NCBI GenBank assembly: GCA_026996855.1
Contig: JALWJZ010000103.1
Coordinates: 22,185-86,184 of the forward strand
Length of the DNA stretch: 64,000 bases
Reading direction: 5' to 3'
DNA from: Anaerolineales bacterium
GTDB taxonomy: Bacteria > Chloroflexota > Anaerolineae > Anaerolineales > DRMV01
Shown: positions 1-64,000 of the stretch, piece after piece
Position numbering within the stretch: the stretch's first letter is position 1
Layout of the letters: the number at the start of each line of letters is the position of its first letter
Translations under genes and position numbers: made by a program
Notes under the pieces: generated by a model
The model's input: the letters and a program-made list of their open reading frames with translations, nothing else
Database searches by the model: none
Told to the model about the DNA's origin: nothing

Positions 1-537
1 TACGACGTGGTGCCCTCGGGCTTGATTAAACTCATCAAACAAAGTTTCAACCGGGGAAAGGATTACGCGGGCAACCCCCTGGACGAGCCCACCCGCTTTT
101 TCATCGGGTGCGCCCTGAACCTGATGGCGCCGGACCCGGAGCGGGAGATGAAGGTGCTGCGGCGGAAAATCCGGGCCGGCGCGGATTTTGCCCTCACCCA
201 ACCTGTGTACCAGCCCGAGGAGGCCCGGCGCTTTTTGCAAATGTACGAGGAGCGGTACGGCCCCATACCTATTCCCATCCTGGTGGGGGTGCTGCCGCCG
301 TACAGCCTGCGCCACGCGCGTTTCCTGCACCACGAGGTGCCCGGCATTCACATCCCGGAGGAGGTCATGCGTCGGCTGGAGCAGGCCGGCGACAAAGCCT
401 GGGAGGAGGGCTTGCGTCTGGCCGTGGAACTCGTCGAGGCATTGAAGGAGTGGGCGCAGGGCATTTATTTGATGCCGCCTTTCCGAAAGTACTGGATGGC
501 CGCGGAAATCCTGGAAAAAGTGACGAACGCGGCTTGA
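1..537 (+). CDS. Methylenetetrahydrofolate reductase domain protein, C-terminal part (5' end outside window)
   Basis: MTHFR-like motifs (ADFALTQPVYQPEEARRF, PILVGVLPPYSLRHARFLHHEVPGIHIPE); frame open to window start. Confidence 0.85.
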   Translation, partial: YDVVPSGLIKLIKQSFNRGKDYAGNPLDEPTRFFIGCALNLMAPDPEREMKVLRRKIRAGADFALTQPVYQPEEARRFLQMYEERYGPIPIPILVGVLPPYSLRHARFLHHEVPGIHIPEEVMRRLEQAGDKAWEEGLRLAVELVEALKEWAQGIYLMPPFRKYWMAAEILEKVTNAA

Positions 538-562
538 AAGCCCTATGGCTCCGCGGTATAAA
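534..562 (+). promoter_or_regulatory. Putative sigma70 promoter for hppA: TTGAAA-N17-TATAAA
   Basis: -35 534-539, -10 557-562; overlaps the metF-like stop codon. Confidence 0.5.
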
Positions 563-638
563 TAGACGGCCTGTTTGACGAAGAAAATGAAACAAAAGGT
601 ATTCCCAAATCCGAGGCGAACGAAGGAGGTCCTCAACG

Positions 639-2966
639 ATGGCTCAATTAAGTGCGTTCGAGTGGAGTATGTTGTGGGGTGTGCTGATTGTGGCCCTGCT
701 GGGCCTGCTGTATGCCTGGTACCTGTGGGCTTATGTCCGGGGCAAGGACACGGGCACGCCCGAAATGCAGGAGGTGTGGCAGGCCATTCGGGCCGGTGCC
801 GAAGCCTACCTGTGGCGGCAACTCAAGGCCATCATGCCCCTCATCGTGGTGCTCACCGTGGTGCTGTTCCTTTCCGTGTACATCGTACCGCCTACGCCCG
901 AGGCCCGAGAGTTCTTCGCCGGGAAATCGGAGAACGAAATCCGCTTCCTGGTGGGCCTGGGCCGGGCCATCGCCTTCGTGCTGGGTGCACTGTCGTCCCT
1001 GGCCGTGGGCCAGTTGGGCATGCGGGTGGCCGTGGCCGCGAACGTGCGGGTGACCTCCGCGTCCCGCCGCTCCTTCCGGGAGGCGCTTCAGATTGCCTTC
1101 CGCGCGGGCACCATCACCGGCATGCTGACCAACGCGCTGGGCCTGCTGGGCGGCACCATCATCTTCATGTACTACCAGATTGCCGCGCCCGACGTGCTGC
1201 TGGGCTTCGGCTTCGGCGGCACCCTGCTGGCCCTGTTCATGCGGGTGGGCGGCGGCATCTACACCAAGGCCGCGGACGTGGGCGCGGACCTGGTAGGCAA
1301 AGTGGAAGCCGGCATCCCCGAGGACGACCCCCGCAACCCCGCGGTCATCGCCGACCTGGTGGGTGACAACGTGGGCGACTGTGCGGGCATGGCCGCGGAC
1401 ATCTTCGAGTCTTACGAGGTGACCCTGGTCTCCGCGCTCATCCTGGGCCTGGCTCTGTGGCACGCCACGGGCCAAATTGCCTGGGTGGTCTTCCCTCTGG
1501 TGGTGCGGGCCATCGGTGTGCTGGCCTCCATCGTGGGCACCTACCTGGTGGACGAAGACCCCAAACACCCCGGCGACGCCATGCGGGGCATCTTCCGCGG
1601 GTACATGATTTCCGCCTTCATCTCCCTGGTGCTCACCTTTGCTTTTGGCTACTACTACCTGCACGTGATGCAGAACGGCCAACTGGTGGGCGGCTGGTGG
1701 CGCACGCCTCTGGCCGTGGTGACCGGGCTGGTACTGGCCGTGGTGCTGGACCGGCTCACCAATTACTTCACCAGCACCCAGTACAGCCCGGTGCAGGAAA
1801 TCCGCAACGCCGCGAGCACCGGTTCTGCCACCCTCATTTTGCAAGGGCTGGTGGTGGGCATGGAATCCTCTGTATGGGCCGCGGTGGCCATGGCCGCAAC
1901 CATCATGGTCTCGGTGGGCATCTTCGCCGGGGCCACCGCCGACCCCGTCACCCAGGTGGTCTTCGTGCTCTACGGCGTGGCCATGACCGGCATCGGGCTG
2001 CTCACCCTCACAGGCAACATCGTGGCCATGGACTCCTTCGGCCCCATCGCGGACAACGCTGGTGGCATCGCGGAAATGGCCTGGTCCGGCCAGGAAGATG
2101 AAGAGACCGAAAAGGCCCAGGCCATCCTGGACCATCTGGACGCCACGGGCAACACCACCAAGGCCATCACCAAGGGCCTGGCCATCGGCACCGCGGTCAT
2201 CGCCGCGGTGGCCCTGTTCGCTTCCTACCTGGTGGATGTGACCCGGGCGCAACAAGCCCTGGGCATTCCCGAAACCCAATGGCTGACCAAAACGGGCATT
2301 CGGGTCGATATTCCTCAAGTCTTCGTGGGCCTGCTCCTGGGCGGCGCGGTGCCCTTCCTCTTCTCCTCCTTCGCCATCCAGGCCGTGCGCCGGGGCGCCT
2401 CGGCCATCGTGGAAGAGGTGCGTCGCCAGTTCCGCATGGGCGTGCTGGAAGGCAAGGTGAAGCCCGATTACCAGAAGGCCGTGGACATTTCCACCGCCAC
2501 CGCGCAGAAGGAACTGCTTCCCCTGGCCCTGCTGGGCGTGGTCACCCCCATCATCGTGGGCTTGTGGTTGCAGGTGGAAGCCCTGGGCGGCTTCCTGGCC
2601 GGTATCATCGTGAGCGGTCAACTCCTGGCCGTGTTCATGAACAACGCGGGCGGCGCCTGGGACAACGCCAAGAAACTCATCGAGGACGAGCCCAAGGACC
2701 CCGAAAAGGGCCTGGGCAAGGGTTCCGACCGGCACAAGGCCTCGGTAGTGGGCGACACCGTGGGCGACCCCTTCAAGGACACTGCGGGTCCGGCCCTCAA
2801 CCCCATGATTAAAGTGGTCAACCTGGTGGCCGTCATCATCGCGCCCATCGTGGTCAAGTACACCCTCAGCCTGCCCGTCATCATCGTGATTCTGATTCTG
2901 GTGGGCATTCTGGTTTGGGTGATTCGCCAAGCCAAGAAACCAGCCGCCCACCTGGACGCATCGTAA
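639..2966 (+). CDS. hppA: Membrane-bound ion-translocating pyrophosphatase
   Basis: [59 protein letters not shown] and [24 protein letters not shown] motifs. Confidence 0.97.
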
Positions 2967-2995
2967 GCCAATCCAGGCCATACATCGTTCGTTCA

Positions 2996-3026
2996 ACCCC
3001 GGTGGGGCAGCCCACCGGGGTTTTCG
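2996..3026 (+). terminator. Intrinsic terminator after hppA
   Basis: ACCCCGGTGGG-GCAG-CCCACCGGGGTTTTCG. Confidence 0.75.
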
Positions 3027-3027
3027 T

Positions 3028-5835
3028 TTATCGCGTCGTCAAGGCCAGCAGCAGGACTTCCTGGTCCACGGGCAGGCGGTCCACCCGCACGCCCACCGCG
3101 TGGTAAATGGCGTTGGTGATGGCCGGCGCGGTGGGGATGCTCACGATTTCACCCACCCCCTTGGCGCCGTAAGGTCCGCCGCGCGCGGGGTGCTCCACCA
3201 CGATGGGATGCACCTCCTCGGGCATGTGCACGATGGAGGGGATGCGATAGCGGGCCAGCCGGTCGGTGACGACCCGGCCGTTTTCCACGATGAAACGCTC
3301 GGTAAGCGCGGTGCCGATGCCCATGGCCACGCCCCCCTCGATTTGCCCCTTCAGGCCCAGGGGGTTGACGGCCATGCCCACATCGTTGGCGGAAATCACC
3401 CGCAACACCCGCACCTCGCCCGTCCGGGTGTTCACTTCCACCTCCGCGGCCTGGGCCGCGAAGGAAAAGGCAAAGTGCATGTCGCCGGGCTGGCCCAGGG
3501 GACGGGTTTCCGGCGCGTGGTAGGTGAAACGGGTGCGGGGTTCCAGGCCCGCGTCCCGCATGGCCTGCACCAGGTGCGGCAGGGCCACGGTGCGATCGCC
3601 GGCGACCAGCGCGTCGCCCCGGAAGGCCACGGCTTCGGGCGGGCAGTCGTAATACTCCGAGGCCCAGGCCTGGACGGCCTTGAGCAGGCCTTGCGCGGCC
3701 AGCCGCGCCGCGTTGCCCGTGACCGCGGTCTGCCGCGAGGCCGTGGTGGGGCCGCCGTCGGGGGTGCGGCCCGTATCCATGACCAGCACCCGTACCCGGT
3801 CCGGGCCCAGGCCGGTTTCCTCCGCGGCAATCAACTGCAGCACCGCCACCAAGCCCTGGCCCAGTTCCGCCGCGGAGGTGCGTACTTCCAGCACACCTTC
3901 GGGCAGGAGTTCCACCTCCACGGTGGATTGGTCCGGCGCGCCGCCGCCCAACCCGGTGTTCTTGAAGGCCACGGCAAAGCCCCAGGCCCGCACCAGGTGC
4001 GGCTTGCCCGGCACCCGGCGGGGTCGGAAGGGGTCCTGGCCGTCGCTCAACCGGCGCATCTCGGCTTCCACCTTCTCGATGCACTCCAGCAGGCCCACGC
4101 CCTCCCGCAGCACCTGGCCGGTGCTGGTGACCGAGCCCTCCCGCAGCGCGTTCTTGCGCCGGATTTCCACCGGGTCCATACCCAGGGCGTGAGCCAGCAT
4201 GTCCATCATGCTCTCGATGGCAAACGCGGACTGGGTGACGCCAAAGCCCCGGAACGCGCCGGCCGGGGGGTTGTTGGTGTACACCGCGTAGCAATCGGCC
4301 TTCACGTGGGGGACTTCATACGGCCCGGCGGAGTGGGTGGTGGCCCGGGTCATCACCTTTTCACCCAGGGAGGCATACGCGCCCGTGTCGCCGTAAAGTT
4401 CCGTCTGCACCGCCACCAGGCGGCCATCTTTCTTGGCACCGATGCGCACCCGAATCTGGGTGGCGTGGCGCTTGGGATGCACCATCATGCTTTCCCGGCG
4501 GGAGAAGAGCAATTTCACTGGCCGACCCGTGGCCTGGGCCAGCAACGCGGCGTGAATCTGCCCCGCGATGTCCTCCTTGCCGCCGAAGCCGCCGCCCATG
4601 TGCTGGCCCACGATGCGCACCTTCTCCTCCGGCAGGCCCAGCGCGGCCGCCACCTGCCGACGGTCCGCGTAGGGAATCTGAGACCCCACGTAGACATACA
4701 TGCTGCCGTCGGGCTGGGGCACCGCGATGCTGCATTCCGGCTCCAGAAAGGCGTGTTCGTAAATGGGCGTGTGGAAAGTGTGCTCCAGCACCACGTCGGC
4801 CTGGGCAAAGCCCGCTTCCACGTCCCCCTTGCGCACTTTGATGTGCTTGAGGAGATTGCCGCCCTCGTGGAGCCGGGGTGCATCGGGTTGCAGGGCCTGC
4901 ACCGGGTCGGTCAGGGGCGGCAGTTCTTCGATGTCCACCCGGATGGCCGCGAGGGCCTCTTCGGCCCGGTCGGGCGTGTCCGCGGCCACGATGGCCAAGG
5001 CATCCCCCACGTAACGGATGCGCTCCCCCACCCCCACCAGGATGGGCCAGTCGGACACGATGAGGCCGTGGGTGCGGGCCGCGGGCAGGTCCTCCGCGGT
5101 GAGCACCGCGTGCACGCCGGGCATCTGCCGGGCCTGGGAAACGTCCAGCCCCCGCAGTATGCCGTGGGGAACTTCGGCCCGGAGCACCCGGGCGTACAAC
5201 ATGCCGGGGAATTTCAGGTCGTCGGTGAAGATGGCCCGGCCGGTGACCTTGTCCACCGCGTCGGGCCGGGGCCGGGGACGCCCCACCACCCGCCCGGCCC
5301 GGATGGAGGGGGGAATTTCGGGGCGGGGCACCGGCGTGCCTTCCCGCAGGGCCCGGGCCGCGGCCTGAATCGCGCTTTCGATGGAAGGATACCCACCGCA
5401 ACGGCACAGGGTATCCTTGAGGGCGTGGCGGATGTCTTCCCGGGAAGGCTCGGGGTTGTGGCGGAGCAGCGCGTGGGCGGTCATGATTTGGCCGGGGATG
5501 CAAAAACCGCACTGCACCGCGCCGTGTTCCACGAAGGCCTGCTGCAAGGGATGCAGCACCAGGTGGCCGTTCTCGTCCCGGGCCAGGCCCTCGATGGTAA
5601 GCACGTGCCGACCGTGGGCCTTTTCCGCGGGGAAGATGCAGGAAACCACGGGTTCGCCGTCCACCTCCACGGTGCAGGCGCCGCACTCGGCCTCCTCGCA
5701 CCCGATTTTGGTGCCCGTCAGGCCCAGGCGCTCCCGCAGCAGGTACGCCAGGGTTTCGCCGGGGGCAATGCGCACCCGATGCTCCCGACCGTTGACCGTG
5801 AGGGTGATTTCGCGAAACTCGGGGGAAGAGGTCAT
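3028..5835 (-). CDS. Xanthine dehydrogenase-family protein, fused [2Fe-2S] and molybdopterin-binding domains
   Basis: CEEAECGACTVEVDGEP and CGFCIPGQI...CRCGGYPSI Fe-S motifs, then molybdopterin domain (GGGFGGKEDIAGQ; GAFRGFGVTQ). Confidence 0.93.
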   Translation of the reverse strand: MTSSPEFREITLTVNGREHRVRIAPGETLAYLLRERLGLTGTKIGCEEAECGACTVEVDGEPVVSCIFPAEKAHGRHVLTIEGLARDENGHLVLHPLQQAFVEHGAVQCGFCIPGQIMTAHALLRHNPEPSREDIRHALKDTLCRCGGYPSIESAIQAAARALREGTPVPRPEIPPSIRAGRVVGRPRPRPDAVDKVTGRAIFTDDLKFPGMLYARVLRAEVPHGILRGLDVSQARQMPGVHAVLTAEDLPAARTHGLIVSDWPILVGVGERIRYVGDALAIVAADTPDRAEEALAAIRVDIEELPPLTDPVQALQPDAPRLHEGGNLLKHIKVRKGDVEAGFAQADVVLEHTFHTPIYEHAFLEPECSIAVPQPDGSMYVYVGSQIPYADRRQVAAALGLPEEKVRIVGQHMGGGFGGKEDIAGQIHAALLAQATGRPVKLLFSRRESMMVHPKRHATQIRVRIGAKKDGRLVAVQTELYGDTGAYASLGEKVMTRATTHSAGPYEVPHVKADCYAVYTNNPPAGAFRGFGVTQSAFAIESMMDMLAHALGMDPVEIRRKNALREGSVTSTGQVLREGVGLLECIEKVEAEMRRLSDGQDPFRPRRVPGKPHLVRAWGFAVAFKNTGLGGGAPDQSTVEVELLPEGVLEVRTSAAELGQGLVAVLQLIAAEETGLGPDRVRVLVMDTGRTPDGGPTTASRQTAVTGNAARLAAQGLLKAVQAWASEYYDCPPEAVAFRGDALVAGDRTVALPHLVQAMRDAGLEPRTRFTYHAPETRPLGQPGDMHFAFSFAAQAAEVEVNTRTGEVRVLRVISANDVGMAVNPLGLKGQIEGGVAMGIGTALTERFIVENGRVVTDRLARYRIPSIVHMPEEVHPIVVEHPARGGPYGAKGVGEIVSIPTAPAITNAIYHAVGVRVDRLPVDQEVLLLALTTR

Positions 5836-5883
5836 GTTCGGCCTCCTTCAGGGAAGCGAAACGAAACTTATTTCAAATTCCCG

Positions 5884-6062
5884 CTTTTTGGAGTGCGGTG
5901 CTTGGGCACCGCTTTGGTATTCCAAAGCGGCACCGAGGTGCCGCACTCCAAAAGCAAGGGCGCACGGCCATGCGCCCCTACCACCCATTCGCAAATCCGC
6001 TCATCCGCTCATTCGCCCATTCATCCGATTCCAAAGCGGCGCCGAGGTGCTGCACTCCCAAA
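5884..6062. repeat. Cluster of GC-stem interspersed repeats (GCGGCACCGAGGTGCCGCACTCC family), partly head-to-head
   Basis: GGAGTGCGGTGCTTGGGCACCGCTTTGG-TATT-CCAAAGCGGCACCGAGGTGCCGCACTCC plus a further copy near 6030-6062; same family at 22689-22832. Confidence 0.85.
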
Positions 6063-6092
6063 AACGCGCCGTTGTTGTTTTTGTTTAGCCAG

Positions 6093-6380
6093 TCAGGAAT
6101 CTCTGAGAATGTGTGAAGTCCTTATCGCGGTGAGGGCTTCTTCCACATCCGCGAAAGTGTCATCCTCGGGCACTTTCCGAGCCTTTTCCCGCAAGCGTTC
6201 TACAACCTGAAAACGTTGTTCCCGTTCGGTCCGCCAGCGCTCGTACAAATCAATGGAGACCAACGCGGCCATGGGCTTGCCCGCCCGCTCCAGAATCACC
6301 ACCTCTTTTTCATCGAGAACCCGACGCAATATCTCGAAAAACCTAATTTGGGCTTCTCGCACATCCAAATGCAACATCAC
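6093..6380 (-). CDS. Phd/YefM-type antitoxin-like protein
   Basis: Phd-like N-terminus MLHLDVREAQIRFFEILRRVLDEKEVVILERAGKPMAALVSIDLYE. Confidence 0.75.
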   Translation of the reverse strand: MMLHLDVREAQIRFFEILRRVLDEKEVVILERAGKPMAALVSIDLYERWRTEREQRFQVVERLREKARKVPEDDTFADVEEALTAIRTSHILRDS

Positions 6381-6481
6381 TTATCTCCACATATCGCCGT
6401 GTACACCAAAACGGTGCCCAACCCGGCTTTCGGGGTATGGCCAACGGTGCCGGTCTTTGGATGAGGACCCGCAAGACGACC

Positions 6482-7360
6482 TTACGCGGTGCCCGCCCGT
6501 GCCCAGGCCGTTTGCAGGGCCTCTTCCAGGAGCACCCCGGCCAGGAGGCGACGGTAGGTTTCGGAAGCCCGGAATTTGCTGGTGCGGAAGCGGGCCTCTC
6601 GGAGGAGGGCTTCCTTGGCCGCGGCCACCCGTTCCGGGGTCAAGGCATGGCCCCGGAGCGCGGCCTCGGTGGCGCGCAACCGGCGGGGCACCGGGCCGGA
6701 GGGACCCATGGCGATGCCCACGTCCGCGACGCGGTCGCCTTCCCGCCGGAGCCACACGGCCGCGTTGAGGATGGGCAGGGCCACCCCCTGGGGCCGCATC
6801 ACCCGGCGAAAGGCCGAGGCCTGGCCCGGTCGGGCCAGGGGCAGGTAAAAACCCACCAGCAGTTCGTCGTGCCCCAGGGCCGAACGGCCCGGCCCCAGGA
6901 ACAGCGTCTCCAGGGGGACCCGGCGCCGTCCTCGGGGGGAGGCCACTTCGGCCTGGGCATCCAGGGCCACCAGCGCGATGGTGCCGTCGGCCGCGGGCAG
7001 GGCGTGGGCCACGTTGCCGCCCAGGGTGGCCAGGTTGCGTACTTGCGGCCCCGCGATGAGCGCACAGGCCTCGGCCAGGGCCTGGGCGTGGGTGCGCACC
7101 AAAGGCGAAGCCGCGACCCGGGCCACGGGCACGGCCGCGCCCACGAAAAGCCGGTCGCCCCGCACCTCCAGGGCTTGCAGTTCGTCTACGTCCGTCACGT
7201 CCACCAGGGTGTGGGGCCGGGGGTGCCGTCCGGTTTCGATGTCCAGGAGCAGGTCCGTGCCCCCGGCGATGAACGCGGCGGGTTGGGGCGCTTCGTGGAT
7301 GGCCCGAAGGGCCTCCGGCACGGTGCGGGGACGCAGATAGAGGTTCCACAAACGACGCAT
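6482..7360 (-). CDS. Xanthine dehydrogenase FAD-binding subunit family
   Basis: FIAGGTDLLLDIE and QVRNLATLGGNVAHALPAADG motifs. Confidence 0.92.
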   Translation of the reverse strand: MRRLWNLYLRPRTVPEALRAIHEAPQPAAFIAGGTDLLLDIETGRHPRPHTLVDVTDVDELQALEVRGDRLFVGAAVPVARVAASPLVRTHAQALAEACALIAGPQVRNLATLGGNVAHALPAADGTIALVALDAQAEVASPRGRRRVPLETLFLGPGRSALGHDELLVGFYLPLARPGQASAFRRVMRPQGVALPILNAAVWLRREGDRVADVGIAMGPSGPVPRRLRATEAALRGHALTPERVAAAKEALLREARFRTSKFRASETYRRLLAGVLLEEALQTAWARAGTA

Positions 7361-8928
7361 CAGCCCTTCTCCTTCTCCTCGACGCCGGCCATGAGCAGGC
7401 CCAGCCGCTCCACCGTGGCCTCTTCCCGGGGCATCACGGCCATGATGCGGCCCTCGTAAATCACCGCGATGCGATCCGAGAGGACCAGAATCTCGTCCAG
7501 ATCCTCGGAAATCAGGAGCACGGCCGCGCCCCGGGTGCGCTGTTCCAGCAGCCGCTCCCGCACGTACTCGGTGGCGCCGATGTCCAGGCCCCGGGTGGGC
7601 TGCGCGGCCAAAATCACCTTCGGTTCCCGGGCCAGTTCCCGGGCCAGCACGATTTTTTGCAAATTGCCGCCGGAAAGGTACCGGGCCGGAGTCTTCACCG
7701 AAGGCGTTTTGATGCGAAAGGCCTGAATCAAACGGCGGCTGTGCGCGTACACCGTGGGCCAGTGCAAAAACCCTTTACGGGAAAAGGGCGGCTTGTGATG
7801 GTCCCGCAAAATCAAGTTTTCGGCCACGGTGAATTCCTGGATGAGGCCATCCTTCATGCGCTCCTCGGGAATGTAGGCCAGGCCCAGGTCCATGCGCGCC
7901 GCGGGGGAGGCCTCGGTCACGTCCTGGTCCAGCAGGCGCACCCGGCCCCGGGTCACGGGCCGCAGCCCTGCCACCACCTGGGCCAACTCCCGCTGGCCAT
8001 TGCCCGAAACCCCGGCCAGGCCCAGGATTTCACCTGCCCGCACCTGCAACGAAACGCCCTGGAGCGCGGGCGTTCCTCGGTCGCTTTCCGCGTGCACGTC
8101 TTCCAGTTCCAGCAGCACGGGACCGGGTCTGGCGGGTTCCTTCTCCAGGTGGAAGCGCACTTCCCGGCCCACCATCCAGCGGGCCAGTTCCTCCTTGGTG
8201 GTTTCCCTGGCCGGTCGGGTGCCGATTTTGCGGCCATCCCGGAGCACGGTGATGCGGTCGCTGATGGCCAGCACCTCGTGCAATTTGTGGGAGATGAAGA
8301 CCAGCCCGTGGCCCTCCCGGGCCATCTGGCGCATGACCGCGAAGAGTTCCTCCACCTCCTGGGGCGTGAGCACCGCGGTGGGTTCGTCCAGGATGAGCAC
8401 GTCCGCGCCCCGGTACAGGGCCTTGAGGATCTCCACCCGCTGCTGCTGGCCCACGGAAAGTTGCCAGATGTAGGCGTGGGGGTCCACCACCAGTCCGTAG
8501 CGTTCCCCCAATTCCCGCAAACGCCGGGCCACCACGTCCAGGTCGGTGAGCAGGCCCCGGGAAGAGGGCAGGCCCAGGGCCACGTTTTCGGCCACGGTCA
8601 GGGTTTCCACCAGCATGAAGTGCTGGTGCACCATGCCGATGCCCAGGGCAATGGCATCCCGGGGGGAAGCGATGCGCACGGGCCGACCGTTGATGCGGAT
8701 TTCCCCTTCGTCGGGCTGGTACATGCCGTAGAGGATTTTCATCAACGTGGTCTTGCCCGCGCCGTTCTCGCCCAGCAGCGCGTGGATTTCCCCCGCCTGC
8801 ACGTCGAAGTCCACATGGTCGTTGGCCAGTACGCCGGGGAAGCGCTTCACGATGCCCCGCATTTCCACATGTTGAATGCGGGGTCGGGTAGACGCGGTCG
8901 CCAGGGGGGCGGATGGCACTGAGTTCAT
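7360..8928 (-). CDS. ABC transporter ATP-binding protein, duplicated NBD (nucleoside/simple sugar type)
   Basis: Two NBDs; Walker A GENGAGKTTLMK; signature LSVGQQQRVEILKAL; adjacent BMP protein and two permeases. Confidence 0.93.
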   Translation of the reverse strand: MNSVPSAPLATASTRPRIQHVEMRGIVKRFPGVLANDHVDFDVQAGEIHALLGENGAGKTTLMKILYGMYQPDEGEIRINGRPVRIASPRDAIALGIGMVHQHFMLVETLTVAENVALGLPSSRGLLTDLDVVARRLRELGERYGLVVDPHAYIWQLSVGQQQRVEILKALYRGADVLILDEPTAVLTPQEVEELFAVMRQMAREGHGLVFISHKLHEVLAISDRITVLRDGRKIGTRPARETTKEELARWMVGREVRFHLEKEPARPGPVLLELEDVHAESDRGTPALQGVSLQVRAGEILGLAGVSGNGQRELAQVVAGLRPVTRGRVRLLDQDVTEASPAARMDLGLAYIPEERMKDGLIQEFTVAENLILRDHHKPPFSRKGFLHWPTVYAHSRRLIQAFRIKTPSVKTPARYLSGGNLQKIVLARELAREPKVILAAQPTRGLDIGATEYVRERLLEQRTRGAAVLLISEDLDEILVLSDRIAVIYEGRIMAVMPREEATVERLGLLMAGVEEKEKG

Positions 8929-8998
8929 GGACGAACCTCGCGAAAAGGGCGGCCCGCCCTTTCCCCAAAGAGGAAAGAACGGGCCGGAGCCAAAACGG

Positions 8999-10012
8999 TC
9001 ACTTCAGGGGGATGGTGATTTCGCCCTTCTTGATGCCTTCGATGGTCTTTTCGGCCGCGGCTTTCACGTCGTCGGGCAGGTCGAATTGGGGGTTGTAGAC
9101 CATGACGATGCCGCCGTTGGCCAGGTCGATGGCGAAGGACCGGCCGCCCAAAGTGCCCTGCTGGATGAGGTCGATCATCTGGTTGAGCACCACTTCCCAG
9201 TGGTACACCTGGTTGGCCACCACGATTTCCGGCGCCAGGGAGGTCTGGTCCGCCTGGGTGCCGAACCAGAGCACGCCGTGCTCCTTGGCCACGCCGATGG
9301 CGCCCACCACCATTTGCGCGGTGCCGGTCATCACGTCCGCGCCGGCCGCGATGTGGGTCTTGGCCGCCTCCGCGGCCAGGGAGACGTCGGAGAAGGAGCC
9401 AATCCAGTTGACGTTGACCGTGGCGTCGGGTTTGGTGGCCTTCACCCCGGCCACGAAGCCGTCCACGTACCGCTTGGCGTCGCCGGTCTCGATGGGTCCC
9501 ACCACGCCGATGACGCCGCTCTTGGTCAGCATGGCGGCCATCACGCCGTTCACGTACCCGCCCTGTTCCGAGGCGGCTTCATACGCGAAGACGTTGGGCA
9601 GGCCGAAGGTCTCCACGGTGGTGCCCCAGGCAAAACTGGTGTTGGGGAAGTCGGGCGCGATTTCCTGCAACGAGGAGCCGTACTGGGAGCCGTGGGCGAT
9701 GACCAGGTCGTAGCCCTGGGTGGCGTAGTCCCGGATGGCCGCGGCCGCGTCGTCCACCACGTACATGCCGTCGGAATAGACGAACTGGAAGTTCTCCTCG
9801 CCTCGCTCCTTCTGGATGGCCACCAGCGCGTCGTACATGCTCTGGCTGAAGGCCAGGTCGTTGATGGCGCTGGGCATGACCACCGCTACACGGAAGGGCT
9901 TCTTGGCCTCTTCGGCCGCGGGCGTGGCCGGTTGTTGGCCTTTGCACGCGGCCAACAGGCCCAGGGCCAGCCCAAAGACCAACAGCAGGCGGAAAAGGGG
10001 ATTTCTGAACAT
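8999..10012 (-). CDS. BMP-family lipoprotein ABC substrate-binding protein
   Basis: Lipoprotein signal MFRNPLFRLLLVFGLALGLLAAC; BMP-like fold sequence (GSQYGSSLQEIAPDFPNTSFAW). Confidence 0.92.
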   Translation of the reverse strand: MFRNPLFRLLLVFGLALGLLAACKGQQPATPAAEEAKKPFRVAVVMPSAINDLAFSQSMYDALVAIQKERGEENFQFVYSDGMYVVDDAAAAIRDYATQGYDLVIAHGSQYGSSLQEIAPDFPNTSFAWGTTVETFGLPNVFAYEAASEQGGYVNGVMAAMLTKSGVIGVVGPIETGDAKRYVDGFVAGVKATKPDATVNVNWIGSFSDVSLAAEAAKTHIAAGADVMTGTAQMVVGAIGVAKEHGVLWFGTQADQTSLAPEIVVANQVYHWEVVLNQMIDLIQQGTLGGRSFAIDLANGGIVMVYNPQFDLPDDVKAAAEKTIEGIKKGEITIPLK

Positions 10013-10078
10013 GTCGTTCCTCCTTCGAGAAGAAAGGATGGGCAAAACCGCGACTTCTTCCGGTGGAGACCGCTCGCG

Positions 10079-11020
10079 TCAGGCCTCCCGCTCGAAGGGT
10101 TTGGTCAGGGCCGAGGGCGGCCGCGCCCGCGAGACGGTGAGCACCAGCACCACGATGGTGAGGATGTAAGGCATCATCACCGCCAGTTCCGAGGGGATGG
10201 GCACCCCCAGCACCTGGACCCACAGTTGCATGGCGTTCACCAGGCTGAAAATCAGCGCGCCGGCCAGCACGCCCAAAGGCCGCCACGCGCCGAAGTACAC
10301 CAGGGCCACCGCGATGAAGCCCAGGCCGCTGGTCATGTTTTGTTGAAACACGCCCAGCAGGCCCACGGACAGGGCCGCGCCGGCAATGCCCGAGAGCACG
10401 CCCCCCAGGATGATGGTGAAGTACCGCACCCGGGCCACGGAAATGCCCAGGGAATCCGCGGCTTCGGGGTTTTCCCCCACGGAGCGGATGTTCAGGCCCA
10501 GGGTGGTCTTGTTGAGCACGAACCAGGCCAGAGGCACCAGCAGGTACGCAGCGTAGACCAGCACGTTGTGGCGGAAGAACACCGGCCCCAGGAGGGGGAT
10601 GTCGCTGAGCAGGGGAATGGGCAGGTCGGGGAAAGGCTCCACGGTGCGCACCGTGCCCAGGAGTTTCTGGAAGAGCAAATCGCTCATCCCCAGACCGAAG
10701 AGGTAGAAACCGATGCCGCTGATGCCCTGCTCCGCGTGCAGGTTCACGGTGACCACGGCCATGGCCAGGCCCATGAGCGCGCCCACCACCACCGCGGCCA
10801 GCAGCCCCAGGAGCAGGTTCCCCGTGCGCCAGGTGACGTAGAAGGCCGCAAACGCTCCCATGAGCATCTGACCTTCCACGCCCAGGTTGAGCACGCCGCT
10901 CCGCTGGCCAAAGGTCTCGCCGATGGCCGCGTAGAGGTACGGCGTGGCCAGGCGAATGCCCGAGGTCAACATGCCCAGGAGCACGCTCAGGGAAAGGACT
11001 TTCTCCAGTAGACCTTCCAT
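10079..11020 (-). CDS. ABC transporter permease
   Basis: Polytopic; NLGVEGQMLMGAFAAF motif of nucleoside/sugar permeases. Confidence 0.92.
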   Translation of the reverse strand: MEGLLEKVLSLSVLLGMLTSGIRLATPYLYAAIGETFGQRSGVLNLGVEGQMLMGAFAAFYVTWRTGNLLLGLLAAVVVGALMGLAMAVVTVNLHAEQGISGIGFYLFGLGMSDLLFQKLLGTVRTVEPFPDLPIPLLSDIPLLGPVFFRHNVLVYAAYLLVPLAWFVLNKTTLGLNIRSVGENPEAADSLGISVARVRYFTIILGGVLSGIAGAALSVGLLGVFQQNMTSGLGFIAVALVYFGAWRPLGVLAGALIFSLVNAMQLWVQVLGVPIPSELAVMMPYILTIVVLVLTVSRARPPSALTKPFEREA

Positions 11021-12162
11021 CAGTCCTGCCCCCCGGAAGCGGAAGAAGCGGCCGCGGTCTCCTGCACCGGGCGCGGCGCTTCGGCTTCCCGCTGCAGGGC
11101 CATGCGCCGGCGCTGCCGACGGCGACGCCAGTACTCGCTGCTCACCACGAAGACCACCACCAGCCCGTTCAGCGCGATGACCAGCGCGGAAGGCACCTGC
11201 ACCGCGCGCTGCATCTTGTTGGCCCCCACCAGCAGCGCGCCAAAGAGCACCGACGCGGGCACGGTGCCCAGGGGGTGCAGCCCGCCGAAGAGCGCGGCCA
11301 CGATGCCGTTGAAACCCGCGTTACCCGTGAAGCCCGAGGCGGAGCCGTCGGTAATCATGCGGTAGTTCACCCCGTACACCTGAACCACCCCGGCCAGCCC
11401 GGCAAAGGCGCCGCTGAGGAGCAGGGCCAGTACGGTGTACCGCTTCACGGGAATGCCGGCGTACCGGGACGCGTCGGGGTTCTTGCCCACGGCCCGGATG
11501 CGGTAACCCCAAACGGTGTGCCACAGGAAAACGTGCACCACCACGGCCAGTACCACGGCCAGCAACGTCCCCAAATGCAACCGGGTGGGCACCCACCGGG
11601 GCAGACGGAAGGCCATTTCCAGGGCCGCGGTCTGGGGGATTTCCGAAGCCATGGCCTTCTGGACCGGGTCGATCATGGGGCCCCGCAGCAGGTAGTTCAT
11701 GATTTGCACCGCGATGGCGTTCATCATCACGGTGCTCAGGATTTCGTTGACGTTGAAGTAGGCCTTGAGCACGCCGGGAATGCCGCCCCACAACGCGCCA
11801 CCCACGAAACCCGTCAGCATGGCCAGGGGAATCACCACCCAGCCGGGCCAGTCGGTGAAGGTAAGGCCCACCAGGGTGCCCAAAATCGCGCCCACGATCA
11901 TCTGGCCCTCGCCGCCGATGTTGATGACGTTAGCCTGGAAGGCAATGCAAATGCCCAGTCCCACCAGCAGCAAGGGCGTGGCCTTGACCAGGGTTTCGGC
12001 CACCGCGTTGGGCGTGCCAAACGCACCTTCCACCAATGCGGCGTAGGCCGTCAGAGGGTTGACCCGCATTACCATCAGGAAGACCGCGCCCACCAACAAG
12101 GCCAGGCTCGCGGCCAGGAGGGGAAGCAAGGCATCAAACAACACATCCGTCAGGCGCTTCAC
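11020..12162 (-). CDS. ABC transporter permease
   Basis: INIGGEGQMIVGAILGTLVG; NEILSTVMMNAIAVQIMNYL. Confidence 0.92.
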   Translation of the reverse strand: MKRLTDVLFDALLPLLAASLALLVGAVFLMVMRVNPLTAYAALVEGAFGTPNAVAETLVKATPLLLVGLGICIAFQANVINIGGEGQMIVGAILGTLVGLTFTDWPGWVVIPLAMLTGFVGGALWGGIPGVLKAYFNVNEILSTVMMNAIAVQIMNYLLRGPMIDPVQKAMASEIPQTAALEMAFRLPRWVPTRLHLGTLLAVVLAVVVHVFLWHTVWGYRIRAVGKNPDASRYAGIPVKRYTVLALLLSGAFAGLAGVVQVYGVNYRMITDGSASGFTGNAGFNGIVAALFGGLHPLGTVPASVLFGALLVGANKMQRAVQVPSALVIALNGLVVVFVVSSEYWRRRRQRRRMALQREAEAPRPVQETAAASSASGGQD

Positions 12163-12455
12163 GGGAGGCCTCCTGACCGAAAACCAAAGTGTGCAAAGGG
12201 GCGGAACTTTTTGTGCTCATGGGGGAAAAATCGCTGAAGGACGTGCACGCTTTTGTGCACAAACATCGCGTTATTGAAAAGTGTGAAGACCGCGGAAAAA
12301 CTCCGTGCGCACGGGTCCGGGTTGGGGCCCCGGGTACACCGGGCGGGACGTGCTTTGGAGGGGTGCACGCCAGGCAGCATGACGTCGAACCCGGCGGGAG
12401 TTGCATTCGTTTGTATCACAATCTTCCATGGATGGCAAGAAAAGACGCCCTAAAT

Positions 12456-12597
12456 CACGCGTTTTTCAAAATCCACCAAAGCGGCAAGAGCCATCGCATT
12501 TCCTCGCGGAGACACAAAGAAAATGCCGGCCTTCTCCAGCGGATACTCCGTGTTCTCCGTGGCTCTGTGTGAGTATTTGTTGTTAGAACATGCAAAA
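12456..12597 (-). repeat. Dispersed ~145-bp hairpin repeat, copy 1
   Basis: CTCCGTGTTCTCCGTGGCTCTGTG core; same family at 20764-20911 and 60811-60959. Confidence 0.85.
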
Positions 12598-12673
12598 TAC
12601 CCGGCCCTAAATTCGCTGGTGGTATACTGATGGTACAAGCCGGGTTCGTCCTGCACCGCCATGGGAGGGACCC

Positions 12674-15600
12674 ATGCCCCAACGGTTCTCGGTGGTTTCA
12701 TGGGGATGGGGGTTGGTTTTGGTGCTTTTGGCCGTCTTCGGGAAAGGGTGCACCACGGCTACGACATACCTCACCCCCGCCCAACCCACCTCCCCTCGAA
12801 TGGCCGTCCCTTCGGTGGACCCAACGCCTGCGACGCCGTCCAACTTCTCCCTACCTTCACCTCCGCCCTCGACCGCATCCCCCCGCCTGCTGCTGTGGAA
12901 CCCTCTGCCCGGAAGTCTGCTGCCCATGCCCCAGGCCCGGCTTCGCCTCGTCTTCGACCGGGCCATGGATCCTGCATCGGTGGACCGGGCCGTGCAGGTC
13001 GTCGATGAACACGGGAACCCCTTGCCGGTTCGCATCGAATGGCCCGCCCCCAACGAAGCCGTACTTCGGATTTCGGGGCTGGAACCCGAGGCCACCCTCC
13101 GGGTGCAGGTGGGCGAGCAGGCCCGGGATGCCTGGGGAGCCACCCTGGAACGGGCCTACCGGGTCGAATACCACACCCTACCTCCGTTGAAGGTGACCCA
13201 TCACCAACCCACCCGCCCACGGGATGTGGACCCACGCACCGACATCGTGCTGGTTTTCAATCAGCCCGTAGTCGGCCTGGAGGAAACCCTGCACGAAACC
13301 CCGCCGCCCTTCACCCTGGAACCGACGGTAGAAGGCCGGGGCCGCTGGACCAACCCTTCTACCTACGTCTTCCGCCCCGAGCCGCATCTGGCACCCAGCA
13401 CCCGCTACACCCTTCGCCTCCGAGAGGACTTGCGCGCGGCTTCGGGCGCGCCTCTGGCCCAACAGGACCGCACCTTTTCCTTCCAAACCCAGCCGGTACA
13501 GGTGGAATCCCTGGATGTCTCTCCCACCTTCCCCAAGGTCTGGAAATGGGACGGCCCGGAATGGGTCCATATCCGGCCCTCCATCCGCCTGGAACTCAGC
13601 CTCCCCCTGCCTTTGGAATCGGTAACACCCCATTTGTGCCTGGCCCCGCAGGACGCAACGAACACCTGTCTTCCCCTGGTGGGGGAGATGACCGAAGACG
13701 ACGGCGGTTCTTACACCTTTGCCCCCGAGGAGCCACTGGCCTTCGACCAGGATTACGTGTTGAGATTCCAGATTCCCCAAACCTCCTACAAAAAGGTGTT
13801 GAAATTCCACACCATCCGCCCGGTTCTCCACCTGGTAGCCGTTCAGGGGGAAGAAATCCACCCGGTGGAGGGGAGCACGGTAGAAACGCCGGTGCATCCC
13901 TATTGGGAAGGGTTCAGCCTCCATTTCGACGGCCCGCTGGCCCCCGACCAGGAATGGGAACGCTTCCTGGAAGCGCCAGAAGGTGTGCTCCTGAACATCA
14001 ACGCCCACCCCGACGAGGGGATACTGCAAATTCAGTTGCTCAAATATGAACCGGATACGGTGTACACCTTTGCCTTGAAACCGGAATTGCGCACCCCTTG
14101 GGGCACGGAAACCGAAAGCACCTGGACGTGGAAGGTGAAGACCCCAAAGCCACCCCGGTCCCTTTCCTTAGGCCTGTTCGCCAACGATGACCATCGTTTC
14201 CTCATGGCCCAGGCGGAGACCGGGAAAGGGTTGCCCGTGTACGCCACCCAGGTGGAAGACGTGGTGCTGGAATTGTTCACACCCCGAGCACCGGACGTAC
14301 AGGCGTGGTTTGCCTGGAACCCGTACTCGGAGACTCCCTGGAAGATGGGCGCGCCTTTCAGCACCCGAAAGGCAACCCTCCACGCGGGCTTGAAACCCCA
14401 GGCCTTCGTCCTGCCTTTGGCCGACCAGGGCCCGTTGCCCACGGGGTTTTACCTGGTGCACGTGCGCGAAGCCGCACCACCCCCGGGAGCCGAGCCCCTG
14501 GAGACCTCCTGGTACATGATGGCCGTGGTGAACGTGCATTTGACGGTGAAGCGAACGGCCCGGGGGCTGTGGGTGTGGGCCGTGGACATGGAGACCGGGG
14601 AACCCGTACCGGACGCCCCGGTACAGGCCTACGACCATGAAGGCCGCCTGCTCTGGGAAGGCCGCACCGACGAGCAGGGCATGGCCCGGTGGCCGTGGGA
14701 GGAAGGCGAGAAGTTCGGTGTAGAGCTAGTAAGCCTGGGCCGGCCGGGAGGCCGCGCGCCTTTTGGCTTGGGCAGTCCCTGGTGGCACGACACCATCGCC
14801 CCCTGGGACTTCGACCTGGAAGAAGCCCGAAAGGAAAGCCCCTTCTGGGTGGCCGACCTGTACACCGACCGTCCCCTTTACAAGCCCGGCGACACCGTAC
14901 ATTTCCGCCTTACCCTGCGCCGCAACATGGACGGACGTTACCGACTGCTCGTCGAGCCGCTTCAAGCAACGTGTCGGTTGGTGCATTGGACGTCCGATTT
15001 CGAGGAAGAGACCGTGGCGCAGACCACTGTCCACGTCAGCCAAGAAGGCGTGGGCCACGGTGCCCTCCACCTTCCCCAAGATGCCGCGCCCGGCTCCTAC
15101 ACCCTGGAATGCGCCTGGGGCGATACTTACGCAGAAACCGCCTCCCTGCCCCTGGAGGTAGCCCACTATCGCAAGCCCACGGTGCAGGTGCAGGTACAGG
15201 CCGCCCGAATGGGCGAAGAGGTGCAGGGGGAAATCCGCACCCGCTTTTACAGCGGCGGTGCGGCCGGAGGGTTGACGGTGGATTGGGAGGTCTACTACCG
15301 TCCCAAGCCGTTCCACCTGCCTGGGTATCACGTGGGCGACGACTGGTGGTGGGAATCGAACGCGCCCTCGGCACCCTTCGACTTCTGGCCGGGGCCTTGG
15401 TCGGGGGAGGTCTGGCGTTCCTGGTCTCAAGGGCGGGTGAAAACCGATTCTCAGGGGCGCGGAACCCTGACCTTTGCCCTGCCCGCTTCCCCGTACGACC
15501 CGCTGGAGATTCGCATCCTGGCCCGCACCCGGGGACCGGACGGCGTGCCCACGTCCGAGCAGGACGTGCTGGTCTACGCTCCTCAACCCTTCTACCTGGG

Positions 15601-18600
15601 GTGGCGCGCCGAACCCGCCTGGCCTCGAGAAGGAGAAGAAACCCAATTGCTGCTCCGGGCGGTGCGGCCCGATGGCAACTCCGCGCCCCATGAAACCGTC
15701 CGCTATGCCCTTTACCGGGTGGAACTGGAATGGCTTCCCTCCTCCACGGAAGAGGAGAAGTACCAGACCACCTACATTCTTGTGGACCAGGGCACGGTCA
15801 CCCTGGACGAACGGGGCCAGGCTCGGGTGCTCTGGACCCCACCCACGGGTGGGCTGTACGCCCTTTTGCTGGAAAGCGGCCAGGTACGGACGCGCGGCGC
15901 CCTGTGGGTGGTGGATTCGGGGGACTGGTGGTATCCAGGACGGCATCACCGGCTGGAAATCACCCTGGACCAAAACACCTACCGCATCGGCGAAATCGTG
16001 GAAGTGTTCGTTCCCAACCCCTGGCCTCACCCGGCCTACGCCTGGGTAACCTTGGAGCGCCACACCGTGCACGAAAGCCGCCTGGTGCTGGTGCCGCCGG
16101 GAGGCGACCGGGTGACCTTCACCGTCACCGAGGACCACATCCCCAACATGTTCGTGGCTGTGGTGCTCGTGGGCGGGAAAACCCAGGGCCACGTGCAGGC
16201 CCGCTACGGCCTGGCCGAGTACCGGGTGCCACCGGAAACCAGGCTCCTGCAAGTGGAAGTGCAGGCCGAACCCGAAACCGCCCGGCCCGGCGAGGAGGTC
16301 ACCCTCCACCTGCGGGTGACGGATGCGGAAGGCCAGCCGGTGCAGGGGGTCTTTTCCATCGCGGTGGTGGACCAGGCCCTGTTGGACATCGCCCAGGAGC
16401 GGGTGCCTCCGGTGCTGGAGGTCTTCTACAAACCCCTTGGGCTGGGCGTCCGCACCGGGCTGGCCTCGGTGTACGATTTCACCCTCAACCAACAACCACC
16501 CCCGTGGGATCGGGACCTGGTACGTACTGGCCTGGGCGGTGGTGGCGGAGACGTGGTCCTGGAGCATCTCCCTGCCGCGCCGTCGCGTCGGGATTTCCGC
16601 GACACGGCTTTCTGGCTGCCCGAGGTGCGCACCGACGCGCAAGGCCGGGCCACGGTGACCTTCCCCCTGCCCGACAATCTCACCTTGTGGAACGTCTGGG
16701 TACGGGGGTTGGATTTGGAAACCCGGGTAGGCGAAGCGCGCGGCCAGGTGCGCAGCACCCTGCCCGTGTTGCTGGAACCCGTCACGCCCGCCTTCTTCAT
16801 GGCCGGCGACCGGGTCCAACTGGCTGCGGTGGTGCATAACAACACCGACGCCCCCCTGCCCGCGCGGGTGACCCTCCAGGCCCAGGGCTTGCAACTGGAA
16901 GGCCTCGCGACCCAGGAGGTAACCCTGCCGGCCCACGACCAGGTACGGGTGACCTGGTGGGCCGGCGTGCCTCCCGAAGCCGAACGGGTAAACCTGAATT
17001 TCGCGGTGCAGGCCGGGCCGTACGCGGACCGGGTGCAACCCAAAGGCGCACCCTTCCCCGTGTACCGCTATTGGGCCGAAGAGACCCTGGGCGACCAGGG
17101 GGTGCTGGATCCGCAAAGCGCGGCCGGGGTGGAAATTCCCCTGATGGTTCCCCAAGAGGCCCATCAGGCCCGGCTGCAGGTGGGCTTGGCCCTGTCGCCC
17201 CTGGCCTCCCTGGAAACGCCCGTGAAAGCCCTGCAGGCCTTCCCCTACTTTTGCAGTGAACAGTTGGCCTCTCGCCTCTGGGTGCAGGCATCCTGGCTCA
17301 TGGCCTTGCAACACCTGGGCCGGGACGAAACCAAAGAAGCCCAGGCTTTGCAGAGGCGCATCCAGGAAACCTGGGCCATTCTGCGGGAACGGCAACTCTC
17401 CGGAGGTTGGGCCTGGTGGTCCACGGCAAAGGAACCCGATCCCATGGTGACCGCGTACGTACTCTGGGCAGGGTGGCAGGCCCATCGGGCCGGGGTGATT
17501 CCCGAAGACGACCCTGCGCTTACCGCGGCTCGTAGCATCCTGGCTCAAATGGAGCCGGAACCCCTGGAGCGCCGTTTTTCGCCCAACTTCCTCTCGTTCC
17601 TGTTCTTCGTCATGGCCGAAACCCAGGTGCCCCTGCCCGAGGCCTGGGAGCGGTGGCTTCCCCCTGAGGCCTTGGAACCTGCAGGCTTGGCCTTCCGGGC
17701 TGCCTTGTTGCAACGGGAGGGCCTGACCGACCGGGCCGGGGAAGCCTGGAACGCCCTGGAAGACGCGGCCCGGCACGAGGCCGACGCCGGGGTGGCCTGG
17801 CCCGCCGGCCGTATCGGAGGCTTTTGGGGTGCGGACGTGGCTGCCACTGCCACGGTGACGTATGTCCTGGCCCGTTACCGGCCGGAAACGCCTCTGCTGC
17901 CTCGCGCAGTGCAGTACCTGCTGAGCGAACGCCTGCCCGACGGCACCTGGGGTTCCACCTTTGCCACGGCCTGGAGCCTGGCCGCGCTCACGACGTATGC
18001 CCAAAGCCGGGAAGCGGTGGCGGGCCAACGTCCCTTCCGCCTGCTGTGGGATGGCGACCTGTGGCAGGAAGAGGCGCTCCGCGCCCCCAAAGACCTGACT
18101 CGGACCTTCGACCGGGAACTGACCCCGGGCCTGCATCGCCTGGGTATTTACAACCTGGGGATCGGGCCTCTGCTGTACCAGGCCCAGATCCGCTGGTCCC
18201 TACCCGCCTCCCAGGCCACTCCCCTTCAACGGGGCCTGCTCCTGGAGCGTATCTACGAGCCGGTGACTTGTGAAGAACCGCCCTGTGCGCCGCTGCCGGA
18301 TTTGCACGCCGCGGCTGGACAGGTGGTGCGGGTGCGCTTGCGTTTGCACGTGTACCAGCCCCTGGCGTACGTAGTGGTGGAAGACCGTCTCCCCGCGGGC
18401 GGGGTGGCCCTCAACCCCGCGTTGAAACACGAACGGGCACTCATCGAAGCCGCGGAAGGGACACAGCCGCGCGCCTGGTCCTGGCAGGAGGGGTGGGGCT
18501 GGTGGGTCTTTGCCGCGCCAGAAGTGTACCCCCATCGGGTGGTATGGGCCGCAACCCGCGTGCCCCAGGGGACATACGAACTGACCTATTTGCTGGATTT

Positions 18601-18718
18601 GCGCCACCCTGGCACCTACCAGACCGCACCCGCGCGAGCCTGGGCCTTCTACCGACCGACCCTCCAGGCCACCACGTCGGGCGCGTTGTGGACGGTGGAG
18701 CTGGCCGAAGAACGGTAG
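12674..18718 (+). CDS. Alpha-2-macroglobulin family protein, putative lipoprotein
   Basis: 2014 aa; lipobox-like FGKGC; MG domains; FPYFCSEQLASRL thioester CxEQ motif; LPDNLTLWNVWVRGLD region. Confidence 0.9.
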   Translation: MPQRFSVVSWGWGLVLVLLAVFGKGCTTATTYLTPAQPTSPRMAVPSVDPTPATPSNFSLPSPPPSTASPRLLLWNPLPGSLLPMPQARLRLVFDRAMDPASVDRAVQVVDEHGNPLPVRIEWPAPNEAVLRISGLEPEATLRVQVGEQARDAWGATLERAYRVEYHTLPPLKVTHHQPTRPRDVDPRTDIVLVFNQPVVGLEETLHETPPPFTLEPTVEGRGRWTNPSTYVFRPEPHLAPSTRYTLRLREDLRAASGAPLAQQDRTFSFQTQPVQVESLDVSPTFPKVWKWDGPEWVHIRPSIRLELSLPLPLESVTPHLCLAPQDATNTCLPLVGEMTEDDGGSYTFAPEEPLAFDQDYVLRFQIPQTSYKKVLKFHTIRPVLHLVAVQGEEIHPVEGSTVETPVHPYWEGFSLHFDGPLAPDQEWERFLEAPEGVLLNINAHPDEGILQIQLLKYEPDTVYTFALKPELRTPWGTETESTWTWKVKTPKPPRSLSLGLFANDDHRFLMAQAETGKGLPVYATQVEDVVLELFTPRAPDVQAWFAWNPYSETPWKMGAPFSTRKATLHAGLKPQAFVLPLADQGPLPTGFYLVHVREAAPPPGAEPLETSWYMMAVVNVHLTVKRTARGLWVWAVDMETGEPVPDAPVQAYDHEGRLLWEGRTDEQGMARWPWEEGEKFGVELVSLGRPGGRAPFGLGSPWWHDTIAPWDFDLEEARKESPFWVADLYTDRPLYKPGDTVHFRLTLRRNMDGRYRLLVEPLQATCRLVHWTSDFEEETVAQTTVHVSQEGVGHGALHLPQDAAPGSYTLECAWGDTYAETASLPLEVAHYRKPTVQVQVQAARMGEEVQGEIRTRFYSGGAAGGLTVDWEVYYRPKPFHLPGYHVGDDWWWESNAPSAPFDFWPGPWSGEVWRSWSQGRVKTDSQGRGTLTFALPASPYDPLEIRILARTRGPDGVPTSEQDVLVYAPQPFYLGWRAEPAWPREGEETQLLLRAVRPDGNSAPHETVRYALYRVELEWLPSSTEEEKYQTTYILVDQGTVTLDERGQARVLWTPPTGGLYALLLESGQVRTRGALWVVDSGDWWYPGRHHRLEITLDQNTYRIGEIVEVFVPNPWPHPAYAWVTLERHTVHESRLVLVPPGGDRVTFTVTEDHIPNMFVAVVLVGGKTQGHVQARYGLAEYRVPPETRLLQVEVQAEPETARPGEEVTLHLRVTDAEGQPVQGVFSIAVVDQALLDIAQERVPPVLEVFYKPLGLGVRTGLASVYDFTLNQQPPPWDRDLVRTGLGGGGGDVVLEHLPAAPSRRDFRDTAFWLPEVRTDAQGRATVTFPLPDNLTLWNVWVRGLDLETRVGEARGQVRSTLPVLLEPVTPAFFMAGDRVQLAAVVHNNTDAPLPARVTLQAQGLQLEGLATQEVTLPAHDQVRVTWWAGVPPEAERVNLNFAVQAGPYADRVQPKGAPFPVYRYWAEETLGDQGVLDPQSAAGVEIPLMVPQEAHQARLQVGLALSPLASLETPVKALQAFPYFCSEQLASRLWVQASWLMALQHLGRDETKEAQALQRRIQETWAILRERQLSGGWAWWSTAKEPDPMVTAYVLWAGWQAHRAGVIPEDDPALTAARSILAQMEPEPLERRFSPNFLSFLFFVMAETQVPLPEAWERWLPPEALEPAGLAFRAALLQREGLTDRAGEAWNALEDAARHEADAGVAWPAGRIGGFWGADVAATATVTYVLARYRPETPLLPRAVQYLLSERLPDGTWGSTFATAWSLAALTTYAQSREAVAGQRPFRLLWDGDLWQEEALRAPKDLTRTFDRELTPGLHRLGIYNLGIGPLLYQAQIRWSLPASQATPLQRGLLLERIYEPVTCEEPPCAPLPDLHAAAGQVVRVRLRLHVYQPLAYVVVEDRLPAGGVALNPALKHERALIEAAEGTQPRAWSWQEGWGWWVFAAPEVYPHRVVWAATRVPQGTYELTYLLDLRHPGTYQTAPARAWAFYRPTLQATTSGALWTVELAEER

Positions 18719-18737
18719 ATTCATGAGCAGCCAGTCT

Positions 18738-18778
18738 TCCCAAAAAACGAAACGGGCGGCATGAACCGCCCGTTTTTC
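18738..18778. terminator. Bidirectional intrinsic terminator
   Basis: AAAAAACGAAACGGGCGG-CATGAA-CCGCCCGTTTTTC between convergent genes. Confidence 0.75.
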
Positions 18779-18820
18779 AGGAAGCCGGAGAGGAGGCTGG
18801 CGGCTATGGGGAAGGTCGGC

Positions 18821-19843
18821 TCAATACGGCGTGGCCCAACTTTCCTCGTCCCGGTACACGGCTTCGTCGATGATGCGGGTGCCCCTCACCCGGGGCCGGG
18901 GAGGACGCACGGCTTCAATGCGGTAGAAGGAGGACTTGTACCAGTCGTGGTCGATGGGTACGCCCAGTCGGCGCACGATGGGCAGTTGCTCCTGGTAACT
19001 GAAGAAGTTGCCTTCCAGTTGCGGATACACGTTGAACTGCCGCCGGATGTCGGTAATGACGAAACCCATGTCCAGAAGCATTTCCTGGATGCGGTACCAT
19101 TTTTGACGAGAGGCTTCCAGGGTGGTCAGGCCGAAGTAGCCGGCGCAGCCCACACCCTTGAGCGCGCTCACGCCCCGGGATAGGAACAGTTCGATGCCCG
19201 GCAGGGTTTCCACCGGGTCGGTGACGAACACGTCGAAGCGGCCTTGCAAATCCTCCGGCAGGGCGTGTTGCACATCCACCACCCGGGCCTGCACGGGAAG
19301 GTTCTCCCGCTCGGCCCAGTCGTTGATGAAGCGGATGAGGCGCTCGTCGATGTCGATGACCACCACTTCCTTGGGCAGACCGGTGAGGGCCGCAGCCAGG
19401 CTGAGCAGGTCGTCGTCGCCCACCACGAAAAGCCGCGCGTCCAGCAGGTCGCCCCGCTCGTACAAGAAGGCCACCCGCCGCATCACGCCCTCAGGGTCGA
19501 TGAAGCCCTGGTCGTACTGGGCCGCGGCCGAAGGCCGGGAGCGGGTGATTTCCAGGTACTTTTCGAAAGCCTGCTGCAACCGCTCGCCCCAGCGGTAGCC
19601 GGTGCCCTGGCACTGGGGGCAGCGCACGTCTTCCAAAAAGGCCCCCAAGCCCCGGGCCACCGCTTCCCCCTGCTCCGTCAAGCGCACCCGGCCGTCTTCC
19701 AGCACCACCCATCCCCGCCGCTGCCACACCTGCAATTGGTGGAAGAATTCGGGCAGCGAGGCGTCCTGCATGTCCAGCAGGCGGTACACGGAAAGCGGCC
19801 CTGCGCTCAAAGCCTGAAGCCATTGCCTGTCGATGCGGTCCAT
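18821..19843 (-). CDS. bpsA: N4-bis(aminopropyl)spermidine synthase (branched-chain polyamine synthase)
   Basis: Resembles BpsA: RCPQCQGTGYRWG, GDDDLLSLAAALTGLPKEVVVIDIDERLI, FDVFVTDPVETLPGIELFLSRG; adjacent SAM decarboxylase. Confidence 0.88.
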   Translation of the reverse strand: MDRIDRQWLQALSAGPLSVYRLLDMQDASLPEFFHQLQVWQRRGWVVLEDGRVRLTEQGEAVARGLGAFLEDVRCPQCQGTGYRWGERLQQAFEKYLEITRSRPSAAAQYDQGFIDPEGVMRRVAFLYERGDLLDARLFVVGDDDLLSLAAALTGLPKEVVVIDIDERLIRFINDWAERENLPVQARVVDVQHALPEDLQGRFDVFVTDPVETLPGIELFLSRGVSALKGVGCAGYFGLTTLEASRQKWYRIQEMLLDMGFVITDIRRQFNVYPQLEGNFFSYQEQLPIVRRLGVPIDHDWYKSSFYRIEAVRPPRPRVRGTRIIDEAVYRDEESWATPY

Positions 19844-19847
19844 GGCG

Positions 19848-20273
19848 CTACCCCCGTTCCAGTTGGATGTGGCGGTACGAAGCCGGGCGGAAACGCTCCA
19901 GGAAGAGTTCGAAGGCCTTGACGGCCTTGGCCGGGTCGCCGCAGGTGAAAATGTCCAGATTGACCAGGCCGTGCTCCGGCCAGGTGTGCAGAGAAACGTG
20001 GCTCTCGGCCAGGAGCACGATGCCGGTGACGCCGTGGGGATGGAATTGGTGATAGTAGGATTGAATCTTGGACAGTTCGGCTTCTTTCACGATGCCTTCC
20101 ACGATGGGTTCCACGTCTTCCACGTAGGAAATCAACGCAGGATCCACTCCGTACAGTTCGACGATAATGTGCAACCCCACCGGCGCCATCTCGCGAGGGA
20201 AGCGGGACGCGCCGTTGCTGGGAGACACGGTGTGAAACGGCACCATGGTGTTGGTGATTTGCAAGGCCTTCAT
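19848..20273 (-). CDS. speD: S-adenosylmethionine decarboxylase proenzyme
   Basis: LLAESHVSLHTWPEHGLVNLDIFTCG contains the ESH self-processing site. Confidence 0.92.
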   Translation of the reverse strand: MKALQITNTMVPFHTVSPSNGASRFPREMAPVGLHIIVELYGVDPALISYVEDVEPIVEGIVKEAELSKIQSYYHQFHPHGVTGIVLLAESHVSLHTWPEHGLVNLDIFTCGDPAKAVKAFELFLERFRPASYRHIQLERG

Positions 20274-20763
20274 TGGCACCTCCTTTGGAACGAGAAGATT
20301 TGGAATGCAAGGCTTAAACGGCAAACCCGAGCGGGAAAAGCGCCGTCCTTCCCCGTGGGGGGAAGATTCGGAGCCGTGCCCGCTCGGGCCTGCCCCAGGG
20401 GCTATTGGCGCGCATGGGCCGGAGGCCGCGCGCTCCTTTCACCAGGGCCACCTCAGTCATAATGCCGCGCATGGGTCCCTCGCATTTGCAGTTTCAAAAA
20501 GCAAAACACGCAGCGTTTACGCATACCAAGATGCTCCTGTTGCGCTGAACCAAGGATTTTCCTCGGATTCATGACCGATTTCAAAGAAGTGTGGGTTCGA
20601 CTTTGAACGTCAGGCTCTGGAAAACGGACAAACGCCTGGAAAATGATAAAAGGGACAAGTCATACCCATGCCCTCGGGCACTCCTTGCCCCTTATAGGGA
20701 GCGTCCTTATTATACGCCGGAACGGGGAAAAATCAAGCAAATTTTTGGCCGCAAAGCCAGAAG

Positions 20764-20911
20764 TTTTGCATGTTCGAACAAAGACTCACACAGAGCCACG
20801 GAGAACACGGAGTATCCGCTGGAGAAGACCGACATTTCCTCTGTGTTCTCTGTGCCTCTGTGAGAAAAGGCGACGACTTTTGCCGCTTTTGGTGGATTTT
20901 GAAAAACGCGT
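20764..20911 (+). repeat. Dispersed hairpin repeat, copy 2
   Basis: CACAGAGCCACGGAGAACACGGAG...CTCTGTGTTCTCTGTGCCTCTGTG inverted arms. Confidence 0.85.
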
Positions 20912-20944
20912 GGGCCGCAAAGCCAGGCAACCTCTTCCCCCTCT

Positions 20945-22327
20945 TCAGGAAAGGGTCGCATTTTTGAAGCGGGCCTCCTCCTCGGCCACCCGGGCCAGGA
21001 AGGTCTCCAGAACCTGCAAGGCCCGCTGGGCGTAGGCCTGATGGCGGGCGCGTTTATCCCGGATGGGCTGCTCCAGGGGCGGAAGCAGGCCGAAGTTGGC
21101 CTTCATGGGCTGGAAGTCGGCCTCGGAGGCATGGGTGATGTAATAGGTCAGCGCGCCCAGCATGGTCTCCCGGGGCAGCACCAGGGGCGGCAGGCCGTGG
21201 GCGATGCGGGCCGCGTTCCAGCCCGCGAGCAGGCCGGTGGCGATGTTGCCCACGTAGCCTTCCACGCCCACGATTTGCCCGGCAAAGAGCAGGTCGGGCC
21301 GCTTTTTGCTTTGCAGGGAAGGCTCCAGCACCGCTGGCGCGAAGATGTAGGTGTTGCGGTGCATCTGGCCGTAACGGGCGAATTCCGCGTTTTCCAGACC
21401 GGGAATCATGCGGAAGACCCGCTTTTGCTCGGAGAACTTCAGGTTGGTCTGGAAGCCCACCATGTTGTACAGGGTGGCGGCCAGGTTGTCCTGGCGGAGT
21501 TGCACCACCGCGAAGGGCTGTTTGCCCGTGCGGGGGTCGATGAGCCCGGTGGGGCGCAGGGGGCCGAAGCGCAGCGCATCCCGCCCGCGCGCGGCCATGA
21601 CCTCGATGGGCAGGCACCCCTCGAAGAAGGGGTGTTTCCCGGCCCGGACGCCCTGCTCCAGTTCCTTCTCGAAATCGTGGAGTTCGATGCGCTCCGCGTG
21701 CACCAGGGCATCCACGAAGGCGTAGTACTGCTCCTCGTTCATGGGGCAGTTGATGTAATCGCCCTCTTCCTGGGTGCCGCGGCCGTAGCGGGAGCCGCGG
21801 AAGCACACGTCCATGTTGATGGAATCGTACACCACGATGGGCGCGATGGCGTCGTAGAAGTAGAGGTGGTCCCGGCCGGTGAAGCGGGCCAGGGCCTGGG
21901 AGAGCCGCGGGGAGGTGAGGGGGCCGCTGGCGATGATGGTCAGACCCTGGGGGATGTCGGTGACCTCTTCGCGGATGATTTCGATGTTGGGGTGGCTTTC
22001 CAGGGCTTCGGTGACCTTGCGCGCGAAGCATTCCCGGTCCACGGCCAGGGCGCTGCCCGCGGGCACTGCGCACTCCTGGGCCAGGGCCAGGAGCAGGGAG
22101 CCCATGCGGCGGATTTCTTCCTTGAGCAGCCCGCCGGCCCGGTCCACCAGGGTGGTGCCCAGGGAATTGGAGCACACCAGTTCGGCCAGGTAGCCGGTGC
22201 GGTGCGCGCCCGTGGTCTTCTTGGGGCGCATCTCGTACAGGCGGACCTGGAGGCCCCGCTGGGCGGCCTGCCAGGCAGCCTCGCTCCCGGCCAGTCCCCC
22301 GCCCACGATGGTGACGACTCGTTCCAT
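20945..22327 (-). CDS. trmFO: Methylenetetrahydrofolate-tRNA-(uracil-5-)-methyltransferase TrmFO
   Basis: [44 protein letters not shown]. Confidence 0.95.
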
Positions 22328-22343
22328 GGGGGTTCCTTCTCCT

Positions 22344-22616
22344 TCAAAAAGGGTTCCAATTCTCCACCGCCGCGAATTCGTCTTCCATCTCTTGGGGGGA
22401 GTAATCCAGATAGGCAATGCGTCGTTTCCGAAGCAACTTCAGGAATTCCGCGCGCGAAATACCAAGCAGCCTGGCCGCCTTGCCCGATGAAATCACGTTG
22501 TCCGTAAACAGGGACAACACAAGCCATTCTTTTACGCTGTTCTGGATGCGCGTTTGATCGTATCCGAAGCGCAACAAATCAGAGGGCACTTTCACTTCCA
22601 AGGTTACTTCTGTCAT
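22344..22616 (-). CDS. UPF0175-like small protein (possible orphan antitoxin)
   Basis: [18 protein letters not shown]...[32 protein letters not shown]. Confidence 0.75.
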
Positions 22617-22688
22617 GGGAGTCGTCCTTTTTTTCAAGGGGTGAAAAAACTATACATCACAGCAAGGCGCTTTGTCTACTGGTGTCCA

Positions 22689-22832
22689 AAATCCAAAGCG
22701 GCACCAAGGTGCCGCACTCCAAAATCTAAAGCGGCGTCGAGCCGCCGCACCCCAAAACCCAGAGCGGCGCCCAGGCGCCGCACTCCAAAAGCCAAAGCGG
22801 CGTCGAGGTGCCGCACTCCGAAAAACGCAGAG
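22689..22832 (+). repeat. Four tandem ~34-bp GC-stem repeats
   Basis: AAAGCGGCACCAAGGTGCCGCACTCCAAAATCT and three variants. Confidence 0.88.
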
Positions 22833-22921
22833 GCCTGCACGTTGGCGAGCGGCGGTATCAATGTACCATAAGCGGCGTGGAAGGGAACGCGGTTTTGGGA
22901 GCCCAAGGGGCGTGGTCACCT

Positions 22922-22965
22922 GAAAAGTCCGGGGCACCACCGCGGCCCCGGACTTTCCCCCATGA
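22922..22965 (-). terminator. Intrinsic terminator downstream of the ADP-forming acyl-CoA synthetase
   Basis: Minus strand: AAAGTCCGGGGC...GCCCCGGACTTTTC. Confidence 0.65.
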
Positions 22966-22987
22966 AAACGCGGGAAGCACGAACGGC

Positions 22988-25126
22988 TCAGCCCTCCTGA
23001 ACCGGGCGGAGCAGGATGCGGGCATCCAGGACGTGCGCGCCCTGGCCCACTTCCATCACCAACAGGGGGTTGATGTCCAACTCTTGGATGGCCTCGATTT
23101 CGGTGGCCAGTTGGGAAAGGCGCATGATGCACTGGGCCAGGGCATGGATGTCGCGCGGGGGCTGGCCCCGGTAGCCGTCCAGCAGCGCCCGGGCCCGGAT
23201 TTCCCGCAACATGCGGTACGCGCCCAGTTCCCGCACCGGCGCGATGCGGAAGGTGACGTCTTTCAGCACTTCCACGTACACGCCGCCCAGGCCGAACATG
23301 AGCAGGGGGCCGAAGTGGGGGTCCCGGTGCATGCCCAGGATGGTCTCCAGGCCTTTGGAGGTGGGGAGGAATTTTTGCACGTACACGCCCCAGATGTCGG
23401 CATCGGGCATGGCGGCCAGGGCCCGGGCCAGCACCTGGTTGTAGGCTTCCCGTACCTGGTCGGGGTCTTGCAGGTTGAGGACCACGCCGCCCACGTCGAA
23501 TTTGTGGATGATGTGGGGCGAGACGATTTTGACCACCACGGGGTAGCCGATGTCTTCGGCCGCCCGGACGGCTTCGTCTTCGGTCCGGGCCAGGCGTCCG
23601 GGTACGGTGGGGAAACCGTAGGCCCGCAGCACCGCATGGGCCTCGGGTTCGGGCAGGAAGGTGCGCCCTTCGGCCCGGGCCTTTTCCACGATGGCCCGGG
23701 CGGTTTCCCGGTCCACGTCGTCGAAAATGCGCACGGGGGTACGGGGACGGTTCACCCACGCGGTGTAGCGCACCATTTCGGCCAGGGCGCGCGCCGCGGC
23801 CTCGGGGAAGCGGTAGTTGGGGATGCGAGCCTCGTCCAGGATGGCCAGTACCCGCTCCAGCCCCTCCAGGGCCATGAAGCAGGCCACCACGGGTTTGGAG
23901 GCGGGATGCCGGGTCACCACCTGCACCACGGTACGGGCCACGGCTTCCAGGTCCACCATGATTTGCGGGGTGCAGATGACCATCACCGCGTCCACGTTGG
24001 GGTCGTCCAGCACGGCCTGGAGGGCCAGGGCGTAGCGGTCTTCCTTGGCGTCGCCGATGAGGTCGATGGGGTTCTGGACGCTGGCCGTGGGGGGCAGGTG
24101 GGACCGCAGGTGTTCCCGGGTTTCGCGAGTGAGGGGGGCCATGCGCAGGCCGTAGCGCACGCAGGCATCCGTGGCCATGATGCCCGGGCCGCCGGCGTTG
24201 GTGACGATGGCCACTTTTTCGCCCTTGGGCAGGGGTTGCAGGGCCAGGGCCCGGGCATAGTCGAAGAGTTCTTCCAGGGTGTCGGCCCGCAGCACGCCGC
24301 TCTGGCGGAAGAGGGAATCGTACACCTCGTCGGAACCGGCCAACGCGCCGGTGTGAGAGGCCGCGGCCCGGGCGCCTTCCCGGGTGCGGCCGGATTTGAT
24401 GGCCAGGACGGGTTTCTTCTCCGTTACCCGGCGGGCCAGTTCGATGAAGCCTTTGGGGTCCTCCAGGTCTTCCAGGTACAGCAGGATGACGTCGGTTTGG
24501 GGGTCTGCGGCCAGAGCCTCCAGCAGGTGGTTTTCGTGAAGCAAGGCTTTGTTGCCCACGGAAAGGAATTTGGACAGGCCGATGTTTTCGCCCACCACGT
24601 ACTCCAGCGCGGCCACGCCCACCGCGCCGCTCTGGGAAATGAAGGCGATGTTGCCGGGCAGGGGCATGGAGCGGGCAAAGGTGGCGTTGAGCCGCACCCC
24701 GGGGTCGGTGTTCATCAGGCCCAAACAGTTGGGTCCCATGAGCGCGATGCCGTACTGGCGGCCGATGTCGCGGATTTGCGCTTCCAGTCTGGCCCCTTCG
24801 GGGCCGATTTCCTTGAAGCCCGCGGTAATGATGACCGCGGCGGGAATGCCCTTGACGCCGCACTCCTCCAGCACTTTGGGCACCACCCGCGCGGGCACCA
24901 CGATGACGGCCAGGTCGATGGGGTCGGGGATGTCCAGCACCGAGGCGTAAGCCCGCACGCCCATGATGCTGTAGGCTTTGGGGTTGACGGGATACACCAC
25001 GCCCTGGAATTCGCCCAGGAGGATGTTGGCGAACACGGCGCGACCCACCGTATCCGGCCGGGTGGAAGCGCCGATGACGGCCACGGAAGTGGGGGAGAGC
25101 AGGGCTTGAATCTGTTGGTTTTGCAT
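22988..25126 (-). CDS. Acetate/acyl-CoA ligase (ADP-forming), fused alpha-beta subunits
   Basis: ALMGPNCLGLMNTDPGVRLNATFA; AIVTNAGGPGIMATDAC; HIIHKFDVGGVVLNL. Confidence 0.93.
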   Translation of the reverse strand: MQNQQIQALLSPTSVAVIGASTRPDTVGRAVFANILLGEFQGVVYPVNPKAYSIMGVRAYASVLDIPDPIDLAVIVVPARVVPKVLEECGVKGIPAAVIITAGFKEIGPEGARLEAQIRDIGRQYGIALMGPNCLGLMNTDPGVRLNATFARSMPLPGNIAFISQSGAVGVAALEYVVGENIGLSKFLSVGNKALLHENHLLEALAADPQTDVILLYLEDLEDPKGFIELARRVTEKKPVLAIKSGRTREGARAAASHTGALAGSDEVYDSLFRQSGVLRADTLEELFDYARALALQPLPKGEKVAIVTNAGGPGIMATDACVRYGLRMAPLTRETREHLRSHLPPTASVQNPIDLIGDAKEDRYALALQAVLDDPNVDAVMVICTPQIMVDLEAVARTVVQVVTRHPASKPVVACFMALEGLERVLAILDEARIPNYRFPEAAARALAEMVRYTAWVNRPRTPVRIFDDVDRETARAIVEKARAEGRTFLPEPEAHAVLRAYGFPTVPGRLARTEDEAVRAAEDIGYPVVVKIVSPHIIHKFDVGGVVLNLQDPDQVREAYNQVLARALAAMPDADIWGVYVQKFLPTSKGLETILGMHRDPHFGPLLMFGLGGVYVEVLKDVTFRIAPVRELGAYRMLREIRARALLDGYRGQPPRDIHALAQCIMRLSQLATEIEAIQELDINPLLVMEVGQGAHVLDARILLRPVQEG

Positions 25127-25388
25127 ACGGCCGCTCCGTCAGGAAACTTCTCACGCGCTTGAAGGATGCAAGGGGATTTCTTCCACCTTGGATTGTACCT
25201 GAGGGGCGATGGCCTTCGTGGGTGAGAAACAGCACGTTGCCGCTGGCACCTTGCGCGCGAAACGAACCTGGTCCAAAAGGGCAGGAGTTATTCCCTGGCT
25301 TTTTGGTATCCTGGGAGAGGACGGGACCGACGTGGTGCGAAAGAATCGTGTACGTTGCTCCCTACAACTCCAACACCCGCAGGGAAGG

Positions 25389-26513
25389 ATGGAGAACATG
25401 AACGTTTCCGGCGAAAGCAAGCCTCTGGTGTACGACCTGACTTACGAAGACTGGGAGGCCTGGGTGCAGAACCAGGGCCAGCCCCGGTATCGGGCCCGGC
25501 AGATTTGGGAGGGCCTGTACAAGCACCTGTGGCACCGCCCCGAGGATTTTTCCACCCTGCCCAAGGCGTTGCGGGAAGCCCTGGCCCGGGATTTCACCTT
25601 TTCCCATCTGACGCCGGTGAAAGAGCGGCAATCCCGGGACGGCGAGACCCACAAGACCCTCTTTCACCTGCCTGACGGCGCGGCGGTGGAAACGGTGCGG
25701 ATGCGTTACGTGCGACGGCGTACCTTGTGCATCTCCACTCAGGCGGGTTGCGCCATGGGGTGCGTGTTCTGCGCTACGGGGCAGTTGGGGCTGCTGCGCC
25801 ACCTCACACCGGGGGAAATCGTGGAGCAGGTGCTGTACTACGCGCGCAAACTGCGGGCCCAGGGCGACCGGGTGACCAACATCGTGGTCATGGGCATGGG
25901 GGAGCCGCTGCACAATTACGCGGCTACCCTCCAGGCCATGGATACGCTGAACGACCCGCGCGGGTTCGGTCTGGGCGCGCGGCGCATCACCATTTCCACC
26001 GTGGGCCTGGCCCCCAAAATCCGCCAACTGGCCCGGGAGGGGAAGCAGTACAACCTGGCGGTGTCCTTGCATGCCGCGGACGACGACCTGCGGTCCGCGC
26101 TCATCCCCGTGGCTCGCAGGTACCCCCTGGCCGACCTGTTCGATGCCTGCCGGGCATACTTCCAGGCCACCAGGCGACGCATCACCTTCGAATGGACCAT
26201 GATTCGGGACGTGAACGACAGCCCTCAGCAGGCAGAGCGCCTGGCCCGGTGGATTCGGGAATACGGGCTGGTGGCCCATGTGAACGTGATTCCCCTGAAC
26301 CCCACGCCGGGGTACGAGGGCCGGCCCAGCCCCCGTCAGCGCATCGAGGCCTTTGCCGCGGTGCTGGAGGCCCACGGCATCCCCTGCACCGTGCGGGTGC
26401 GCCGGGGCATCGACATCCAGGCCGGTTGCGGTCAACTGGCCGGGGAGCGGCTTGAGAGGGGCAAAATGGCCCTCCATGTCGCTACCGGGAAAAGAGTGGG
26501 AGGAAGGGCATAG
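25389..26513 (+). CDS. rlmN: 23S rRNA (adenine(2503)-C(2))-methyltransferase
   Basis: Radical SAM CISTQAGCAMGCVFCATGQLGLLRHLTPGEIVEQV. Confidence 0.96.
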   Translation: MENMNVSGESKPLVYDLTYEDWEAWVQNQGQPRYRARQIWEGLYKHLWHRPEDFSTLPKALREALARDFTFSHLTPVKERQSRDGETHKTLFHLPDGAAVETVRMRYVRRRTLCISTQAGCAMGCVFCATGQLGLLRHLTPGEIVEQVLYYARKLRAQGDRVTNIVVMGMGEPLHNYAATLQAMDTLNDPRGFGLGARRITISTVGLAPKIRQLAREGKQYNLAVSLHAADDDLRSALIPVARRYPLADLFDACRAYFQATRRRITFEWTMIRDVNDSPQQAERLARWIREYGLVAHVNVIPLNPTPGYEGRPSPRQRIEAFAAVLEAHGIPCTVRVRRGIDIQAGCGQLAGERLERGKMALHVATGKRVGGRA

Positions 26514-26514
26514 G

Positions 26515-27516
26515 GTGACGGAAAAACGCTTCTTTCACGCTCCCCTGTCTGTGGCCCTCCTCTTTCTCGCGGCTCCTTTCCTGGCCGAAGTGCTCCCCGG
26601 TGTGAATCCTCCGGCCGAATTGATGCGCCAACCCGGGGCCGTGCTTCCCCTGGTGGTTTTGTACGGCAGCGGAGCCGTGCTGGCCCGGGAACTCACCGTG
26701 CGCTGGAAAGGTGGGTATCCCACCCTCCTGCTGCTGAGCGCGGCCTACGGGGTGCTCGAGGAAGGCTTGCTGGTGCGCAGTTTCTTCGACCCCGCTTGGC
26801 TGAAATGGCCTGCACTGGCAGGCTATGGGCGCTGGCTGGGGGTGAACCTGGTGTGGGCGCTCCACCTGACCCTGTACCACGCCGTATTCAGCATCGCCAT
26901 CCCGGTAACGCTGGTGCAGCGAGGCCGGGCCTGGCCCCTGGAGCGGCCCTGGCTGGGCCCTTGGGGGTGGTGGCTGGTGGGTGGGTTGTACCTGCTGCGA
27001 TTAGGCCTGGGATGGAGGAGCGATTCCCTTTATCGGGCTTCGGCGTTCCACGTGGCGGGGGTCCTGGTGGTCACGGCTCTTTTGGCCTTCTGGGCCCGCC
27101 GCGTCGCTTCGTTTCCTCGGAAGCCCAGGGGGCAGCAGGTACCGCGGAAGGCGCCCGCCCCCTGGAGGCTGAGCCTGTGGGCGCTGGGCACTTCGACCTT
27201 GTTCTTCGTCGTTTCCTGGGGGCTGCCCTTGTGGGGCGTGCCGGCGTGGGTGGTGGTGCCGGTGCTGTTGGGCCTGGCCATGGGGGCCTTTGCCTTTCTG
27301 GCCGCCTGGGGACGCCGCGGCGGTTGGGGACCGCGCCATCGCTTTGCCCTGGCCTCGGGCGGGGTCCTCTTCTTCGTCCTCCTGGCCTGGTTGCAGGAAT
27401 GGCGACCCGACCCCGCGGCCTCCCGCCAGGGCATGGCGTTGCTGGGCCTTCTGACCGCGCTGATTCTGTTTTGGGCTTATCGCGGCCTTCCCGCCCGGGA
27501 GCCGGGAGCGCTTTAG
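26515..27516 (+). CDS. Polytopic membrane protein (GTG start), unknown function
   Basis: Multiple TM helices; EEGLLVRSFFDPAW... region. Confidence 0.7.
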   Translation: MTEKRFFHAPLSVALLFLAAPFLAEVLPGVNPPAELMRQPGAVLPLVVLYGSGAVLARELTVRWKGGYPTLLLLSAAYGVLEEGLLVRSFFDPAWLKWPALAGYGRWLGVNLVWALHLTLYHAVFSIAIPVTLVQRGRAWPLERPWLGPWGWWLVGGLYLLRLGLGWRSDSLYRASAFHVAGVLVVTALLAFWARRVASFPRKPRGQQVPRKAPAPWRLSLWALGTSTLFFVVSWGLPLWGVPAWVVVPVLLGLAMGAFAFLAAWGRRGGWGPRHRFALASGGVLFFVLLAWLQEWRPDPAASRQGMALLGLLTALILFWAYRGLPAREPGAL

Positions 27517-27550
27517 GCGTTTTGCTTCTTCGTTTGGAGGTGATGGCGCG

Positions 27551-28249
27551 ATGTGCACCCGCATTTCCCTGACGCTGGACCGGGAAAGCCTGGCCCGGGC
27601 CTTCCCCGAATTCGTGCCGCCCACCGAGTGGCGGCCCCGGTACAACCTCAGTCCCGGGCAGCCGGTGCTGGCGGTGCTGAACGACGGCGCGTACGCCATG
27701 CGCCCGGTGTTTTGGGGATGGCGCAAGCCCTGGGCGCCGGAGAAGCGGAGCCTGCTGGTGAACGCCCGTGCGGAGACCGCGCATCAAAAGCCCACCTTTC
27801 GCGAGGCCTTCCTCCGTCGGCGATGCCTGGTACTGGCCGACGGCTTTTACGAATGGAAGGACACGCCCCAGGGTAAGCGCCCCTGGCGTTTCACCCTGAA
27901 GGACGGCCGGCCCTTTGCCCTGGCCGGGTTGTGGGTGGAAGACCAACCCCTGCCCGACGGCACCACCGGCCCAGCCTGCCTGGTGTTGACGGTGGACGCC
28001 AACGCGCTGGTGGGGCGGATTCACCCGCGCATGCCCCTGGTGCTGCCCCGGAATATGTACGAGGTCTGGCTGGCCCCTCACGAGGTGGTGCCGTGGGACC
28101 TGAAACCCCTATTGCGACCCTATCCCGACGAGGGGATGCGTGCGCACCCTGTGAACCCGCGTTGCAACAACCCCCGCTTCGACGACCCCATCTGCGTCCA
28201 GCCTTACGAAGAGGGGGAAGCCCAGCAACCCGGTTTGTTTCACTCGTAG
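27551..28249 (+). CDS. SRAP/HMCES (YedK-like) abasic-site protein
   Basis: MCTR start (Cys2), RYNLSPGQPVLAV, LVNARAETAHQKPTFREAF, CLVLADGFYEWK. Confidence 0.93.
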   Translation: MCTRISLTLDRESLARAFPEFVPPTEWRPRYNLSPGQPVLAVLNDGAYAMRPVFWGWRKPWAPEKRSLLVNARAETAHQKPTFREAFLRRRCLVLADGFYEWKDTPQGKRPWRFTLKDGRPFALAGLWVEDQPLPDGTTGPACLVLTVDANALVGRIHPRMPLVLPRNMYEVWLAPHEVVPWDLKPLLRPYPDEGMRAHPVNPRCNNPRFDDPICVQPYEEGEAQQPGLFHS

Positions 28250-29211
28250 TACAGGCGGAAGATGCGGTCGTACAGGGCCAGGAGCACCTTGCGTACCGGC
28301 CCCAGGTGGGCCAGGCGCCGCAGCAGCCCCGCTTGCCCCCGGGTTGCGGGCGCGGTCGTGGTGCCTCCCTTCCCCCGGAGAAAGTCGGGCAGGCGGTTGC
28401 CCATGTGGTCCACATACGGCCTGGGGGTCATGAGGCGCAGGTAGCCCTTTTCGTTCAGGGCCAGATCCAGCCGGGTGACGTCCGCGCCCATGGGGCGGTC
28501 GTAGGGGAGGGGGAGCACATCCAGCAGCGCGGCCTTGGGGGCCACGAACTGCCAGTGGCCCGCGCCGGCGATGGCTTCCACCCCGCGGTAGCGGATTTTC
28601 AACAGCCGCAGGTTTTCGTACGCCTGCCGGATGCGGTCTTCCGGGTGGCCCAGGCTGCGCTCGAAGGCGCGGAAGTCCTCCCACGCCAGGAAGCGGCCCC
28701 ATTCGGTTTCGGCCTCCGGCTCCCGTTCGGCCCAGGCCCGGGTGGCGGTCCAGCGCTCGGCCGCGTTGGGGAAGGGCCGCGCGGTGACCATGCCTACCCG
28801 GGGGAAGGCCTCCAGGATACGCAGGGAGGCCTCCAGCCAGCCGGGCCGGAAGTACACGTCGCTGTCCGCGTAGGCGACGATTTCCCCCGGCGCGGCAAGG
28901 AAGGCCATGTTCCAGGCACCCGTCTTTCCCAAATTGGCATGGGATAGCATGAGGTAATGAATTTTTCCTTCAAGATGGTATTGCTGAAGCACGGCTCGAG
29001 TGGTAGGTTCGCTCCCGTTGTCAAACACCAGCACTTCAAAAGAATTGGAACGAACACTCTCCCACAAGCTGGTCAGGCTGGCTTGAAAGACTTGCAAACT
29101 TTCCCGATAGTAACCTGCCAAATGCGGGATGTAGGTGACAAAAACTACGGTTACCCGGGCGGGAGCATGTGCTTGATGGGCTTGTTTGGCGGGGTTCTGT
29201 CCTACACGCAT
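28240..29211 (-). CDS. Glycosyltransferase family 2-like protein
   Basis: VTVVFVTYIPHLAGYYRESL, FEVLVFDNGS, NLGKTGAWNMAFLAAPGEIVAYADSDVYFRPGWL. Confidence 0.85.
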   Translation of the reverse strand: MRVGQNPAKQAHQAHAPARVTVVFVTYIPHLAGYYRESLQVFQASLTSLWESVRSNSFEVLVFDNGSEPTTRAVLQQYHLEGKIHYLMLSHANLGKTGAWNMAFLAAPGEIVAYADSDVYFRPGWLEASLRILEAFPRVGMVTARPFPNAAERWTATRAWAEREPEAETEWGRFLAWEDFRAFERSLGHPEDRIRQAYENLRLLKIRYRGVEAIAGAGHWQFVAPKAALLDVLPLPYDRPMGADVTRLDLALNEKGYLRLMTPRPYVDHMGNRLPDFLRGKGGTTTAPATRGQAGLLRRLAHLGPVRKVLLALYDRIFRLYYE

Positions 29212-30146
29212 GGCCGCTCCATCCTGTAGTAGCCGCGCCACCAACCATCCCGGCTCAGCAGCGCGGCCTGCCATTTGCGGCGCACGATGCGAATCAAAAC
29301 CCGTTTCCACCCTCGCTCGGGGAAGCCGTCTTTGAGGAGCCACAGTTCCAGTCGGCGCAGGGGCTTCATGGGGTGCCAGGGCGCGGGGCGAAGGCCCTGG
29401 GGGTACAGGATGTGGGTGGCTTCCCATAGGGTATACATGCGGGCGTCGCCTCCGGCCAGGCGCACGTTCACCCGGCTTTCGGGCTGTTTGTAATGGGGCC
29501 TGCCGCCGGGCAGGTGGCGGTAATGGTGGTTTTGGTGCACCACGAAAACCGTCGGGGTACCGTCCACCATGCGCCAGCCCTGGGCTCGAGCGTTGTAGAC
29601 CATCCAGTTGTCCCACCCGGCCCGGCCGATGGCGAAATCGGGCATGTGCAGGGGCAGGCTTTTGGGGAAGAGGAAATAGTCCATGCCCGTGGGGTTCAGC
29701 CGGCCTTCCCGCAGGGCCCGCCGGGCCAGGTTTTGGGGCCAGGTGGTTTCGGAGAAATCCAGGTCTTCGGTCACGTCCAGGTCCCAGCGCCGCCCGGTGA
29801 CCAGGCTGAAGCCTCCCGCGCGTTCCAGCACCTCCACCGCGTGAAACAGGCAGGGGGTGAAGAGGATGTCCGCGTTGGCCAGCATGAGCCAGGGCGCGGT
29901 GGCCCGCTCGCGGGCCTGGTGGAGGATGTCGGAGAGCAGCGGGGTGCCCTGGGCGTTGCGCCGCACCCGGGGCAGGTACACCAGGCCCAACTCCCGGGCG
30001 ATGGCTTCCGCCCCATCTTCGTCGCCGAAGACCAGCACCTCCAGGCCCAGGGCCTTCCAGTTGCGCAGCGCGTTGGCCTGAATGCGCCGGATGTGGGGGT
30101 CGGTGAAGGGCTTGGGCGAGGTGGCCACGGTGATGCGGGGAGTCAT
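29202..30146 (-). CDS. Glycosyltransferase-like protein
   Basis: ITVATSPKPFTDPHIRRIQANALRNWKALG, WLMLANADILFTP. Confidence 0.75.
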   Translation of the reverse strand: MTPRITVATSPKPFTDPHIRRIQANALRNWKALGLEVLVFGDEDGAEAIARELGLVYLPRVRRNAQGTPLLSDILHQARERATAPWLMLANADILFTPCLFHAVEVLERAGGFSLVTGRRWDLDVTEDLDFSETTWPQNLARRALREGRLNPTGMDYFLFPKSLPLHMPDFAIGRAGWDNWMVYNARAQGWRMVDGTPTVFVVHQNHHYRHLPGGRPHYKQPESRVNVRLAGGDARMYTLWEATHILYPQGLRPAPWHPMKPLRRLELWLLKDGFPERGWKRVLIRIVRRKWQAALLSRDGWWRGYYRMERPCV

Positions 30147-31702
30147 GCCGGGGCTGCCTCCGAAGCATCGGTTTGGGAAGCCAGCATCCCGGCCAGTACC
30201 TCCAGGCCCTGGCGGAGCCAGCGCAGGGTCCGCGCTTTGCCCAGCAAGGCCAGAGTTTCAAAGAGGGGCGGGCTGACCCCGCGGCCGGTTACGGCCACCC
30301 GTACCGCGCTGAAGAGTTTGCGGGGCTTCAGCCCCAATTCTTCCGAAAGGGCGCGCAATGCGGCTTCCAAATTTTCCGCGTTCCAGGGGTCCACCTCTTG
30401 CAGCCGCTGGTACACCTTTTGCAATGCCCGGTACGCGGTGGCCAGGTCCAGTTTTACCTTCTTGTGCCGCACCAGGAATTCCTCAAAGGCTTCGGGGGTG
30501 TGCTGGATGTCTTCCTCGAAGAAGAAACCGGCCAGCCGGGGGGCATCGGCCAGGGTGTGAATGCGGGTTTGGATGAGGGGCACGATGGGTAGCAGGTCTT
30601 CCGCGGTCACGTGGGTGTACCCGGCCTTGTGGAAGAAGGGCACCAATCGGCGGGCCAGGTCTTCCGGGGAAAGGGCGCGCAGGTGCAGGCCGTTGAAATG
30701 GTCCAGTTTGTCGAAATTGACCGCCGCGGGGGAGGGCTTGAGCCGCTCCAGGGAGAACTTCTCGATGAGGTCCTGCATGGTGAAAAACTCGGTGCGGTCG
30801 TCATAGCTCCAGCCCATGAGGGCAATCCAGTTGTTGATGGCCTCGGGCAGGTACCCGGCTTCCCGCAAATCCCGGATGAACACGCCCGCGTAGCCCATTT
30901 TGCGGATTTCTTCCATATCCCGTTTGCTGATTTTGCCCTTACCGCTGGGCTTGAGGAAGGTGGAGAGGTGCACCCATACGGGCTCTTCCCAGCCGAAGGC
31001 CCGGTAGAGGTGCACGTGCAGGGGAAAGGTGGACAGCCATTCGGCCCCTCGCAGCACATGGGTGATGCGCATCAGGTGGTCGTCCACCACCACGGCCAGG
31101 TGATAGGTGGGCAGGCCGTCGGACTTGAGCAGGATGTAGTCGTCGATGTCCTTGTTGGCCACGGTGATGGGGCCGCGGATGAAGTCGTGGCCGGTGATGG
31201 TACCTTCGCGCGGGGCTTTGAAGCGCACCACGTGGGGTTCCCCGGCTTCCACCCGTTTTCGGGCCTCTTCGGGGTCCAGGCGGCGGCAGTGGCCGTCGTA
31301 GCGGGGCGGCAGGCCCAGTTTGCGCTGCCTTTCCCGCATTCGGCGCAGGCGCTCGGGGGTGCAGAAGCAGTAGTACGCGTGGCCCTTTTTCACCAACTCT
31401 TCCGCGTATTTGCGGTACAGGTGGGCCCGCTGGCTCTGGCGGTAAGGGCCGTACGGCCCGCCCACGTCGGGGCCTTCGTCCCAGTGAATGCCGAGCCAGC
31501 GCAGGCCTTCCATCAAATCCTCTTCCGAGCCGGGCACGTAGCGCTTGCGGTCGGTGTCTTCGATGCGCAGGAGGAACTGCCCGCCGGTCTTCCGGGCCAG
31601 CAAGAAGGAGAACAGCGCGGCGCGAGCGCCGCCGATGTGCAGCCATCCCGTAGGGGAAGGGGCGAAACGGGTGCGCGCGGGGCCTTGCATGGAGTGGGTC
31701 AT
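30143..31702 (-). CDS. gltX: Glutamyl-tRNA synthetase
   Basis: RFAPSPTGWLHIGGARAALFSFLLAR; GKGKISKRD (KMSKS-like). Confidence 0.96.
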   Translation of the reverse strand: MTHSMQGPARTRFAPSPTGWLHIGGARAALFSFLLARKTGGQFLLRIEDTDRKRYVPGSEEDLMEGLRWLGIHWDEGPDVGGPYGPYRQSQRAHLYRKYAEELVKKGHAYYCFCTPERLRRMRERQRKLGLPPRYDGHCRRLDPEEARKRVEAGEPHVVRFKAPREGTITGHDFIRGPITVANKDIDDYILLKSDGLPTYHLAVVVDDHLMRITHVLRGAEWLSTFPLHVHLYRAFGWEEPVWVHLSTFLKPSGKGKISKRDMEEIRKMGYAGVFIRDLREAGYLPEAINNWIALMGWSYDDRTEFFTMQDLIEKFSLERLKPSPAAVNFDKLDHFNGLHLRALSPEDLARRLVPFFHKAGYTHVTAEDLLPIVPLIQTRIHTLADAPRLAGFFFEEDIQHTPEAFEEFLVRHKKVKLDLATAYRALQKVYQRLQEVDPWNAENLEAALRALSEELGLKPRKLFSAVRVAVTGRGVSPPLFETLALLGKARTLRWLRQGLEVLAGMLASQTDASEAAPA

Positions 31703-31822
31703 GGCGTTTCCTCGGGTGTAAAGAGTTGGCTGCCAAAGGGTATGTACCCTTTGGCAACGGAATTTCGATGGGTCAAAGCCCAACAGGGCGTTGCGGTACT
31801 TTCCAGGCGGCAAAACAAAAAA

Positions 31823-31886
31823 CAGGCGGAGGGAGCGGGATTCGAACCCGCGGTGGGCGCGAGGCCCACAGGGGATTTCAAGTCCC
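31823..31886 (-). pseudogene. Displaced 3' fragment of tRNA-Ser(UGA); left attachment repeat of the element
   Basis: 64-bp repeat with one mismatch to 60653-60716; lacks the 5' 28 nt of the tRNA. Confidence 0.92.
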
Positions 31887-31908
31887 GAAGCCGCCAGGTG
31901 GCTCTATT

Positions 31909-32742
31909 TTACCGCAAAAGAAAGCGGTTGAAACGTCTGTGAAACTCTTGCAGTTCTTGCGTTGCAAAACGCCCGTAAAAGTGGACGGTGACGTAAATCG
32001 TACTGTGTCCCATCAACTGGCTGAGCATAGCCAGGTTTCCCCCGTTTTCCAGAATTCGCCGTGCGAAGGCATGGCGGAACGCGTGCGGATTCCATCGCTT
32101 CACTCCAGCCCGTCTCCCAATATCCCGGAGTACGTGATAAATCGTCCACTTGGAGAGTACGAAGACGCGCGGGTCATCCGTCTGGGGTCGCTCGCGAAGC
32201 CAATCCTCCAAGGCCTTCCGTGTGGCTTCTCCAAAGAAGACGAAACGCGAGCGCTCCCCCTTCTCGTAGACCAATGCTCTGCCTGCATCCAGATCCAGGT
32301 TGTCCAGGGTGAGGGTGGCCACACCGTTCAGTCGCGCCCCAGTATCGGCGAAAAAGAGCACCAGTGCGCGCTCACGGGCGTTTCGGCAAGCCCGGAGCAT
32401 TTTCAGGATGTCCTCATCGGAGATGGCCTTGGGGGGTTGGTTGGGCAACGTCGGGAAAGCGATTCGCTCCATAGGGTTGCGTTCTATCAAACCTTCACGG
32501 TAGGCCCAACGGAAGAAGCGCCTCCAGGTTCGCAAGTAACCGTGGAGTGTGCTGACGGCCAGGCCGCGCTTTTGAAGTTCCTGATACCGATTCTGCAAAT
32601 CAATGTGAGTAACCTCTGACAACTCCCGTTCGAACAAAGGTTGCAAACTGCTCTGGAGCCGTTTTTTGTACCACTTCCGGGTGGCTTCCGATTGGACGGT
32701 GAGGCTTTCGAAGAAAAGCCTGAGTGCCTCCTTGACGCGCAT
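31909..32742 (-). CDS. Tyrosine recombinase/integrase
   Basis: Catalytic pattern DTGARLNG...HAFRHAFARR...LMGHS...FYGRF; immediately next to att repeat. Confidence 0.92.
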   Translation of the reverse strand: MRVKEALRLFFESLTVQSEATRKWYKKRLQSSLQPLFERELSEVTHIDLQNRYQELQKRGLAVSTLHGYLRTWRRFFRWAYREGLIERNPMERIAFPTLPNQPPKAISDEDILKMLRACRNARERALVLFFADTGARLNGVATLTLDNLDLDAGRALVYEKGERSRFVFFGEATRKALEDWLRERPQTDDPRVFVLSKWTIYHVLRDIGRRAGVKRWNPHAFRHAFARRILENGGNLAMLSQLMGHSTIYVTVHFYGRFATQELQEFHRRFNRFLLR

Positions 32743-32806
32743 GACCCACCTCCAGCGCTAATTATGTGGAGATAGGGAGGCAAATAAGGTGTGCCCTAAA
32801 AAAGAA

Positions 32807-32832
32807 ACCCCGCGGCCGATAGCCGCGGGGTC
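32807..32832 (-). terminator. Intrinsic terminator downstream of relE-like toxin
   Basis: Minus strand: ACCCCGCGGC-TATCG-GCCGCGGGGTTTCTTTTTT. Confidence 0.75.
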
Positions 32833-32851
32833 GGACACACAAGAACAACGG

Positions 32852-33109
32852 TCAGCGGTACGCTTCGCGCCGGTGGACCACAGCGTGCACGTACACCCGC
32901 TTTTCGGCGTCGTTTATGTCGTAGAGAATGCGGTACGGGCCAACGCGCAGCCTGTAGGTGTTTTCCTGGCCGCGCAATTTTTTCACGCCGGGAGGGCGGG
33001 GGTCTTCTTGGAGGGCTTGGAGGATTTGTTTAATGCGAGATACATAGTGAGCGGGTACCCGGTCCAAGTCTTTGTAGACCGACCGGTGTACCTCAACCCG
33101 ATACTTCAC
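32852..33109 (-). CDS. RelE/ParE-family toxin
   Basis: YRVEVHRSVYKDLDRVP...GVKKLRGQENTYRLRVGPYRILYDIND. Confidence 0.9.
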   Translation of the reverse strand: MKYRVEVHRSVYKDLDRVPAHYVSRIKQILQALQEDPRPPGVKKLRGQENTYRLRVGPYRILYDINDAEKRVYVHAVVHRREAYR

Positions 33110-33296
33110 GGGCGCCCCCCATTTCTAAGCCCTCCAAGAATTCCTCCAAAGGCACGTAATTGGGGGCCTGTTTTCGAGCCTGGACCACCAACATGTCCAG
33201 GATGTCCTCCCATAGTTCAGGGTCCACCAAAACCCAGGTTTTTCCCTGGGCATCGCGCACCCATCGCGTTTGGGTTTCCAGGCGTTCTTCCAGCAT
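33093..33296 (-). CDS. Cognate antitoxin-like protein
   Basis: 67 aa, overlaps the toxin start; preceded by GGAGGA RBS and CAAGGGTCCCTTG palindrome near 33340. Confidence 0.7.
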   Translation of the reverse strand: MLEERLETQTRWVRDAQGKTWVLVDPELWEDILDMLVVQARKQAPNYVPLEEFLEGLEMGGAREVSG

Positions 33297-33414
33297 AACA
33301 CTTCCTCCTTTTGGCTTTGGGCTTCCATGGGAGCATTGTACCGCAAGGGACCCTTGAGATAAAGAAAACCCGCGGCGGGTGGCCGCGGGGGATTTTTGTG
33401 CGCAGGCGGGTGGC

Positions 33415-34290
33415 CTACGCGTTGGGAAAGACGGCCTTGTTGATGTCTGCATTGTGCATGGCGTGCAGGGCGCGCGCCTTGCGCTGGATGGCTCGACCAT
33501 AGCCGTCCTTGGGTTGGTAGTTCTCCGCCAACCATCGGATGTAGTCGGGGTCCTCTTGAGCAATTTGCTCAAGCGTTTTCCCCTTGTGCTTCCCGAAACC
33601 CATGGTGAACGGCTTCTTGTCATTCCGCTGGTCCTGAGTGGACGGGCGGGATTGCAGGGCTTCGGGATGGTGCTGGCGGAGAAAGTCACGGGCCACTTCG
33701 GCCCATTTGCCCGGCGCATAGGGCGAGGTGGCCAACCAGCGCACATACCCCGGTGCTTCAGCCCAGACCCGGGCCAGGGTCTTGCCCACGTGCTTGCCGA
33801 AGTCCAGCACACGGGAGCCGGGGTCTTCCTGGGGCTTTTGGGCTTCTGTGGTCTGCCGGGCTTGCGGCTGTGCGGGCTGGGGTTGCCCCCCATCCTGCCA
33901 TCCCAGGGCTGCGGTGAGTATCTCTGCCAGGTGGATGTGCTTGCACCGCACGGCCCGGTTGATGAAGTCCGGGCATCCGCAGGTGGCCTCGGGCTCCAGT
34001 TCCACCAGGTACGCTTTCCCGTCGCCGTTCTCGATGACGAAGGCCACGGGGCGCACCCGATAGCGGCCTTCGGCCAGGCCCTGCAGGGCCCGCTGACGCC
34101 GGACCTGGATGGGGTCGGCCTGTTGCTTTTGGGGCTTTTGGACTTGCGGCTTTTGCGTGGTCATGGCAGCACCTCCACTTTGGGATTTGGGCTTCAGGCT
34201 TTGAACGAAGGCGTTCCAGGCTTCACGGGCTTTGGGGTCCCAGGGGTCCTCGAACCCACTGGCGATGAGCCAGGCTTTCACCGCAGCCAT
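33415..34290 (-). CDS. SWIM-type zinc-finger protein with two ExoX-C-like GKHxGKT repeats
   Basis: CGCPDFINRAVRCKHIH; VLDFGKHVGKTLARVWAEAPGYVRWLATS and TMGFGKHKGKTLEQIAQEDPDYIRWLAEN; start could be 34162. Confidence 0.7.
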   Translation of the reverse strand: MAAVKAWLIASGFEDPWDPKAREAWNAFVQSLKPKSQSGGAAMTTQKPQVQKPQKQQADPIQVRRQRALQGLAEGRYRVRPVAFVIENGDGKAYLVELEPEATCGCPDFINRAVRCKHIHLAEILTAALGWQDGGQPQPAQPQARQTTEAQKPQEDPGSRVLDFGKHVGKTLARVWAEAPGYVRWLATSPYAPGKWAEVARDFLRQHHPEALQSRPSTQDQRNDKKPFTMGFGKHKGKTLEQIAQEDPDYIRWLAENYQPKDGYGRAIQRKARALHAMHNADINKAVFPNA

Positions 34291-34603
34291 GGCTTTCCTC
34301 CAGTTCCTGGGACCGCACCTCGGCCTCGAAGGCCAGGGTGTCCCAGAATTCCCTCTGGGCTTTGGGGTCGGTGGGCTTCAGGCGCTCGGCCAGGGCCAGC
34401 ACCAGGAAGGCCCGACGGTGGGCGGTGAAGGTGGCCACCTGCCGCAGCAGGTCCATGATGTCCCTGGTGCGGTTGATGACGAGATGGTGGATGAGCTCCG
34501 GGTGCTCCTCTTCCACCTTCACCAGGCCCTCGATGTCCTGCCAGAGGCCCTCCAGGCGGACCAGGAAACCCGGGGCTTCCCAGCGCTCGAACAGGGGCTT
34601 CAT
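34223..34603 (-). CDS. Hypothetical protein
   Basis: 126-aa ORF in operon order with RBS GGGAGG. Confidence 0.55.
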   Translation of the reverse strand: MKPLFERWEAPGFLVRLEGLWQDIEGLVKVEEEHPELIHHLVINRTRDIMDLLRQVATFTAHRRAFLVLALAERLKPTDPKAQREFWDTLAFEAEVRSQELEESHGCGESLAHRQWVRGPLGPQSP

Positions 34604-35091
34604 GGCTTTCCCTCCCGGTCAGAATTTGGGCTTTGGGGGATGGGCGTGGGCTTCCCCCATCCCATGAAACCGAACTCATCGTGGAAGTGGGCGACCAGGA
34701 TGTGCTTTCGGCTTTCACAGAAACGGCATAAGCGGCGCACCACGAGGGGGATCCGGGTGGCGCTTCCCTCCCGGACCTGGGCGCTCCACAGGGGCTTTTC
34801 GATGACCCACTGCTCCTGCCGCATCCCGTTGTCCACCAGGACCGTTGTTCCGGGTGCCAGGACCGCGATGTGGATGCGGTCGCGGACCCCGGCGGTCACG
34901 ACGTCCTGGTGGAACACCTGCTGGAAGCAGGTGGGGCACAGGGCATGGGTTCCCCAGGCGACCGGCACGGGCCGGATGGTGACCTCGGCATTGCAGAGGT
35001 CGCAGAGGACCTCGGCGATGACCGGGCCTTCTTCCAGCACCTCACCGGTGAGGGGGGCCAGCACCTTCCACGCGGTGCGCGGGCCCAGCAT
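34600..35091 (-). CDS. Hypothetical Cys-rich (zinc-ribbon-like) protein; start uncertain (35091 or 35217)
   Basis: CDLCNAEV...CPTCFQQ...LCRFCESRKH. Confidence 0.6.
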   Translation of the reverse strand: MLGPRTAWKVLAPLTGEVLEEGPVIAEVLCDLCNAEVTIRPVPVAWGTHALCPTCFQQVFHQDVVTAGVRDRIHIAVLAPGTTVLVDNGMRQEQWVIEKPLWSAQVREGSATRIPLVVRRLCRFCESRKHILVAHFHDEFGFMGWGKPTPIPQSPNSDREGKP

Positions 35092-35125
35092 CTTCCAGAC
35101 GACCTGGCTTTGGGCTTTTTGGTGC

Positions 35126-35175
35126 GGGGCGCACCGGGAAAAAGCCGCGTCCGCGGCATCTTCCCGGTGCGCCCC
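35126..35175 (-). other. 50-bp hairpin element 1 (tandem covarying pair)
   Basis: GGGGCGCACCGGGAAAAAGCCGCG/TC/CGCGGCATCTTCCCGGTGCGCCCC. Confidence 0.85.
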
Positions 35176-35183
35176 ATAGGGCA

Positions 35184-35233
35184 GGGGTGTCCTGGGAAAA
35201 AGCCGCGTTCGCGGCATCTTCCCAGGACACCCC
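35184..35233 (-). other. 50-bp hairpin element 2
   Basis: GGGGTGTCCTGGGAAAAAGCCGCG/TT/CGCGGCATCTTCCCAGGACACCCC. Confidence 0.85.
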
Positions 35234-35457
35234 TTTGTCCGCTTCCCGGAACCTGGAAGCGGACGGGCCGGCTATTCGGCTGTCAAGGTGCCGGGAAACG
35301 CAAAACGCCCCACGCCGAAGCGGTCAGGCTTCGACATGGGGCTTTCGTGCTTTCATAGAAAAAGCCCAAAGCCACATCGGGCTTTGGGCTTTGGAGGCTT
35401 TGCGGGGCTTTGCGGAGTGCGAGAGTGCTTGGGTTCAGGCTTTTCCGGTCGAAAAGG

Positions 35458-35486
35458 ATTATAGCGAAGTCATTTCAGGGTTTCAA
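35458..35486 (-). promoter_or_regulatory. Putative sigma70 promoter TTGAAA-N17-TATAAT
   Basis: Minus strand TTGAAACCCTGAAATGACTTCGCTATAAT; overlaps the 3' end of the OB-fold gene. Confidence 0.55.
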
Positions 35487-35799
35487 CCTTCTCGGCGATG
35501 ATGACGTTGGCCGCACGGGGGATGAGTACATGGCGCAGGTGCTCAGGCAGGGCGTCCTGGGGCAGCACCCGGCGCACCAGTTGGGCCAGGGGCTGTGTGA
35601 AGTCATAGGAGCCGAGTTTGCCTTCGACCCGGATGACCTGGCCTTTTTTCACCTCAGCGCCGTTAGGGAGCCAGACGGTGACGTAGTAGTCCTCGGTGTC
35701 GGTGCGGTGATTGAGGCGGGCCCAGGTGAGCCTGCGGCCCGCATGAGGGGCCTTCCACACTTTGACCACCTTGCCGGTGAACGTGACCTGGTTTTCCAT
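35470..35799 (-). CDS. OB-fold single-stranded-DNA-binding-like protein
   Basis: MENQVTFTGKVVKVWKAP...YYVTVWLPNGAEVKKGQVIRVEGKLGSYDF. Confidence 0.65.
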   Translation of the reverse strand: MENQVTFTGKVVKVWKAPHAGRRLTWARLNHRTDTEDYYVTVWLPNGAEVKKGQVIRVEGKLGSYDFTQPLAQLVRRVLPQDALPEHLRHVLIPRAANVIIAEKVETLK

Positions 35800-35946
35800 A
35801 CGGCACCTCCTTCAGGCTTTGGATGGCCCTGTCAGGTCCTGCCGGATTGTGTCGCACAAGGGGCCTTGTGCGTCGCAAGAGGGGCTTTCACGCCGCGAAA
35901 AGCCCCGTTTTTGGCCCGTAACGCCGGAAAAACGTGTCGTACAATG

Positions 35947-36492
35947 TCACTCCCCTTCCTCTGGCCCTCTGAGTACCACATGCGCCATCCACCCTTTCAC
36001 CCATTTTCCGTTGACCTTGGCCTCTACTTCAAACCAACGATAGCCCTGGTTTTCGACTTCCTTTCCTGTCCAATACACCACGGTACCGTTAGGCACCACA
36101 ATCACCACTTCGGCTTCTAAACTGGGTTCCTGGCGCAAATTCGCCCCATTCGCTGCTTGGGCCTGAACTGTGAAGGCTTTAAACGGCGTGGGGGTCGGTA
36201 CAGGCGTGGGAGACGGCGCGGGTGTTGGTTGCGGTTTAGGCGTGGGCGTGGGCATAGCGGCAAGGGCTTGCTGGACGCGACGTGGTACCAGGGTTTTGGT
36301 GGCGTAGAACACCCCTGCAACCGTCCCGCTGAAAAAAGCAAAAAGCCCGACTCCCATTAACACCAACGCCATCGTCCAGGATATTTGCGAAACGCGCTGT
36401 TTGAAACTTTCCAAACGGGCTTTCCATCCGGGCTGAACGGGTTGTTCAACAGACACGCTTTGCAGTTTTTCCCAATTGGTAGTCATGACCAC
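35947..36492 (-). CDS. Membrane-anchored bacterial SH3-domain protein
   Basis: One TM helix, Pro/Thr linker, then ANGANLRQEPSLEAEVVIVVPNGTVVYW...GWMAHVVL. Confidence 0.8.
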   Translation of the reverse strand: MVMTTNWEKLQSVSVEQPVQPGWKARLESFKQRVSQISWTMALVLMGVGLFAFFSGTVAGVFYATKTLVPRRVQQALAAMPTPTPKPQPTPAPSPTPVPTPTPFKAFTVQAQAANGANLRQEPSLEAEVVIVVPNGTVVYWTGKEVENQGYRWFEVEAKVNGKWVKGWMAHVVLRGPEEGE

Positions 36493-37661
36493 ACCTCCAA
36501 CCAGAAGTCTTCAGGCTTTTCCTGAGCCAAAGTGACCAAATCCGTTGCCCGACCGGGCAACCCCATGCGCCTGATGTCCGACACCAGAACGCGACGGCGC
36601 TCCGGGTTCGCGGCCACCAAAGCCACGAACCCGCCGTTGGCTTCGGCGTTGTGCCGCCACTTGGCCGGATTCTCTTTGTCGCTGATTTCCACTTCCACGA
36701 ACACACGGCGTTCGGCGTCCAGGGCCAGGTCGGGGGGCGTGGGACTGTCCACCTGGGGCAGCACTTCCACCTTGTAGCCCCGCAACCGGGCGTGCATGGC
36801 CGCGGCCAGCACACCGAGAGTGTGTTTTTCAAAGCGTTCGCCCTCATGGAGACGTATGAGCCGTTCCCAATCGCTTTCCACCGGTTCCCAACCCAACCGA
36901 CGGGCCAGGTCTTTTCCTTCGGATGTGAGCCGATACACGGCCAGACTGGAAGCCACATCTGGCCGCCCGTTCAGCGTGGCTTCCACAAGAAAGCCGCGCT
37001 GGGCCATGAAGGACCCGGCCTTGCGCACCCAGGACCGGGTTGTGTTGGGGGAACGGTGGAAGGCCTGGGCCAGGATGAGCACGTGCTCCATGCGGGTGTT
37101 CACACCGAACCGGGCGAGCAGAAAGACCATCATCAGCCCGCGTTTCCAGCGCACGCCGCCGGAGCGGGCGACCTCACGATACAGGCTGGGCACACGGATT
37201 CCCCCTTCCCAATCCACCTCTTGCAAAGCCCTGGCCCACTCTTGCAGAAGGTCCACACGATGCGGAAGCACAGGCGTTGCGTTGGATGTTGGCTCTGCGA
37301 CTGCGGGTGTTTCATGCTCAGATGTTTCATGCTCAGAGAGAGCAGCCTGCTTCGGCTTGTGCTCTGGTTCTGGCTCTGGACTGCCGTTCCAGGGGCGCGT
37401 GAGCACGTCCTCGAAAAAGCGTTCCCAATCCTGGGCCGTCCAATGTTCCAAAGCCCTGGGATTGGCCTTGCGCAGGGCTTCCAATCGCTCGCCCGCGCCC
37501 AGACGGTAGGCCAGGCGCACCATGAGGGACCGGAAGGCCTGCACTTCGGCCTCGGCCCGTTTTCGCCATTGCCGTTCCAGCGCGGCCAGGCTATCGCTCA
37601 GGCCTGCGGAATCGCGGTGTAGTTCATTTCTCCAATTCACGAACGGCTTGCTCCAGAGCAT
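36483..37661 (-). CDS. Replication-relaxation-like protein (wHTH plus PD-(D/E)xK-like region)
   Basis: wHTH-like LYREVARSGG...; PTPPDLALDAERRVFVEVEISDKENPAKWRHN. Confidence 0.55.
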   Translation of the reverse strand: MLWSKPFVNWRNELHRDSAGLSDSLAALERQWRKRAEAEVQAFRSLMVRLAYRLGAGERLEALRKANPRALEHWTAQDWERFFEDVLTRPWNGSPEPEPEHKPKQAALSEHETSEHETPAVAEPTSNATPVLPHRVDLLQEWARALQEVDWEGGIRVPSLYREVARSGGVRWKRGLMMVFLLARFGVNTRMEHVLILAQAFHRSPNTTRSWVRKAGSFMAQRGFLVEATLNGRPDVASSLAVYRLTSEGKDLARRLGWEPVESDWERLIRLHEGERFEKHTLGVLAAAMHARLRGYKVEVLPQVDSPTPPDLALDAERRVFVEVEISDKENPAKWRHNAEANGGFVALVAANPERRRVLVSDIRRMGLPGRATDLVTLAQEKPEDFWLEVWS

Positions 37662-38046
37662 GAATAGCCTGCTCCTTGGGTATCTGTCCCAGGCTCCAAT
37701 CTCTCACGGCTTTGGCGGCCTGCAAGACGGCCTGTCTCTCCGGTTCCAGGGCTTCCACGCGTTGCTCATTCACCAATCGAAGCGTTTCCTCGTACAGCCA
37801 TTGGCCGCGCACGGCGTCAGGGTTCCCGTCCAAAATCTCGGCCAGAGCCTCGGTTTGGCGGCGCAGCGCCGCCAGTTCGCGGTCATAGGCCCGTTCCTCC
37901 TTGAGGATTTGCCACTCCGTCCAGGTCAACAGTCGGTCTGGTGCCAGGGACTTCCCCAAAGCACCCAGGCCCACCATCACCGCCAGGACAATCAGAAAAG
38001 CGCCTATGAGCATAGGCATTCGTTTGACTTCTAATTCAATCTCCAT
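37624..38046 (-). CDS. Membrane/coiled-coil hypothetical protein
   Basis: N-terminal TM, then charged helices. Confidence 0.65.
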   Translation of the reverse strand: MEIELEVKRMPMLIGAFLIVLAVMVGLGALGKSLAPDRLLTWTEWQILKEERAYDRELAALRRQTEALAEILDGNPDAVRGQWLYEETLRLVNEQRVEALEPERQAVLQAAKAVRDWSLGQIPKEQAIHALEQAVRELEK

Positions 38047-38109
38047 GAGACCACCTCCTGGGGGCCGCCCCTGGCAGGCCGCCTAAGTGACGGCCCCAGG
38101 CGGCAGTGC

Positions 38110-38244
38110 TCAGGGCAAAAGGCGGGCGAGGGCGAGGAACCGAGCCAAAACCCACCGGTTCACAGCCTGGCCAACTTTGAGAATGAAGAGCAGTTTGAGA
38201 ACCAGCAGCCAGGCCATCATGCTGAGGGATGCAGAGCCGCGCAT
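38110..38244 (-). CDS. Small hydrophobic peptide (44 aa)
   Basis: GGGAGG RBS; MRGSASLSMMAWLLVLKLLFILKVGQAVNRWVLARFLALARLLP. Confidence 0.5.
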   Translation of the reverse strand: MRGSASLSMMAWLLVLKLLFILKVGQAVNRWVLARFLALARLLP

Positions 38245-38327
38245 GGGAAACCTCCCACAAGTGATTTCCCCATGCCGCGACGAAGTGCCGGGAGCATGGG
38301 TACCCAAATGCTCCCGGCACTTTTCCC

Positions 38328-38762
38328 TCAGCGCGTGCGGAACGTGCCCTCGGCATCCGCCCAACCCTCCAACGCGACCGTACGAGGAAGAAACCACAGA
38401 GACACTTGACCACGACTCACACAACGAATGCGACGCTCACCTACAGGATGGGCTGCAAAAGAAACCCCCTGCAAAACAGGGGCACCCTGGAGGGTGCGCA
38501 GGAACATGGCACGCCCCACCTGCAAGGCTCGCGGGGACCATTTCATGCGTTTCACGCCTGTTTGTTTGAAAGCATCCACACCGTCCTCAAAAGCCACTTG
38601 AACGGCTGCCTCGCATCCCGCGTCCGTGGCCACCTGCAATCGGGCGTCAGCGTAAAGCAAGCGGAGGCCGTCAATGACCAACGCCATCAACGGCATGAGG
38701 ACGAAGCCCAGGAGAAGGGCCGTCCATGCCAGCGACGAGGCTCGAACGGGGCGCATCACCAT
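38328..38762 (-). CDS. TadE/TadG-like pilus assembly protein
   Basis: TM then LVIDGLRLLYADARLQVATDAGCEAAVQVAF. Confidence 0.75.
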   Translation of the reverse strand: MVMRPVRASSLAWTALLLGFVLMPLMALVIDGLRLLYADARLQVATDAGCEAAVQVAFEDGVDAFKQTGVKRMKWSPRALQVGRAMFLRTLQGAPVLQGVSFAAHPVGERRIRCVSRGQVSLWFLPRTVALEGWADAEGTFRTR

Positions 38763-39157
38763 CCCTCCTTGCGGAAGGTGGCCCTGGCCTGGCCATGAAA
38801 ATCCGACATGTTCACGCCGAACCAAGAGGCCAGGCCCTTGAAGTAGTTGGGCACGGTGAAGTCTACGATGACCTGAACCTCACCGCCTCGTTCGGACGCC
38901 GCGACGACTCGAACGCGGTATTGCCCTACCGGGGCCACGGCGATGCGCTGCATGGCCGCCTGACGTGCGAGAGCGGCCGGATTCTCCTGCGCCACGGAAC
39001 CCATGCGGGCACCGTAGTTGGCCGCATTGGACGCCAGCAACCCCGCGTAGCCAAAAAGGGCCAGGTTGAAAAGCCCTATGGAGAGCAACAGAAGCAGCGG
39101 GTAGGTAAAAGCGGCTTCTTCCAATTCCCCGCGGCGTTTACGCCACCATCGCCACAT
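38756..39157 (-). CDS. TadE-like pseudopilin
   Basis: KRRGELEEAAFTYPLLLLLSIGLFNLALFGYAG. Confidence 0.85.
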   Translation of the reverse strand: MWRWWRKRRGELEEAAFTYPLLLLLSIGLFNLALFGYAGLLASNAANYGARMGSVAQENPAALARQAAMQRIAVAPVGQYRVRVVAASERGGEVQVIVDFTVPNYFKGLASWFGVNMSDFHGQARATFRKEGW

Positions 39158-39172
39158 CCCAATCTCACCTCC

Positions 39173-39352
39173 CTACAAACGGCTGGCCAGAGATTGGAAG
39201 GTCTGACTGACACGGCTCCCCAGCGCATACACACCAACTACGGCCACCAAGACGAAGAAAGCAATGAGTAACGCCTTTTCATCCAGTTCCCCGCGACGCT
39301 CTTCCAGCCAAAGGCGCATTTTGATAACCTTCAACATCAGACACTCGACCAT
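39173..39352 (-). CDS. Flp-family type IVb pilin-like protein
   Basis: ERRGELDEKALLIAFFVLVAVVGVYALGSRV. Confidence 0.75.
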   Translation of the reverse strand: MVECLMLKVIKMRLWLEERRGELDEKALLIAFFVLVAVVGVYALGSRVSQTFQSLASRL

Positions 39353-39382
39353 ATCATTACCTCCTTCAGGCGGATTTAAAGC

Positions 39383-39453
39383 AAAAAGGCGTACTACCCC
39401 TCCGGTAGTACGCCAGTCATTTCGCATTATAGAGCCATGGACGCAATGGTCAA
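39383..39453 (-). promoter_or_regulatory. Promoter (TTGACC-N16-TATAAT) followed by leader hairpin and T-tract
   Basis: Minus strand: TTGACCATTGCGTCCATGGCTCTATAATGCGAAATGACTGGCGTACTACCGGAGGGGTAGTACGCCTTTTT. Confidence 0.75.
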
Positions 39454-39816
39454 GACCAAAGCGCCTAAAAAGAAACCCGGAAGAGCGGGAAACGGCGACC
39501 GAAACCCCTGGCCAGCCCACCACAGCATAGCACCCAACCATGCACCAATGGGCAAAACGGGATTAACCAGACTCATAGCGCTCAGGGTCAGCACATCCGC
39601 CGAACCCATCCAAGAACGAAGAAGAAGGCCCAAACCAAACCACACCACAGCCCATATCCAGGCTTCCAGTCCTCCCATAGAGAGACGAAGGGTTATGGCC
39701 CAAAACAACATCCCGGCAAGCGTCCATGCATTCACCTGCCGCGAACGCAGGTCCTGCCAGGCGGCCAGGCCCAACAAGACCAGAAACCCTACCATACCCC
39801 AGGCAGAAGCCGCCAT
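39427..39816 (-). CDS. Prepilin peptidase, A24/TadV-like
   Basis: AAWQDLRSRQVN and MGSADVLTLSAM (GxGD-like site); 129 aa. Confidence 0.8.
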   Translation of the reverse strand: MAASAWGMVGFLVLLGLAAWQDLRSRQVNAWTLAGMLFWAITLRLSMGGLEAWIWAVVWFGLGLLLRSWMGSADVLTLSAMSLVNPVLPIGAWLGAMLWWAGQGFRSPFPALPGFFLGALVLTIASMAL

Positions 39817-40379
39817 CGTACCCTCCGGGCGTACTCGGTGTAACCGTCCAAAATCCCCTCTTCCCACTGAATACGCAGCAACACCGTTACGGTGAGCACC
39901 GCGGCCAGAGCCAGATTGCGCAGGGAGGGGTTCAGAAGCACAACCGGTATCAAACTCAGGGTTTCCCCAGCATACATAGGGTGTCGAATGAACCGATAAG
40001 GGCCGTGTGTGACCAAACCCCGGTCCGCAGGTGCAACACCAAAAGCCGCACCCAGGGAAACCATCCCCCACAAAGCCAGGCCCACACCCACCAGGCCCAA
40101 TGCTTCAGCCCACCATGTCGTATGACCCGCTTCCAATCCCTGGGGGAGAACAGCGTCTATCCATGCGATGACCTTCTGATACCAGGGAGCGTCTCTCCGG
40201 GCCGCCCGCCGATGCCAAAGGCGGAAGGCAGCCAATCCGCCGTGCAAAGCCACGGCCAAGGACAACCAATTTCCCATATCTACAAACCGGCGCAGATTGA
40301 TGCCGGCCAGCAGAACCAGGAAAGCAGTACCTATCAGGGTGAGGCAAACATGGAGAACACGGGAGCACCCAGTACCCAT
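39789..40379 (-). CDS. Isoprenylcysteine carboxyl methyltransferase/PEMT-like membrane methyltransferase
   Basis: GPYRFIRHPMYAGETLSLIPVVLL...EEGILDGYTEYARRVRWRLLPGVW. Confidence 0.85.
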   Translation of the reverse strand: MGTGCSRVLHVCLTLIGTAFLVLLAGINLRRFVDMGNWLSLAVALHGGLAAFRLWHRRAARRDAPWYQKVIAWIDAVLPQGLEAGHTTWWAEALGLVGVGLALWGMVSLGAAFGVAPADRGLVTHGPYRFIRHPMYAGETLSLIPVVLLNPSLRNLALAAVLTVTVLLRIQWEEGILDGYTEYARRVRWRLLPGVW

Positions 40380-41194
40380 AGAAGGAACCCCACGAAAGGC
40401 ATGAAGTAAAAGATAGCCGCGGCCAACACCAACTGGCTGTCCAGTTTCTTGGCCCGTGCCATAACGTCTGTGCGATATTCACGAGCCATAGCGCGGGCAA
40501 TTTCCGACATGAGAAAAGCCCCCTGGGTACCCTTCCGGGCCACCATGTCCAATTGGACGGCCAGCATCAAAATTTCCGGCACACCGCGGGAAAACTTGCG
40601 GGCATAATCCAGGAACATGCCCACCGCAGGGGGACGGGAAAACAGCGGACGTCCGGTTTTCCGAGCCTGCTCGACGGCCTCAGCAATGAAACGGTGAAGC
40701 GGGCCTGAGAGTTGCGCGGCGCGTTCCAAAGCCAGGTCCGGTGATGCGCCCGCGGCCAGTTCCGCAGCCATGACAGTTGCCAATTCAGGAAGTTGACGTT
40801 TAGCCAATCGCTTCGCGCGGGAGGCCCGGTTTCGTACTTTGAGGATGGGGTAATACGTGAGAAGCAGGGGCAGAAACCAGGCCAACCCTTTTGGAATGCC
40901 AACAACCAGGAAAAGGGCCAGATACCCAAATGCCGTCATGACCGCGGCTTCCCCAAGGACGCGGTACGCCGTCACGTTTTTCAAGTACCCGGCTCGCTGC
41001 GCCCAGGTCAAATCCTCTCGGATACGCTTGAGGGAAAACGGGAAACGCTTGGCCAACCAAGCCCCAAATTGCTCCAAGGTACCCCCTTCTCTTCCGCGGT
41101 ATTCAGCCAAAATCGCGGTCGGACGGCGAGATAGTCCCAAATCCAAGGCCCAATATACGGCCAGGCCCAAAGCAAACGCTGCGAAGAAAGTCAT
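40334..41194 (-). CDS. tadC: Tad pilus platform protein TadC-like
   Basis: T2SSF-like; LPELATVMAAELAAGASPDLALERAAQ. Confidence 0.88.
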   Translation of the reverse strand: MTFFAAFALGLAVYWALDLGLSRRPTAILAEYRGREGGTLEQFGAWLAKRFPFSLKRIREDLTWAQRAGYLKNVTAYRVLGEAAVMTAFGYLALFLVVGIPKGLAWFLPLLLTYYPILKVRNRASRAKRLAKRQLPELATVMAAELAAGASPDLALERAAQLSGPLHRFIAEAVEQARKTGRPLFSRPPAVGMFLDYARKFSRGVPEILMLAVQLDMVARKGTQGAFLMSEIARAMAREYRTDVMARAKKLDSQLVLAAAIFYFMPFVGFLLWVLGAPVFSMFASP

Positions 41195-42111
41195 AGGCTC
41201 ACCTCCCGAATGAGGCCCTGGATATAGAAATAGCCCACCACCCCCCAGACCACGAGAAGCACCAAAAGTACCTGATTGAACGGCTGGTAAAACAGGGCTT
41301 TGGTCTGGGGGTTGGACATGATGACAACAAGACCGGTACCCAAGGCCAACAAAATCACTCGGATAGTACCCCATGCACCGGCCGCCGCGGCCATGGCCTC
41401 GGCGCGGGCGTCCAGGATGTGGGTGAGGTTCTCGGCCACCATGTTGAAAGCCTCTACATAACCCACGCCGCCGGTTTCCCACACGCGCTTCAATTCCCGA
41501 AGGAACAGCACCAGAGTTGGCGAAAGCATTTCGGCTTCCTGGATGGCTTGTTGAAAAGCGCGGCCGGGTTCCCGGTGAAGCCGATGGACGAAGGTCTGCA
41601 TCCACTTCCTCAGCGGGCTGTTCTGCTCCATGCTTTCGAGCACTTCATCCAGGGCTTGCAAAAGATTGGGGGTGATGGGAAGGGTGGCAGCCAGGCGGGT
41701 CAGCACCAAAGGGAGTTCCTTTTCCATGCGCTGACGAAAGTCCTTCCACTTGGTCTCTACCCAGGTGCGCACCAGGAAATAAGATGCTACAGGGGATGCA
41801 AGGACAAAGACAGGTGGTAGAAACACCGCGGCCAGACTGCCCACCACGACGGTGGAAGCCAGAACACCAAACCAAAAGGCCCTGTTTTCCCAACCTTTGA
41901 CGTCCAGGCCCAGGGATTGGAAAGCCAGGCGAATGGGCAACGCCCGGTCAACAATCAACGTTTTTTGGTCGTCACGGCTTCGCATGTATTGCCGCAAGGT
42001 AGTCTGCACCCGGTGGCTATTCCAAAGGGATAGTCCCAAATCCAAAGCCCAGTAAACAGCCAGGCCCAAAGCAAACGCCACTATGATGGGTATAACCAAA
42101 TCCATCATCAT
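41191..42111 (-). CDS. tadB: Tad pilus platform protein TadB-like
   Basis: T2SSF-like; ELPLVLTRLAATLPITPNLLQALDEVLE. Confidence 0.88.
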   Translation of the reverse strand: MMMDLVIPIIVAFALGLAVYWALDLGLSLWNSHRVQTTLRQYMRSRDDQKTLIVDRALPIRLAFQSLGLDVKGWENRAFWFGVLASTVVVGSLAAVFLPPVFVLASPVASYFLVRTWVETKWKDFRQRMEKELPLVLTRLAATLPITPNLLQALDEVLESMEQNSPLRKWMQTFVHRLHREPGRAFQQAIQEAEMLSPTLVLFLRELKRVWETGGVGYVEAFNMVAENLTHILDARAEAMAAAAGAWGTIRVILLALGTGLVVIMSNPQTKALFYQPFNQVLLVLLVVWGVVGYFYIQGLIREVSL

Positions 42112-43334
42112 CGCCGCTCCCTGGTGAGGGGTTCCATGGAAGTGTCGCCGTAACGGTACACCTGGCGGAACTTCACATCTCCGCCTTTGAAACCTGCAAC
42201 TTCGTGAACGGCCAGCACCCGCCGTTTGCCGTCCGCCCAACCCACGGTGACCACCACATCTATGGCCTGCTCGAAGATGGCTTTGGCGGCCTCCATACGC
42301 ACCTGGGCGTCGGCGAACATGATGACGGCCAGACGAAACACCGCGTGCTGGGGACTTTCCGCGTGGAACGTAGACAGACCGGGGTGGTCGGACATCTGGG
42401 CGCGGAACAGGGCCAGGGCTGCATCGCCCGTGCGCACCTCACCCACGATGAGCCATTGCGGTGCCATGCGCATAGCATCGTCCACGCCGTCCTTCAGGGT
42501 GTACGGCGGTACCTGGCTTCCGGGCATGGAAGACCGGGCTTCGAGCGTGACCACATTGGGATGCCGGAGCCAGATTTCTTCAGGGTCCTCAATCTTCACC
42601 ACGCGTGCATCGGCCGGGATGCCCCCGTTGGCCAGGGCACTGAGGAAAGTGGTCTTGCCCGTGGCCGTGCCACCAATGACCAAAACCCGCAGTTTTCGCC
42701 CGACCGCGGCGCATAAAGCGTCCATGACAAAATCCGGGGCCATTTCCCAGGCAATGATGTCCTGGGGCAGGATGGGTCGGGCTTCAAACAAACGAATGTT
42801 AATGGCGGGGTACCCTTCCCCTGGGGCCAACACAGGATGCACGATTTTTACACGTGCGCCCCCCGTTCCATGGAACCGAGGCAAACGAGCGTTTACTGAA
42901 GGATTGGCTTCGTTCAAAGCCCGCCCCGTAGGGGCCAACAGGGCTTCCACAGCGCGCCAGGCTTCTTCTACTGTGGGGCGATAATCCCACGGCTCGAAAT
43001 GCTCAGCCCCTTTTCGCAACAACCACACCGAGCCATCAGGGTTCAAAGCAATCTCGGTCAGGTCGTTTCGAGAAGGAGGCAATAGCGCACCAAGAAAACC
43101 CATCCCGCCCACTTGAGCGGCTGCTCGGCGCGCCATATCTTCCACCAACACCGGCCCCGCGGTTAGACCCTTTTCTGCAAGGAGGCGGTGCACTTCTTGG
43201 CGGGCCTCTTTCAAGAGGGCTTCTGTATCCCGAACCACGGCAAGGGGTAGCCGTCCTAACCGTTCCACAGCTTCCCGAACGATGTTGTCCTGGTGCTCTG
43301 TGGTTAGCGTTTGGGCAAATTGCGTCCAGGTCAT
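42108..43334 (-). CDS. tadA: Tad secretion ATPase (CpaF/TadA)
   Basis: VIGGTATGKTTFLSALA; PQWLIVGEVRTGDAALALFRAQMSDHPGLSTFHAES. Confidence 0.94.
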   Translation of the reverse strand: MTWTQFAQTLTTEHQDNIVREAVERLGRLPLAVVRDTEALLKEARQEVHRLLAEKGLTAGPVLVEDMARRAAAQVGGMGFLGALLPPSRNDLTEIALNPDGSVWLLRKGAEHFEPWDYRPTVEEAWRAVEALLAPTGRALNEANPSVNARLPRFHGTGGARVKIVHPVLAPGEGYPAINIRLFEARPILPQDIIAWEMAPDFVMDALCAAVGRKLRVLVIGGTATGKTTFLSALANGGIPADARVVKIEDPEEIWLRHPNVVTLEARSSMPGSQVPPYTLKDGVDDAMRMAPQWLIVGEVRTGDAALALFRAQMSDHPGLSTFHAESPQHAVFRLAVIMFADAQVRMEAAKAIFEQAIDVVVTVGWADGKRRVLAVHEVAGFKGGDVKFRQVYRYGDTSMEPLTRERR

Positions 43335-43353
43335 GACTCCCTCGCTTCCGGTC

Positions 43354-44616
43354 TCACGTTCGCACCTTTACCCGCACCGGTCCCATCCGATACTCCTGGG
43401 CTGCGTTGGATGCGGCTGCGACCGCGGGCATGGGCGGAACCAATGCATTGACAAGTCCCTGAATAGCCTTTCGAAACTCCCCCACACCCAGTGGGGACTG
43501 ACGTCGGTCCTGGGCCACGGCCACCGCGGACAGGAAAGGAATGGTCGCGGCCAAAGGCGGGAAAGTGGCCCCCGACACGTCCCGCAGCATCTCTGTTGCG
43601 GCCCGGTGCCATTCTTTGGGCGCGATGCGTCCGCCCACCATGTTCAGGGCCACCAAGATGTGATTCGCGGGCAGGCGGTGCTCGCCGGACACGCGTTCGG
43701 TGACCGTGCGGTAGGCTTCCACAGTGCTCAGGATGTCGGCCAGAGAAGGTCTGGCTACCAACACCAAATGAGTGGCCGCAGTGATGGCTTGGGCCGCGAT
43801 ATTCGCGTTAGGGGTGTCCAGGACGAGCAGGGCATACCCTGCCCTGGCCGCGGTGCTCACCAACGCAGACAGCGAAGCCGGGTTTTCGGTAGGCAATGCG
43901 GAAAAGCGGGCCTCGGTGAGTACATCCGGGAACCCCCCTAACACGGCCAGGCCGTTCAGCATTTGCAAACTTTCCTGCAACCCTTCTACCGAGGGATTGG
44001 CCATCCAGGATGTGATATTGGGTTCAGGCTTCAAGCCCAGAACCAGGGGGTTGGTGTCCGGGGTATCCAGGCCCACCAACATGGTGGGCACGCCGCGAGT
44101 TGCGGCTTCCAGGGCCACTGCCGCGGCCAATGTGCTTTTCCCCGTACCGCCTGCATGATTCCAGAACATCACCACGCGAAAACCCACCACCAACGCGGGG
44201 CCAGATGGGGCCGCTTGCGGCGAAACCTCTGCCCCACCCCATCCCCCTGTGGTTGTCATGACTGCGGCGGCCACAATGCGGTCGGGAAGTTTGTGCAGGT
44301 CTTCGAAATCCCCTATATGCACCTCCCGCACCCTGGGCATCTGGGCAAAGGCCTGACGCATCTCCGCGGCCTGGGGCGGCAGGACCAGAAAGACCTCCGC
44401 CTGTACGGCCTGCAGGAACCGCTGCAGGGGGTCCGGCCCACCGAAGAGGGTGGCATCCAGGACCAAGGCCTGGGGGTTGTAGGCCATCTTGGATTGCAGG
44501 TCTTCGACGCTCAGGGCCACCGAGACCACATGGAGCCGGTCGTCGTCGCTGAGCACCGGCCCCCATACGTTGAGGCGAGGCATGGGAGCGGCAATCAAAA
44601 CCGTGACCTTGGTCAT
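43354..44616 (-). CDS. TadZ/CpaE-like MinD/ParA-type ATPase
   Basis: FWNHAGGTGKSTLAAAVALEAA; N-terminal receiver-like domain. Confidence 0.85.
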   Translation of the reverse strand: MTKVTVLIAAPMPRLNVWGPVLSDDDRLHVVSVALSVEDLQSKMAYNPQALVLDATLFGGPDPLQRFLQAVQAEVFLVLPPQAAEMRQAFAQMPRVREVHIGDFEDLHKLPDRIVAAAVMTTTGGWGGAEVSPQAAPSGPALVVGFRVVMFWNHAGGTGKSTLAAAVALEAATRGVPTMLVGLDTPDTNPLVLGLKPEPNITSWMANPSVEGLQESLQMLNGLAVLGGFPDVLTEARFSALPTENPASLSALVSTAARAGYALLVLDTPNANIAAQAITAATHLVLVARPSLADILSTVEAYRTVTERVSGEHRLPANHILVALNMVGGRIAPKEWHRAATEMLRDVSGATFPPLAATIPFLSAVAVAQDRRQSPLGVGEFRKAIQGLVNALVPPMPAVAAASNAAQEYRMGPVRVKVRT

Positions 44617-45461
44617 TTGCTTTCCTCCGCTTGCTCGGATGGTTGCGGAAACACCACCATAGCGGGCACGAAGAAGCCCGAAGTCCGAATGCTGACCTCA
44701 GCATTCGGGGGAACCAAAAAGAGGCTCAAGCGCGCGCCATCCGACATTTGCAAAGCAGCCAGCAATTCCACGGGGTTCACAGGCATGGTGACGTTTTCCG
44801 CTCCGAACGTTTGAAACTCGTACACCACATTCACCGGCTCTGCAGGTACGGCCACCACCACTGCCCCCTCTTTAGATTTCATGGAGCCAATACTCCCCAA
44901 AAGGGGGTCCTCACTGCCCGTTTCTTGCAAAGCCTGGAACTCCGGCGATACGTATAGCACCCGCAACCCTTCAATGACCACCTTAGCGTAATCCCCTGAG
45001 ACCAGGGGCGTTTGCGCTTCCCCTGCTTCTTCCACAGGGAAACGGGCCAGGATGGCCTGGACAAAAGTCTGGTCGTCAATAAGAGCGACCACGCCCACCT
45101 TGTCACCGGGCTTGAGCACACCCGCGACGCCGGAGGCATCGTCCACCTGGATGGCCATCGCACGCTCGTCGGGATTGAGGTCGAACTGCCATGGTCCCAG
45201 ATGGGCCTGACGAATCACATCCCCCGCGCTCCGTGGTACGGCCAGGGTCTGGCCCAAGACGCTCTCGATGGATGTCAATGCGTCTTCAGGGGCCAGGTTT
45301 TCGGGCATGGCTTGCAGGGTCACGTCTCCTTCCGAGATGACCTGACCGGGGGCCAGGTCGCGAGCGGCGACCACAACTTGAACGGTTTGAGTCTGTGAAA
45401 GCAAGTACACCACCGCGGCCACCAACAGAGCGATGCCAATGCGCAGCGCTTTACTCAACAT
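44613..45461 (-). CDS. cpaB: Flp pilus assembly protein CpaB/RcpC (SAF domain)
   Basis: VVVAARDLAPGQVISEGDVTLQAMPENLAPEDALTSIESVLGQTLAVPRSAGDVI. Confidence 0.92.
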   Translation of the reverse strand: MLSKALRIGIALLVAAVVYLLSQTQTVQVVVAARDLAPGQVISEGDVTLQAMPENLAPEDALTSIESVLGQTLAVPRSAGDVIRQAHLGPWQFDLNPDERAMAIQVDDASGVAGVLKPGDKVGVVALIDDQTFVQAILARFPVEEAGEAQTPLVSGDYAKVVIEGLRVLYVSPEFQALQETGSEDPLLGSIGSMKSKEGAVVVAVPAEPVNVVYEFQTFGAENVTMPVNPVELLAALQMSDGARLSLFLVPPNAEVSIRTSGFFVPAMVVFPQPSEQAEESK

Positions 45462-45639
45462 GGCTTTTCTCCTTCTTCACGGTCTGTTTGGCAATCAACA
45501 AAAGCGTCAAGGCTTCTTCCAGGGATTTCCAATCCACGTCCAGCACATGCTGGTTTTGGTCCACCACCACAACCAGGGCCCGGTTGCCTTGCAGTAAACG
45601 CTTCACGGTCTCTTCCAGAACTCGTTTCACATCGTTCAT
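45451..45639 (-). CDS. Small hypothetical protein in tad operon
   Basis: 62 aa; overlaps neighbours by a few nt. Confidence 0.6.
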   Translation of the reverse strand: MNDVKRVLEETVKRLLQGNRALVVVVDQNQHVLDVDWKSLEEALTLLLIAKQTVKKEKSHVE

Positions 45640-45905
45640 GGCGCCACCTCGTTTGCACTGGTTGCCGTCATCGTGGGGCCGGGTGTCACGGTTGGCGTGT
45701 ACACCCAATGTGGAGGCGGAGTGACCCCCTGCCACCATCCCGAAAGGGTGGGTGTGGGTGTGGCCGTGGAGGGCACGGTCACCATCCATGCCGTAGGCGT
45801 TGGGGTTCTCCCGCCATTTCCACTCCAGGACAGACCTCCCAGGGCCATAAGCATGGCCAGCAGAAAAACCAACAGCACCAGGAACCCCATGACGCTTTGC
45901 TTCAT
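45636..45905 (-). CDS. Small membrane-anchored Pro/Thr-rich protein
   Basis: MKQSVMGFLVLLVFLLAMLMALGG then Pro/Thr-rich tail; ATGA overlaps on both sides. Confidence 0.65.
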   Translation of the reverse strand: MKQSVMGFLVLLVFLLAMLMALGGLSWSGNGGRTPTPTAWMVTVPSTATPTPTLSGWWQGVTPPPHWVYTPTVTPGPTMTATSANEVAP

Positions 45906-48900
45906 ATCCGTATCCTCCCCAGTCGCGCAGCGATTTCCGTGTCGTCTGGCTCCGGTACGTCCAGCATCAAGGGTTTGAAAAGCACGGGGCGCTGATAAGC
46001 CCGGTCGAAGGTGTATGGGAAGCGACCAATTTGCAGGCCAATGGGCATATCGGTGAGGAAGCGCCGCCATTCCTCATCGCGGAAACCTTTCTCCGAGAAA
46101 CCCAGGGCGGCCAGCACGATGTCCTTGTCCCTGGGGTTCTTGAGGAAGGCGATGCACAGGTTGTTGCAGGAACTGATGATGTCCTGGGGAATGAGGGAAG
46201 GGGCCTGGGTGATGACGTGCAAACGCACGCCGTACTTCCGCGCATCCCGGAACATGTCTCCGAAACGCTGGGCCGCAGAGATGCCCTCCTCGGCCTCTTC
46301 AAAGGACGCGGCCCCAAAAATCTTGTTGGCCTCTTCGAAGAAAATTTGCAACAACGGCTCATCGGGACCGGCCAGGTGGCGCACCCGGCGGGTCATCATG
46401 TCCATGTAGAGGTGCCAGCCCAACCATCCCAGCAGGAAAGCCTTACCGAAGTCGTCCAGGAAGGAGCCGCCTTCCACAATGAGGATGCCCCAGGGCCGGG
46501 CCATTTCCTCCACGGGCACCACGTCCGGCCCCGGCTCGAACATCCGGGACGCCGCTCCCTGAACCAGGGGGTTGAGCCGGTACAGAATGCCCTCCAGCAC
46601 CCCCTGAAGCATGGTGTCCCGCGGAGGCACGGTAGTCAGTTTTTCCTGGACCTGACGGTACAGGTCAGCCAGGCCCACCTTGCTACTTCGATGCACCGCG
46701 ATGGCTTGCTTTTGTTCCCAGGTGAGGTCGCTCAGGGGTGTTCCCGCGGAAACACCCACCAGGTCGGCCTCGTCGGGCTGCACCCTGCCCCATTTGGGGT
46801 CGGTGCGGATTTCGGGGTCGTCCACCAGAACCCCGGCCCGCAGGTACACTTGTCGCAACGCGTCCAGAAGTTCCTGTTTCTGTCGGCGCACGCCCAGGCG
46901 GGCGATGGAACCAAAGATGTCCGCAAAGGCTCGCCACTGGGTTTCGGGGTCAATGTTGCGACCGATTTGGAGGGGGTTCCAGCGCAGGGGCCGGGGAGCA
47001 TCGGGCCAGAGTTGACGAATGTCCACGTGCCCTTCCAGGCCGGGCGCGTTGAGAAGCGCCCGCCAGCCCGCGCCGAAGTCCAGCACCACGGTGCGGGTGC
47101 GCCATTTGAGCGTGGTCTCATAGGCCATGCGGATGGCCGATACCGATTTCCCCCACCCCGTGTCCCCTGCAAACAGGGTATGGAAAAGCCGCCGTTGGTC
47201 CAGGCGCACAGGCGCGGTGGTGAGTTCGTGGGTAGTGGGCGAAACCTGGTGCCCCAGCACCACATCGCCGGGCATGTCGGGATAGAACCCCATGCCCTCC
47301 GGGATGGGTGCCATGACGGTCACCGTGGACCCTTCTTCGATGAGCGCGGGTGCGGTATATGCGGCCACCTGGCCCGCGGTGAGTAGGGTCGTGTACTTGG
47401 TCCAGAGTTTTCCACCAAAGGGGTCGTTCTCCGCAGGTCCATGCCAGGGCAGAAAAGCCAGGGCGTGATAGCGCAGGGGTTCCACGTCCTGGGGTTCTGG
47501 ATGCACGGTAAGCACGGGTGTGGGCACGTTCGGCCCATGGAAGGCCTGGGGAACTAGGCTTTCCACCGCGGCTGCGGCCTCTTCGTCGTCCACCCATATC
47601 AGGGCCTCGGTCATAAAGCCGCCCTCCGCGCTGGCCTGGTTGAGGATACCCTCCAGTCCCCGCAGGATTTCCGTGAGGCGCATGGCCACGTCGTCTTCGG
47701 TTTGCCAGGAACGCCCAATGCTGACGCCGGGCACCAGGCCCGCGCTCAGGCCCGAAACCCATCCGTATCCACCGGCATGGCCTGCCGCGTTGGACACGCC
47801 TTTGCTCTCTGCATGGGACAGCCCCCACCCCTCACTTTTCGTATCCGCTTGCGACCAGGTGTCGGATTGGCTTCTTGTGGTGGACCAGAACCGGGACACG
47901 GACACGGATTTCCCTTTCGTATGTGCGTGGCTGTGGGTGACACTGGTTGTATCCGCCGTCCCCCAGGTTTCTGACCGTCCCGTGGTATGCGCGGTGCCAT
48001 GGGTCACCGTGGTACTGGAAAAGGTGCCCGATGTTGTCGTCACTCCCCACGTACTCGCACCGCCCACAGAAGCGCTCACCGTATCGGAGGTGGAAGTGGT
48101 ATTGGCATCACTTTGCATGGTACTGATGGAGCCCGACAACGATGCACTCCGTGACGCGCTCTGGGTACCGGACCAGCCGACTTCTCCAGACACATTGGCG
48201 TTCCATCCACCATTCACGCCTGCCCCTAACGTTCCAGGTACACCCAGGCTCACGTTGCCTCCGGCATGATAACCTGCACTCCCCCCTACACTGGCGCTTT
48301 GTGTAAAGGATTGTCCCACCGTGAGGCTTTGGCCTACGGTTATGCCTTGGGTGGTGCCGGAAGTATGCGTTTTGGCCGTCCCCGTTGTATGGGCACCACC
48401 TATGGACCAGCTCGAAGAGCCTCCTGCGCTATGACCCACAGAGCCACTTGTTCCCTCAGTATGGCTGACGGAAGTGCTGTGGGTCGTGCTTTCAAAGGTG
48501 CCCACGGAATGGCTCACCGTATGTGCCCGTCCGTGCGCCACGCCTGTGGTGTCTGCTGAACTGTGGGTAACGGTCACGCTTCCACCAGTCGTATGGGCCA
48601 CGCCCTCTGTGTGGGCATAGCCCTCAGTATGGGCCTGGCCCCACTGCCGGGATACCCCGTCCGTGTGGGCCACACTTTCCGCACGTCCTGCCATGCCCGA
48701 GTGGGAAAGGGTGCGACCCAGGGCGGCCATGATGGGCACGCCCAGGGAAAAGCCGATACTGAGGGCCCCTCGCTGCCGCGAGGCCACGATGGACGCCAGT
48801 TGCGCCACTTCTACCAGGGTTTTGGACAGATAACGCCGGGGCAGGGCCTCGGCCACGGTCTGAAACACGAAGTTCTTGCGCAACTTGGCCAGGCCCCGGA

Positions 48901-49453
48901 AAAGGATTTCGTTCTGTTCCGCGGCCAGGTCATCGGGTGTGGGATTGGGTAGAGAACCGTCTTCTCCGTACAACCCCCGCCGGGTCTCCCGCGGATCCGG
49001 GAAACCCAGCAGCACCAGGGGACGGCGTGCGGACATGATGAACCGAAGATACCACTCCAGGTACTCCGTCTCCGGAGGCACCGTTCGAGACTGGGGGTAG
49101 TTTGCCAGGGTCGCCAACACCGCGGCCAGCTGTTCCCGGGCTCGAGCGATGGCTTCATCCTTCGTGTCCGCGGTGGCCGCGGCGCCGTAGAACTGCACGA
49201 TGCCCACGTAACGAGGCCGAAACATGCCCATGGCGCTGTATACGAAGTTCACCCCCGCGTTGTACATGCCCCGGATGGCGGCCCACTGCTTTCCCAGAAG
49301 GTCGTAGTCTTCCTTGGCGGCGATGGGGATGGCGTGAAGCCGATGCAGGGCTACTGCCCTGTACAACGTTCGTCCTTCGGGAGTGGCGATGTGGAACCAC
49401 AGCGCGCCCACTTCACCGCCGTTGTCATGTACACCTGAAGCCAGAATACACAT
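45902..49453 (-). CDS. VirB4/TraC/HerA-like ATPase with ~330-aa Ser/Thr/Gly/His-rich insert
   Basis: Walker A FAGDTGWGKSVSA; Walker B-like LLQIFFEEANKIFG; low-complexity insert about aa 251-582. Confidence 0.88.
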   Translation of the reverse strand: MCILASGVHDNGGEVGALWFHIATPEGRTLYRAVALHRLHAIPIAAKEDYDLLGKQWAAIRGMYNAGVNFVYSAMGMFRPRYVGIVQFYGAAATADTKDEAIARAREQLAAVLATLANYPQSRTVPPETEYLEWYLRFIMSARRPLVLLGFPDPRETRRGLYGEDGSLPNPTPDDLAAEQNEILFRGLAKLRKNFVFQTVAEALPRRYLSKTLVEVAQLASIVASRQRGALSIGFSLGVPIMAALGRTLSHSGMAGRAESVAHTDGVSRQWGQAHTEGYAHTEGVAHTTGGSVTVTHSSADTTGVAHGRAHTVSHSVGTFESTTHSTSVSHTEGTSGSVGHSAGGSSSWSIGGAHTTGTAKTHTSGTTQGITVGQSLTVGQSFTQSASVGGSAGYHAGGNVSLGVPGTLGAGVNGGWNANVSGEVGWSGTQSASRSASLSGSISTMQSDANTTSTSDTVSASVGGASTWGVTTTSGTFSSTTVTHGTAHTTGRSETWGTADTTSVTHSHAHTKGKSVSVSRFWSTTRSQSDTWSQADTKSEGWGLSHAESKGVSNAAGHAGGYGWVSGLSAGLVPGVSIGRSWQTEDDVAMRLTEILRGLEGILNQASAEGGFMTEALIWVDDEEAAAAVESLVPQAFHGPNVPTPVLTVHPEPQDVEPLRYHALAFLPWHGPAENDPFGGKLWTKYTTLLTAGQVAAYTAPALIEEGSTVTVMAPIPEGMGFYPDMPGDVVLGHQVSPTTHELTTAPVRLDQRRLFHTLFAGDTGWGKSVSAIRMAYETTLKWRTRTVVLDFGAGWRALLNAPGLEGHVDIRQLWPDAPRPLRWNPLQIGRNIDPETQWRAFADIFGSIARLGVRRQKQELLDALRQVYLRAGVLVDDPEIRTDPKWGRVQPDEADLVGVSAGTPLSDLTWEQKQAIAVHRSSKVGLADLYRQVQEKLTTVPPRDTMLQGVLEGILYRLNPLVQGAASRMFEPGPDVVPVEEMARPWGILIVEGGSFLDDFGKAFLLGWLGWHLYMDMMTRRVRHLAGPDEPLLQIFFEEANKIFGAASFEEAEEGISAAQRFGDMFRDARKYGVRLHVITQAPSLIPQDIISSCNNLCIAFLKNPRDKDIVLAALGFSEKGFRDEEWRRFLTDMPIGLQIGRFPYTFDRAYQRPVLFKPLMLDVPEPDDTEIAARLGRIRI

Positions 49454-49472
49454 TACTGTTTCCTCCTCTTTT

Positions 49473-49535
49473 GGCCAATAGGCCTTAACACCCCTTAAGC
49501 CCGGCCTATAGGCCCTGCAGGAAGGCCTATAGGCC
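49473..49535. repeat. Three GGCC(T/A)ATAGGCC palindromes upstream of the ATPase gene
   Basis: 49473-49484 GGCCAATAGGCC; 49503-49514 and 49524-49535 GGCCTATAGGCC. Confidence 0.85.
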
Positions 49536-50081
49536 CTTTCCGCGCGTGCGCACCTGGGCGATGAGGTCCTCCGGTGTTTGCGGCAACGGTGGATGGGCAA
49601 ACAGGGCCTGGGCCAGCATAGCGAAGAAACCCACGGGGTATGCGTACAGAGCAATGGCGGCCAGGGCTTCCAGGTACGATGCCCCGCCAGCGAGCCAATC
49701 CTGTCCGGTGCGAGCCAGGACCGAGCGGTAGAGCATCACACCCAGGGCAATAAGTACGTACAGGGCCAGGCCCTGGGTGATGCGCCAGTACAGGGCCTGG
49801 GGGTTGAACCGTTCCAAACGCCAGGCCAGCCATCCCCCCAGGGCCATGGCCCCCATCATCAGGCCCACCACCGTAGGAGCAAACACGGCTGTAATCAACA
49901 TGACGGCCAATACCCCGGCCATCCAGCGTCGCCGAAGCGTGTCCTGCTGTTGTAGCAACAAAGGTGCGGCCGCGGCCAGGAGCAACCACAGCCGCCAGGC
50001 CTCCAGCACCGCATACACCACAGCCAAAAAACCGTTGAGCACCCAAAGGCCGGGAAGCCACCAGGGATTTGGCATGGTCAT
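49527..50081 (-). CDS. Polytopic membrane protein, hypothetical
   Basis: ~5-6 TM helices; ATGA overlap with upstream gene. Confidence 0.7.
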   Translation of the reverse strand: MTMPNPWWLPGLWVLNGFLAVVYAVLEAWRLWLLLAAAAPLLLQQQDTLRRRWMAGVLAVMLITAVFAPTVVGLMMGAMALGGWLAWRLERFNPQALYWRITQGLALYVLIALGVMLYRSVLARTGQDWLAGGASYLEALAAIALYAYPVGFFAMLAQALFAHPPLPQTPEDLIAQVRTRGKGL

Positions 50082-50995
50082 CCCTCACCATCCCACCAGA
50101 CGAGAGGAGGCCCTAAGTAGCGTGGATGGAAAGACCAAGCCTGACCTCCCCCATCGAAACGTGGGTGCAGCACGGGAACTGGAGCACCTAAATGCTCCTG
50201 ACCAGCGCACCCTGTACCCAAACAAGTGATGGGACCAGGAAAACCTCGACCGGGGTCCCATCCACGACCGGGGTCATGTCCGGACTCACAAGCCAGGCTT
50301 AGGCAGGTATCCACTGGTTCGGATGAGCCGCTTTGGGAACCCCCTCCCAAGGTGGTGTCCAACAGCCACACCCGGACGTAGAACGTCCGAGTTTTACTCT
50401 GCCCGTCCCGCTGGCGGGTATGCACGCGAATTTCATACACGCCGGGGTCCACAGGGAGGAAATGGGCGTGCATCTCCGCAGTCTCGCCCAGCACGTGGTG
50501 TTTCAAAGTCCAGGATGGTTCCGGGTTCTTGGGCTTTGCACCCGGATACCACTGCCCCAGGGTACCCGTAATCCAAGCGCGGCTGGGAGCAGTCAACCGG
50601 ATGTATTCCACATCCAGCGACACGATGTCCGAGCGGTTTTCCCCGCGCCAGCACCCGTTGTTCTTGGCTCCGCCTCGCGCTTTGACCAGGATGGTCACCC
50701 CTTCCCGCTCGGCATCCTGCCCTACCACCACGGGATAAGGCGGTGCCACCCCTTCCAACCACAACGCAGGTTCGTCATAAGTGGGGTCACATGGGGGCGG
50801 AGGCGGCGGGGAATCGTTATTTGTATTGTCGTCATCCTCGCACAGAAAAGCCCAAGGGCCAACACAATCGCGAAAGTCTGTTATACCTGAATCAGGATTA
50901 CCCGGCACACCTGGGTTGAAAACCGGAGGCATGACGCTGGCCATGGAGACCAAGCCCAACAGAGTTAGCACCACCAACCATCGCTTCATGAGCAA
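50078..50995 (-). CDS. Secreted hypothetical protein
   Basis: N-terminal signal peptide MKRWLVVLTLLGLVSMASVM; Ig-like/β-rich body with paired cysteines. Confidence 0.7.
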   Translation of the reverse strand: MLMKRWLVVLTLLGLVSMASVMPPVFNPGVPGNPDSGITDFRDCVGPWAFLCEDDDNTNNDSPPPPPPCDPTYDEPALWLEGVAPPYPVVVGQDAEREGVTILVKARGGAKNNGCWRGENRSDIVSLDVEYIRLTAPSRAWITGTLGQWYPGAKPKNPEPSWTLKHHVLGETAEMHAHFLPVDPGVYEIRVHTRQRDGQSKTRTFYVRVWLLDTTLGGGSQSGSSEPVDTCLSLACESGHDPGRGWDPGRGFPGPITCLGTGCAGQEHLGAPVPVLHPRFDGGGQAWSFHPRYLGPPLVWWDGEG

Positions 50996-51010
50996 CCTCC
51001 CATTTTTGGG

Positions 51011-51090
51011 AATAAAAAAGGCGCACGAACCCTCTCATGGGTTCGTACGCCAATCACTTCGCATTATAGAGCGCCCCTTTGGGGCGTCAA
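51011..51090 (-). promoter_or_regulatory. Promoter (TTGACG-N16-TATAAT) followed by leader hairpin and T-tract
   Basis: Minus strand: TTGACGCCCCAAAGGGGCGCTCTATAATGCGAAGTGATTGGCGTACGAACCCATGAGAGGGTTCGTGCGCCTTTTTTATT. Confidence 0.75.
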
Positions 51091-51208
51091 GGGGCGGGGC
51101 CAAGTTTGGCCCCGCTCAAAAGGCGCTCTCCCATTCCTTTGCGGGCCTGTTCGGCCCGCCCCCTGAGCCAAGGCCCTTTTGGGCCGCAGGCGTGGGGGGC
51201 GAGGCCGG

Positions 51209-51553
51209 TTAGGCCCGCCCATCGCCCGCAGGCCGGTAGGCCGAGGACGACAAAGGCACGGGCTCCCCAAAGAAACTGACATGACGCACCGCTACATAGG
51301 TGCTGGGATTTTCCCCCTGCCATAGGGTAACCAGCCTGCCATAGAGCACTACCTGAATCCGACATGGGCCATAGGCTTCAAAATAGGCTCGTGCCAATTC
51401 CGCACCCCGTCCCATCAGCACCACAGGATGCCGCCCACCCAGATAAGGTTTGCCCGTATCCACATGGGTGCGGAGCGCCAGGCGTCCGTCCACCCTCTCG
51501 AAAACATTGCGAATCTCAAGCCAGCCTTGCAGCACCACCACGTTGTTGCTCAT
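51209..51553 (-). CDS. Single-stranded DNA-binding-like OB-fold protein
   Basis: MSNNVVVLQGWLEIRNVFERVDGRLALRTHVDTGKP...VVLYGRLVTLW. Confidence 0.6.
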   Translation of the reverse strand: MSNNVVVLQGWLEIRNVFERVDGRLALRTHVDTGKPYLGGRHPVVLMGRGAELARAYFEAYGPCRIQVVLYGRLVTLWQGENPSTYVAVRHVSFFGEPVPLSSSAYRPAGDGRA

Positions 51554-52443
51554 AGCGCCACCTCTTCCACGGCCCGGGCCAGGTCCTGGGCCGAGGGTTC
51601 CACGTACCGCCGGGTCGTGTCCAGGCTCTTGTGGCCCAGGATACGAGCCACTTTTTCCAGCGAAACCCCGGCATCCACCAGGGACTTGGCAAATGTGTGC
51701 CGAAGCACGTGAGGGGTGGCTTCTACACCCGCTTCCCGAGCCACGCGAGCCACGGCCCGTTGAACCGTGCGCACGGTCAGACCATCCCGGACCGCCCATA
51801 CTTGATCGCCTTCGATGTCAGCATCACGTCGGGTTGTCTTCCATCGGCGTAACGCATCCCGCGCGGCTTTGTTCAGGGGCACCACCCGCTGCTTGTCCCC
51901 TTTGCCCCGTACCAACAGGTGACCCTTGCGCTCGCCGAGCACGACGTCGGACCACCGCAGGCGAACCACTTCGCCAGCGCGCAAGCCCGTGTTCAGCAGG
52001 AACAGGGTGAGCAGGGCGTCCCGCTCGTACACCACCCACCGAACCGGATACCGCAGCCGGGCCACTTGCAAAATCCGCTCCGCAGCCCGCCGCAGGGCAT
52101 ACCGCTCTCGCTTGTCCAGCCATCGAAGGCCGGGCGGTTGCTCCCGGAGCCCAGGTACCCGTCGCGCGGGGTTTTCGGAAATCCGACCCTGATGCCTGGC
52201 CCAGTCCAGCCAGGCACGTACCGCGGCCAGACGACGGTTCACCGTCGCTGCCCGCAGACCTCGACGCTGAAGCCAATTGCGATATTCCCGCACATCGGAC
52301 GGTGTGACCCTCTCAGGTTCCAGAGTCTCACCGTTGGTATGCTCGAACCAAACGGCAAACTGCTGCAAGTCCCGCACGTAGCCTCCCACAGTCACCGGAC
52401 TGGCCTGGGCGCTGAGATGCCGGGCAAAGTCTTCAAAAGCCAT
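51550..52443 (-). CDS. XerC/D-like tyrosine recombinase
   Basis: LLNTGLRAGEVVRLRW; HVLRHTFAKSLVDAGVSLEKVARILGHKSLDTTRRYV. Confidence 0.93.
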   Translation of the reverse strand: MAFEDFARHLSAQASPVTVGGYVRDLQQFAVWFEHTNGETLEPERVTPSDVREYRNWLQRRGLRAATVNRRLAAVRAWLDWARHQGRISENPARRVPGLREQPPGLRWLDKRERYALRRAAERILQVARLRYPVRWVVYERDALLTLFLLNTGLRAGEVVRLRWSDVVLGERKGHLLVRGKGDKQRVVPLNKAARDALRRWKTTRRDADIEGDQVWAVRDGLTVRTVQRAVARVAREAGVEATPHVLRHTFAKSLVDAGVSLEKVARILGHKSLDTTRRYVEPSAQDLARAVEEVAL

Positions 52444-52470
52444 GGCATCGCCTCCCCGATTGTGGTAAAA

Positions 52471-53505
52471 TCATTGCACGTAAAGCGCCGCATACGGCGA
52501 TTCTGTGTACTTACGCTCACGCAGGGCTTGCGAGGCCGTCCATGCCTCGCTTTCGTCAGGCACCAGCCCCTGGGCCACCAGGGGCTGAAGTTTTTCGCCC
52601 AATACCCCCCACCAGCGCACCAGGTCATAGTGCTCATCCTTCGCCCGCACTTTCCCACGGGCCAGGTTCACCGCTGCGGCCACTGCGGGCTTTGCCAACT
52701 GACCCTCTTGCGCTTCCCGGAAGCACCGCGTGAACTCGGCCAGCACGTCCAGGCCCGTGACGCGGCCCTCGGTCAGGGCTTGCAGCACGGGTTCCCGAAG
52801 TTTTCGACTCGGAACCCCAGCCGCCCGGAGAAACGCGTCCCAGGCTTTGCGCTCGGCTTTGCCAGGAGGCTTTTCCAGGCGAGAAAAATCAAACTCAAAA
52901 TCCTGTGTGTCTCCCCCTCCGTCGCCGAAGGCGGCGAAGCCGCCGAAGGCGACCTCCCTCTCCCTCTCCCCCACACCCCCTCTCCCTCTGGTCTGGTCTA
53001 TATCTGTATCTGGTCTTAATCTGTTCTTCTTCTTATTCTTAAGGCGTGACACTTCTGGGACACCCCTGTGACCATTGCGTGACGCCAGCGTGACATTAGC
53101 GTGACTATCGCGTGACTTTGGCGTGACATTACCGTGACTTTCAACTTCTTCGTCTTCTCCCTTCTCCTCTTCCCGTTCACGCTCGCGCTGACGCCGCTTG
53201 CGTTCGGCCACCTGGGCGCGAGTCACGCGCGCCTGTTCATCCTCATACCGAGCCACCAAAATGCCCTCCTCCCCCACTTCCACAATGCCCGCCTGTACCA
53301 GGGTGTTCAAATGTGATTCAAATTCGTTTTGGGGAAGGCGCAGCATCCAGGCTACTTGCTCTCGCGTGCCTGGTATGAGTCCCCCTTGCTCATACCGAGC
53401 CGCCAGGGCGTAAAGTTTGAAATAAACAGCCTGAACCTCCAACGGCAACATCCCCAGTTGGGGGTCGTCCAGGGCCGAATCAACGTGCATTTTGAACCAT
53501 TTCAT
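52471..53505 (-). CDS. Phage/plasmid replisome-organizer (DnaD-like) replication protein
   Basis: MKWFKMHVDSALDDPQLGMLPLEVQAVYFKLYALAARYEQGGLIPGTREQVAWMLRLP, charged linker, C-terminal domain. Confidence 0.65.
   Translation of the reverse strand: MKWFKMHVDSALDDPQLGMLPLEVQAVYFKLYALAARYEQGGLIPGTREQVAWMLRLPQNEFESHLNTLVQAGIVEVGEEGILVARYEDEQARVTRAQVAERKRRQREREREEEKGEDEEVESHGNVTPKSRDSHANVTLASRNGHRGVPEVSRLKNKKKNRLRPDTDIDQTRGRGGVGEREREVAFGGFAAFGDGGGDTQDFEFDFSRLEKPPGKAERKAWDAFLRAAGVPSRKLREPVLQALTEGRVTGLDVLAEFTRCFREAQEGQLAKPAVAAAVNLARGKVRAKDEHYDLVRWWGVLGEKLQPLVAQGLVPDESEAWTASQALRERKYTESPYAALYVQ
53046..53138. repeat. Iteron-like array: GTGAC every 11 bp within the replication gene
   Basis: GTGAC at 53046, 53068, 53079, 53090, 53101, 53112, 53123, 53134; degenerate GGGAC at 53057. 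Confidence 0.92.
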
Positions 53506-53638
53506 GATTTCCTCCTAACAGTATGATGATTTCCTCAGCGGCCCTCTGAGCGACGGTTTTCCCAAAAAGTCCTGTGATACCTGGAGCGTTTTTTCCTTCG
53601 CTCAGAGGCTTTCCTGTGAGTTTGTCCTATGCGGCAGG

Positions 53639-53700
53639 CTAAGCGTCCACTAAGCGGCGGCTAAGCGTCCACTAAGCGGTGCCGCTTAGGTGCCGCTTAG
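53639..53700. repeat. 11-bp-period CTAAGCG/CGCTTAG array, putative centromere (parS-like)
   Basis: CTAAGCG at 53639, 53650, 53661, 53672; CGCTTAG at 53683, 53694. Confidence 0.92.
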
Positions 53701-54360
53701 GTTGGAAGAAGAACCTCCGATTTTCCAGGAATTGCTCAAGTTCACCTCCACCTGGGTTTCCTGAGTGATGGCCACAACCCGTGGCCGCAGGGTCCAAATA
53801 CCTTTGCGAACTCGTTCCAAGGCCTCCTCCAGCAACGTCACGACCACTTCGCCTATGCGAGCGTTGCCTGCCAACGTGACAATCCGTTGGTGCATCTCCT
53901 TCGACCACCGATAGGCCAGAACCAACGTGATTTTTCGACTCCGCCCTTTAGGCCTGGGAATGTCTCGCTTCCATCCCGGTTCGCGAACGACTTCCACGGT
54001 CATCCTGCGTGCCTTCGGGTTGGAATTGGGCTGTACCTGCAGCTCAATCTCGCCATCCCGAACGGCATCCAAAGCGGCCGACATCAAAGCCTCTGCCACC
54101 TGGTCCGTAGTGGTCATGTAAGCCTCTGCCAGGCCACGAATGGACTCCCGAACGGCCTTTGCGCGGGTCACCAGGTCCTGACCTGAAACCCAGTACGTGT
54201 AGGACTTGTGCCGCCGCTCCCACTCCCGCCGTCGCTTCTTGGGCTTCGCCCGCGGAATCAGGTCCAGGGGCGAGGGCGGGGTGCCCGGAGCATCCGCCGA
54301 CGGCGAATGGCGGTCGGCAGACGGCAATGTCAGGTTCTCGAAGGGGTCACGTCGCGGCAT
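53686..54360 (-). CDS. Putative partition/centromere-binding partner of ParA
   Basis: 224 aa, helical, in the ParA operon and ending in the CTAAGCG array. Confidence 0.45.
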   Translation of the reverse strand: MPRRDPFENLTLPSADRHSPSADAPGTPPSPLDLIPRAKPKKRRREWERRHKSYTYWVSGQDLVTRAKAVRESIRGLAEAYMTTTDQVAEALMSAALDAVRDGEIELQVQPNSNPKARRMTVEVVREPGWKRDIPRPKGRSRKITLVLAYRWSKEMHQRIVTLAGNARIGEVVVTLLEEALERVRKGIWTLRPRVVAITQETQVEVNLSNSWKIGGSSSNLSGT

Positions 54361-54625
54361 GGCTTTCCTCCCAGGGTGGGGTGACTTCGCCCTGGTAGAT
54401 GGGGCAGTCCACGGGAACGCCGCCCAGATACCCATCATCCAGGGCATCGTCCGAAGCGATTTCCGCTTCCCACTCGTCACGGGTGGCCATGCATACAGGG
54501 CGAGGTTCCAACCCTGCTTCTTCCAGGTCTCCGGCCAAGGCTTCTACTTCCCAGAAGTGTCCCTGGGCATCCCGAACCAGGTAAGCCCGGAAAGCGCATT
54601 CCAAACCACATTCCAGCACCTTCAT
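54347..54625 (-). CDS. Small Cys-containing hypothetical protein (CxLECxFRxYL family, paralog A)
   Basis: CGLECAFRAYLVRD...DCPIYQG. Confidence 0.65.
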   Translation of the reverse strand: MKVLECGLECAFRAYLVRDAQGHFWEVEALAGDLEEAGLEPRPVCMATRDEWEAEIASDDALDDGYLGGVPVDCPIYQGEVTPPWEESHAAT

Positions 54626-54645
54626 GGCTACCTCCCGTCACAACG

Positions 54646-55479
54646 TCACAAGTGCTTCATCACAGCATCCACCAGGGCTTGGTACTCCCGCGCGGCCCGG
54701 TGGGTGGGGGCATACTCGAAGACCGTTTTTCCCTCCGCCGCGCACTCCCGCAGCACGGTGCTCCGGTGAATGGGCGGGAGCACCGCGTCCCCGAAGTGCT
54801 GGCGCAGCAGGCTCAGGTTGTGCCGACTCTCCCGGGTGCGTTCGTCGTAGAAGGTGGGCAGCACCCCCAGCAGGCGGCCCGACCATCCTCTTTCCGACAG
54901 CGAAGCCAGGGCGGCCACCATCTTGCTCACGCCGTCCAGGGCCAGGAAGTCCACGGCCGCGGGGATGACGACCAGGTCAGCAGCGAACACGGCCCGTTCC
55001 TGAATGCCGCCCACCGAGGGCGCGGTGTCCAGGACCAGCACGTCGTATCGGGCCACTTCGTAGTGAGTGAGCGTTTCGCAGCTATAGCTGACATCCCCGC
55101 TGACGTACACCTCGCTTCTGCTTGAATGGCTTGACACGAAGGCCGTTTTCAACGCCCGGACAATGGCATCCAGGGGGCGGTTCTCCGCGGACAGCACGAT
55201 CTGGGCCGTGCTGGTGGTGGGGTCGCCGGGGAGGACGTCCAGGTTCTCTCGACCGGTCATGCGCACCCATTGCACCGCCAGGGCCGGATCGGGCAGGGTG
55301 AGCAAGTAGAACGCGCCCGGCTCAGGCCGCATCCCTAAAGACACGGCCACATGACCCTGGGGGTCGAAGTCCACCAGCAGTACCTTCAAGCCTTTCATTG
55401 CCAGGCCGTGGGCAAGATGCACCGCGGTGGTGGTCTTGCCCACACCGCCTTTTTGGTTGGCGACCGTAACGACGTTCAT
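54646..55479 (-). CDS. parA: ParA-family partition ATPase
   Basis: VTVANQKGGVGKTTTAVHLAHGLAMKGLKVLLVDFDPQG. Confidence 0.95.
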   Translation of the reverse strand: MNVVTVANQKGGVGKTTTAVHLAHGLAMKGLKVLLVDFDPQGHVAVSLGMRPEPGAFYLLTLPDPALAVQWVRMTGRENLDVLPGDPTTSTAQIVLSAENRPLDAIVRALKTAFVSSHSSRSEVYVSGDVSYSCETLTHYEVARYDVLVLDTAPSVGGIQERAVFAADLVVIPAAVDFLALDGVSKMVAALASLSERGWSGRLLGVLPTFYDERTRESRHNLSLLRQHFGDAVLPPIHRSTVLRECAAEGKTVFEYAPTHRAAREYQALVDAVMKHL

Positions 55480-55769
55480 GCCAATCCTCTCCTTTTCGCC
55501 CAGGATGGTGGGGGAACGATGGGCAGCCACAACTGCCCCGGAATGTAGCGGGCTTGCAGGCTCAGATGACATTTTTGGCAAAGGGCCACCAGGTTCTCGA
55601 AGGTGCAGTTGGAAGGATTGCCGTCCAGGTGGTGGACGGTCAGGGTATGGCCGCTCTGTGGGTCGTGAGGATGGCCACAATGCTCACAGCGCCATCCCGC
55701 CCGCTCTTTGACACGGGCGGCGATGGTTTCCCAGTCTTCCGGATACCGCGAGCGTGTCCAAGGCATCAT
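55476..55769 (-). CDS. HNH endonuclease
   Basis: CEHCGHPHDPQSGHTLTVHHLDGNPSNCTFENLVALCQKCH. Confidence 0.9.
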   Translation of the reverse strand: MMPWTRSRYPEDWETIAARVKERAGWRCEHCGHPHDPQSGHTLTVHHLDGNPSNCTFENLVALCQKCHLSLQARYIPGQLWLPIVPPPSWAKRRGLA

Positions 55770-55984
55770 TTGCGCTCCCAAAGCTTGGGAATCCCACTCA
55801 AATACGGACACTCTTCCGGGACCTGACTCGCGTCCCAGGTTTTTTCATCTGCGCCGCACACCGACACCCCGGGCGGGGTGGGGGAAAACTCGTATTTCCA
55901 ATCCCGTTTCCAATCCCGCACCTGCAAATAGCGCCGAAAAGGGCACTCCAAATCGCAAAGCATGAACACGCGAGGCAGGCTCAT
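55766..55984 (-). CDS. Small Cys-containing hypothetical protein (CxLECxFRxYL family, paralog B)
   Basis: CDLECPFRRYLQVRD...ECPYLSGIP. Confidence 0.65.
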   Translation of the reverse strand: MSLPRVFMLCDLECPFRRYLQVRDWKRDWKYEFSPTPPGVSVCGADEKTWDASQVPEECPYLSGIPKLWERK

Positions 55985-56331
55985 TTCTTCACCTCCTCTT
56001 CTGTGGCTTCGGTCGCGTCCAGGGCCTGCCGGCGCACTTCCTCCAACAAGGCCTGGGGAATGGTGAGCGGTGCGTCCCCCCGTTTTCGGCGTTCTTCGTT
56101 GAGGCGCTGGTACAAACGGAGGCGCGCTTCGGGGGAAAGGCGCAATTCGCTTTCCAGGACCTGGAGTTGCTCGCGTAGCCGCTGAATGTTCTCCAGCAGC
56201 ACCTGGCACGCATGGCAGGATGCCAGATGTCGTTGCACCTCTTCCACGTCCGGCTTGGGCAGGGTCCCTTCCACATAGGCCATCAAACGGTCCAACCAGC
56301 GTTCCAGATGTTCTCGGGTCTCTCGGGTCAT
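55981..56331 (-). CDS. zf-HC2/anti-sigma-like zinc-finger protein
   Basis: LMAYVEGTLPKPDVEEVQRHLASCHACQVLLE. Confidence 0.75.
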   Translation of the reverse strand: MTRETREHLERWLDRLMAYVEGTLPKPDVEEVQRHLASCHACQVLLENIQRLREQLQVLESELRLSPEARLRLYQRLNEERRKRGDAPLTIPQALLEEVRRQALDATEATEEEVKK

Positions 56332-56345
56332 GGCATCCTCCCTCC

Positions 56346-56843
56346 CTACGGCATCGGCGTGGCCGTGGCGGGCCACTTCGGTGGCAGGTCCAGGGTGGGC
56401 ACCCAGCCCGGAGTGGGTGGCGTCTCCGGAGACACCGGGCACAGGTACCGTAGGTTCACCCAACCCTCGGTGGGCATATGAATCCACACCCAATGTCCCC
56501 CGTCGTGAGTCACCGTCTCCGTGGGGGAGACAAAGACCACTTCCCTCTCACGCAAAAAATCCTGCACCCAGCACTCGGTGCCAGGGCAGGAACGCACGTT
56601 CAACATCCCCAGTTCCCAGCCCGTGCACACCTGCATGACGGACCCGGCCTGGGGCGAAATTCCCGTGTTAACCGCGGTTGCAATGGAACCCGTCGGCGCG
56701 GGAGGAGGGGAGGGGGCGGCGACCCCCGAAGAGGCCGCCGCCGTAGGGAGGTGGGGCGATGGTGTCTCGATTGTAGCCGTAGGGGAAGGCGTGGAGAAGA
56801 CGGGTGCCAACTGCTGCCAGTTGCAGGCCAAAAGCAGCGCCAT
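56346..56843 (-). CDS. Secreted bacterial SH3-domain protein
   Basis: MALLLAC lipobox-like, Pro/Ser/Thr linker, LGMLNVRSCPGTECWVQDFLREREVVFV...WVNLRYLC. Confidence 0.75.
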   Translation of the reverse strand: MALLLACNWQQLAPVFSTPSPTATIETPSPHLPTAAASSGVAAPSPPPAPTGSIATAVNTGISPQAGSVMQVCTGWELGMLNVRSCPGTECWVQDFLREREVVFVSPTETVTHDGGHWVWIHMPTEGWVNLRYLCPVSPETPPTPGWVPTLDLPPKWPATATPMP

Positions 56844-57031
56844 CAGCGCCAGCGCCCACGCAAGAGGACTAGGGCGCGACCATCGTCCACGTTGCCCACT
56901 TCCACGGGTACGCCGGCCTCTTCCAAGGCTTTCAGCGCCGAGACCACCAGGGCCACGGCTTCCTCGCGAGTCGGCGGCCGCGACCGGCCACGGCGAGCGA
57001 CCCGAACCGAGGGCGCGAGCAGCCGTCCCAA
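56843..57031 (-). CDS. Small hypothetical protein
   Basis: 62 aa, TGATG overlap with downstream gene. Confidence 0.55.
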   Translation of the reverse strand: MGRLLAPSVRVARRGRSRPPTREEAVALVVSALKALEEAGVPVEVGNVDDGRALVLLRGRWR

Positions 57032-57045
57032 AACCGGCCATCCCT

Positions 57046-57903
57046 TTACTCCGCGTCCAGTGTGGTAAAATGCGGATGGCGGTCGTTCCGCGACGGCTCC
57101 GCCGGAGCCGGGGGACCCACCGGGGTTTCCCCGGCTTTCTTCGCTTCCGTTTCCGCCTCCGCTTTTCCCTCCATGGCCTTCAGGAAGGCTTCCCCCAAAG
57201 GGAGCCCCTTCTTGTCCTCTCCCAAAAGCCGCGCCACCAACTCGCGTTCGGTTGCATTCAGCTGTTGGTACAGCTCAACCAGTTGCTGATAGGCACGAAT
57301 GGCTTGCTGGCGTTTGGCGACAAGTTCTTTCGCCAGTTCAACTTCCAGTTCCTCACGCCGAGCAGCGGCCTCGCCCTGGATACGCCGTAGGGTTAGCTCG
57401 GTTTCAATACGGCGCATCTCGCGGCGACGAATGGTGCCCGGGCCGGTGAGGTGGTAAGTCATTCCTGCCACCACGTTCAGGACACCCAGGGTAGGCACTA
57501 CCCACCAAATAAGCGTCCGCACCAACTCAACTAAGGCCCCGCGCGTTGGGGTGTACAGAAACGTGTCCGCAAGCACAGTCAAATACACCCCTAAGATATC
57601 CAGGACCCACATGCCCAGAGAAATCCAGTCTTGGTACTTCGTGGTGGAGCCGAAAATCCACGCTAGGTTCCAACTAATGGCTCCAATATCCAGGAAGAAC
57701 AGGCCTGCAATGGCAATGACCATGAGGGTGGTGTCGTTTCCCGGAAGGCTATGCATCAAAAGGTCGTAGGAGCGCCAGGCGGTGAAGATGGTCGCGATCC
57801 CGGTTACGACGGTGACAATGACGTCGCCCAGAGTGATGCCCCCGTGGTCCGTGCGCAGGTCGGGAAACATCTTTTCGAAAAGGGAGAAACGTCGCTCGGC
57901 CAT
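57046..57903 (-). CDS. Membrane protein with C-terminal coiled coil, hypothetical
   Basis: ~4 TM helices then long charged helix. Confidence 0.75.
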   Translation of the reverse strand: MAERRFSLFEKMFPDLRTDHGGITLGDVIVTVVTGIATIFTAWRSYDLLMHSLPGNDTTLMVIAIAGLFFLDIGAISWNLAWIFGSTTKYQDWISLGMWVLDILGVYLTVLADTFLYTPTRGALVELVRTLIWWVVPTLGVLNVVAGMTYHLTGPGTIRRREMRRIETELTLRRIQGEAAARREELEVELAKELVAKRQQAIRAYQQLVELYQQLNATERELVARLLGEDKKGLPLGEAFLKAMEGKAEAETEAKKAGETPVGPPAPAEPSRNDRHPHFTTLDAE

Positions 57904-57906
57904 GGC

Positions 57907-58431
57907 TCAACCTCCCTGGTTGGGATTTGGCTTCAGGCTTTCCCGGTACTGCCGGAGGCGGAAGCCCAGGTACAGGCTCCCCGCGGCCCACAGTACCGCC
58001 GGAGCCAGGGCCACAGCCTCCGGCGCGATTTGCCAGGCCCAAACCAACGCCTGGGTACCGAACCAGAGACCCAGGCCCGTCGCGGCCAGCACCCCCCAGC
58101 GCGTTCTGGGTATCCGCCACGCCAGGTACCCGCCTGCGACGAAAGCCAGTACAGGCAAACCCGCCAGGGCATACTCGGCCTGGCCGGGTGCGGTGCGGAA
58201 CACGGTCACCACGGCCTGCACCGCTGCCAGGGTTCCCCATGCCCAGACCGCCACCGCACCTGCCCGAAGCGCCCAGGGTATGGCGACCAGAACCGCATAC
58301 ATCGCGCCCAGCACCAGGTCTCCCAGGAACCGGGCCAGGTTTCGCAGGGCTTGAAAGGTTTTGGAAGGCCAATGGTCTCGTCGTGGTTCCACGCCGATCA
58401 CTCCCTCACCCTCAAAAAGGAATGTCATCAT
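57907..58431 (-). CDS. Polytopic membrane protein, hypothetical
   Basis: Hydrophobic segments; operon position. Confidence 0.65.
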   Translation of the reverse strand: MMTFLFEGEGVIGVEPRRDHWPSKTFQALRNLARFLGDLVLGAMYAVLVAIPWALRAGAVAVWAWGTLAAVQAVVTVFRTAPGQAEYALAGLPVLAFVAGGYLAWRIPRTRWGVLAATGLGLWFGTQALVWAWQIAPEAVALAPAVLWAAGSLYLGFRLRQYRESLKPNPNQGG

Positions 58432-58447
58432 CTGGCCGTCACCATCC

Positions 58448-58666
58448 TCACAGCAAACGTGGTTGGCGGCTGACCAGGTACCAGACATTGGTGTGGGCGT
58501 TGTCCCGGACGTCGAAGTAACAGTCCACCAGGCCCAAACGGGCCGCCAGATAAGCGGTGGCCAGGGAGAAGCCCGCTTCCACGATTTCCCGGTTGGTGCG
58601 TTCTCCCTGAGCCAGGAAGTCCAGAAGCCGCTGCAATTCCCGTTTGGCCTCCCTTGACAAGTTCAT
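58448..58666 (-). CDS. Small hypothetical protein
   Basis: 72 aa; overlaps the next gene start. Confidence 0.6.
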   Translation of the reverse strand: MNLSREAKRELQRLLDFLAQGERTNREIVEAGFSLATAYLAARLGLVDCYFDVRDNAHTNVWYLVSRQPRLL

Positions 58667-58941
58667 GCCTCTCCCTCCGCCAGGGCCACGAACCATTGCC
58701 CGTTCCGATGGGCCAGGTACAACCCTTTCTCAGGGGTGGGGATGTACCGGGTACCCTGGGCCTGTCCAAAGGACAGGGCATAGGGGAGATGCCGGGCGTC
58801 GAAGTCCCTGGGCGGTGAGACCTCGGCAACGCGGAACCGGCCGCACTCCAGGCGCATCATCCTTCCCTTCTGGGCCAGGTCCCGCCATTTGCGCAGCAAA
58901 GACCGGTTCTGCAACCTGGGCCACAACGGATTGACCGCCAT
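58663..58941 (-). CDS. Hypothetical protein
   Basis: 92 aa; ATGA-type overlap. Confidence 0.6.
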   Translation of the reverse strand: MAVNPLWPRLQNRSLLRKWRDLAQKGRMMRLECGRFRVAEVSPPRDFDARHLPYALSFGQAQGTRYIPTPEKGLYLAHRNGQWFVALAEGEA

Positions 58942-59168
58942 TACATCCTCCGCGGGTCGTGGACTTCGAAATCCACACGACGGGGCGGGGTGAGGCCGCC
59001 GCCGCAGATGCACAGGGGCCATGCTTCGAAGGTTGCCCGTACCCGCAGGCCCTGGCGGGCCAGAGCCACCGCCCACGCCAGGGGGACCGGTTCTCGGAGC
59101 CACCCCCGCACCCCGCCACAGCGAGGGCACAGCACCACAGGCACCGGTCGGTGATGGTGAACCAGCAT
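58941..59168 (-). CDS. Small CxxC-containing hypothetical protein
   Basis: CPRCGGVRG...CICGGGLTPP. Confidence 0.6.
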   Translation of the reverse strand: MLVHHHRPVPVVLCPRCGGVRGWLREPVPLAWAVALARQGLRVRATFEAWPLCICGGGLTPPRRVDFEVHDPRRM

Positions 59169-59452
59169 CACACCGCCTCCGCTAACGGCAGCACCAACTG
59201 GTTGGCCAGCACCTTGCTTCGTCGCGGGAAGACCTCGCCTTCCCAATCCTGCAAGCCCTTGCGCAGGGCGTATTCCACCATCCAGGTCTCGGCCATCTCA
59301 CGGGTGTTTTCCAGGGCGCGAGCCAGGCCCACACCGTGGTTGGCCCCGCCGCAGATGCACTCGCATTCCGGGTGCTGGGCGTTGTAGCACTTGGCATCGC
59401 AACGCCCGACCACACCGCTGGACGTGCGCACTTCGATGAGCACGGCCATCAC
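59168..59452 (-). CDS. Cys-rich small protein
   Basis: CDAKCYNAQHPECECICGGANHGVGLARALENT. Confidence 0.65.
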   Translation of the reverse strand: MMAVLIEVRTSSGVVGRCDAKCYNAQHPECECICGGANHGVGLARALENTREMAETWMVEYALRKGLQDWEGEVFPRRSKVLANQLVLPLAEAV

Positions 59453-59859
59453 ACCGCCTCCGGCTCGGTCAGGACGTATTCGTACCGGTCTTCGTCGAAG
59501 TGCATCAGGCCGGTACCCGCCCGCATCAGACGCAGGTCTCGGGGCACGGCCACGGTCGCGGGAACAACGGAAAAGCCGCGCCCGGCCAGGATGGAACGCA
59601 CGCAGTCCAGGGCCGAGTGCGCGGCTTTCACCTTCTTTTCGTCCGTAAAGCCCACCATGGTGGCGGCCCGGAAGAGCCAGTAGTGGGCCAGGCCGTCGCG
59701 AATCTGAAAGGCCCGGACCTCGCCGTAAACGATGGGCACACCATGGGGGCCGCGCTCTTCATGGGAGACCAGGGAGAGATACACGGGCAGGGCAGGGTCG
59801 GCGTGGGTCATGAAGTCCTCCAGAGAGTTGTAGCCGATGAAGTAAGCCGTCCGTTCCAT
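59449..59859 (-). CDS. Hypothetical protein, first gene of right-arm operon
   Basis: 136 aa with GGAGGTG RBS. Confidence 0.65.
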   Translation of the reverse strand: MERTAYFIGYNSLEDFMTHADPALPVYLSLVSHEERGPHGVPIVYGEVRAFQIRDGLAHYWLFRAATMVGFTDEKKVKAAHSALDCVRSILAGRGFSVVPATVAVPRDLRLMRAGTGLMHFDEDRYEYVLTEPEAV

Positions 59860-59898
59860 CGCCACACCTCCGGGAGGAGGGACTCCCCGGCCCCCTGG

Positions 59899-59978
59899 AA
59901 AAACTCGGCACCCCAGAGGACCGGGGTGCCTGTAGTGTAGCACGAGTTTCAAATTCAGTCAAGAGTATTTGAAACTCG
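59899..59978 (-). promoter_or_regulatory. Promoter (TTGACT-N17-TACACT) with 12-bp inverted-repeat operator and downstream leader hairpin plus T-tract
   Basis: IR 59943-59954/59967-59978; -35 59957-59962; -10 59934-59939; hairpin 59907-59930. Confidence 0.8.
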
Positions 59979-59984
59979 GGGCCT

Positions 59985-60009
59985 AAAAAAAGCGGCCTAA
60001 TTAGGCCGC
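59985..60009 (-). terminator. Intrinsic terminator of the right-end regulator gene
   Basis: Minus strand GCGGCCTAATTAGGCCGC followed by TTTTTTT. Confidence 0.8.
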
Positions 60010-60027
60010 AATTATCGCGGTTGGCTT

Positions 60028-60597
60028 TCACTGGTGCCGTAACTTTGAAAGGGAAGGATGTTTCAGCAATTTGGGGCGTCCCTCTTCATCTAAAAGAGGA
60101 ATTCCTGAACGCACCCCAAACCGCTTACGTAAATGATGAATGCTGGCTAAGTAGGCCACATCTGCTTCATTTACAATTTTTCGACTTCCGCGTCCTTTAC
60201 CTTCATCCAAAACGCGGACCAGGCCGCGCTTTGCCCAAACATGCACAGTTTGAGGCAACAGACTATATTTTCGGGCCGCCTCACTTATGGAAATCCCCAC
60301 CCCTTCCAAATCTTTGAAGGCAACCCGTTCAATTTGGGCCAGGCGGCGGTTCAACTCGAACACATCCCCTTCGTGCTCGTGTTCGCCGTTGCCTGTGGCC
60401 TGGTTTTCCAGGCCGTTTTGTCTCTGGCCGTTTTCCAGCATGACCACCTGTCCGTCCTGTACGGCTACCAGGATGCCTCCTTCGGGGGAAATGCCTGCCA
60501 TAACCTTACCCGATTCAGCCCATTGGCGCAGAGTGTCTTCGGGAAGTCCCGTTCGTCGGGCGGCTTCGGGAAGAGGAACCAAAAGCGGCATAGGCAT
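60028..60597 (-). CDS. Putative DNA-binding regulator with two MerR/HTH_17-like helices
   Basis: LPEAARRTGLPEDTLRQWAESGKV and ISEAARKYSLLPQTVHVWAKRGLV. Confidence 0.7.
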   Translation of the reverse strand: MPMPLLVPLPEAARRTGLPEDTLRQWAESGKVMAGISPEGGILVAVQDGQVVMLENGQRQNGLENQATGNGEHEHEGDVFELNRRLAQIERVAFKDLEGVGISISEAARKYSLLPQTVHVWAKRGLVRVLDEGKGRGSRKIVNEADVAYLASIHHLRKRFGVRSGIPLLDEEGRPKLLKHPSLSKLRHQ

Positions 60598-60656
60598 CGC
60601 TCACCTCCGTCGGTGCGGGGGAACCGGGGATGGTCCCCGGCCCCCGCTGGTTCAGG

Positions 60657-60744
60657 CGGAGGGAGCGGGATTCGAACCCGCGGTGGGCCCGAGGCCCACA
60701 GGGGATTTCAAGTCCCCCGCCTTCGTCCACTCGGCCATCCCTCC
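60657..60744 (-). tRNA. tRNA-Ser(UGA)
   Basis: GGAGGGATGGCCGAGTGGACGAAGGCGGGGGACTTGAAATCCCC, long variable arm, GCGGGTTCGAATCCCGCTCCCTCCG. Confidence 0.95.
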
Positions 60745-60810
60745 GGGGGTTTATTTTAGCCGATTTGCCCGGCCTTGCCTATATGCAAAAACAGAACTCT
60801 GGGACAGACG

Positions 60811-60959
60811 TTTTGCATGTTCGAACAAAGACTCACACAGAGCCACGGAGAACACGGAGTATTTGCTGGAGAGATCAAAATTTTCGCTGTGTTCTCTGTG
60901 CCTCGGTGAGAAAATGCCACGGCTTTTGCCGCTTTTGTTGGATTTTGAAAGACGCGTGA
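60811..60959 (+). repeat. Dispersed hairpin repeat, copy 3
   Basis: CACAGAGCCACGGAGAACACGGAGTATTTGCTGGAG...TTCTCTGTGCCTCGGTGAG. Confidence 0.85.
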
Positions 60960-61078
60960 CTCTGGAGGGCGCAAGGCGAATTTCGACCAACGCACCTGTA
61001 TAATGCAACATACCCCGTCACCGTTGCGGCGGTAAAAACCTGACTCGATTTTCTCGACTTGCCCCAGGAGTTCCTACC

Positions 61079-61768
61079 ATGTTTTCCCTGAAACCCCTGT
61101 TTGCCCGTTTGCCCATGGCCCGCTCCACCCGGGCCTACGCCTTCGGCCTGGAGCGCCTGCCGCCCCTGCCCCCGGGTCCGGTGCTGGACCTGGGCGCGGG
61201 TCAGGGCTACGGCACCGCCTTCCTCAGCCGCGCGCTGCCCCAACGGCAGGTGGTGGGGGTGGACATCACCTACCAATGCCTCAAGCCCCAACGGCTGGCA
61301 TTCGGCCCGCGGCGCCCCTGGTTCGTGCAGGCCAGCGCGCCCTATCTTCCCTTTCGTGCTTCCGCCTTCGCCCTGGCCACCGCGGTGATGACCTTCCACT
61401 GCCTCCCGGAGCCGGAACGGGTGTTTCGGGAGGTCTTCCGGGTGCTTCGGCCGGGCGGCGTTTTCCTGCTGGCCGACGTGGATGGTCGGCATTGGATTGC
61501 CCCCTGGTTCGAGCGGGTGGAACATTGGTTCGGCATCAGCCCTTTGACCCGGGCCTATCCCCCGGAGGAAATCGAAGGGCTGGCTCGCGCAGCCGGGTTC
61601 CTTCCCCCGAAAACGGCCCGACGAAAGGCGCGCGGTTTCATGGTGTGGTATTTCTTGCAAAAGCCGGGGGCTTCGGGCGGAGAAAGCCCATCCCGGACCG
61701 CGCGCGTGGCCGAGGCTTACGAAAATTCTGGCGAAGGCAGGGCCTCGGCCACCACTTCCAGCACGTAA
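61079..61768 (+). CDS. Class I SAM-dependent methyltransferase
   Basis: VLDLGAGQGYGTAFLSRALP; VMTFHCLPEPERVFREVFRVLRPGGVFLLADVDG. Confidence 0.88.
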   Translation: MFSLKPLFARLPMARSTRAYAFGLERLPPLPPGPVLDLGAGQGYGTAFLSRALPQRQVVGVDITYQCLKPQRLAFGPRRPWFVQASAPYLPFRASAFALATAVMTFHCLPEPERVFREVFRVLRPGGVFLLADVDGRHWIAPWFERVEHWFGISPLTRAYPPEEIEGLARAAGFLPPKTARRKARGFMVWYFLQKPGASGGESPSRTARVAEAYENSGEGRASATTSST

Positions 61769-62982
61769 CGCACGGGGAGGCGCCAACCCTTTCGCCACAA
61801 ACCCCGCTCCAGATGCAACGCGCAGCCGGGGTTGGCCACCACCAGCAGGTTGGGGTCGGCGCGGGCCACGTCTTCCAGTTTGGCTTCCAGCATGTCCAGG
61901 GCCATGCGGGGCTGGGTCAGGCTGTACACCCCTGCGCTGCCGCAGCACCGGTCGGGGTGCTCCAGTTCCACCAGGGTCAGGCCGGGGATGCGGCGCAAGA
62001 TCGCCCGGGGTGGCTCCTTCACCCCCTGCACATGGCGTAGATGGCAGGAATCCACGTACACCGCCCGGTAGGGGCCGATGGGCTTCAGGGGGAGGGGCCG
62101 CCAGTGGCGGGCCACGAACGCGGTGGCATCCTCCACCATGACGGAAAACTGCCGCGCCCGGTCCTCCCAATGGGGGTCCTGGGCAAACAGGCGGGGATAC
62201 TCCTTCAGCATCGCGCCGCACCCACCGATGTGGTTCACCACCGCCTGCCAGGGGCCGCTTTCCAGAACCTGGATGTTGCGGCGGGCCAGTTCCCGAGCGT
62301 GTTCGGGGTCGCCGGTGTGGTAGGCCACCGCGCCGCAGCAGGTCTGTTCCCGGGGGATGTGCACCTCAAAGCCCAGATGGCGTAAGACTTCCAGGGTGGC
62401 CCGATTGGCCCGGGCGTAGAAGGCGTCCTGCACGCACCCGGGAAACAGCGCCACCGTGCCCCGCTTTTCCCCATAAGGCGAAAACACCCCGTAGGGCGTG
62501 AAGGGGATTTGCACCCGATGGGCCGCGGCGGTTTCGGCGAACACGGCCAGCCCCGGTCGCAACCCGGCCAGCCACGCGGCCAGGCGCGTCAGCCCCAGGG
62601 CCTGGGCCGTGCGCCACAACAGGGCCAGGACGCGCAAGCGGGTGGGATAGGGCAGGAGGCTCCGAATCAGGAGGCGGCGCCACCTGGCGACCGGCGCCGG
62701 GGCGGGCATCACCCTTTCCAGGCGGAGCCGGAAGGTTTCCCAGATTTCCCCATAAGGCACGCCCGAAGGGCACGCCGCCTCGCAAGCGCGGCAATCCAGG
62801 CAGCGGAGCAGGTGCGGCGCGGCTTCTTCCAGGGGCAGACGCTCCTGGGCCACGGCCTTCATCAGGGCCAGCCGACCCCGCGGGCCTTCCGTCTCCTCCA
62901 GGGCCACCGCATACGTGGCGCAGGATTCCAGGCACAGGCCGCAGTGAATGCACTTTTGCAGGTCCAGGTCCAAAAGGTTCAT
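61717..62982 (-). CDS. (Fe-S)-binding protein, GlcF/glycolate oxidase iron-sulfur subunit-like
   Basis: CIHCGLCLESCATY; CLDCRACEAACPSGVPYG; CCG motifs; PDRCCGSAGVYSLTQP. Confidence 0.9.
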   Translation of the reverse strand: MNLLDLDLQKCIHCGLCLESCATYAVALEETEGPRGRLALMKAVAQERLPLEEAAPHLLRCLDCRACEAACPSGVPYGEIWETFRLRLERVMPAPAPVARWRRLLIRSLLPYPTRLRVLALLWRTAQALGLTRLAAWLAGLRPGLAVFAETAAAHRVQIPFTPYGVFSPYGEKRGTVALFPGCVQDAFYARANRATLEVLRHLGFEVHIPREQTCCGAVAYHTGDPEHARELARRNIQVLESGPWQAVVNHIGGCGAMLKEYPRLFAQDPHWEDRARQFSVMVEDATAFVARHWRPLPLKPIGPYRAVYVDSCHLRHVQGVKEPPRAILRRIPGLTLVELEHPDRCCGSAGVYSLTQPRMALDMLEAKLEDVARADPNLLVVANPGCALHLERGLWRKGWRLPVRYVLEVVAEALPSPEFS

Positions 62983-63003
62983 GGGTTCATAGGTGGGGAA
63001 GGG

Positions 63004-64000
63004 TCAGGCTTCCTGCCATTCCAGTTCGTACTCGCCTACGTACACGGTATCGCCGGGCTGCACACCGGCCTCCCGCAGCGCGTCCGCGATGCCCAACGCG
63101 TGCAAAATGCGCTGGAAGCGGCGCACGGATTCGGGGTATTCCCAGTAGGTCATGGCCGCGGCCCGCTCCAGGGCCTTGCAGTGCACCCGGAAGCCGTCCT
63201 CCACCCGCTCGATGGTGAAGGCCCGGGGGTCTTCCTCGGGGCGATACACCGGCAGAGCCTCTTCCTCGATGGCCGGAGGCGGCGTTTTCTCCAGCAACTC
63301 CGCGGCCTTCCAGAGCACCTTTTTCACGTTCATGCCCGTCAGGGCCGAGATGGGGAAGACTTCGTACCCCAGGGCGCGCAGGGCCTTTTCCACCCGGGGC
63401 CACTTTTCCTGAACCTCGGGCAGGTCCATCTTGTTCAGGGCCACCACCTGGGGCTTTTCCCCCAGACGGGGATCGAACAGGGCCAGTTCGGTGTTGATTT
63501 GGTGAAAGTCGGCCACGGGGTCGGGGGAAAGGCCGTCCAGGAGATGGATGAGCACCCGGGTGCGCTGGATGTGCCGGAGGAAATCGTGGCCCAGCCCCAA
63601 CCCTTTGTGCGCGCCCTCGATGAGGCCGGGGATGTCGGCCAGCACCAGGGTGCGCCCGTCGTCCAGCACGGCCACGCCCAGATGGGGCACCAGAGTGGTG
63701 AAGGGGTAGGGGGCAATCTTGGGTTTGGCGTGGGTCACCCGGGAGAGGAAGGTGGATTTGCCCGCGTTGGGCACGCCCACGATGCCCACATCGGCAATCA
63801 GGCGCAGTTCCAGGCGAAGCCGGCGCTTTTCGCCGGGTTCGCCCCGCTCGGCCAGCCGCGGGGCCTGCCGACGGGAGGACTTGAACCGGGCATTGCCCCG
63901 CCCGCCCCGACCACCCCGGGCCAGGAACTGGTGGTGGCCCGGCTCGGTCAGGTCGCCCAGGAGTTCGCCGGTGTCTGCGTCGTACACCAGGGTGCCGGGG
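63004..64000 (-). CDS. obg: Obg-family GTPase (5' end outside window)
   Basis: [48 protein letters not shown]-terminal OCT domain. Confidence 0.96.

What the first reader, a model, noticed from the sequence alone, without database searches (positions are those of the whole stretch)
35126..35233. Tandem 50-bp hairpins with compensatory changes and an identical core
Seen: two hairpins 8 bp apart share the core GGGAAAAAGCCGCG-TY-CGCGGCATCTTCCC. Four outer-stem positions differ (GGGGCGCACC vs GGGGTGTCCT), each matched by a change in the opposite arm. Read as minus-strand RNA, the core AAA/ATC region becomes G-U, A-U and a single U-U, favouring an RNA function on that strand.
Basis: seen in the sequence. 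Interest (0 to 1): 0.78.

Follow-up and report, generated by a model that had tools for sequence, protein, structure and literature searches.

The report
boxA-led tandem RNA hairpins, integrative element
Two near-perfect 50-base hairpins sit in the leader of a gene inside a 29-kb integrated element of a Chloroflexota-type bacterium, just after a copy of the boxA signal its ribosomal RNA genes use against premature transcription stops; related elements carry the signal before gene after gene, almost always with a large hairpin.

Summary
Two 50-nt hairpins (35126-35175, 35184-35233) share a 30-nt core. They differ at four outer-stem positions, all compensated, plus one loop base. Both keep the same two DNA mismatches, which on the minus strand become one G-U and one U-U. 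Genome-wide there are only these two copies.

The new context: they lie in a 28.8-kb integrative element in a tRNA-Ser gene, whose annotated genes are all on the minus strand. Sixteen nt before the hairpin cluster, on that strand, is the only boxA-like site of the 64-kb window (GCACCTTGACAG). GCACCTTGACAA stands before 16S rRNA genes in this family, including this genome's own. Six related elements carry it 20 times, in 17 cases followed by a long hairpin just before a start codon; where a consensus ribosome-binding site could be placed (15 leaders) it is buried in that hairpin.

Best reading: a minus-strand leader RNA, boxA plus hairpins, working like a phage nut/N-leader. boxA would load NusB-S10 on RNA polymerase; the hairpins, each with a minus-only GC-stem plus U5, would be a conditional terminator pair or an RNase III/translation-control spacer. 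The RNA reading is well supported; the hairpins' exact job is inferred. No Rfam match.

The parts
35184..35233 (-). Hairpin H2: 50 nt, 24 stem positions, core GGGAAGATGCCGCG-AA-CGCGGCTTTTTCCC (minus strand), upstream copy
35126..35175 (-). Hairpin H1: 50 nt, same core (loop GA), outer stem differing by four compensated pairs
35280..35291 (-). boxA-like site GCACCTTGACAG, the only site with <=1 mismatch to GCACCTTGACAA in the window; 0.2 expected in 64 kb, 1e-4 within 60 nt upstream on the right strand
   Evidence: same 12-mer before 16S genes
35237..35264 (-). Small hairpin H3 between boxA and H2 (GTCCGCTTCCAGG/CCGGGAAGCGGAC)
35202..35215 (-). Terminator-like core inside H2: GCCGCGAACGCGGC followed by TTTTT, minus strand only
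35144..35157 (-). Terminator-like core inside H1: GCCGCGGACGCGGC followed by TTTTT, minus strand only
35307..35342 (-). Terminator-like hairpin T2 just upstream of boxA, followed by GTTTTGCGTTT
35361..35392 (-). Terminator hairpin T1 (13 bp) followed by TTTTT; its 3' arm can also pair with 35100-35120 downstream (19 of 21)
35458..35486 (-). Promoter-like sequence TTGAAA-17-TATAAT (11 of 12)
34600..35091 (-). Gene downstream of the hairpins: 163-aa Cys-rich (CxxC) protein; likely start ATG 35091 (GC3 profile; distant homologue in G029 starts at a similar point)
31823..60716 (-). 28.8-kb integrative element bounded by a 64-bp att repeat (98%): 3' part of tRNA-Ser at 31823-31886 and intact tRNA-Ser(tga) side at 60653-60716
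36483..37661 (-). Conserved element protein used to find relatives (no Pfam/NCBIfam name)
35840..35945 (-). Second conserved intergenic element (106 nt, 81% mean column identity in 7 elements), no Rfam match

Best explanation
The two hairpins are part of a structured minus-strand 5' leader RNA (boxA - H3 - H2 - H1 - gene at 34600-35091) in an integrative element. The boxA copies the host's own rRNA boxA, so the nascent RNA would bind host NusB-S10 and modify RNA polymerase. Downstream, each hairpin presents a GC stem plus U5 on this strand only, so a plain polymerase may stop there, while a boxA-modified one would read on into the CxxC / SWIM-ExoX-like / ParE / integrase genes. The fully zipped 24-position duplexes may then serve as RNase III sites and as a rigid spacer between boxA and the start codon, as in the lambda N leader. 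The outer stems have diverged while staying paired, which lets two tandem copies fold separately instead of cross-pairing. Shown: structure, strand asymmetry, boxA identity by rRNA position, mobile element, recurrence of boxA plus hairpin leaders in relatives. Inferred: transcription itself, NusB binding, conditional termination, RNase III.
For: A boxA-like site lies 16 nt upstream of H3 on the same strand and is the only one in the window. GCACCTTGACAA precedes 16S rRNA in four genomes of the family including this one, about 110 nt before the conserved 16S 5' sequence and about 30-60 nt after a TTGACA/TATAAT-type promoter; in this genome a second copy, GCACGTTGACAA, lies in the spacer before 23S. 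It is not a -35 box: no -10 follows at 15-19 nt in 21 sites (mean best match 1.57 of 6, background 2.2). NusB is encoded in the genome. In six related elements 20 copies lie in gene orientation; 17 define leaders running to a start codon. In all 15 leaders with a recognised GGAGG-type site, 6-7 of its 7 bases are paired in the MFE; median z of 17 leaders is -5.3. In the close pairs of leaders paired columns vary 5 of 360, unpaired 40 of 217, and all five keep pairing through G-U changes, which only RNA allows. Minus strand: lower energy and U5 after the inner stem on this strand only.
Against: No expression data. Only one element carries these particular hairpins; relatives have different hairpins after boxA, so the pair itself cannot be tested by covariation beyond two copies. 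The boxA differs from the rRNA copy at its last base. The nested terminators are weak (5-bp stem, -8.4 kcal/mol, five U then CCC). T1 and T2 lie upstream of boxA, so boxA could not suppress them. boxA alone is known mainly against Rho, not intrinsic terminators (abstract of PMC6614801; own knowledge). The base of each hairpin is not followed by a U tract.
Confidence: 0.45

Rival explanations
1. Lambda-N-leader-like processing and translation control: the hairpins are RNase III substrates and a spacer that brings boxA-bound Nus factors near the start codon, repressing translation until cleavage; termination plays no part.
For: 24-position near-perfect duplexes between boxA and the start. In relatives the hairpin after boxA buries the ribosome-binding site in all 15 leaders scored. 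boxA near an SD represses translation of E. coli suhB, and lambda nutL represses N (PMC5725501, read). GGAAGATG occurs in both hairpins and at the gene start.
Against: No clear SD before ATG 35091. RNase III sites cannot be recognised from sequence here. The shared minus-only U5 is not needed for it.
Confidence: 0.22
2. Plain tandem intrinsic terminators ending the upstream minus-strand transcript; the boxA is incidental.
For: GC stem plus TTTTT in both copies on the minus strand only. T1 and T2 upstream are also terminator-like, so this is a terminator-rich gap.
Against: A coding-looking gene starts 34 nt after H1 with no promoter-like site reported between. The U tract is inside the stem, not after it. 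A chance boxA at this place has p about 1e-4.
Confidence: 0.18
3. A DNA-level palindrome: protein site, replication or transfer origin, cassette-type recombination site, or a mobile palindrome; symmetry kept by template switching.
For: In a mobile element. Compensated changes also arise in DNA palindromes. In relatives one boxA-hairpin unit carries no gene (L020:12567), and near-identical leaders precede different genes (L020:13931 and L023:1463), which is cassette-like.
Against: Both copies keep the same two DNA mismatches although the four other pair changes were kept compensated. Only two copies in the genome. In relatives, change is concentrated in RNA-unpaired columns and tolerated pairs are G-U. 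boxA position and strand follow the genes.
Confidence: 0.12

Closest known systems
rRNA operon boxA (NusB-S10 antitermination)
   Same: Near-identical 12-mer (11 of 12) to the one before 16S rRNA in this same genome; same strand as the genes; structured RNA around it.
   Different: In front of an integrative element's gene, followed by two 24-position hairpins.
Lambda nut sites and the N leader
   Same: Mobile-element leader with boxA then hairpin(s) then start codon.
   Different: No boxB-like 15-nt hairpin and no N protein identified; hairpins are long.
HK022 put RNA
   Same: Two stem-loops close together in the leader of a mobile genome (put is about 70 nt, two stem-loops; PMC9378689).
   Different: put acts without boxA or protein factors; stems here are longer and more regular; no sequence comparison made.
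Tn916 canT and pLS20 conAn antitermination
   Same: Integrative or conjugative element with long operons and internal terminators; canT is a 452-nt multi-hairpin RNA (PMC11658703).
   Different: No boxA role is described in the passages read; different hosts; sequence similarity was not tested.
E. coli suhB boxA leader
   Same: boxA near a start site controls a non-rRNA gene (PMC5725501).
   Different: No long hairpins described in the passages read; boxA is only 6 nt from the SD there.
Bidirectional or tandem intrinsic terminators
   Same: GC stem plus U5.
   Different: U5 on one strand only, and the U tract is inside the longer stem.

Membership tests
Nus-factor boxA site | Sequence matches the organism's own rRNA boxA | tested here: met
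   11 of 12 identical to the 12-mer in its own 16S leader
Nus-factor boxA site | On the transcribed strand, downstream of a promoter | tested here: inconclusive
   Same strand as genes; 11-of-12 promoter-like site 166 nt upstream; not verified by RNA data
Nus-factor boxA site | Binds NusB-S10 | not testable with these tools
   NusB gene present; binding needs experiment
Lambda-type nut site | boxB hairpin bound by an element-encoded N-like protein | tested here: inconclusive
   H3/H2/H1 lie where boxB would be but are much longer; no N-like protein noticed among the ORFs scanned against Pfam, though such small proteins could be missed
HK022 put | Two stem-loops that alone make polymerase terminator-resistant | not testable with these tools
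   Two stem-loops present; activity needs experiment
Known Rfam RNA family | Covariance-model score above gathering threshold | tested here: not met
   Only hits far below gathering score, mostly to short-hairpin models such as eukaryotic miRNAs
Intrinsic terminator | GC-rich stem directly followed by a U tract | tested here: met
   Both copies, minus strand only, weak 5-bp stem
REP / MITE / mobile palindrome | Many dispersed copies | tested here: not met
   Two tandem copies only; none in viral contigs, plasmids or phages
Sigma-70 -35 box (alternative reading of TTGACA in the motif) | -10 hexamer 15-19 nt downstream | tested here: not met
   21 sites, mean best 1.57 of 6 against 2.2 background
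Integron attC-type cassette site | Inverted R''/R' boxes (RYYYAAC...GTTRRRY) flanking each gene | not tested
   Considered only by eye; orientation and G-U evidence favour RNA

The most novel reading that the evidence does not exclude
A family of Chloroflexota-type integrative elements has taken over the host's rRNA boxA as a repeated operon signal: nearly every gene downstream of a conserved element protein has its own boxA-led leader with a hairpin that buries the ribosome-binding site, so Nus factors couple antitermination to translation control gene by gene. The window's tandem hairpins are a variant in which two terminator-bearing hairpins take that place. The arms of some relatives' hairpins can refold as two small hairpins with complementary loops, freeing the ribosome-binding site, which would make it a switch.
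Probability: 0.3. Interest if true: 0.78.

Novelty: new variant of a known kind. Interest (0 to 1): 0.55.

Why it matters
boxA control outside rRNA and lambdoid phages is known from few cases. Here, in a phylum without studied examples as far as I know, the same 12-mer serves rRNA and an integrative-element family, up to seven times within one element, almost always with a large structured RNA. That makes it directly testable whether Nus factors are used gene by gene, and whether a hairpin can be a terminator, a processing site and a translation gate at once. Rfam has none of these leaders.

Tried and rejected
Genome search with the whole 451-bp region: besides the window itself only chance coding-region hits (L004, L007) with no hairpins. 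Other copies of the core in the order: background only. Viral contigs: none. Plasmids and phages, DNA and element protein: none. RNAalifold on all 17 leaders: only boxA-SD pairs, nearly all invariant, so uninformative. TTGACA as a -35 box: rejected. REP/MITE: rejected, two tandem copies only. Homologues of the 34600 gene: only two weak partial ones; the one examined, in G029, showed no obvious boxA leader by eye. The A5 covariance model was built but not searched with.

Full report
Observation. The two hairpins are real and described correctly. H1 is 35126-35175 and H2 35184-35233. Of nine differences, eight form four compensated pairs and one is in the loop. Both copies keep the same two DNA mismatches; on the minus strand these read G-U and U-U. 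The RNA fold is far beyond chance on both strands and better on the minus strand. In the window scan they are the two highest-scoring hairpins, and the core occurs nowhere else in the 2.56-Mb genome.

Where they are. The minus strand from 55.7 kb down to 31.9 kb carries, in one direction, ParA, an integrase, a replisome-organiser-like gene, Tad/Flp pilus genes, a conserved unnamed protein (36483-37661), an SH3 protein, a small protein with only weak fold hints (35470-35799), the CxxC gene, a SWIM/ExoX-like gene, a ParE toxin and a XerC-like integrase. A 64-bp repeat, 98% identical, joins tRNA-Ser(tga) at 60653-60716 to a tRNA fragment at 31823-31886 beside the integrase. So the finding lies in a 28.8-kb integrative element. 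Homologous elements are in genomes named Anaerolineales or Chloroflexota in GenBank.

boxA. Homologues of 36483-37661 led to six further element regions: L020, L021, L022, L023, L024 and L083. Downstream of it, in gene direction, GCACCTTGACAA or a one-base variant recurs: seven times in L020, two in L021, two in L022, two in L023, four in L024, three in L083 (one L022 site lies upstream rather than downstream of that gene, and one further one-mismatch hit in L024 lies in a coding region on the other strand and was left out). In the window it occurs once, at 35291-35280 minus, 16 nt upstream of H3. Chance expectation of that place and strand is about 1e-4. Outside the elements, the same 12-mer stands before 16S rRNA genes in four genomes of the family, including this one; this genome's 16S-23S spacer has GCACGTTGACAA. 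This identifies it as the host's boxA by position. The gamma-proteobacterial consensus is GYTCTTTAANA (PMC5725501); ours agrees at 8 of 11 positions. It is not a promoter -35: no -10 follows it.

Leaders in relatives. Seventeen leaders run from boxA to a start codon in 127-163 nt. For the 15 in which a GGAGG-type site was recognised, 6-7 of its 7 bases are paired in the MFE; the median z of all 17 is -5.3. Among close pairs (groups g2, g3, g4, g6), 5 of 360 paired columns vary against 40 of 217 unpaired ones, and all five variable pairs stay paired through one-sided, G-U type changes. That is RNA-level constraint. RNAalifold of a hairpin subset instead finds two small local hairpins, with 7 of 13 pairs showing kept two-sided changes, on an alignment that was not structure-aware; their loops are complementary in, for example, L020:14477. 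A bistable fold is therefore possible but not shown. In G007 a further hairpin with core YGGCTACCCGCC and varying stems lies upstream of several boxA sites, the same design of fixed core and changing stem as in the finding.

What the window's hairpins add. They lie where relatives have the ribosome-site hairpin, but differ: two tandem hairpins, with GCCGC-loop-GCGGC followed by U5 only on the minus strand. As transcription passes U5, the fold has only the inner stem plus a short extension; afterwards the U tract is drawn into the stem. A weak terminator that zips into a long duplex is a fair reading. The kept asymmetry (GAAGAU opposite UUUUU) is not expected of a DNA palindrome but is what a minus-strand U tract would need.

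Mechanism. Best: boxA-led leader with conditional terminators, possibly also RNase III sites and translation control. Shown: sequence, structure, strand, boxA identity by position, element, recurrence. Inferred: transcription, NusB-S10 loading, termination, processing. NusB is encoded.

Known relatives. rRNA boxA complexes (PMC10250234), lambda nut/N leader, suhB (PMC5725501), HK022 put (PMC9378689), Tn916 canT and pLS20 conAn (PMC11658703), LoaP (PMC12691694). The lambda N leader with an RNase III hairpin between NutL and N rests on my own knowledge and on a reference title seen. None matches in all features; Rfam has no match.

Limits. One element, two copies, no expression data, weak nested terminators, and T1/T2 lie before boxA. 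The six further elements come from four genomes; L084 duplicates L024 and was not counted.

Noticed in passing
window:35840-35945 (-); L020:11525-11630; L021:1865-1970 (-); L022:10328-10435; L023:1467-1574 (-); L024:4200-4307 (-); L083:11030-11137: A 106-nt intergenic element, 81% mean column identity in seven elements, with three copies of TTGTGCGACA/TGTCGCACAA; the middle one can pair with either neighbour. It lies just before boxA in four of seven. No Rfam match. Could be RNA switch or oriT/iteron.
   Followed up: partly
L020:11272, 12527, 12607, 13487; L021:1471: Repeated hairpins with fixed core TGGCTACCCGCCG (U-G pair kept) and varying paired outer stems, mostly upstream of boxA in G007 elements; five exact copies in that genome, none in G000 or G005.
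   Followed up: partly
L020:12567-12643: A boxA followed by a 59-nt hairpin and no gene, then the next boxA.
   Followed up: no
window:35078-35096, 35146-35164, 35204-35222: GGAAGATGC occurs in both hairpins and at the likely gene start; GGGAAGATGC also follows the boxA before 23S rRNA in this genome.
   Followed up: no
window:35359-35379 and 35100-35120: 19 of 21 complementary arms could close the whole leader into one domain; the upstream arm alternatively forms terminator T1.
   Followed up: no
window:31823-31886 and 60653-60716: 64-bp att repeat in tRNA-Ser(tga), bounding a 28.8-kb element with Tad pilus genes, ParA and two tyrosine recombinases.
   Followed up: yes
L020:13931-14082 and L023:1315-1463 (-): Nearly identical leaders in front of different genes, suggesting shuffling of leader and gene.
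   Followed up: no

Follow-up and report, generated by a model that had tools for sequence, protein, structure and literature searches.

DNA-pumping ATPases and type IV-class pili have been found together in several mobile elements and DNA-exchange systems. In linear plasmids of Cutibacterium acnes, a tad locus lies beside conjugation-type ATPases on a mobile replicon, separate VirB4, TcpC and FtsK-like genes being reported, and the authors leave open whether Flp pili and conjugation are linked (PMC5696575). The Sulfobacillus plasmids pL15/pY0017 and an integrated relative combine TadA, TadB and TadC with VirB4 in one backbone and carry a relaxase and a TraG coupling protein (PMC6803676). Thaumarchaeal ICEs possess a VirB4-like ATPase with TadC/FlaI and pilins but no relaxase, with VirD4 and VirB6 homologues, mostly non-syntenic genes and, in the Nitrosocaldus cases, tRNA insertion (PMC6563490; PMC5797428). 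Finally, in the Ced/Ups (and Ted) systems of crenarchaea, a HerA/VirB4-like ATPase works with type IV pili, without a relaxase, for DNA import, Ced and Ups being separate gene sets that are not on a mobile element (PMC9905601; PMC11868833). Here, we analyzed a 64,000-nucleotide stretch (the window) of an Anaerolineales bacterium of the Chloroflexota (assembly GCA_026996855.1, contig JALWJZ010000103.1, positions 22,185 to 86,184), in which an ATPase of the FtsK–HerA superfamily and a complete Tad pilus set form one operon on an integrative element. Compared with the Sulfobacillus plasmids, neither a relaxase nor a TraG coupling protein was found; compared with the thaumarchaeal ICEs, gene order is strongly kept and VirD4 was not found; and compared with Ced/Ups, ATPase and Tad pilus are in one operon on a mobile element. 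No Cutibacterium plasmid matched the ATPase in a plasmid search, although whether these plasmids are part of that collection was not established. No paper on this association was found, which is weak evidence as only an open-access library was searched.

The initial annotation had described, from the sequence alone, Tad pilus genes translationally coupled to a VirB4/HerA-like ATPase, and this observation is confirmed. The operon is on the minus strand (50995→36483). It is headed by sec305 (50078–50989, ATG start, with an upstream TTG at 50995), a secreted or anchored protein, followed by mem184 (49527–50081), a membrane protein with 3-4 TM which lies immediately 5' of the ATPase in 28 of 36 loci with upstream sequence. 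After the ATPase gene (45902–49453) come p89 (45636–45905), a small protein with one N-terminal TM, a small 62-aa protein (45451–45639), CpaB/RcpC (44613–45461; PF08666, PF16976), a TadZ/CpaE-like ATPase (43354–44616; PF01656, TIGR03815) and the pilus motor TadA/CpaF (42108–43334; PF00437, 83 bits; TIGR03819, 135 bits). TadB (41191–42111) and TadC (40334–41194) are supported by weak PF00482 matches and by profiles. They are followed by a PEMT/ICMT-type membrane methyltransferase conserved in place in relatives (39789–40379; PF04191, 48 bits), the TadV prepilin peptidase (39427–39816; PF01478, 22 bits), a Flp-type prepilin with one TM helix (39173–39343), a TadE-like minor pilin (38756–39157; PF07811) and a TadG/E-like protein (38328–38825; PF13400). 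All the components expected of a Tad/Flp (type IVc) pilus are hence present. The six overlaps named beforehand (50081/50078, 45905/45902, 45639/45636, 44616/44613, 42111/42108 and 41194/41191) are real 4-nt stop/start overlaps of the ATGA type. There are exceptions to this coupling, as the ATPase ATG (49453) lies 73 nt after the upstream stop, with its own AGGAGG-type site, and a 19-nt gap separates tadZ from tadA. The operon is also longer than first described, since two more conserved genes follow tadG: p140 (37624–38046), a small single-TM protein, and p392 (36483–37661), a winged-helix plus PD-(D/E)xK-like protein that is a candidate DNA-processing nuclease. The nuclease motif of p392 was recognized by eye, a sister family scores with Replic_Relax (PF13814) only at borderline, and homologues lie at the operon in six of the genomes compared (designated G027, G203, G234, G130, G378 and G346) and on the Clostridia megaplasmid pRUMAL01.

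Regarding the ATPase (1183 aa), it matches NCBIfam NF033849 ('serine-rich protein', ser_rich_anae_1) over its full length, with 1135 bits against a cut-off of 650. The name of this family gives no function and no link to Tad or to mobile elements, both of which are added here. The protein comprises an N-terminal domain (residues 2-225), a disordered Ser/Gly/Thr-rich linker (226-585) and a HerA/VirB4-like motor (586-1183), with a Walker A motif (G763DTGWGKS) and a Walker B motif (IFFEEA from 1037). The full-length structural model was poor outside the ordered domains (mean pLDDT 54.5) and the core was therefore folded again (pTM 0.71). The predicted fold matches HerA (E 1.4e-11) and VirB4 (target TM 0.62-0.63) in the PDB, and the protein belongs to the FtsK–HerA superfamily. 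It is not a VirB4 proper by profile criteria: TrbE gave 10 bits, no Pfam hit was obtained, the family does not pass PF12846, and the fold match to VirB4 is good but not exclusive. It also falls far below the equivalog cut-offs of HerA (29 of 970 bits) and CedD (26 of 600 bits). Similarity of the motor to HerA is as good as to VirB4, and HerA proteins also serve repair and defence. Among characterized DNA-transport families, the weak CedD hit, which reaches 65 bits in a Rhodococcus relative, together with the requirement of CedD for DNA import (PMC11868833) and of a Tad locus for natural transformation in Micrococcus luteus (cited in PMC6668835), could suggest a competence system in the manner of Ced/Ups or the Micrococcus Flp system, in which Tad pili bind or bring in DNA and the ATPase pulls it in. 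We consider this doubtful. Indeed, competence genes are usually chromosomal core, while here they are on integrative, patchily present elements with their own integrase and ParA, and no ComEC/DprA-type partner was seen in the operon.

The initial annotation had itself proposed that the idea of one apparatus would fall if homologous ATPases were consistently unlinked to tad genes. Such ATPases were sought in 397 genomes and 26 contigs and, as a rule, were not found. Of 31 ATPase loci with at least 8 kb of downstream sequence, 27 carry a same-strand tadA; of the four others, one has tadA at 16.8 kb, two (L051 and L117) begin inside the ATPase, so that tad could lie upstream as in genome G287, and one (L076, in genome G009) has tadZ only within 9.7 kb. 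Among further apparent exceptions, a locus of genome G230 (L158) shows no tad in the 14 kb read, while genomes G097 and G160, which have a strong TadA but no visible ATPase, are on contigs that are short or end beside the tad genes. The linkage is also retained in divergent copies (family f54) and recurs, in the same order, on two Clostridia megaplasmids, pB6464 and pRUMAL01, and is thus more than chance. Moreover, ATPase and TadA distances correlate (r 0.90) as tightly as those of TadA and TadC do (0.91). In the phylogenetic tree, the TadA associated with the ATPase in Chloroflexota form one clade (100/100 support) apart from chromosomal TadA, including the one of the host itself, and an ordinary chromosomal Tad system was rejected on this ground. 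The Clostridia TadA fall outside this clade, with long branches, and the link there may be independent. It is possible that a DNA pump using mem184 as pore and an adhesive Tad pilus, only helping biofilm formation of the host, are two independent functions that merely share a promoter. In genome G287, the mem184-ATPase pair lies downstream of tadC instead of upstream, which shows that the two blocks are separable. However, this reading is unlikely, as the blocks stay linked even after that rearrangement, ATPase distances track TadA as closely as TadC does, and 4-nt overlaps tie the blocks together in the window.

The genomic setting had not been recognized by the initial annotation. The operon is the core of a 28.9-kb integrative element (31823–60716) bordered by a 64-bp att repeat (31823–31886 and 60653–60716, 98.4% identical), the second copy of which overlaps the 3' part of a tRNA-Ser(TGA) gene (60655–60744, minus strand). 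A tyrosine integrase of 277 aa with R, HxxR, H and Y all present (31909–32742, minus strand; PF00589, 94 bits) lies beside the distal att, and a homologue occupies the same position in the elements of G203 (contig C1) and G027. In G203:C1, the same layout is found at tRNA-Lys, with a 44-bp exact repeat. In the complete genome G027, 65-bp exact repeats of tRNA-Leu are located at 2022652, 2156385 and 2175736, with the integrase beside the second, and genes which directly follow tRNA-Leu in its congener G061 are displaced by 153 kb. The criteria of a site-specific integrative element are therefore fulfilled, the empty site being demonstrated for the G027 relative and not for the window itself. 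For the G234 element, at tRNA-Pro, only an 11-nt repeat was found, which leaves its att repeat undecided. Presence is patchy, with 2 of 10 sampled species of the genus of G027 concerned. A phage origin was rejected, as no relative was found in phages or viral contigs.

Whether these elements are integrative and conjugative elements is less clear, self-transfer not having been assayed. No PF03432 relaxase was found in the elements of the 11 genomes searched, not all other relaxase families having been examined, PF02534 (VirD4) hits lie outside the elements, and no VirB6/VirB8 was recognized. In favor of DNA transfer, a distant relative on a Rhodococcus plasmid lies three genes downstream of a MOBP relaxase with MobC. 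The megaplasmid pRUMAL01 also carries a MOBP relaxase by MOB-suite typing. That no relaxase or VirD4 was found would be compatible with an alternative in which the operon is a protein-export or contact-dependent delivery/adhesion machine carried as useful cargo, the ATPase energizing a secreted or surface protein, sec305 or the large secreted proteins found in relatives, rather than DNA transport. Indeed, sec305 heads the operon in most loci, many relatives have a large secreted protein between tadC and tadV, Tad systems elsewhere mostly act in adhesion, and Tad-type Kil pili mediate contact-dependent killing of prey (PMC12075869). We consider this explanation unlikely, although less so than the other two, because cargo varies between elements whereas this module keeps its order in elements at different tRNAs and on plasmids, as a backbone does, and because the ATPase is predicted to fold like DNA translocases.

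The interpretation of the initial annotation, that ATPase and pilus machinery may act as one apparatus, for example for DNA transfer through a Tad pilus in a monoderm-like envelope, is only partly supported. One apparatus is the best reading, since the FtsK-HerA/VirB4-like translocase is consistently tied to a distinct Tad clade and sits on mobile elements, and a monoderm envelope fits what is said of Chloroflexota (PMC13319060). In contrast, literal transfer through the pilus is not supported. Type IV-class filaments are packed helices without a DNA-sized lumen, and a Ced/Ups-like division of labour, in which the pilus makes contact and a separate pore passes DNA, is likelier. We favor, as somewhat more likely than not, that the operon is a transfer module. 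In this view, the tyrosine integrase would excise the element; p392, or one of the recombinases, would prepare the DNA in place of a standard relaxase; Tad pili built by TadA/B/C and TadZ would draw a recipient into contact; the ATPase, docked at the membrane through mem184, would pump the DNA across the two monoderm membranes beside the filament; and the element would then integrate at a tRNA 3' end. While the element borders, the integrase, the conserved gene linkage, the fold class of the ATPase and the correlated divergence of ATPase and Tad proteins have been demonstrated, we only infer that ATPase and pilus form one machine, that its cargo is DNA, the direction of transfer, and the roles of p392 and mem184, no transfer data being at hand.

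A bolder proposal, which we put forward tentatively and rate as somewhat less likely than not, is that of a previously undescribed bacterial DNA-transfer system in which a Tad pilus replaces the type IV secretion mating apparatus and a single serine-rich HerA/VirB4-like pump replaces VirB4 and VirD4, without a standard relaxase, driving a family of tRNA-integrating elements in Chloroflexota and some Clostridia megaplasmids. Most Chloroflexota are uncultured and how they exchange DNA is little known. A conserved Tad-plus-pump module as backbone of integrating elements would give NF033849 proteins a function, explain why a special Tad clade exists beside the chromosomal one, and be a bacterial counterpart of archaeal Ced/Ups exchange. 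The question raised for C. acnes plasmids, whether Tad pili and conjugation are linked, becomes directly testable.

The remainder of the element, also on the minus strand, encodes a second tyrosine recombinase (51550–52443; PF00589, 118 bits), a replisome-organiser-like protein that is a probable replication initiator (52471–53505; PF09681, 23 bits, just below cut-off), a ParA partition ATPase (54646–55530; PF13614, 107 bits) and, next to it, a conserved backbone protein (53686–54360). A conserved backbone membrane protein (57046–57903) has homologues in the G234 (5e-45) and G027 (8e-43) elements. At the tRNA end, a double MerR-like HTH protein (60028–60597; PF13411) is a candidate excisionase/regulator, found at the same place beside the tRNA in G234 and G203:C1. 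At the opposite end, near the integrase, lies a ParE-type toxin (32852–33109; PF05016, 44 bits), whose partner antitoxin is probably encoded at 33093–33296.

The organization of the operon proposed in the initial annotation, in which Tad pilus genes are coupled to a VirB4/HerA-like ATPase, was confirmed. Minus-strand genes running from a secreted protein (50989/50995) through a 3-4-TM protein (mem184), a 1183-aa ATPase, two small proteins, cpaB, tadZ, tadA, tadB, tadC, a methyltransferase, tadV, the pilin, tadE and tadG were recovered and identified by profile searches. The six 4-nt overlaps between successive genes exist, while the ATPase itself starts at ATG 49453 after a 73-nt gap, and two further conserved genes, termed p140 and p392, close the operon. 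Regarding the ATPase, it matches the NCBIfam family NF033849 "serine-rich protein" over its whole length with a score of 1135 bits (cut-off 650), whereas hits to HerA, CedD and TrbE are weak. Structure prediction shows an N-terminal domain (residues 2-225), a disordered linker (residues 226-585) composed of 18% Ser, 17% Gly and 16% Thr, and a motor (residues 586-1183). Although it is not settled whether this protein is nearer to VirB4 or to HerA, the motor modelled alone (pTM 0.71) matches HerA of Sulfolobus (E 1.4e-11), TdpA and VirB4 of Thermoanaerobacter (target TM 0.62-0.63), and it is therefore a translocase of the FtsK-HerA superfamily.

Consistent absence of tad genes next to homologous ATPases had been put forward beforehand as an argument against a functional link, and it is not what we observed. 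Among 397 genomes of the class, 29 have the ATPase family over its cut-off. TadA matches to the window protein fall into two groups, about 27 genomes at 180 bits or more and nearly 300 at 165 bits or less, the strong ones being mostly on the contig of the ATPase, while several of the others lie on short contigs or at contig ends. Profile scans found tadA on the same strand within 16 kb in 27 of the 31 ATPase loci with at least 8 kb of downstream sequence; of the other four, one has tadA at 16.8 kb, two begin inside the ATPase gene and one has tadZ only. Of note, four of the loci are near-identical in TadA and come from one Anaerolineales MAG (JADHXE01 contigs, loci L041, L043, L044 and L054), which holds at least four near-identical ATPase-tad loci. 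The mem184 gene is directly upstream of the ATPase in 28 of 36 loci, while in one genome (G287) the mem184-ATPase pair lies downstream of tadC yet stays linked. Divergent copies in family f54 keep ATPase, tadZ, tadA, tadB and tadC together, with, in genome G140, p392 and a mem184-like gene as well. Likewise, plasmids pB6464 (Alkaliphilus) and pRUMAL01 (Ruminococcus albus) carry serine-rich protein, AAA (TadZ-like), CpaF-type, TadB, TadC and peptidase genes in this order. Pairwise distances of ATPase and TadA correlate at 0.90 and those of TadA and TadC at 0.91, although shared host ancestry may contribute. In a tree of 55 TadA, the 35 Chloroflexota mobile-type TadA form one clade (100/100) apart from 15 chromosomal ones, among them the host's own, while the two Clostridia TadA are outside it, on long branches.

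The operon lies within a mobile element. Indeed, the 3' part of tRNA-Ser (60653-60716) is repeated at 31823-31886, with 63 of 64 bases conserved, beside a tyrosine integrase gene with its catalytic residues in place, and the element has a lower GC content (0.611) than its flanks (0.651 and 0.663). An empty site for this element was not shown, in the absence of a close relative of the host for comparison. A second element, on contig C1 of genome G203, has the same layout at tRNA-Lys with a 44-bp exact repeat; within it, a six-gene cluster (9961-18563, loci L088/L087) contains a second, HerA-like ATPase (568 aa, 14365-16071) and is possibly a defence island carried as cargo. In the complete genome G027, five congeners align with it up to the last base of tRNA-Leu and then differ, and the genes that directly follow tRNA-Leu in the congener G061 lie 153 kb away in G027, behind two more 65-bp copies of the tRNA end, with an integrase beside the nearer copy. 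A second insertion of 19.4 kb (G027 contig C1, 2156385-2175800), bounded by the same 65-bp tRNA-Leu repeat, stands in tandem behind the Tad element. Inside the 134-kb tRNA-Leu element sits what looks by eye, no profile search having been made, like a type I CRISPR-Cas operon (2141185-2150373, loci L152-L153), with a long ORF-free stretch (2130334-2141185) that may be its array. Backbone genes shared between elements include ParA, the genes at 53686 and 57046 and a double-HTH protein next to the tRNA. Within the genus of G027, 2 of 10 sampled species have the ATPase family.

Searches of 11 carrier genomes found no PF03432 relaxase and no VirD4 (PF02534) inside the elements. A sister protein in genome G234 reaches Replic_Relax at borderline, and relatives of p392 have a PD-(D/E)xK-like motif by eye. 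In addition, proteins that look like Rad52-type annealing proteins are found near the operon end (G234 contig C3, 320437-321195, and G027 contig C1, 2066449-2067357), Pfam giving no hit for the one tested. A distant relative of the ATPase on a Rhodococcus plasmid (105 bits to NF033849) lies near MobC and a MOBP relaxase, which hints at a conjugative past. While the gene linkage and the fold class of the ATPase are results of the analysis, its function is inferred, and we judge, with moderate confidence, a role in DNA transfer to be most likely, contact being made by Tad pili and pumping by the ATPase with mem184 at the membrane. The proposal of the initial annotation that the ATPase and the pilus act as one apparatus, for example for DNA transfer through a Tad pilus, is supported only in part, as transport through the filament is unlikely because type IV-class pili lack a DNA-sized lumen. 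Protein delivery is an unlikely alternative, and uncoupled functions of the two gene sets or DNA import appear more doubtful still.

Tad genes beside VirB4-type ATPases have been reported on Cutibacterium plasmids (PMC5696575), Sulfobacillus plasmids (PMC6803676) and archaeal ICEs (PMC6563490), while Ced/Ups pairs a HerA/VirB4-like ATPase with type IV pili (PMC9905601, PMC11868833). None of these reports, as read here, describes this ATPase family with Tad as the sole transfer-like module. Since a PF03432 relaxase and VirD4 were sought in 11 carrier genomes and not found inside the elements, we do not classify the element as an ICE. Outside the Tad elements, VirD4-like and weak VirB4-like hits lie side by side (G027 contig C1, 4289712-4292815, and G234 contig C14, 5196-8341), suggesting a possible separate T4SS. 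Finally, the window contains, outside the element, a dispersed repeat of about 97 bp (60805-60900, 20758-20854 and 12533-12581; 91% identical), of which the third copy is partial and inverted.

What the first reader, a model, noticed from the sequence alone, without database searches (positions are those of the whole stretch)
53046..53138. Exact 11-bp-period GTGAC iterons inside the replication gene
Seen: GTGAC at 53046, 53068, 53079, 53090, 53101, 53112, 53123 and 53134 (seven consecutive at exactly 11 bp; the missing 53057 slot reads GGGAC). In protein this gives an 11-aa quasi-repeat (SHGNVTPKSRD/SHANVTLASRN/GHRGVPEVSRL) because 3x11 bp = 11 codons. Knowledge: lambdoid O-type origins sit within the initiator gene as iterons. 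Inference: this is the element's origin.
Basis: partly seen in the sequence, partly recalled or inferred. Interest (0 to 1): 0.88.

Follow-up and report, generated by a model that had tools for sequence, protein, structure and literature searches.

The report
Likely replication origin inside initiator gene
A mobile DNA element carries, in the middle of the gene for its replication-starting protein, a row of short DNA repeats spaced one helix turn apart that is kept for its DNA rather than for the protein it encodes, and is very probably the element's own replication origin, an arrangement already known from a few phages and plasmids.

Summary
GTGAC (coding strand GTCAC) occurs at eight of nine slots 11 bp apart at 53046-53138, the longest fixed-period 5-mer run in the window. 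DNA, not peptide, is kept: no synonymous shuffle reproduces the run (0 of 2000). A prophage paralogue in the same genome keeps the cores (44 of 45 bases) while spacers drift (20 of 54). In the whole genome the pattern occurs only in these two genes. The gene encodes a winged-helix DNA-binding domain, a disordered linker where the array lies, and a separate C-terminal part. Beside the array lies an AT-rich tract of 5-6-bp steps. A sister element keeps the C-terminal part and both flanking genes but has another N-terminal domain and other repeats, the reciprocal of the paralogue: domain and repeats travel together. Best reading: an initiator-gene-embedded origin, as in lambda O, SPP1 gene 38 and pSK41 rep. 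Binding and replication were not tested. The protein is not a lambda O homologue; it is closer to DnaD/replisome-organiser initiators. Similar arrays occur in many phage initiator genes. Known kind, with a short-core, one-turn-phased variant that I did not find described.

The parts
52471..53505 (-). Initiator (rep) gene, 344 aa
   Evidence: ORF; phrog_2447 replication initiation protein 1.7e-10; Phage_rep_org_N 22.8 bits against cut-off 23.3, 25.4 bits in the genome search
53146..53505 (-). Codes for N-terminal winged-helix domain, aa 1-120
   Evidence: AlphaFold model, block-mean pLDDT 87-98 for residues 11-120; best VIA rows 4pql, 5kbj, 4pt7
53046..53138 (-). Iteron array: nine slots of GTCAC(G) on the coding strand at exact 11-bp steps, slot 53057 degenerate (GTCCC); lies in the linker-coding part (about aa 123-153)
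52970..53045 (-). AT-rich tract directly 3' of the array on the coding strand, AGA recurring mostly every 5-6 bp; candidate unwinding/loading element
   Evidence: GC 0.38-0.40 at 52980-53059; AGA steps 6,3,3,5,6,5,6,6,5,5,6; fixed-lag test p = 0.0498
52471..52860 (-). Codes for C-terminal part, aa 216-344; no Pfam match; relative found only in the sister element of G001
   Evidence: 2 of 18 genomes of the family, own included
51550..52443 (-). Xer/integrase-type tyrosine recombinase next to rep
   Evidence: PF00589 118 bits; 64% identical over 300 columns to the gene next to rep in the sister element
53626..53700 (.). Second array: CTATGC at about 53627, CTAAGC at 53639/53650/53661/53672 and inverted GCTTAG at 53684/53695, mostly 11-bp steps; probable partition site or operator, not the origin
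   Evidence: counterpart in the sister element, L459 757-830
53686..54480 (-). Possible partner of ParA / centromere-binding protein (no confident family or fold)
   Evidence: position; 70% identical relative in G001; model pLDDT 40.7
54646..55680 (-). ParA-type ATPase
   Evidence: AAA_31 1.1e-30, CbiA 1.5e-21
31823..31886 (.). Far attachment-site copy: 64-bp repeat of the tRNA-Ser 3' part
   Evidence: 98% over 64 bp
60653..60716 (.). Near attachment-site copy, within tRNA-Ser (60655-60744, -)
31909..32742 (-). Element integrase beside the far att copy
   Evidence: PF00589 94.4 bits

Best explanation
The array is the initiator-binding part of a replication origin embedded in the initiator gene of a roughly 28.8-kb tRNA-Ser-integrated element. 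The winged-helix N-terminal domain of the protein binds the GTCAC(G) cores, one per helical turn, so that copies line up on one face of the DNA; the adjacent AT-rich 5-6-bp tract melts; the C-terminal part recruits or loads the host replicative helicase. The protein segment encoded by the array is a disordered linker that tolerates whatever the DNA dictates. Shown: the array, its phasing, its conservation as DNA, the predicted domain layout, the tract and its GC dip, and the joint exchange of N-terminal domain and repeats. Inferred: binding, melting, helicase recruitment and replication.
For: (1) Given the peptide, the chance of the core bases is 10^-8.1 here and 10^-10.0 in the paralogue; the array uses rare codons TCA, AGT and GTC. 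(2) Paralogue in a prophage of the same genome (terminase, portal, endolysin, DnaC-like loader): nine GTCAC at exact 11 bp at the same place; cores 44/45, spacers 20/54, N-terminal-domain DNA 195/300, third codon positions 18/37. (3) Of 10 overlapping matches to four GTCAC at 11 bp in the genome, all lie in these two genes; the reversed control gave 0. (4) Sister element in G001: neighbours kept (70%; 64%), C-terminal part 43% over 74 columns, no N-terminal similarity, and different repeats, CCGACGCACA; paralogue: N-terminal domain plus array kept (53% over 152 columns), C-terminal part different. (5) Pattern-first IMG/VR scan: 106 stretches; 56 of 108 arrays non-tandem, giving 39 distinct ORFs of 100 aa or more, all 39 with GTCAC on the coding strand; 33 of 39 arrays start at 20-70% of the ORF; the most frequent PHROG matches are replication initiation families. 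(6) GC is below the gene mean 3' of the array in 25 of 31 and 35 of 40 deduplicated initiators, significant on the 3' but not the 5' side. (7) Confident winged helix followed by a low-confidence linker. (8) Published precedents.
Against: No binding or replication data. In the window itself the 5-6-bp tract is only marginal (p = 0.0498). The C-terminal part matches no Pfam family, so helicase recruitment is unsupported here. Foldseek gave no match at E<=0.001, and RepA_N is tied in Z with CRP-type winged helices. Of the 22 loci read (two of them the window gene and the paralogue), only some have an array above the codon null. My short-repeat detector finds nothing significant in lambda O or TP901-1 rep, so it does not cover all embedded origins. 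No consensus DnaA box (TTWTNCACA) in the window.
Confidence: 0.85

Rival explanations
1. The repeat is kept for the peptide: an 11-aa repeat in a linker with a protein-level role, the DNA phasing being a by-product.
For: 3 x 11 bp does give an 11-aa quasi-repeat, and H, V, T, S and R recur at those places in many relatives.
Against: Synonymous nulls fail (0 of 2000). Relatives with 10-bp or mixed 10/11-bp spacing keep GTCAC although the peptide period changes. The region is low-confidence, probably disordered, in the model.
Confidence: 0.04
2. The array is bound by the initiator for another purpose only (self-repression or copy-number handcuffing), with the true origin elsewhere.
For: Iterons often have both roles (established knowledge, recalled); no replication assay here.
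Against: Position far inside the gene, the adjacent AT-rich tract, and the same layout in known origins.
Confidence: 0.08
3. The array is a partition site for the neighbouring ParA system rather than an origin.
For: ParA and a possible partner lie next to rep, and partition sites may be phased repeats (recalled).
Against: A separate 11-bp array lies next to the possible ParA partner, at the same place in the sister element, while the sister lacks the GTCAC array (one GTCAC in its rep gene). The prophage paralogue has the GTCAC array beside a DnaC-like loader; no ParA match among the ten neighbours scanned.
Confidence: 0.03

Closest known systems
pSK41 RepA_N plasmid initiator and origin (PMC5703833: passages, section 14)
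   Same: N-terminal winged-helix domain binds boxes placed centrally in the rep gene; the linker they encode is dispensable; the pPR9 chimera replaces N-terminal domain and origin while keeping the C-terminal domain; best VIA rows for the model are 4pql, 5kbj and 4pt7 (that these are RepA_N proteins is partly from their titles and partly recalled)
   Different: Four Rep boxes against nine short slots at 11 bp; no RepA_N Pfam match at E<=1; C-terminal part without Pfam match
SPP1 oriL within gene 38 (PMC6316719, passages)
   Same: Direct repeats plus AT-rich unwinding element inside the replisome-organiser gene
   Different: Sequence comparison with gp38 not done: accession X97918 not held
Lambda O and ori-lambda (record J02459; PMC7466680, passages)
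   Same: Iterons and an AT-rich tract in the middle of the initiator gene
   Different: Four 18-bp iterons at 20-24-bp steps against a 5-6-bp core every 11 bp; no O-family match
DnaD-like phage initiators of IMG/VR and their named relatives such as in Aeromonas phage pAEv1818, Pseudomonas phage Marin and Escherichia phage Tritos (tblastn of L116)
   Same: The L116 relatives fetched from IMG/VR carry GTCAC repeats at 10/11 bp in the linker and an AGATAA tract; the named records were not inspected for repeats
   Different: Different N-terminal subfamily; the window N-terminal domain has no tblastn match in phage or plasmid records

Membership tests
Initiator-gene-embedded iteron origin (lambda O / SPP1 / pSK41 type) | Repeats lie inside the initiator gene between DNA-binding and C-terminal parts | tested here: met
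Initiator-gene-embedded iteron origin (lambda O / SPP1 / pSK41 type) | AT-rich tract adjacent to the repeats | tested here: met
   GC 0.38-0.40 beside the array; melting itself not tested
Initiator-gene-embedded iteron origin (lambda O / SPP1 / pSK41 type) | Initiator binds the repeats | not testable with these tools
   indirect only: N-terminal domain and repeats are exchanged together
Initiator-gene-embedded iteron origin (lambda O / SPP1 / pSK41 type) | Fragment supports replication | not testable with these tools
   no assay
Lambda O family | Sequence match to O-like families | tested here: not met
   15 PHROG families at E<=5, none O-like
Phage_rep_org_N (PF09681) | Score over the Pfam cut-off | tested here: inconclusive
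   22.8 against 23.3 bits; 25.4 bits, over the cut-off, in the genome search
RepA_N plasmid initiators | RepA_N Pfam match in the N-terminal domain | tested here: not met
   not among matches at E<=1
RepA_N plasmid initiators | N-terminal fold | tested here: inconclusive
   4pql Z 9.1, 85 aligned, rmsd 3.0; Vfr (CRP family) 7few Z 8.7, 68 aligned, rmsd 2.3, is a tie
DnaD-type helicase loaders | C-terminal DnaB_2 domain (PF07261) | tested here: not met
   no match in window aa 200-344; the prophage paralogue has it, 37.7 bits against 22

The most novel reading that the evidence does not exclude
A large class of phage and mobile-element initiators shares a two-part origin written into the linker codons of their own gene: very short cores (often GTCAC, sometimes other 5-mers) every helical turn, then a tract of 5-7-bp steps that positions melted single strands for helicase loading, comparable in logic to DnaA boxes plus DnaA-trios or the DnaD recognition element. 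DNA-binding domain and repeats move as one cassette between helicase-recruiting C-terminal parts (DnaD-like, DnaA domain I-like, others), so such origins could be found by sequence alone.
Probability: 0.35. Interest if true: 0.7.

Novelty: new variant of a known kind. Interest (0 to 1): 0.5.

Why it matters
It gives a concrete, testable origin for an integrative element for which I found no description, and a synonymous-recoding test that separates DNA function from protein function cleanly. If the wider pattern holds, origins and cognate binding domains of many uncultured phages could be read directly from initiator genes, and the modular swap would explain how related elements escape incompatibility (inference; the pPR9/pSK41 case is described that way in PMC5703833, section read).

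Tried and rejected
Led nowhere: the search for related loci with the window protein in viral contigs gave no relative; N-terminal tblastn in phages and plasmids gave none, nor did L402 in phages. PDB sequence search gave only weak regulator hits. Foldseek gave no match at E<=0.001. A model of the possible ParA partner was too poor to use (pLDDT 40.7). The Pfam search in the phylum found few relatives (5 of 400).

CACTG at 11 bp gave 39 stretches, 27 of 41 arrays tandem, and five ORFs of 100 aa or more, all with CAGTG on the coding strand; three of the five match replication initiation families and one a terminase small subunit. So one-turn arrays in initiators are not confined to GTCAC, and the claim is not that GTCAC is unique.

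Rows dropped before counts: tandem arrays with mean spacer identity over 0.75 (52 of 108 in the 11-bp set; 21 of 125 in the 10-bp set); ORFs under 100 aa or absent (12 and 13 arrays); duplicates; also ORFs under 150 aa and arrays within 150 bp of an ORF end. The short-tract test used 70 deduplicated initiators: 42 with p<0.01 on the 3' side against 5, 3 and 2 of 70 for the 5' side, N-terminal and C-terminal stretches; by dominant lag, 16 of 31 in the 11-bp set and 10 of 39 in the 10-bp set were not significant.

Rejected: peptide selection; recent slippage (spacers differ); a whole-window GTGAC excess. The novelty statement rests on eight paper searches of an open-access library only. Papers: passages seen of PMC5703833 (plus section 14), PMC6669507 (it concerns a phage with iterons for a partition system, not used), PMC10201434, PMC6316719 and PMC7466680; all others only as search listings.

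Full report
What is there. Nine slots at exact 11-bp steps carry GTCAC or a near copy, mostly followed by G; eight are intact and one reads GTCCC. Among all 5-mers with at least three different bases and all periods of 7-30 bp, it is the longest exact chain in the 64-kb window (seven), while 15 order-1 surrogates reach at most three.

DNA or peptide? Since 11 is not a multiple of three, the core meets all three reading frames in turn and yields the peptide quasi-repeat. Synonymous codon shuffles, either permuting the gene's own codons or drawing from usage in 12 long ORFs of the window, never reproduce the run (0 of 2000 each). Conditional on the peptide, the core bases have probability about 10^-8. 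The DNA is what is kept.

Paralogue. The same genome has a second gene (L002) whose product is 53% identical over an alignment of 152 columns from residue 1. It carries nine GTCAC at 11 bp in the same place. In register, 44 of 45 core bases agree but only 20 of 54 spacer bases. Its neighbours are a Sak4-like protein, a DnaC-like loader, endolysin, terminase, portal and head proteins, so it belongs to a prophage. Its C-terminal domain is DnaB_2, the DnaD type (the DnaD link is recalled). A scan of the whole genome for four GTCAC at 11 bp finds only these two genes, and the reversed control finds none.

Sister element. Genome G001 of the same genus has a contig in which the ParA-partner gene (70% identity) and the recombinase gene (64%) flank a rep gene. 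Its C-terminal part matches the window's (43% over 74 columns), while its N-terminal domain shows no similarity and its linker carries CCGACGCACA repeats, three at 12 bp plus inverted copies, instead of GTCAC. My fixed-period detector does not find that array significant (best 3, null up to 4); the repeats are seen directly in the sequence. Two further relatives (L461 in G016, L462 in G007) have yet other N-terminal sequences and linker repeats. N-terminal domain and repeats thus appear as one cassette, as expected if the domain binds the repeats.

Wider occurrence. A pattern-first scan of IMG/VR gave 106 stretches. Of 108 arrays, 52 were tandem duplications; the other 56 gave 39 distinct ORFs of 100 aa or more, all with GTCAC on the coding strand. 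The most frequent PHROG matches among the 41 rows of A1 (these 39 plus the window and L002) are replication initiation families. By phmmer with the window and L002 N-terminal domains, 18 ORFs of this set and 16 of the 10-bp set match at E<1e-3, and none in the CACTG and genome contigs sets. In a protein-led set of 15 relatives of one phage initiator (L116; two of the 15 are identical to it), 14 keep three to five GTCAC at steps of 10, 11 or 20 bp in the linker, with a GATAAA-type tract after it; the one at 49% identity, L437, has mainly GTGAC motifs instead and keeps a GATACA tract. One of the six peptide patterns used to find them lies in the tract, which favours that feature.

Homologues in the host's phylum (not named by the tools). 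Profile A4 matches in 20 of 400 genomes. Of the 22 loci read, besides the window gene and the paralogue, L401 has AACGA at 11 bp (0 of 200 shuffles), L404 GTAAC at 10 bp (0 of 200, but within the N-terminal part), L423 GTCGC at 11 bp (2 of 200), L415 TGCCA at 12 bp (2 of 200) and L409 GTAAC at 12 bp (7 of 200). Most of the weakest matches show nothing and may not be initiators.

The neighbouring tract. GC falls to 0.38-0.40 at 52980-53059 (a similar dip, 0.38, lies at the gene's start). In deduplicated initiators the 60 bp 3' of the array is AT-richer than the gene in 25 of 31 (11-bp set) and 35 of 40 (10-bp set), with no significant effect on the 5' side. This stretch also shows 5-7-bp periodicity in 42 of 70 at p<0.01, against 5, 3 and 2 of 70 in control stretches. 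For the window the fixed-lag test is marginal (0.0498) because AGA steps alternate between 5 and 6. This resembles in logic the single-strand elements described at the B. subtilis origin (PMC10201434, passages); whether the initiator reads it is untested.

Protein. AlphaFold gives a confident winged helix up to residue 120, low confidence from about 129 to 205 and an uncertain helical C-terminal part. VIA-align ranks RepA_N domains 4pql, 5kbj and 4pt7 first (Z 8.9-9.1, 85 residues), tied with CRP-family domains that align over fewer residues.

Element. A 64-bp part of tRNA-Ser (60653-60716) is repeated at 31823-31886 with 98% identity, next to an integrase (31909-32742). The element would be about 28.8 kb, with rep, ParA, a second recombinase and Tad/Flp-type genes.

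Known relatives. Published descriptions match the layout: pSK41 rep (PMC5703833, section 14), SPP1 gene 38 (PMC6316719, passages) and lambda-type O genes (PMC7466680, passages). The kind is therefore known. What I did not find in eight searches of an open-access library is the short-core, one-turn-phased form coupled to a 5-6-bp tract.

Limits. No binding, melting or replication was tested; helicase recruitment by this particular C-terminal part is unsupported; the generality estimate rests on pattern-selected examples.

Noticed in passing
window 53626-53700; L459 757-830: Second 11-bp array next to the possible ParA-partner gene, CTAAGC with inverted GCTTAG; the sister element has CTATGC/GCATAG at the same place. 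Probable partition site.
   Followed up: partly
L003 rep product aa 406-459; L461 and L462 rep C-terminal parts: Initiators of two related elements end in a DnaA N-terminal-domain match (PF11638, 33.7 and 27.5 bits against 24.6); L462 has a weak DciA match (17.2 against 24). The window's own rep has no such match.
   Followed up: partly
window 31823-60716: Element bounded by a 64-bp tRNA-Ser repeat, with an integrase at one end and a MerR/HTH-type gene (60028-60597) at the other.
   Followed up: partly
window 38328-49654: Tad/Flp-pilus-like genes on the element (TadE/G-like, prepilin peptidase, two T2SSF, T2SSE ATPase, a CbiA/ParA-type ATPase, RcpC; several below Pfam cut-offs) and a 1250-aa ORF with a weak HerA_C match and a Ser/Thr/His-rich repetitive middle.
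   Followed up: no
L435, L436, L438-L446, L448: Initiator genes of this phage group carry another GTCAC set (10, 10, 11 bp) roughly 200-240 bp upstream, inside the N-terminal-domain codons.
   Followed up: no
L232, L237, L240, L252, L258: Scrambled control motif found CAGTG arrays at 11 bp on the coding strand; three of the five proteins match replication initiation families and one a terminase small subunit.
   Followed up: partly
window 33415-34290: Protein with two ExoX-like C-terminal stretches and a weak SWIM zinc finger match on the element.
   Followed up: no

What the first reader, a model, noticed from the sequence alone, without database searches (positions are those of the whole stretch)
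53639..53700. Second exact 11-bp-phased array (CTAAGCG x4 then inverted x2), centromere-like
Seen: CTAAGCG at 53639, 53650, 53661, 53672 and CGCTTAG at 53683, 53694, all 11 bp apart, with an orientation switch. It overlaps the stop of a ParA-operon gene (53686-54360). Knowledge: plasmid par centromeres are often phased short repeats next to parAB. Inference: parS/parC-like site bound by the 224-aa protein.
Basis: partly seen in the sequence, partly recalled or inferred. Interest (0 to 1): 0.8.

Follow-up and report, generated by a model that had tools for sequence, protein, structure and literature searches.

The report
Seven-unit plasmid-type centromere beside parA
A mobile DNA element in an uncultured Chloroflexota bacterium carries a precisely spaced row of seven short DNA sites, almost certainly the docking row for its DNA-sorting protein; about seventy related elements carry the same layout with different letters, and one amino acid of the protein seems to track one letter of the site.

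Summary
In gene orientation the layout is 2 inverted + 5 direct units, directly downstream of parA and the 224-aa gene.

The 224-aa protein is predicted to be two fused ribbon-helix-helix (RHH) domains, i.e. an RHH dimer in one chain (nearest solved fold: F-plasmid TraY). I recovered 73 tandem-RHH relatives, mostly Anaerolineales. About 70 have a seven-unit array at the same place, usually 1 inverted + 6 direct, gaps ~11,11,11,11,12,12. ParA lies upstream in all 30 loci checked. Genes downstream vary (DnaA_N proteins, other replication genes, integrase), so the array belongs to par, not rep.

Motif letters (CCG[C/T]NNAC) differ by lineage and track the protein: in 34 clusters, strand residue 147 is Arg with G (7), aromatic with C (5), aliphatic/T/S with T (17). 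Single-RHH relatives have mixed-orientation arrays.

Best reading: a polar centromere (parS) of a ParA/RHH partition system on a 28.9-kb tRNA-Ser integrative element. Binding by the 224-aa protein ~0.9; centromere role ~0.78. No experiment supports either. New variant of a known kind.

The parts
53627..53700 (-). seven-unit array (proposed centromere). Gene-strand reading: CTAAGCG (53700-53694), CTAAGCG (53689-53683), then CGCTTAG (53678-53672, 53667-53661, 53656-53650, 53645-53639) and degenerate CGCATAG (53633-53627); gaps 11,11,11,11,11,12
53686..54360 (-). 224-aa protein, predicted tandem ribbon-helix-helix DNA-binding protein (centromere-binding protein)
   Evidence: AlphaFold strand-helix-helix twice; Foldseek/VIA top matches F TraY and single-chain Arc; domain 1 vs domain 2 profile E 6e-18
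54058..54207 (-). RHH domain 1 (residues about 52-101)
53803..53928 (-). RHH domain 2 (residues about 145-186), including strand residue 147 (codon 53920-53922) that covaries with motif base p4
54646..55479 (-). ParA-family ATPase, 277 aa, KGGVGKT deviant Walker A, no N-terminal DNA-binding extension
   Evidence: Pfam AAA_31 5e-31, NCBIfam ParA_partition 9e-33 (below its cut-off); sequence
54347..54625 (-). 92-aa ORF between parA and the RHH gene, no family; most relatives have no room for a gene here
53543..53608 (.). imperfect inverted repeat CCTCTGAGCGACGG / CCTTCGCTCAGAGG between array and rep gene; matching CCTCTGAGCGAAGG ... CCTCAGAGG present in L005
52471..53505 (-). 344-aa replication-organiser-like protein (Phage_rep_org_N, just under cut-off), downstream neighbour of the array
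51550..52443 (-). tyrosine integrase of the element
31823..31886 (-). 64-bp direct repeat of the tRNA-Ser 3' part (one att end)
60653..60716 (-). matching 64-bp repeat inside tRNA-Ser 60655-60744 (other att end); bounds a 28.9-kb integrative element

Best explanation
The array is the centromere (parS/parC-like site) of a ParA-type partition module on a tRNA-Ser integrative element. Shown by computation: a seven-unit array with fixed geometry follows the RHH gene in about 70 related loci; ParA lies upstream; the protein is predicted to be two fused RHH domains; strand-2 residues covary with motif bases. Inferred: each polypeptide acts as a ready-made RHH dimer and puts its two-stranded ribbon into the major groove of one unit; the two strands read different half-sites, so each unit has a direction; seven molecules bind at one-turn spacing and form a polar nucleoprotein array whose first molecule(s) face the other way; N-terminal tails (conserved R45, W47 region) contact and stimulate ParA, which positions the excised or replicating element. 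Lineage changes at residue 147 and the matching base would separate the centromeres of co-resident elements.
For: Array with z about 16 in the window. 70 of 73 tandem-RHH loci score at least 39/49, against 6 of 240 other ORF ends in the same loci. Stereotyped spacing: gaps 2-4 mostly 11, gaps 5-6 mostly 12, over 70 loci. ParA in 30/30 loci. Tandem RHH; one family member hits Pfam FitA-like_RHH at 7e-5. Covariation: residue 147 is the top of 170 columns for base p4 (z 10.6); R with G in 7 clusters, aromatic with C in 5, aliphatic/T/S with T in 17, and 33/34 clusters concordant for each of R-G and aromatic-C; L042 vs L097, 87% identical, R147W with GCTGAC to GCTCAC. On a tree, 5 of 9 class changes fall on branches with a p4 change (p 6e-4) and strand-2 columns 146 and 147 rank 1st and 3rd. 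The array follows par, not the downstream gene, which varies; the second rep homologue in this genome (L022) has neither par nor this array. No relaxase found.
Against: No binding, stability or localisation data exist. The array lies downstream of the operon and upstream of rep, so an operator role cannot be excluded. Described type Ib centromeres lie upstream of par and their RHH proteins are homodimers (PMC5016525). Permutation p-values are inflated by shared ancestry; the tree test is moderate, and one co-change (Q with G) comes from an ambiguous reconstruction. The element is integrated, and whether it replicates extrachromosomally is unknown.
Confidence: 0.78

Rival explanations
1. The array is mainly a transcriptional operator: the RHH protein binds it to repress the downstream replication operon (copy-number control), with partition secondary or absent.
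For: It lies between par and rep; in pSM19035 the RHH protein binds arrays that overlap promoters of par and copy-number genes (PMC5016525).
Against: A seven-unit array with fixed geometry is more than an operator needs; ParA is always upstream; the downstream gene varies and can be an integrase rather than rep; no sigma-70-like promoter was seen in 53400-53900 (weak evidence).
Confidence: 0.14
2. Origin iterons bound by the adjacent replication protein.
For: Phased direct repeats next to a rep-like gene.
Against: The array persists when the downstream gene is unrelated; the rep homologue elsewhere in this genome lacks it and has its own internal GTCACG x9 array; motif letters covary with the RHH protein. 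The window rep gene has its own internal 11-bp array at about 53044-53138.
Confidence: 0.03
3. oriT-like site: the TraY-like tandem RHH protein is a relaxosome accessory factor.
For: Best structural match is F TraY, also a single-chain RHH; F oriT binds three TraY molecules, the third inverted (PMC12117103).
Against: No Relaxase (PF03432) or TrwC (PF08751) match in the genome and none among the element ORFs scanned; constant partner is ParA.
Confidence: 0.03
4. RNA structure (terminator or attenuator) at the end of the par transcript.
For: The inverted copies fold strongly in the window (z -4.5; -7.0).
Against: All-direct arrays (L146, L147) do not fold better than shuffles (z 0.3 and 2.5), and only 39 of 74 have z below -2; no terminator-like site found.
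Confidence: 0.02

Closest known systems
Type I partition with RHH-ParB (type Ib): pSM19035 delta/omega, TP228 parFGH
   Same: Small ParA without an N-terminal DNA-binding extension, RHH centromere-binding protein, array of short repeats in both orientations; pSM19035 parS can have 7 repeats and needs at least 4 contiguous ones (PMC9499535)
   Different: Here the RHH protein is two fused domains, the array is downstream of the operon, units are 11-12 bp apart (pSM19035 repeats are contiguous 7-mers), and orientation is largely fixed
F plasmid TraY
   Same: RHH dimer fold in one polypeptide; several molecules in a row on DNA, one inverted; R1 TraY is a single-RHH dimer, a parallel single/tandem pair (PMC12117103)
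   Different: TraY serves the relaxosome at oriT; here the partner is ParA and no relaxase was found
Plasmid R1 ParR/parC (type II)
   Same: 11-bp direct repeats bound by an RHH protein (PMC9426499, PMC5016525)
   Different: ATPase is actin-like ParM; here a Walker-type ParA

Membership tests
Type I RHH-ParB (type Ib) partition | Walker-type ParA ATPase in the operon | tested here: met
Type I RHH-ParB (type Ib) partition | RHH centromere-binding protein | tested here: met
   predicted structure only; one member hits Pfam RHH
Type I RHH-ParB (type Ib) partition | RHH protein is a homodimer of single-RHH chains | tested here: not met
   two RHH domains in one chain; higher oligomers not tested
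Type I RHH-ParB (type Ib) partition | Centromere of direct/inverted short repeats | tested here: met
Type I RHH-ParB (type Ib) partition | Centromere upstream of the par operon (as described in PMC5016525) | tested here: not met
   array is downstream in the window and relatives
Type I RHH-ParB (type Ib) partition | Array-dependent segregation | not testable with these tools
   needs a stability assay
Type I RHH-ParB (type Ib) partition | N-terminal arginine finger that stimulates ParA | tested here: inconclusive
   conserved arginine/tryptophan region near residues 43-47; no functional test
TraY / relaxosome accessory protein | Single-chain RHH fold | tested here: met
   VIA Z 9.6 over residues 52-193
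TraY / relaxosome accessory protein | Associated relaxase and oriT | tested here: not met
   no PF03432 or PF08751 match; other relaxase families not searched genome-wide
Type II ParMRC | Actin-like ParM ATPase | tested here: not met
   ATPase is ParA/AAA_31

The most novel reading that the evidence does not exclude
A polar bacterial centromere: fusion of two RHH domains into one asymmetric reader turned an orientation-indifferent repeat array into a directional seven-site array with fixed gaps, and a one-residue code (147: Arg-G, aromatic-C, aliphatic-T) lets related elements change centromere letters while keeping the layout.
Probability: 0.5. Interest if true: 0.75.

Novelty: new variant of a known kind. 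Interest (0 to 1): 0.62.

Why it matters
It gives partition biology a natural library of about 70 cognate protein/centromere pairs with constant geometry and changing letters, so recognition code, incompatibility and the need for array polarity become directly testable. The 224-aa protein matches no Pfam, NCBIfam or PHROGs model convincingly, so such loci are not labelled as partition systems by those libraries.

Tried and rejected
Viral contigs: no relative found. Plasmid collection: the window protein has no match; the family's one hit, on Chloroflexota plasmid CP069395.1, is a tandem-RHH relative beside an HTH-type ParB and without a visible downstream array. Palindromicity of sites in single- versus tandem-RHH relatives did not differ significantly (p 0.17), so that part of my idea is not supported; only orientation consistency is (0.94 vs 0.51, p 8e-10, not corrected for ancestry). 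For motif base p3 the permutation test favoured residue 150, but the tree and matched-pair tests did not. For p4 the identity-matched pair test ranked neighbouring strand residue 146, not 147, first. L048 and L056 were weak hits with no usable homologue. Three tandem loci (L123, L134, L138) gave no clear array. A PDB profile search gave designed helical proteins and only a weak RHH hit (2k9i, E 0.9). Co-resident copies mostly have different motifs but some share one (G044, G230, G610, G595), so incompatibility is not shown.

Full report
OBSERVATION. CTAAGCG occurs at 53639, 53650, 53661, 53672 on + and at 53683, 53694 on -, every 11 bp. The copy number alone is unremarkable; the spacing is not: the window holds only three exact fixed-period arrays of this kind and this one has the most copies, and a seven-unit score of 48/49 exceeds every shuffle. 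A seventh, degenerate unit CTATGCG lies at 53627-53633. The spaced pair occurs nowhere else in the host genome.

GENES. On the minus strand: ParA (54646-55479), a 92-aa ORF (54347-54625), the 224-aa gene (53686-54360), the array, a 344-aa replication-organiser-like gene (52471-53505) and a tyrosine integrase (51550-52443). A 64-bp repeat of the tRNA-Ser 3' part at 31823-31886 and 60653-60716 (63/64 identical) bounds a 28.9-kb integrative element that contains all of this.

THE PROTEIN. AlphaFold gives strand-helix-helix twice (54-59, 61-80, 85-101; 145-150, 154-164, 169-186), with pLDDT about 90 in both cores. The two halves are homologous to each other (profile E 6e-18). Foldseek's first ten hits are chains of the F-plasmid relaxosome that I read as TraY from their length and range; the second look gives these Z 9.6 and permuted single-chain Arc Z 8.4. 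F TraY is an RHH dimer in one chain, and three copies sit in a row on oriT with the third inverted (PMC12117103). One relative hits Pfam RHH families directly. The model is a prediction; 5 and then 26 related sequences were used.

RELATIVES. Nearest is WFUL01000135.1 (L005, 74% identical): its array is CCTATGCGG/CCGCATAGG with the same 2+5 layout and similar flank. Searches of class, order and phylum samples gave 73 tandem-RHH loci and about 30 with a single RHH, nearly all in the order of the host. ParA is immediately upstream in 30/30 loci checked. Of 73 tandem loci 70 score at least 39/49 downstream of the stop, against 6 of 240 control ORF ends. Seventy loci give consensus CCG[C/T]NNAC with gaps (10-13),11,11,11,12,12 and usually one inverted plus six direct units; the window and L005 have two inverted. 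Genes after the array differ: DnaA_N proteins, HTH replication-like proteins, Phage_rep_org_N, or an integrase. The array therefore travels with par.

SPECIFICITY. Motif letters differ by lineage and covary with the protein. For base p4 the best of 170 columns is residue 147 in strand 2. After clustering at 70% identity (34 clusters): Arg-G 7, aromatic-C 5, aliphatic/T/S-T 17, five others. L042 and L097 are 87% identical and differ by R147W together with GCTGAC to GCTCAC. A tree built without strand 2 places 5 of 9 residue-class changes on branches with a p4 change (p 6e-4), columns 146 and 147 ranking first and third. Ancestry inflates the simpler statistics; I rely on the tree result and the sister pair. 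Window and L005 differ in strand 2 at A149S and Y150F, and their motifs differ at p3 (T to A); this is a single pair.

POLARITY. Adjacent units (2 to 7) agree in orientation in 0.94 of cases in tandem-RHH arrays and 0.51 in the 11 single-RHH arrays with a clear signal. This fits an asymmetric single-chain reader against a symmetric homodimer, but single-RHH loci are few and distant.

FUNCTION. By analogy with RHH-ParB systems, in which a repeat array bound by an RHH protein activates ParA (pSM19035: at least four contiguous repeats; PMC9499535), I read the array as the centromere. Described type Ib centromeres lie upstream of par and use dimers (PMC5016525), so this is a variant. An operator role for rep could coexist. 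The oriT reading is disfavoured by the lack of relaxase matches, RNA structure by the all-direct arrays, and rep iterons by the variable downstream genes and by L022.

LIMITS. Everything is computational. Papers were searched only in the open-licence library, so an existing description of single-chain RHH partition proteins may have been missed.

Noticed in passing
window 53044-53138: A second 11-bp-phased array (GCGTGAC x5 exact, more degenerate) lies inside the 344-aa rep-like gene; the rep homologue elsewhere in the genome (L022, 1812 onward) has GTCACG x9 at 11 bp inside its gene too, suggesting origin iterons inside the rep gene.
   Followed up: partly
window 31823-60716: A 28.9-kb integrative element bounded by a 64-bp tRNA-Ser repeat.
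   Followed up: partly
window 41191-49588: The element carries Tad/Flp-pilus-like genes (T2SSE ATPase 42108-43334, RcpC/CpaB 44613-45461, weak T2SSF) next to a serine-rich HerA-like ATPase (NCBIfam ser_rich_anae_1, 1135 bits) but no detected relaxase; L026 and part of L005 share the HerA-like gene. Possibly an unusual transfer apparatus.
   Followed up: partly
L005 about 1455-1553: Rep gene of the nearest relative holds its own internal 12-bp CGCACA array and a DnaA N-terminal-like C-terminus.
   Followed up: no
L160 3475-4435 (CP069395.1): On a Chloroflexota plasmid a tandem-RHH relative follows ParA plus an HTH-type ParB, with repeated TTTGCCACGTGGCAAA-like palindromes upstream.
   Followed up: no
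window 22685-22832: 33-bp tandem repeat array (about 4 copies), not examined.
   Followed up: no
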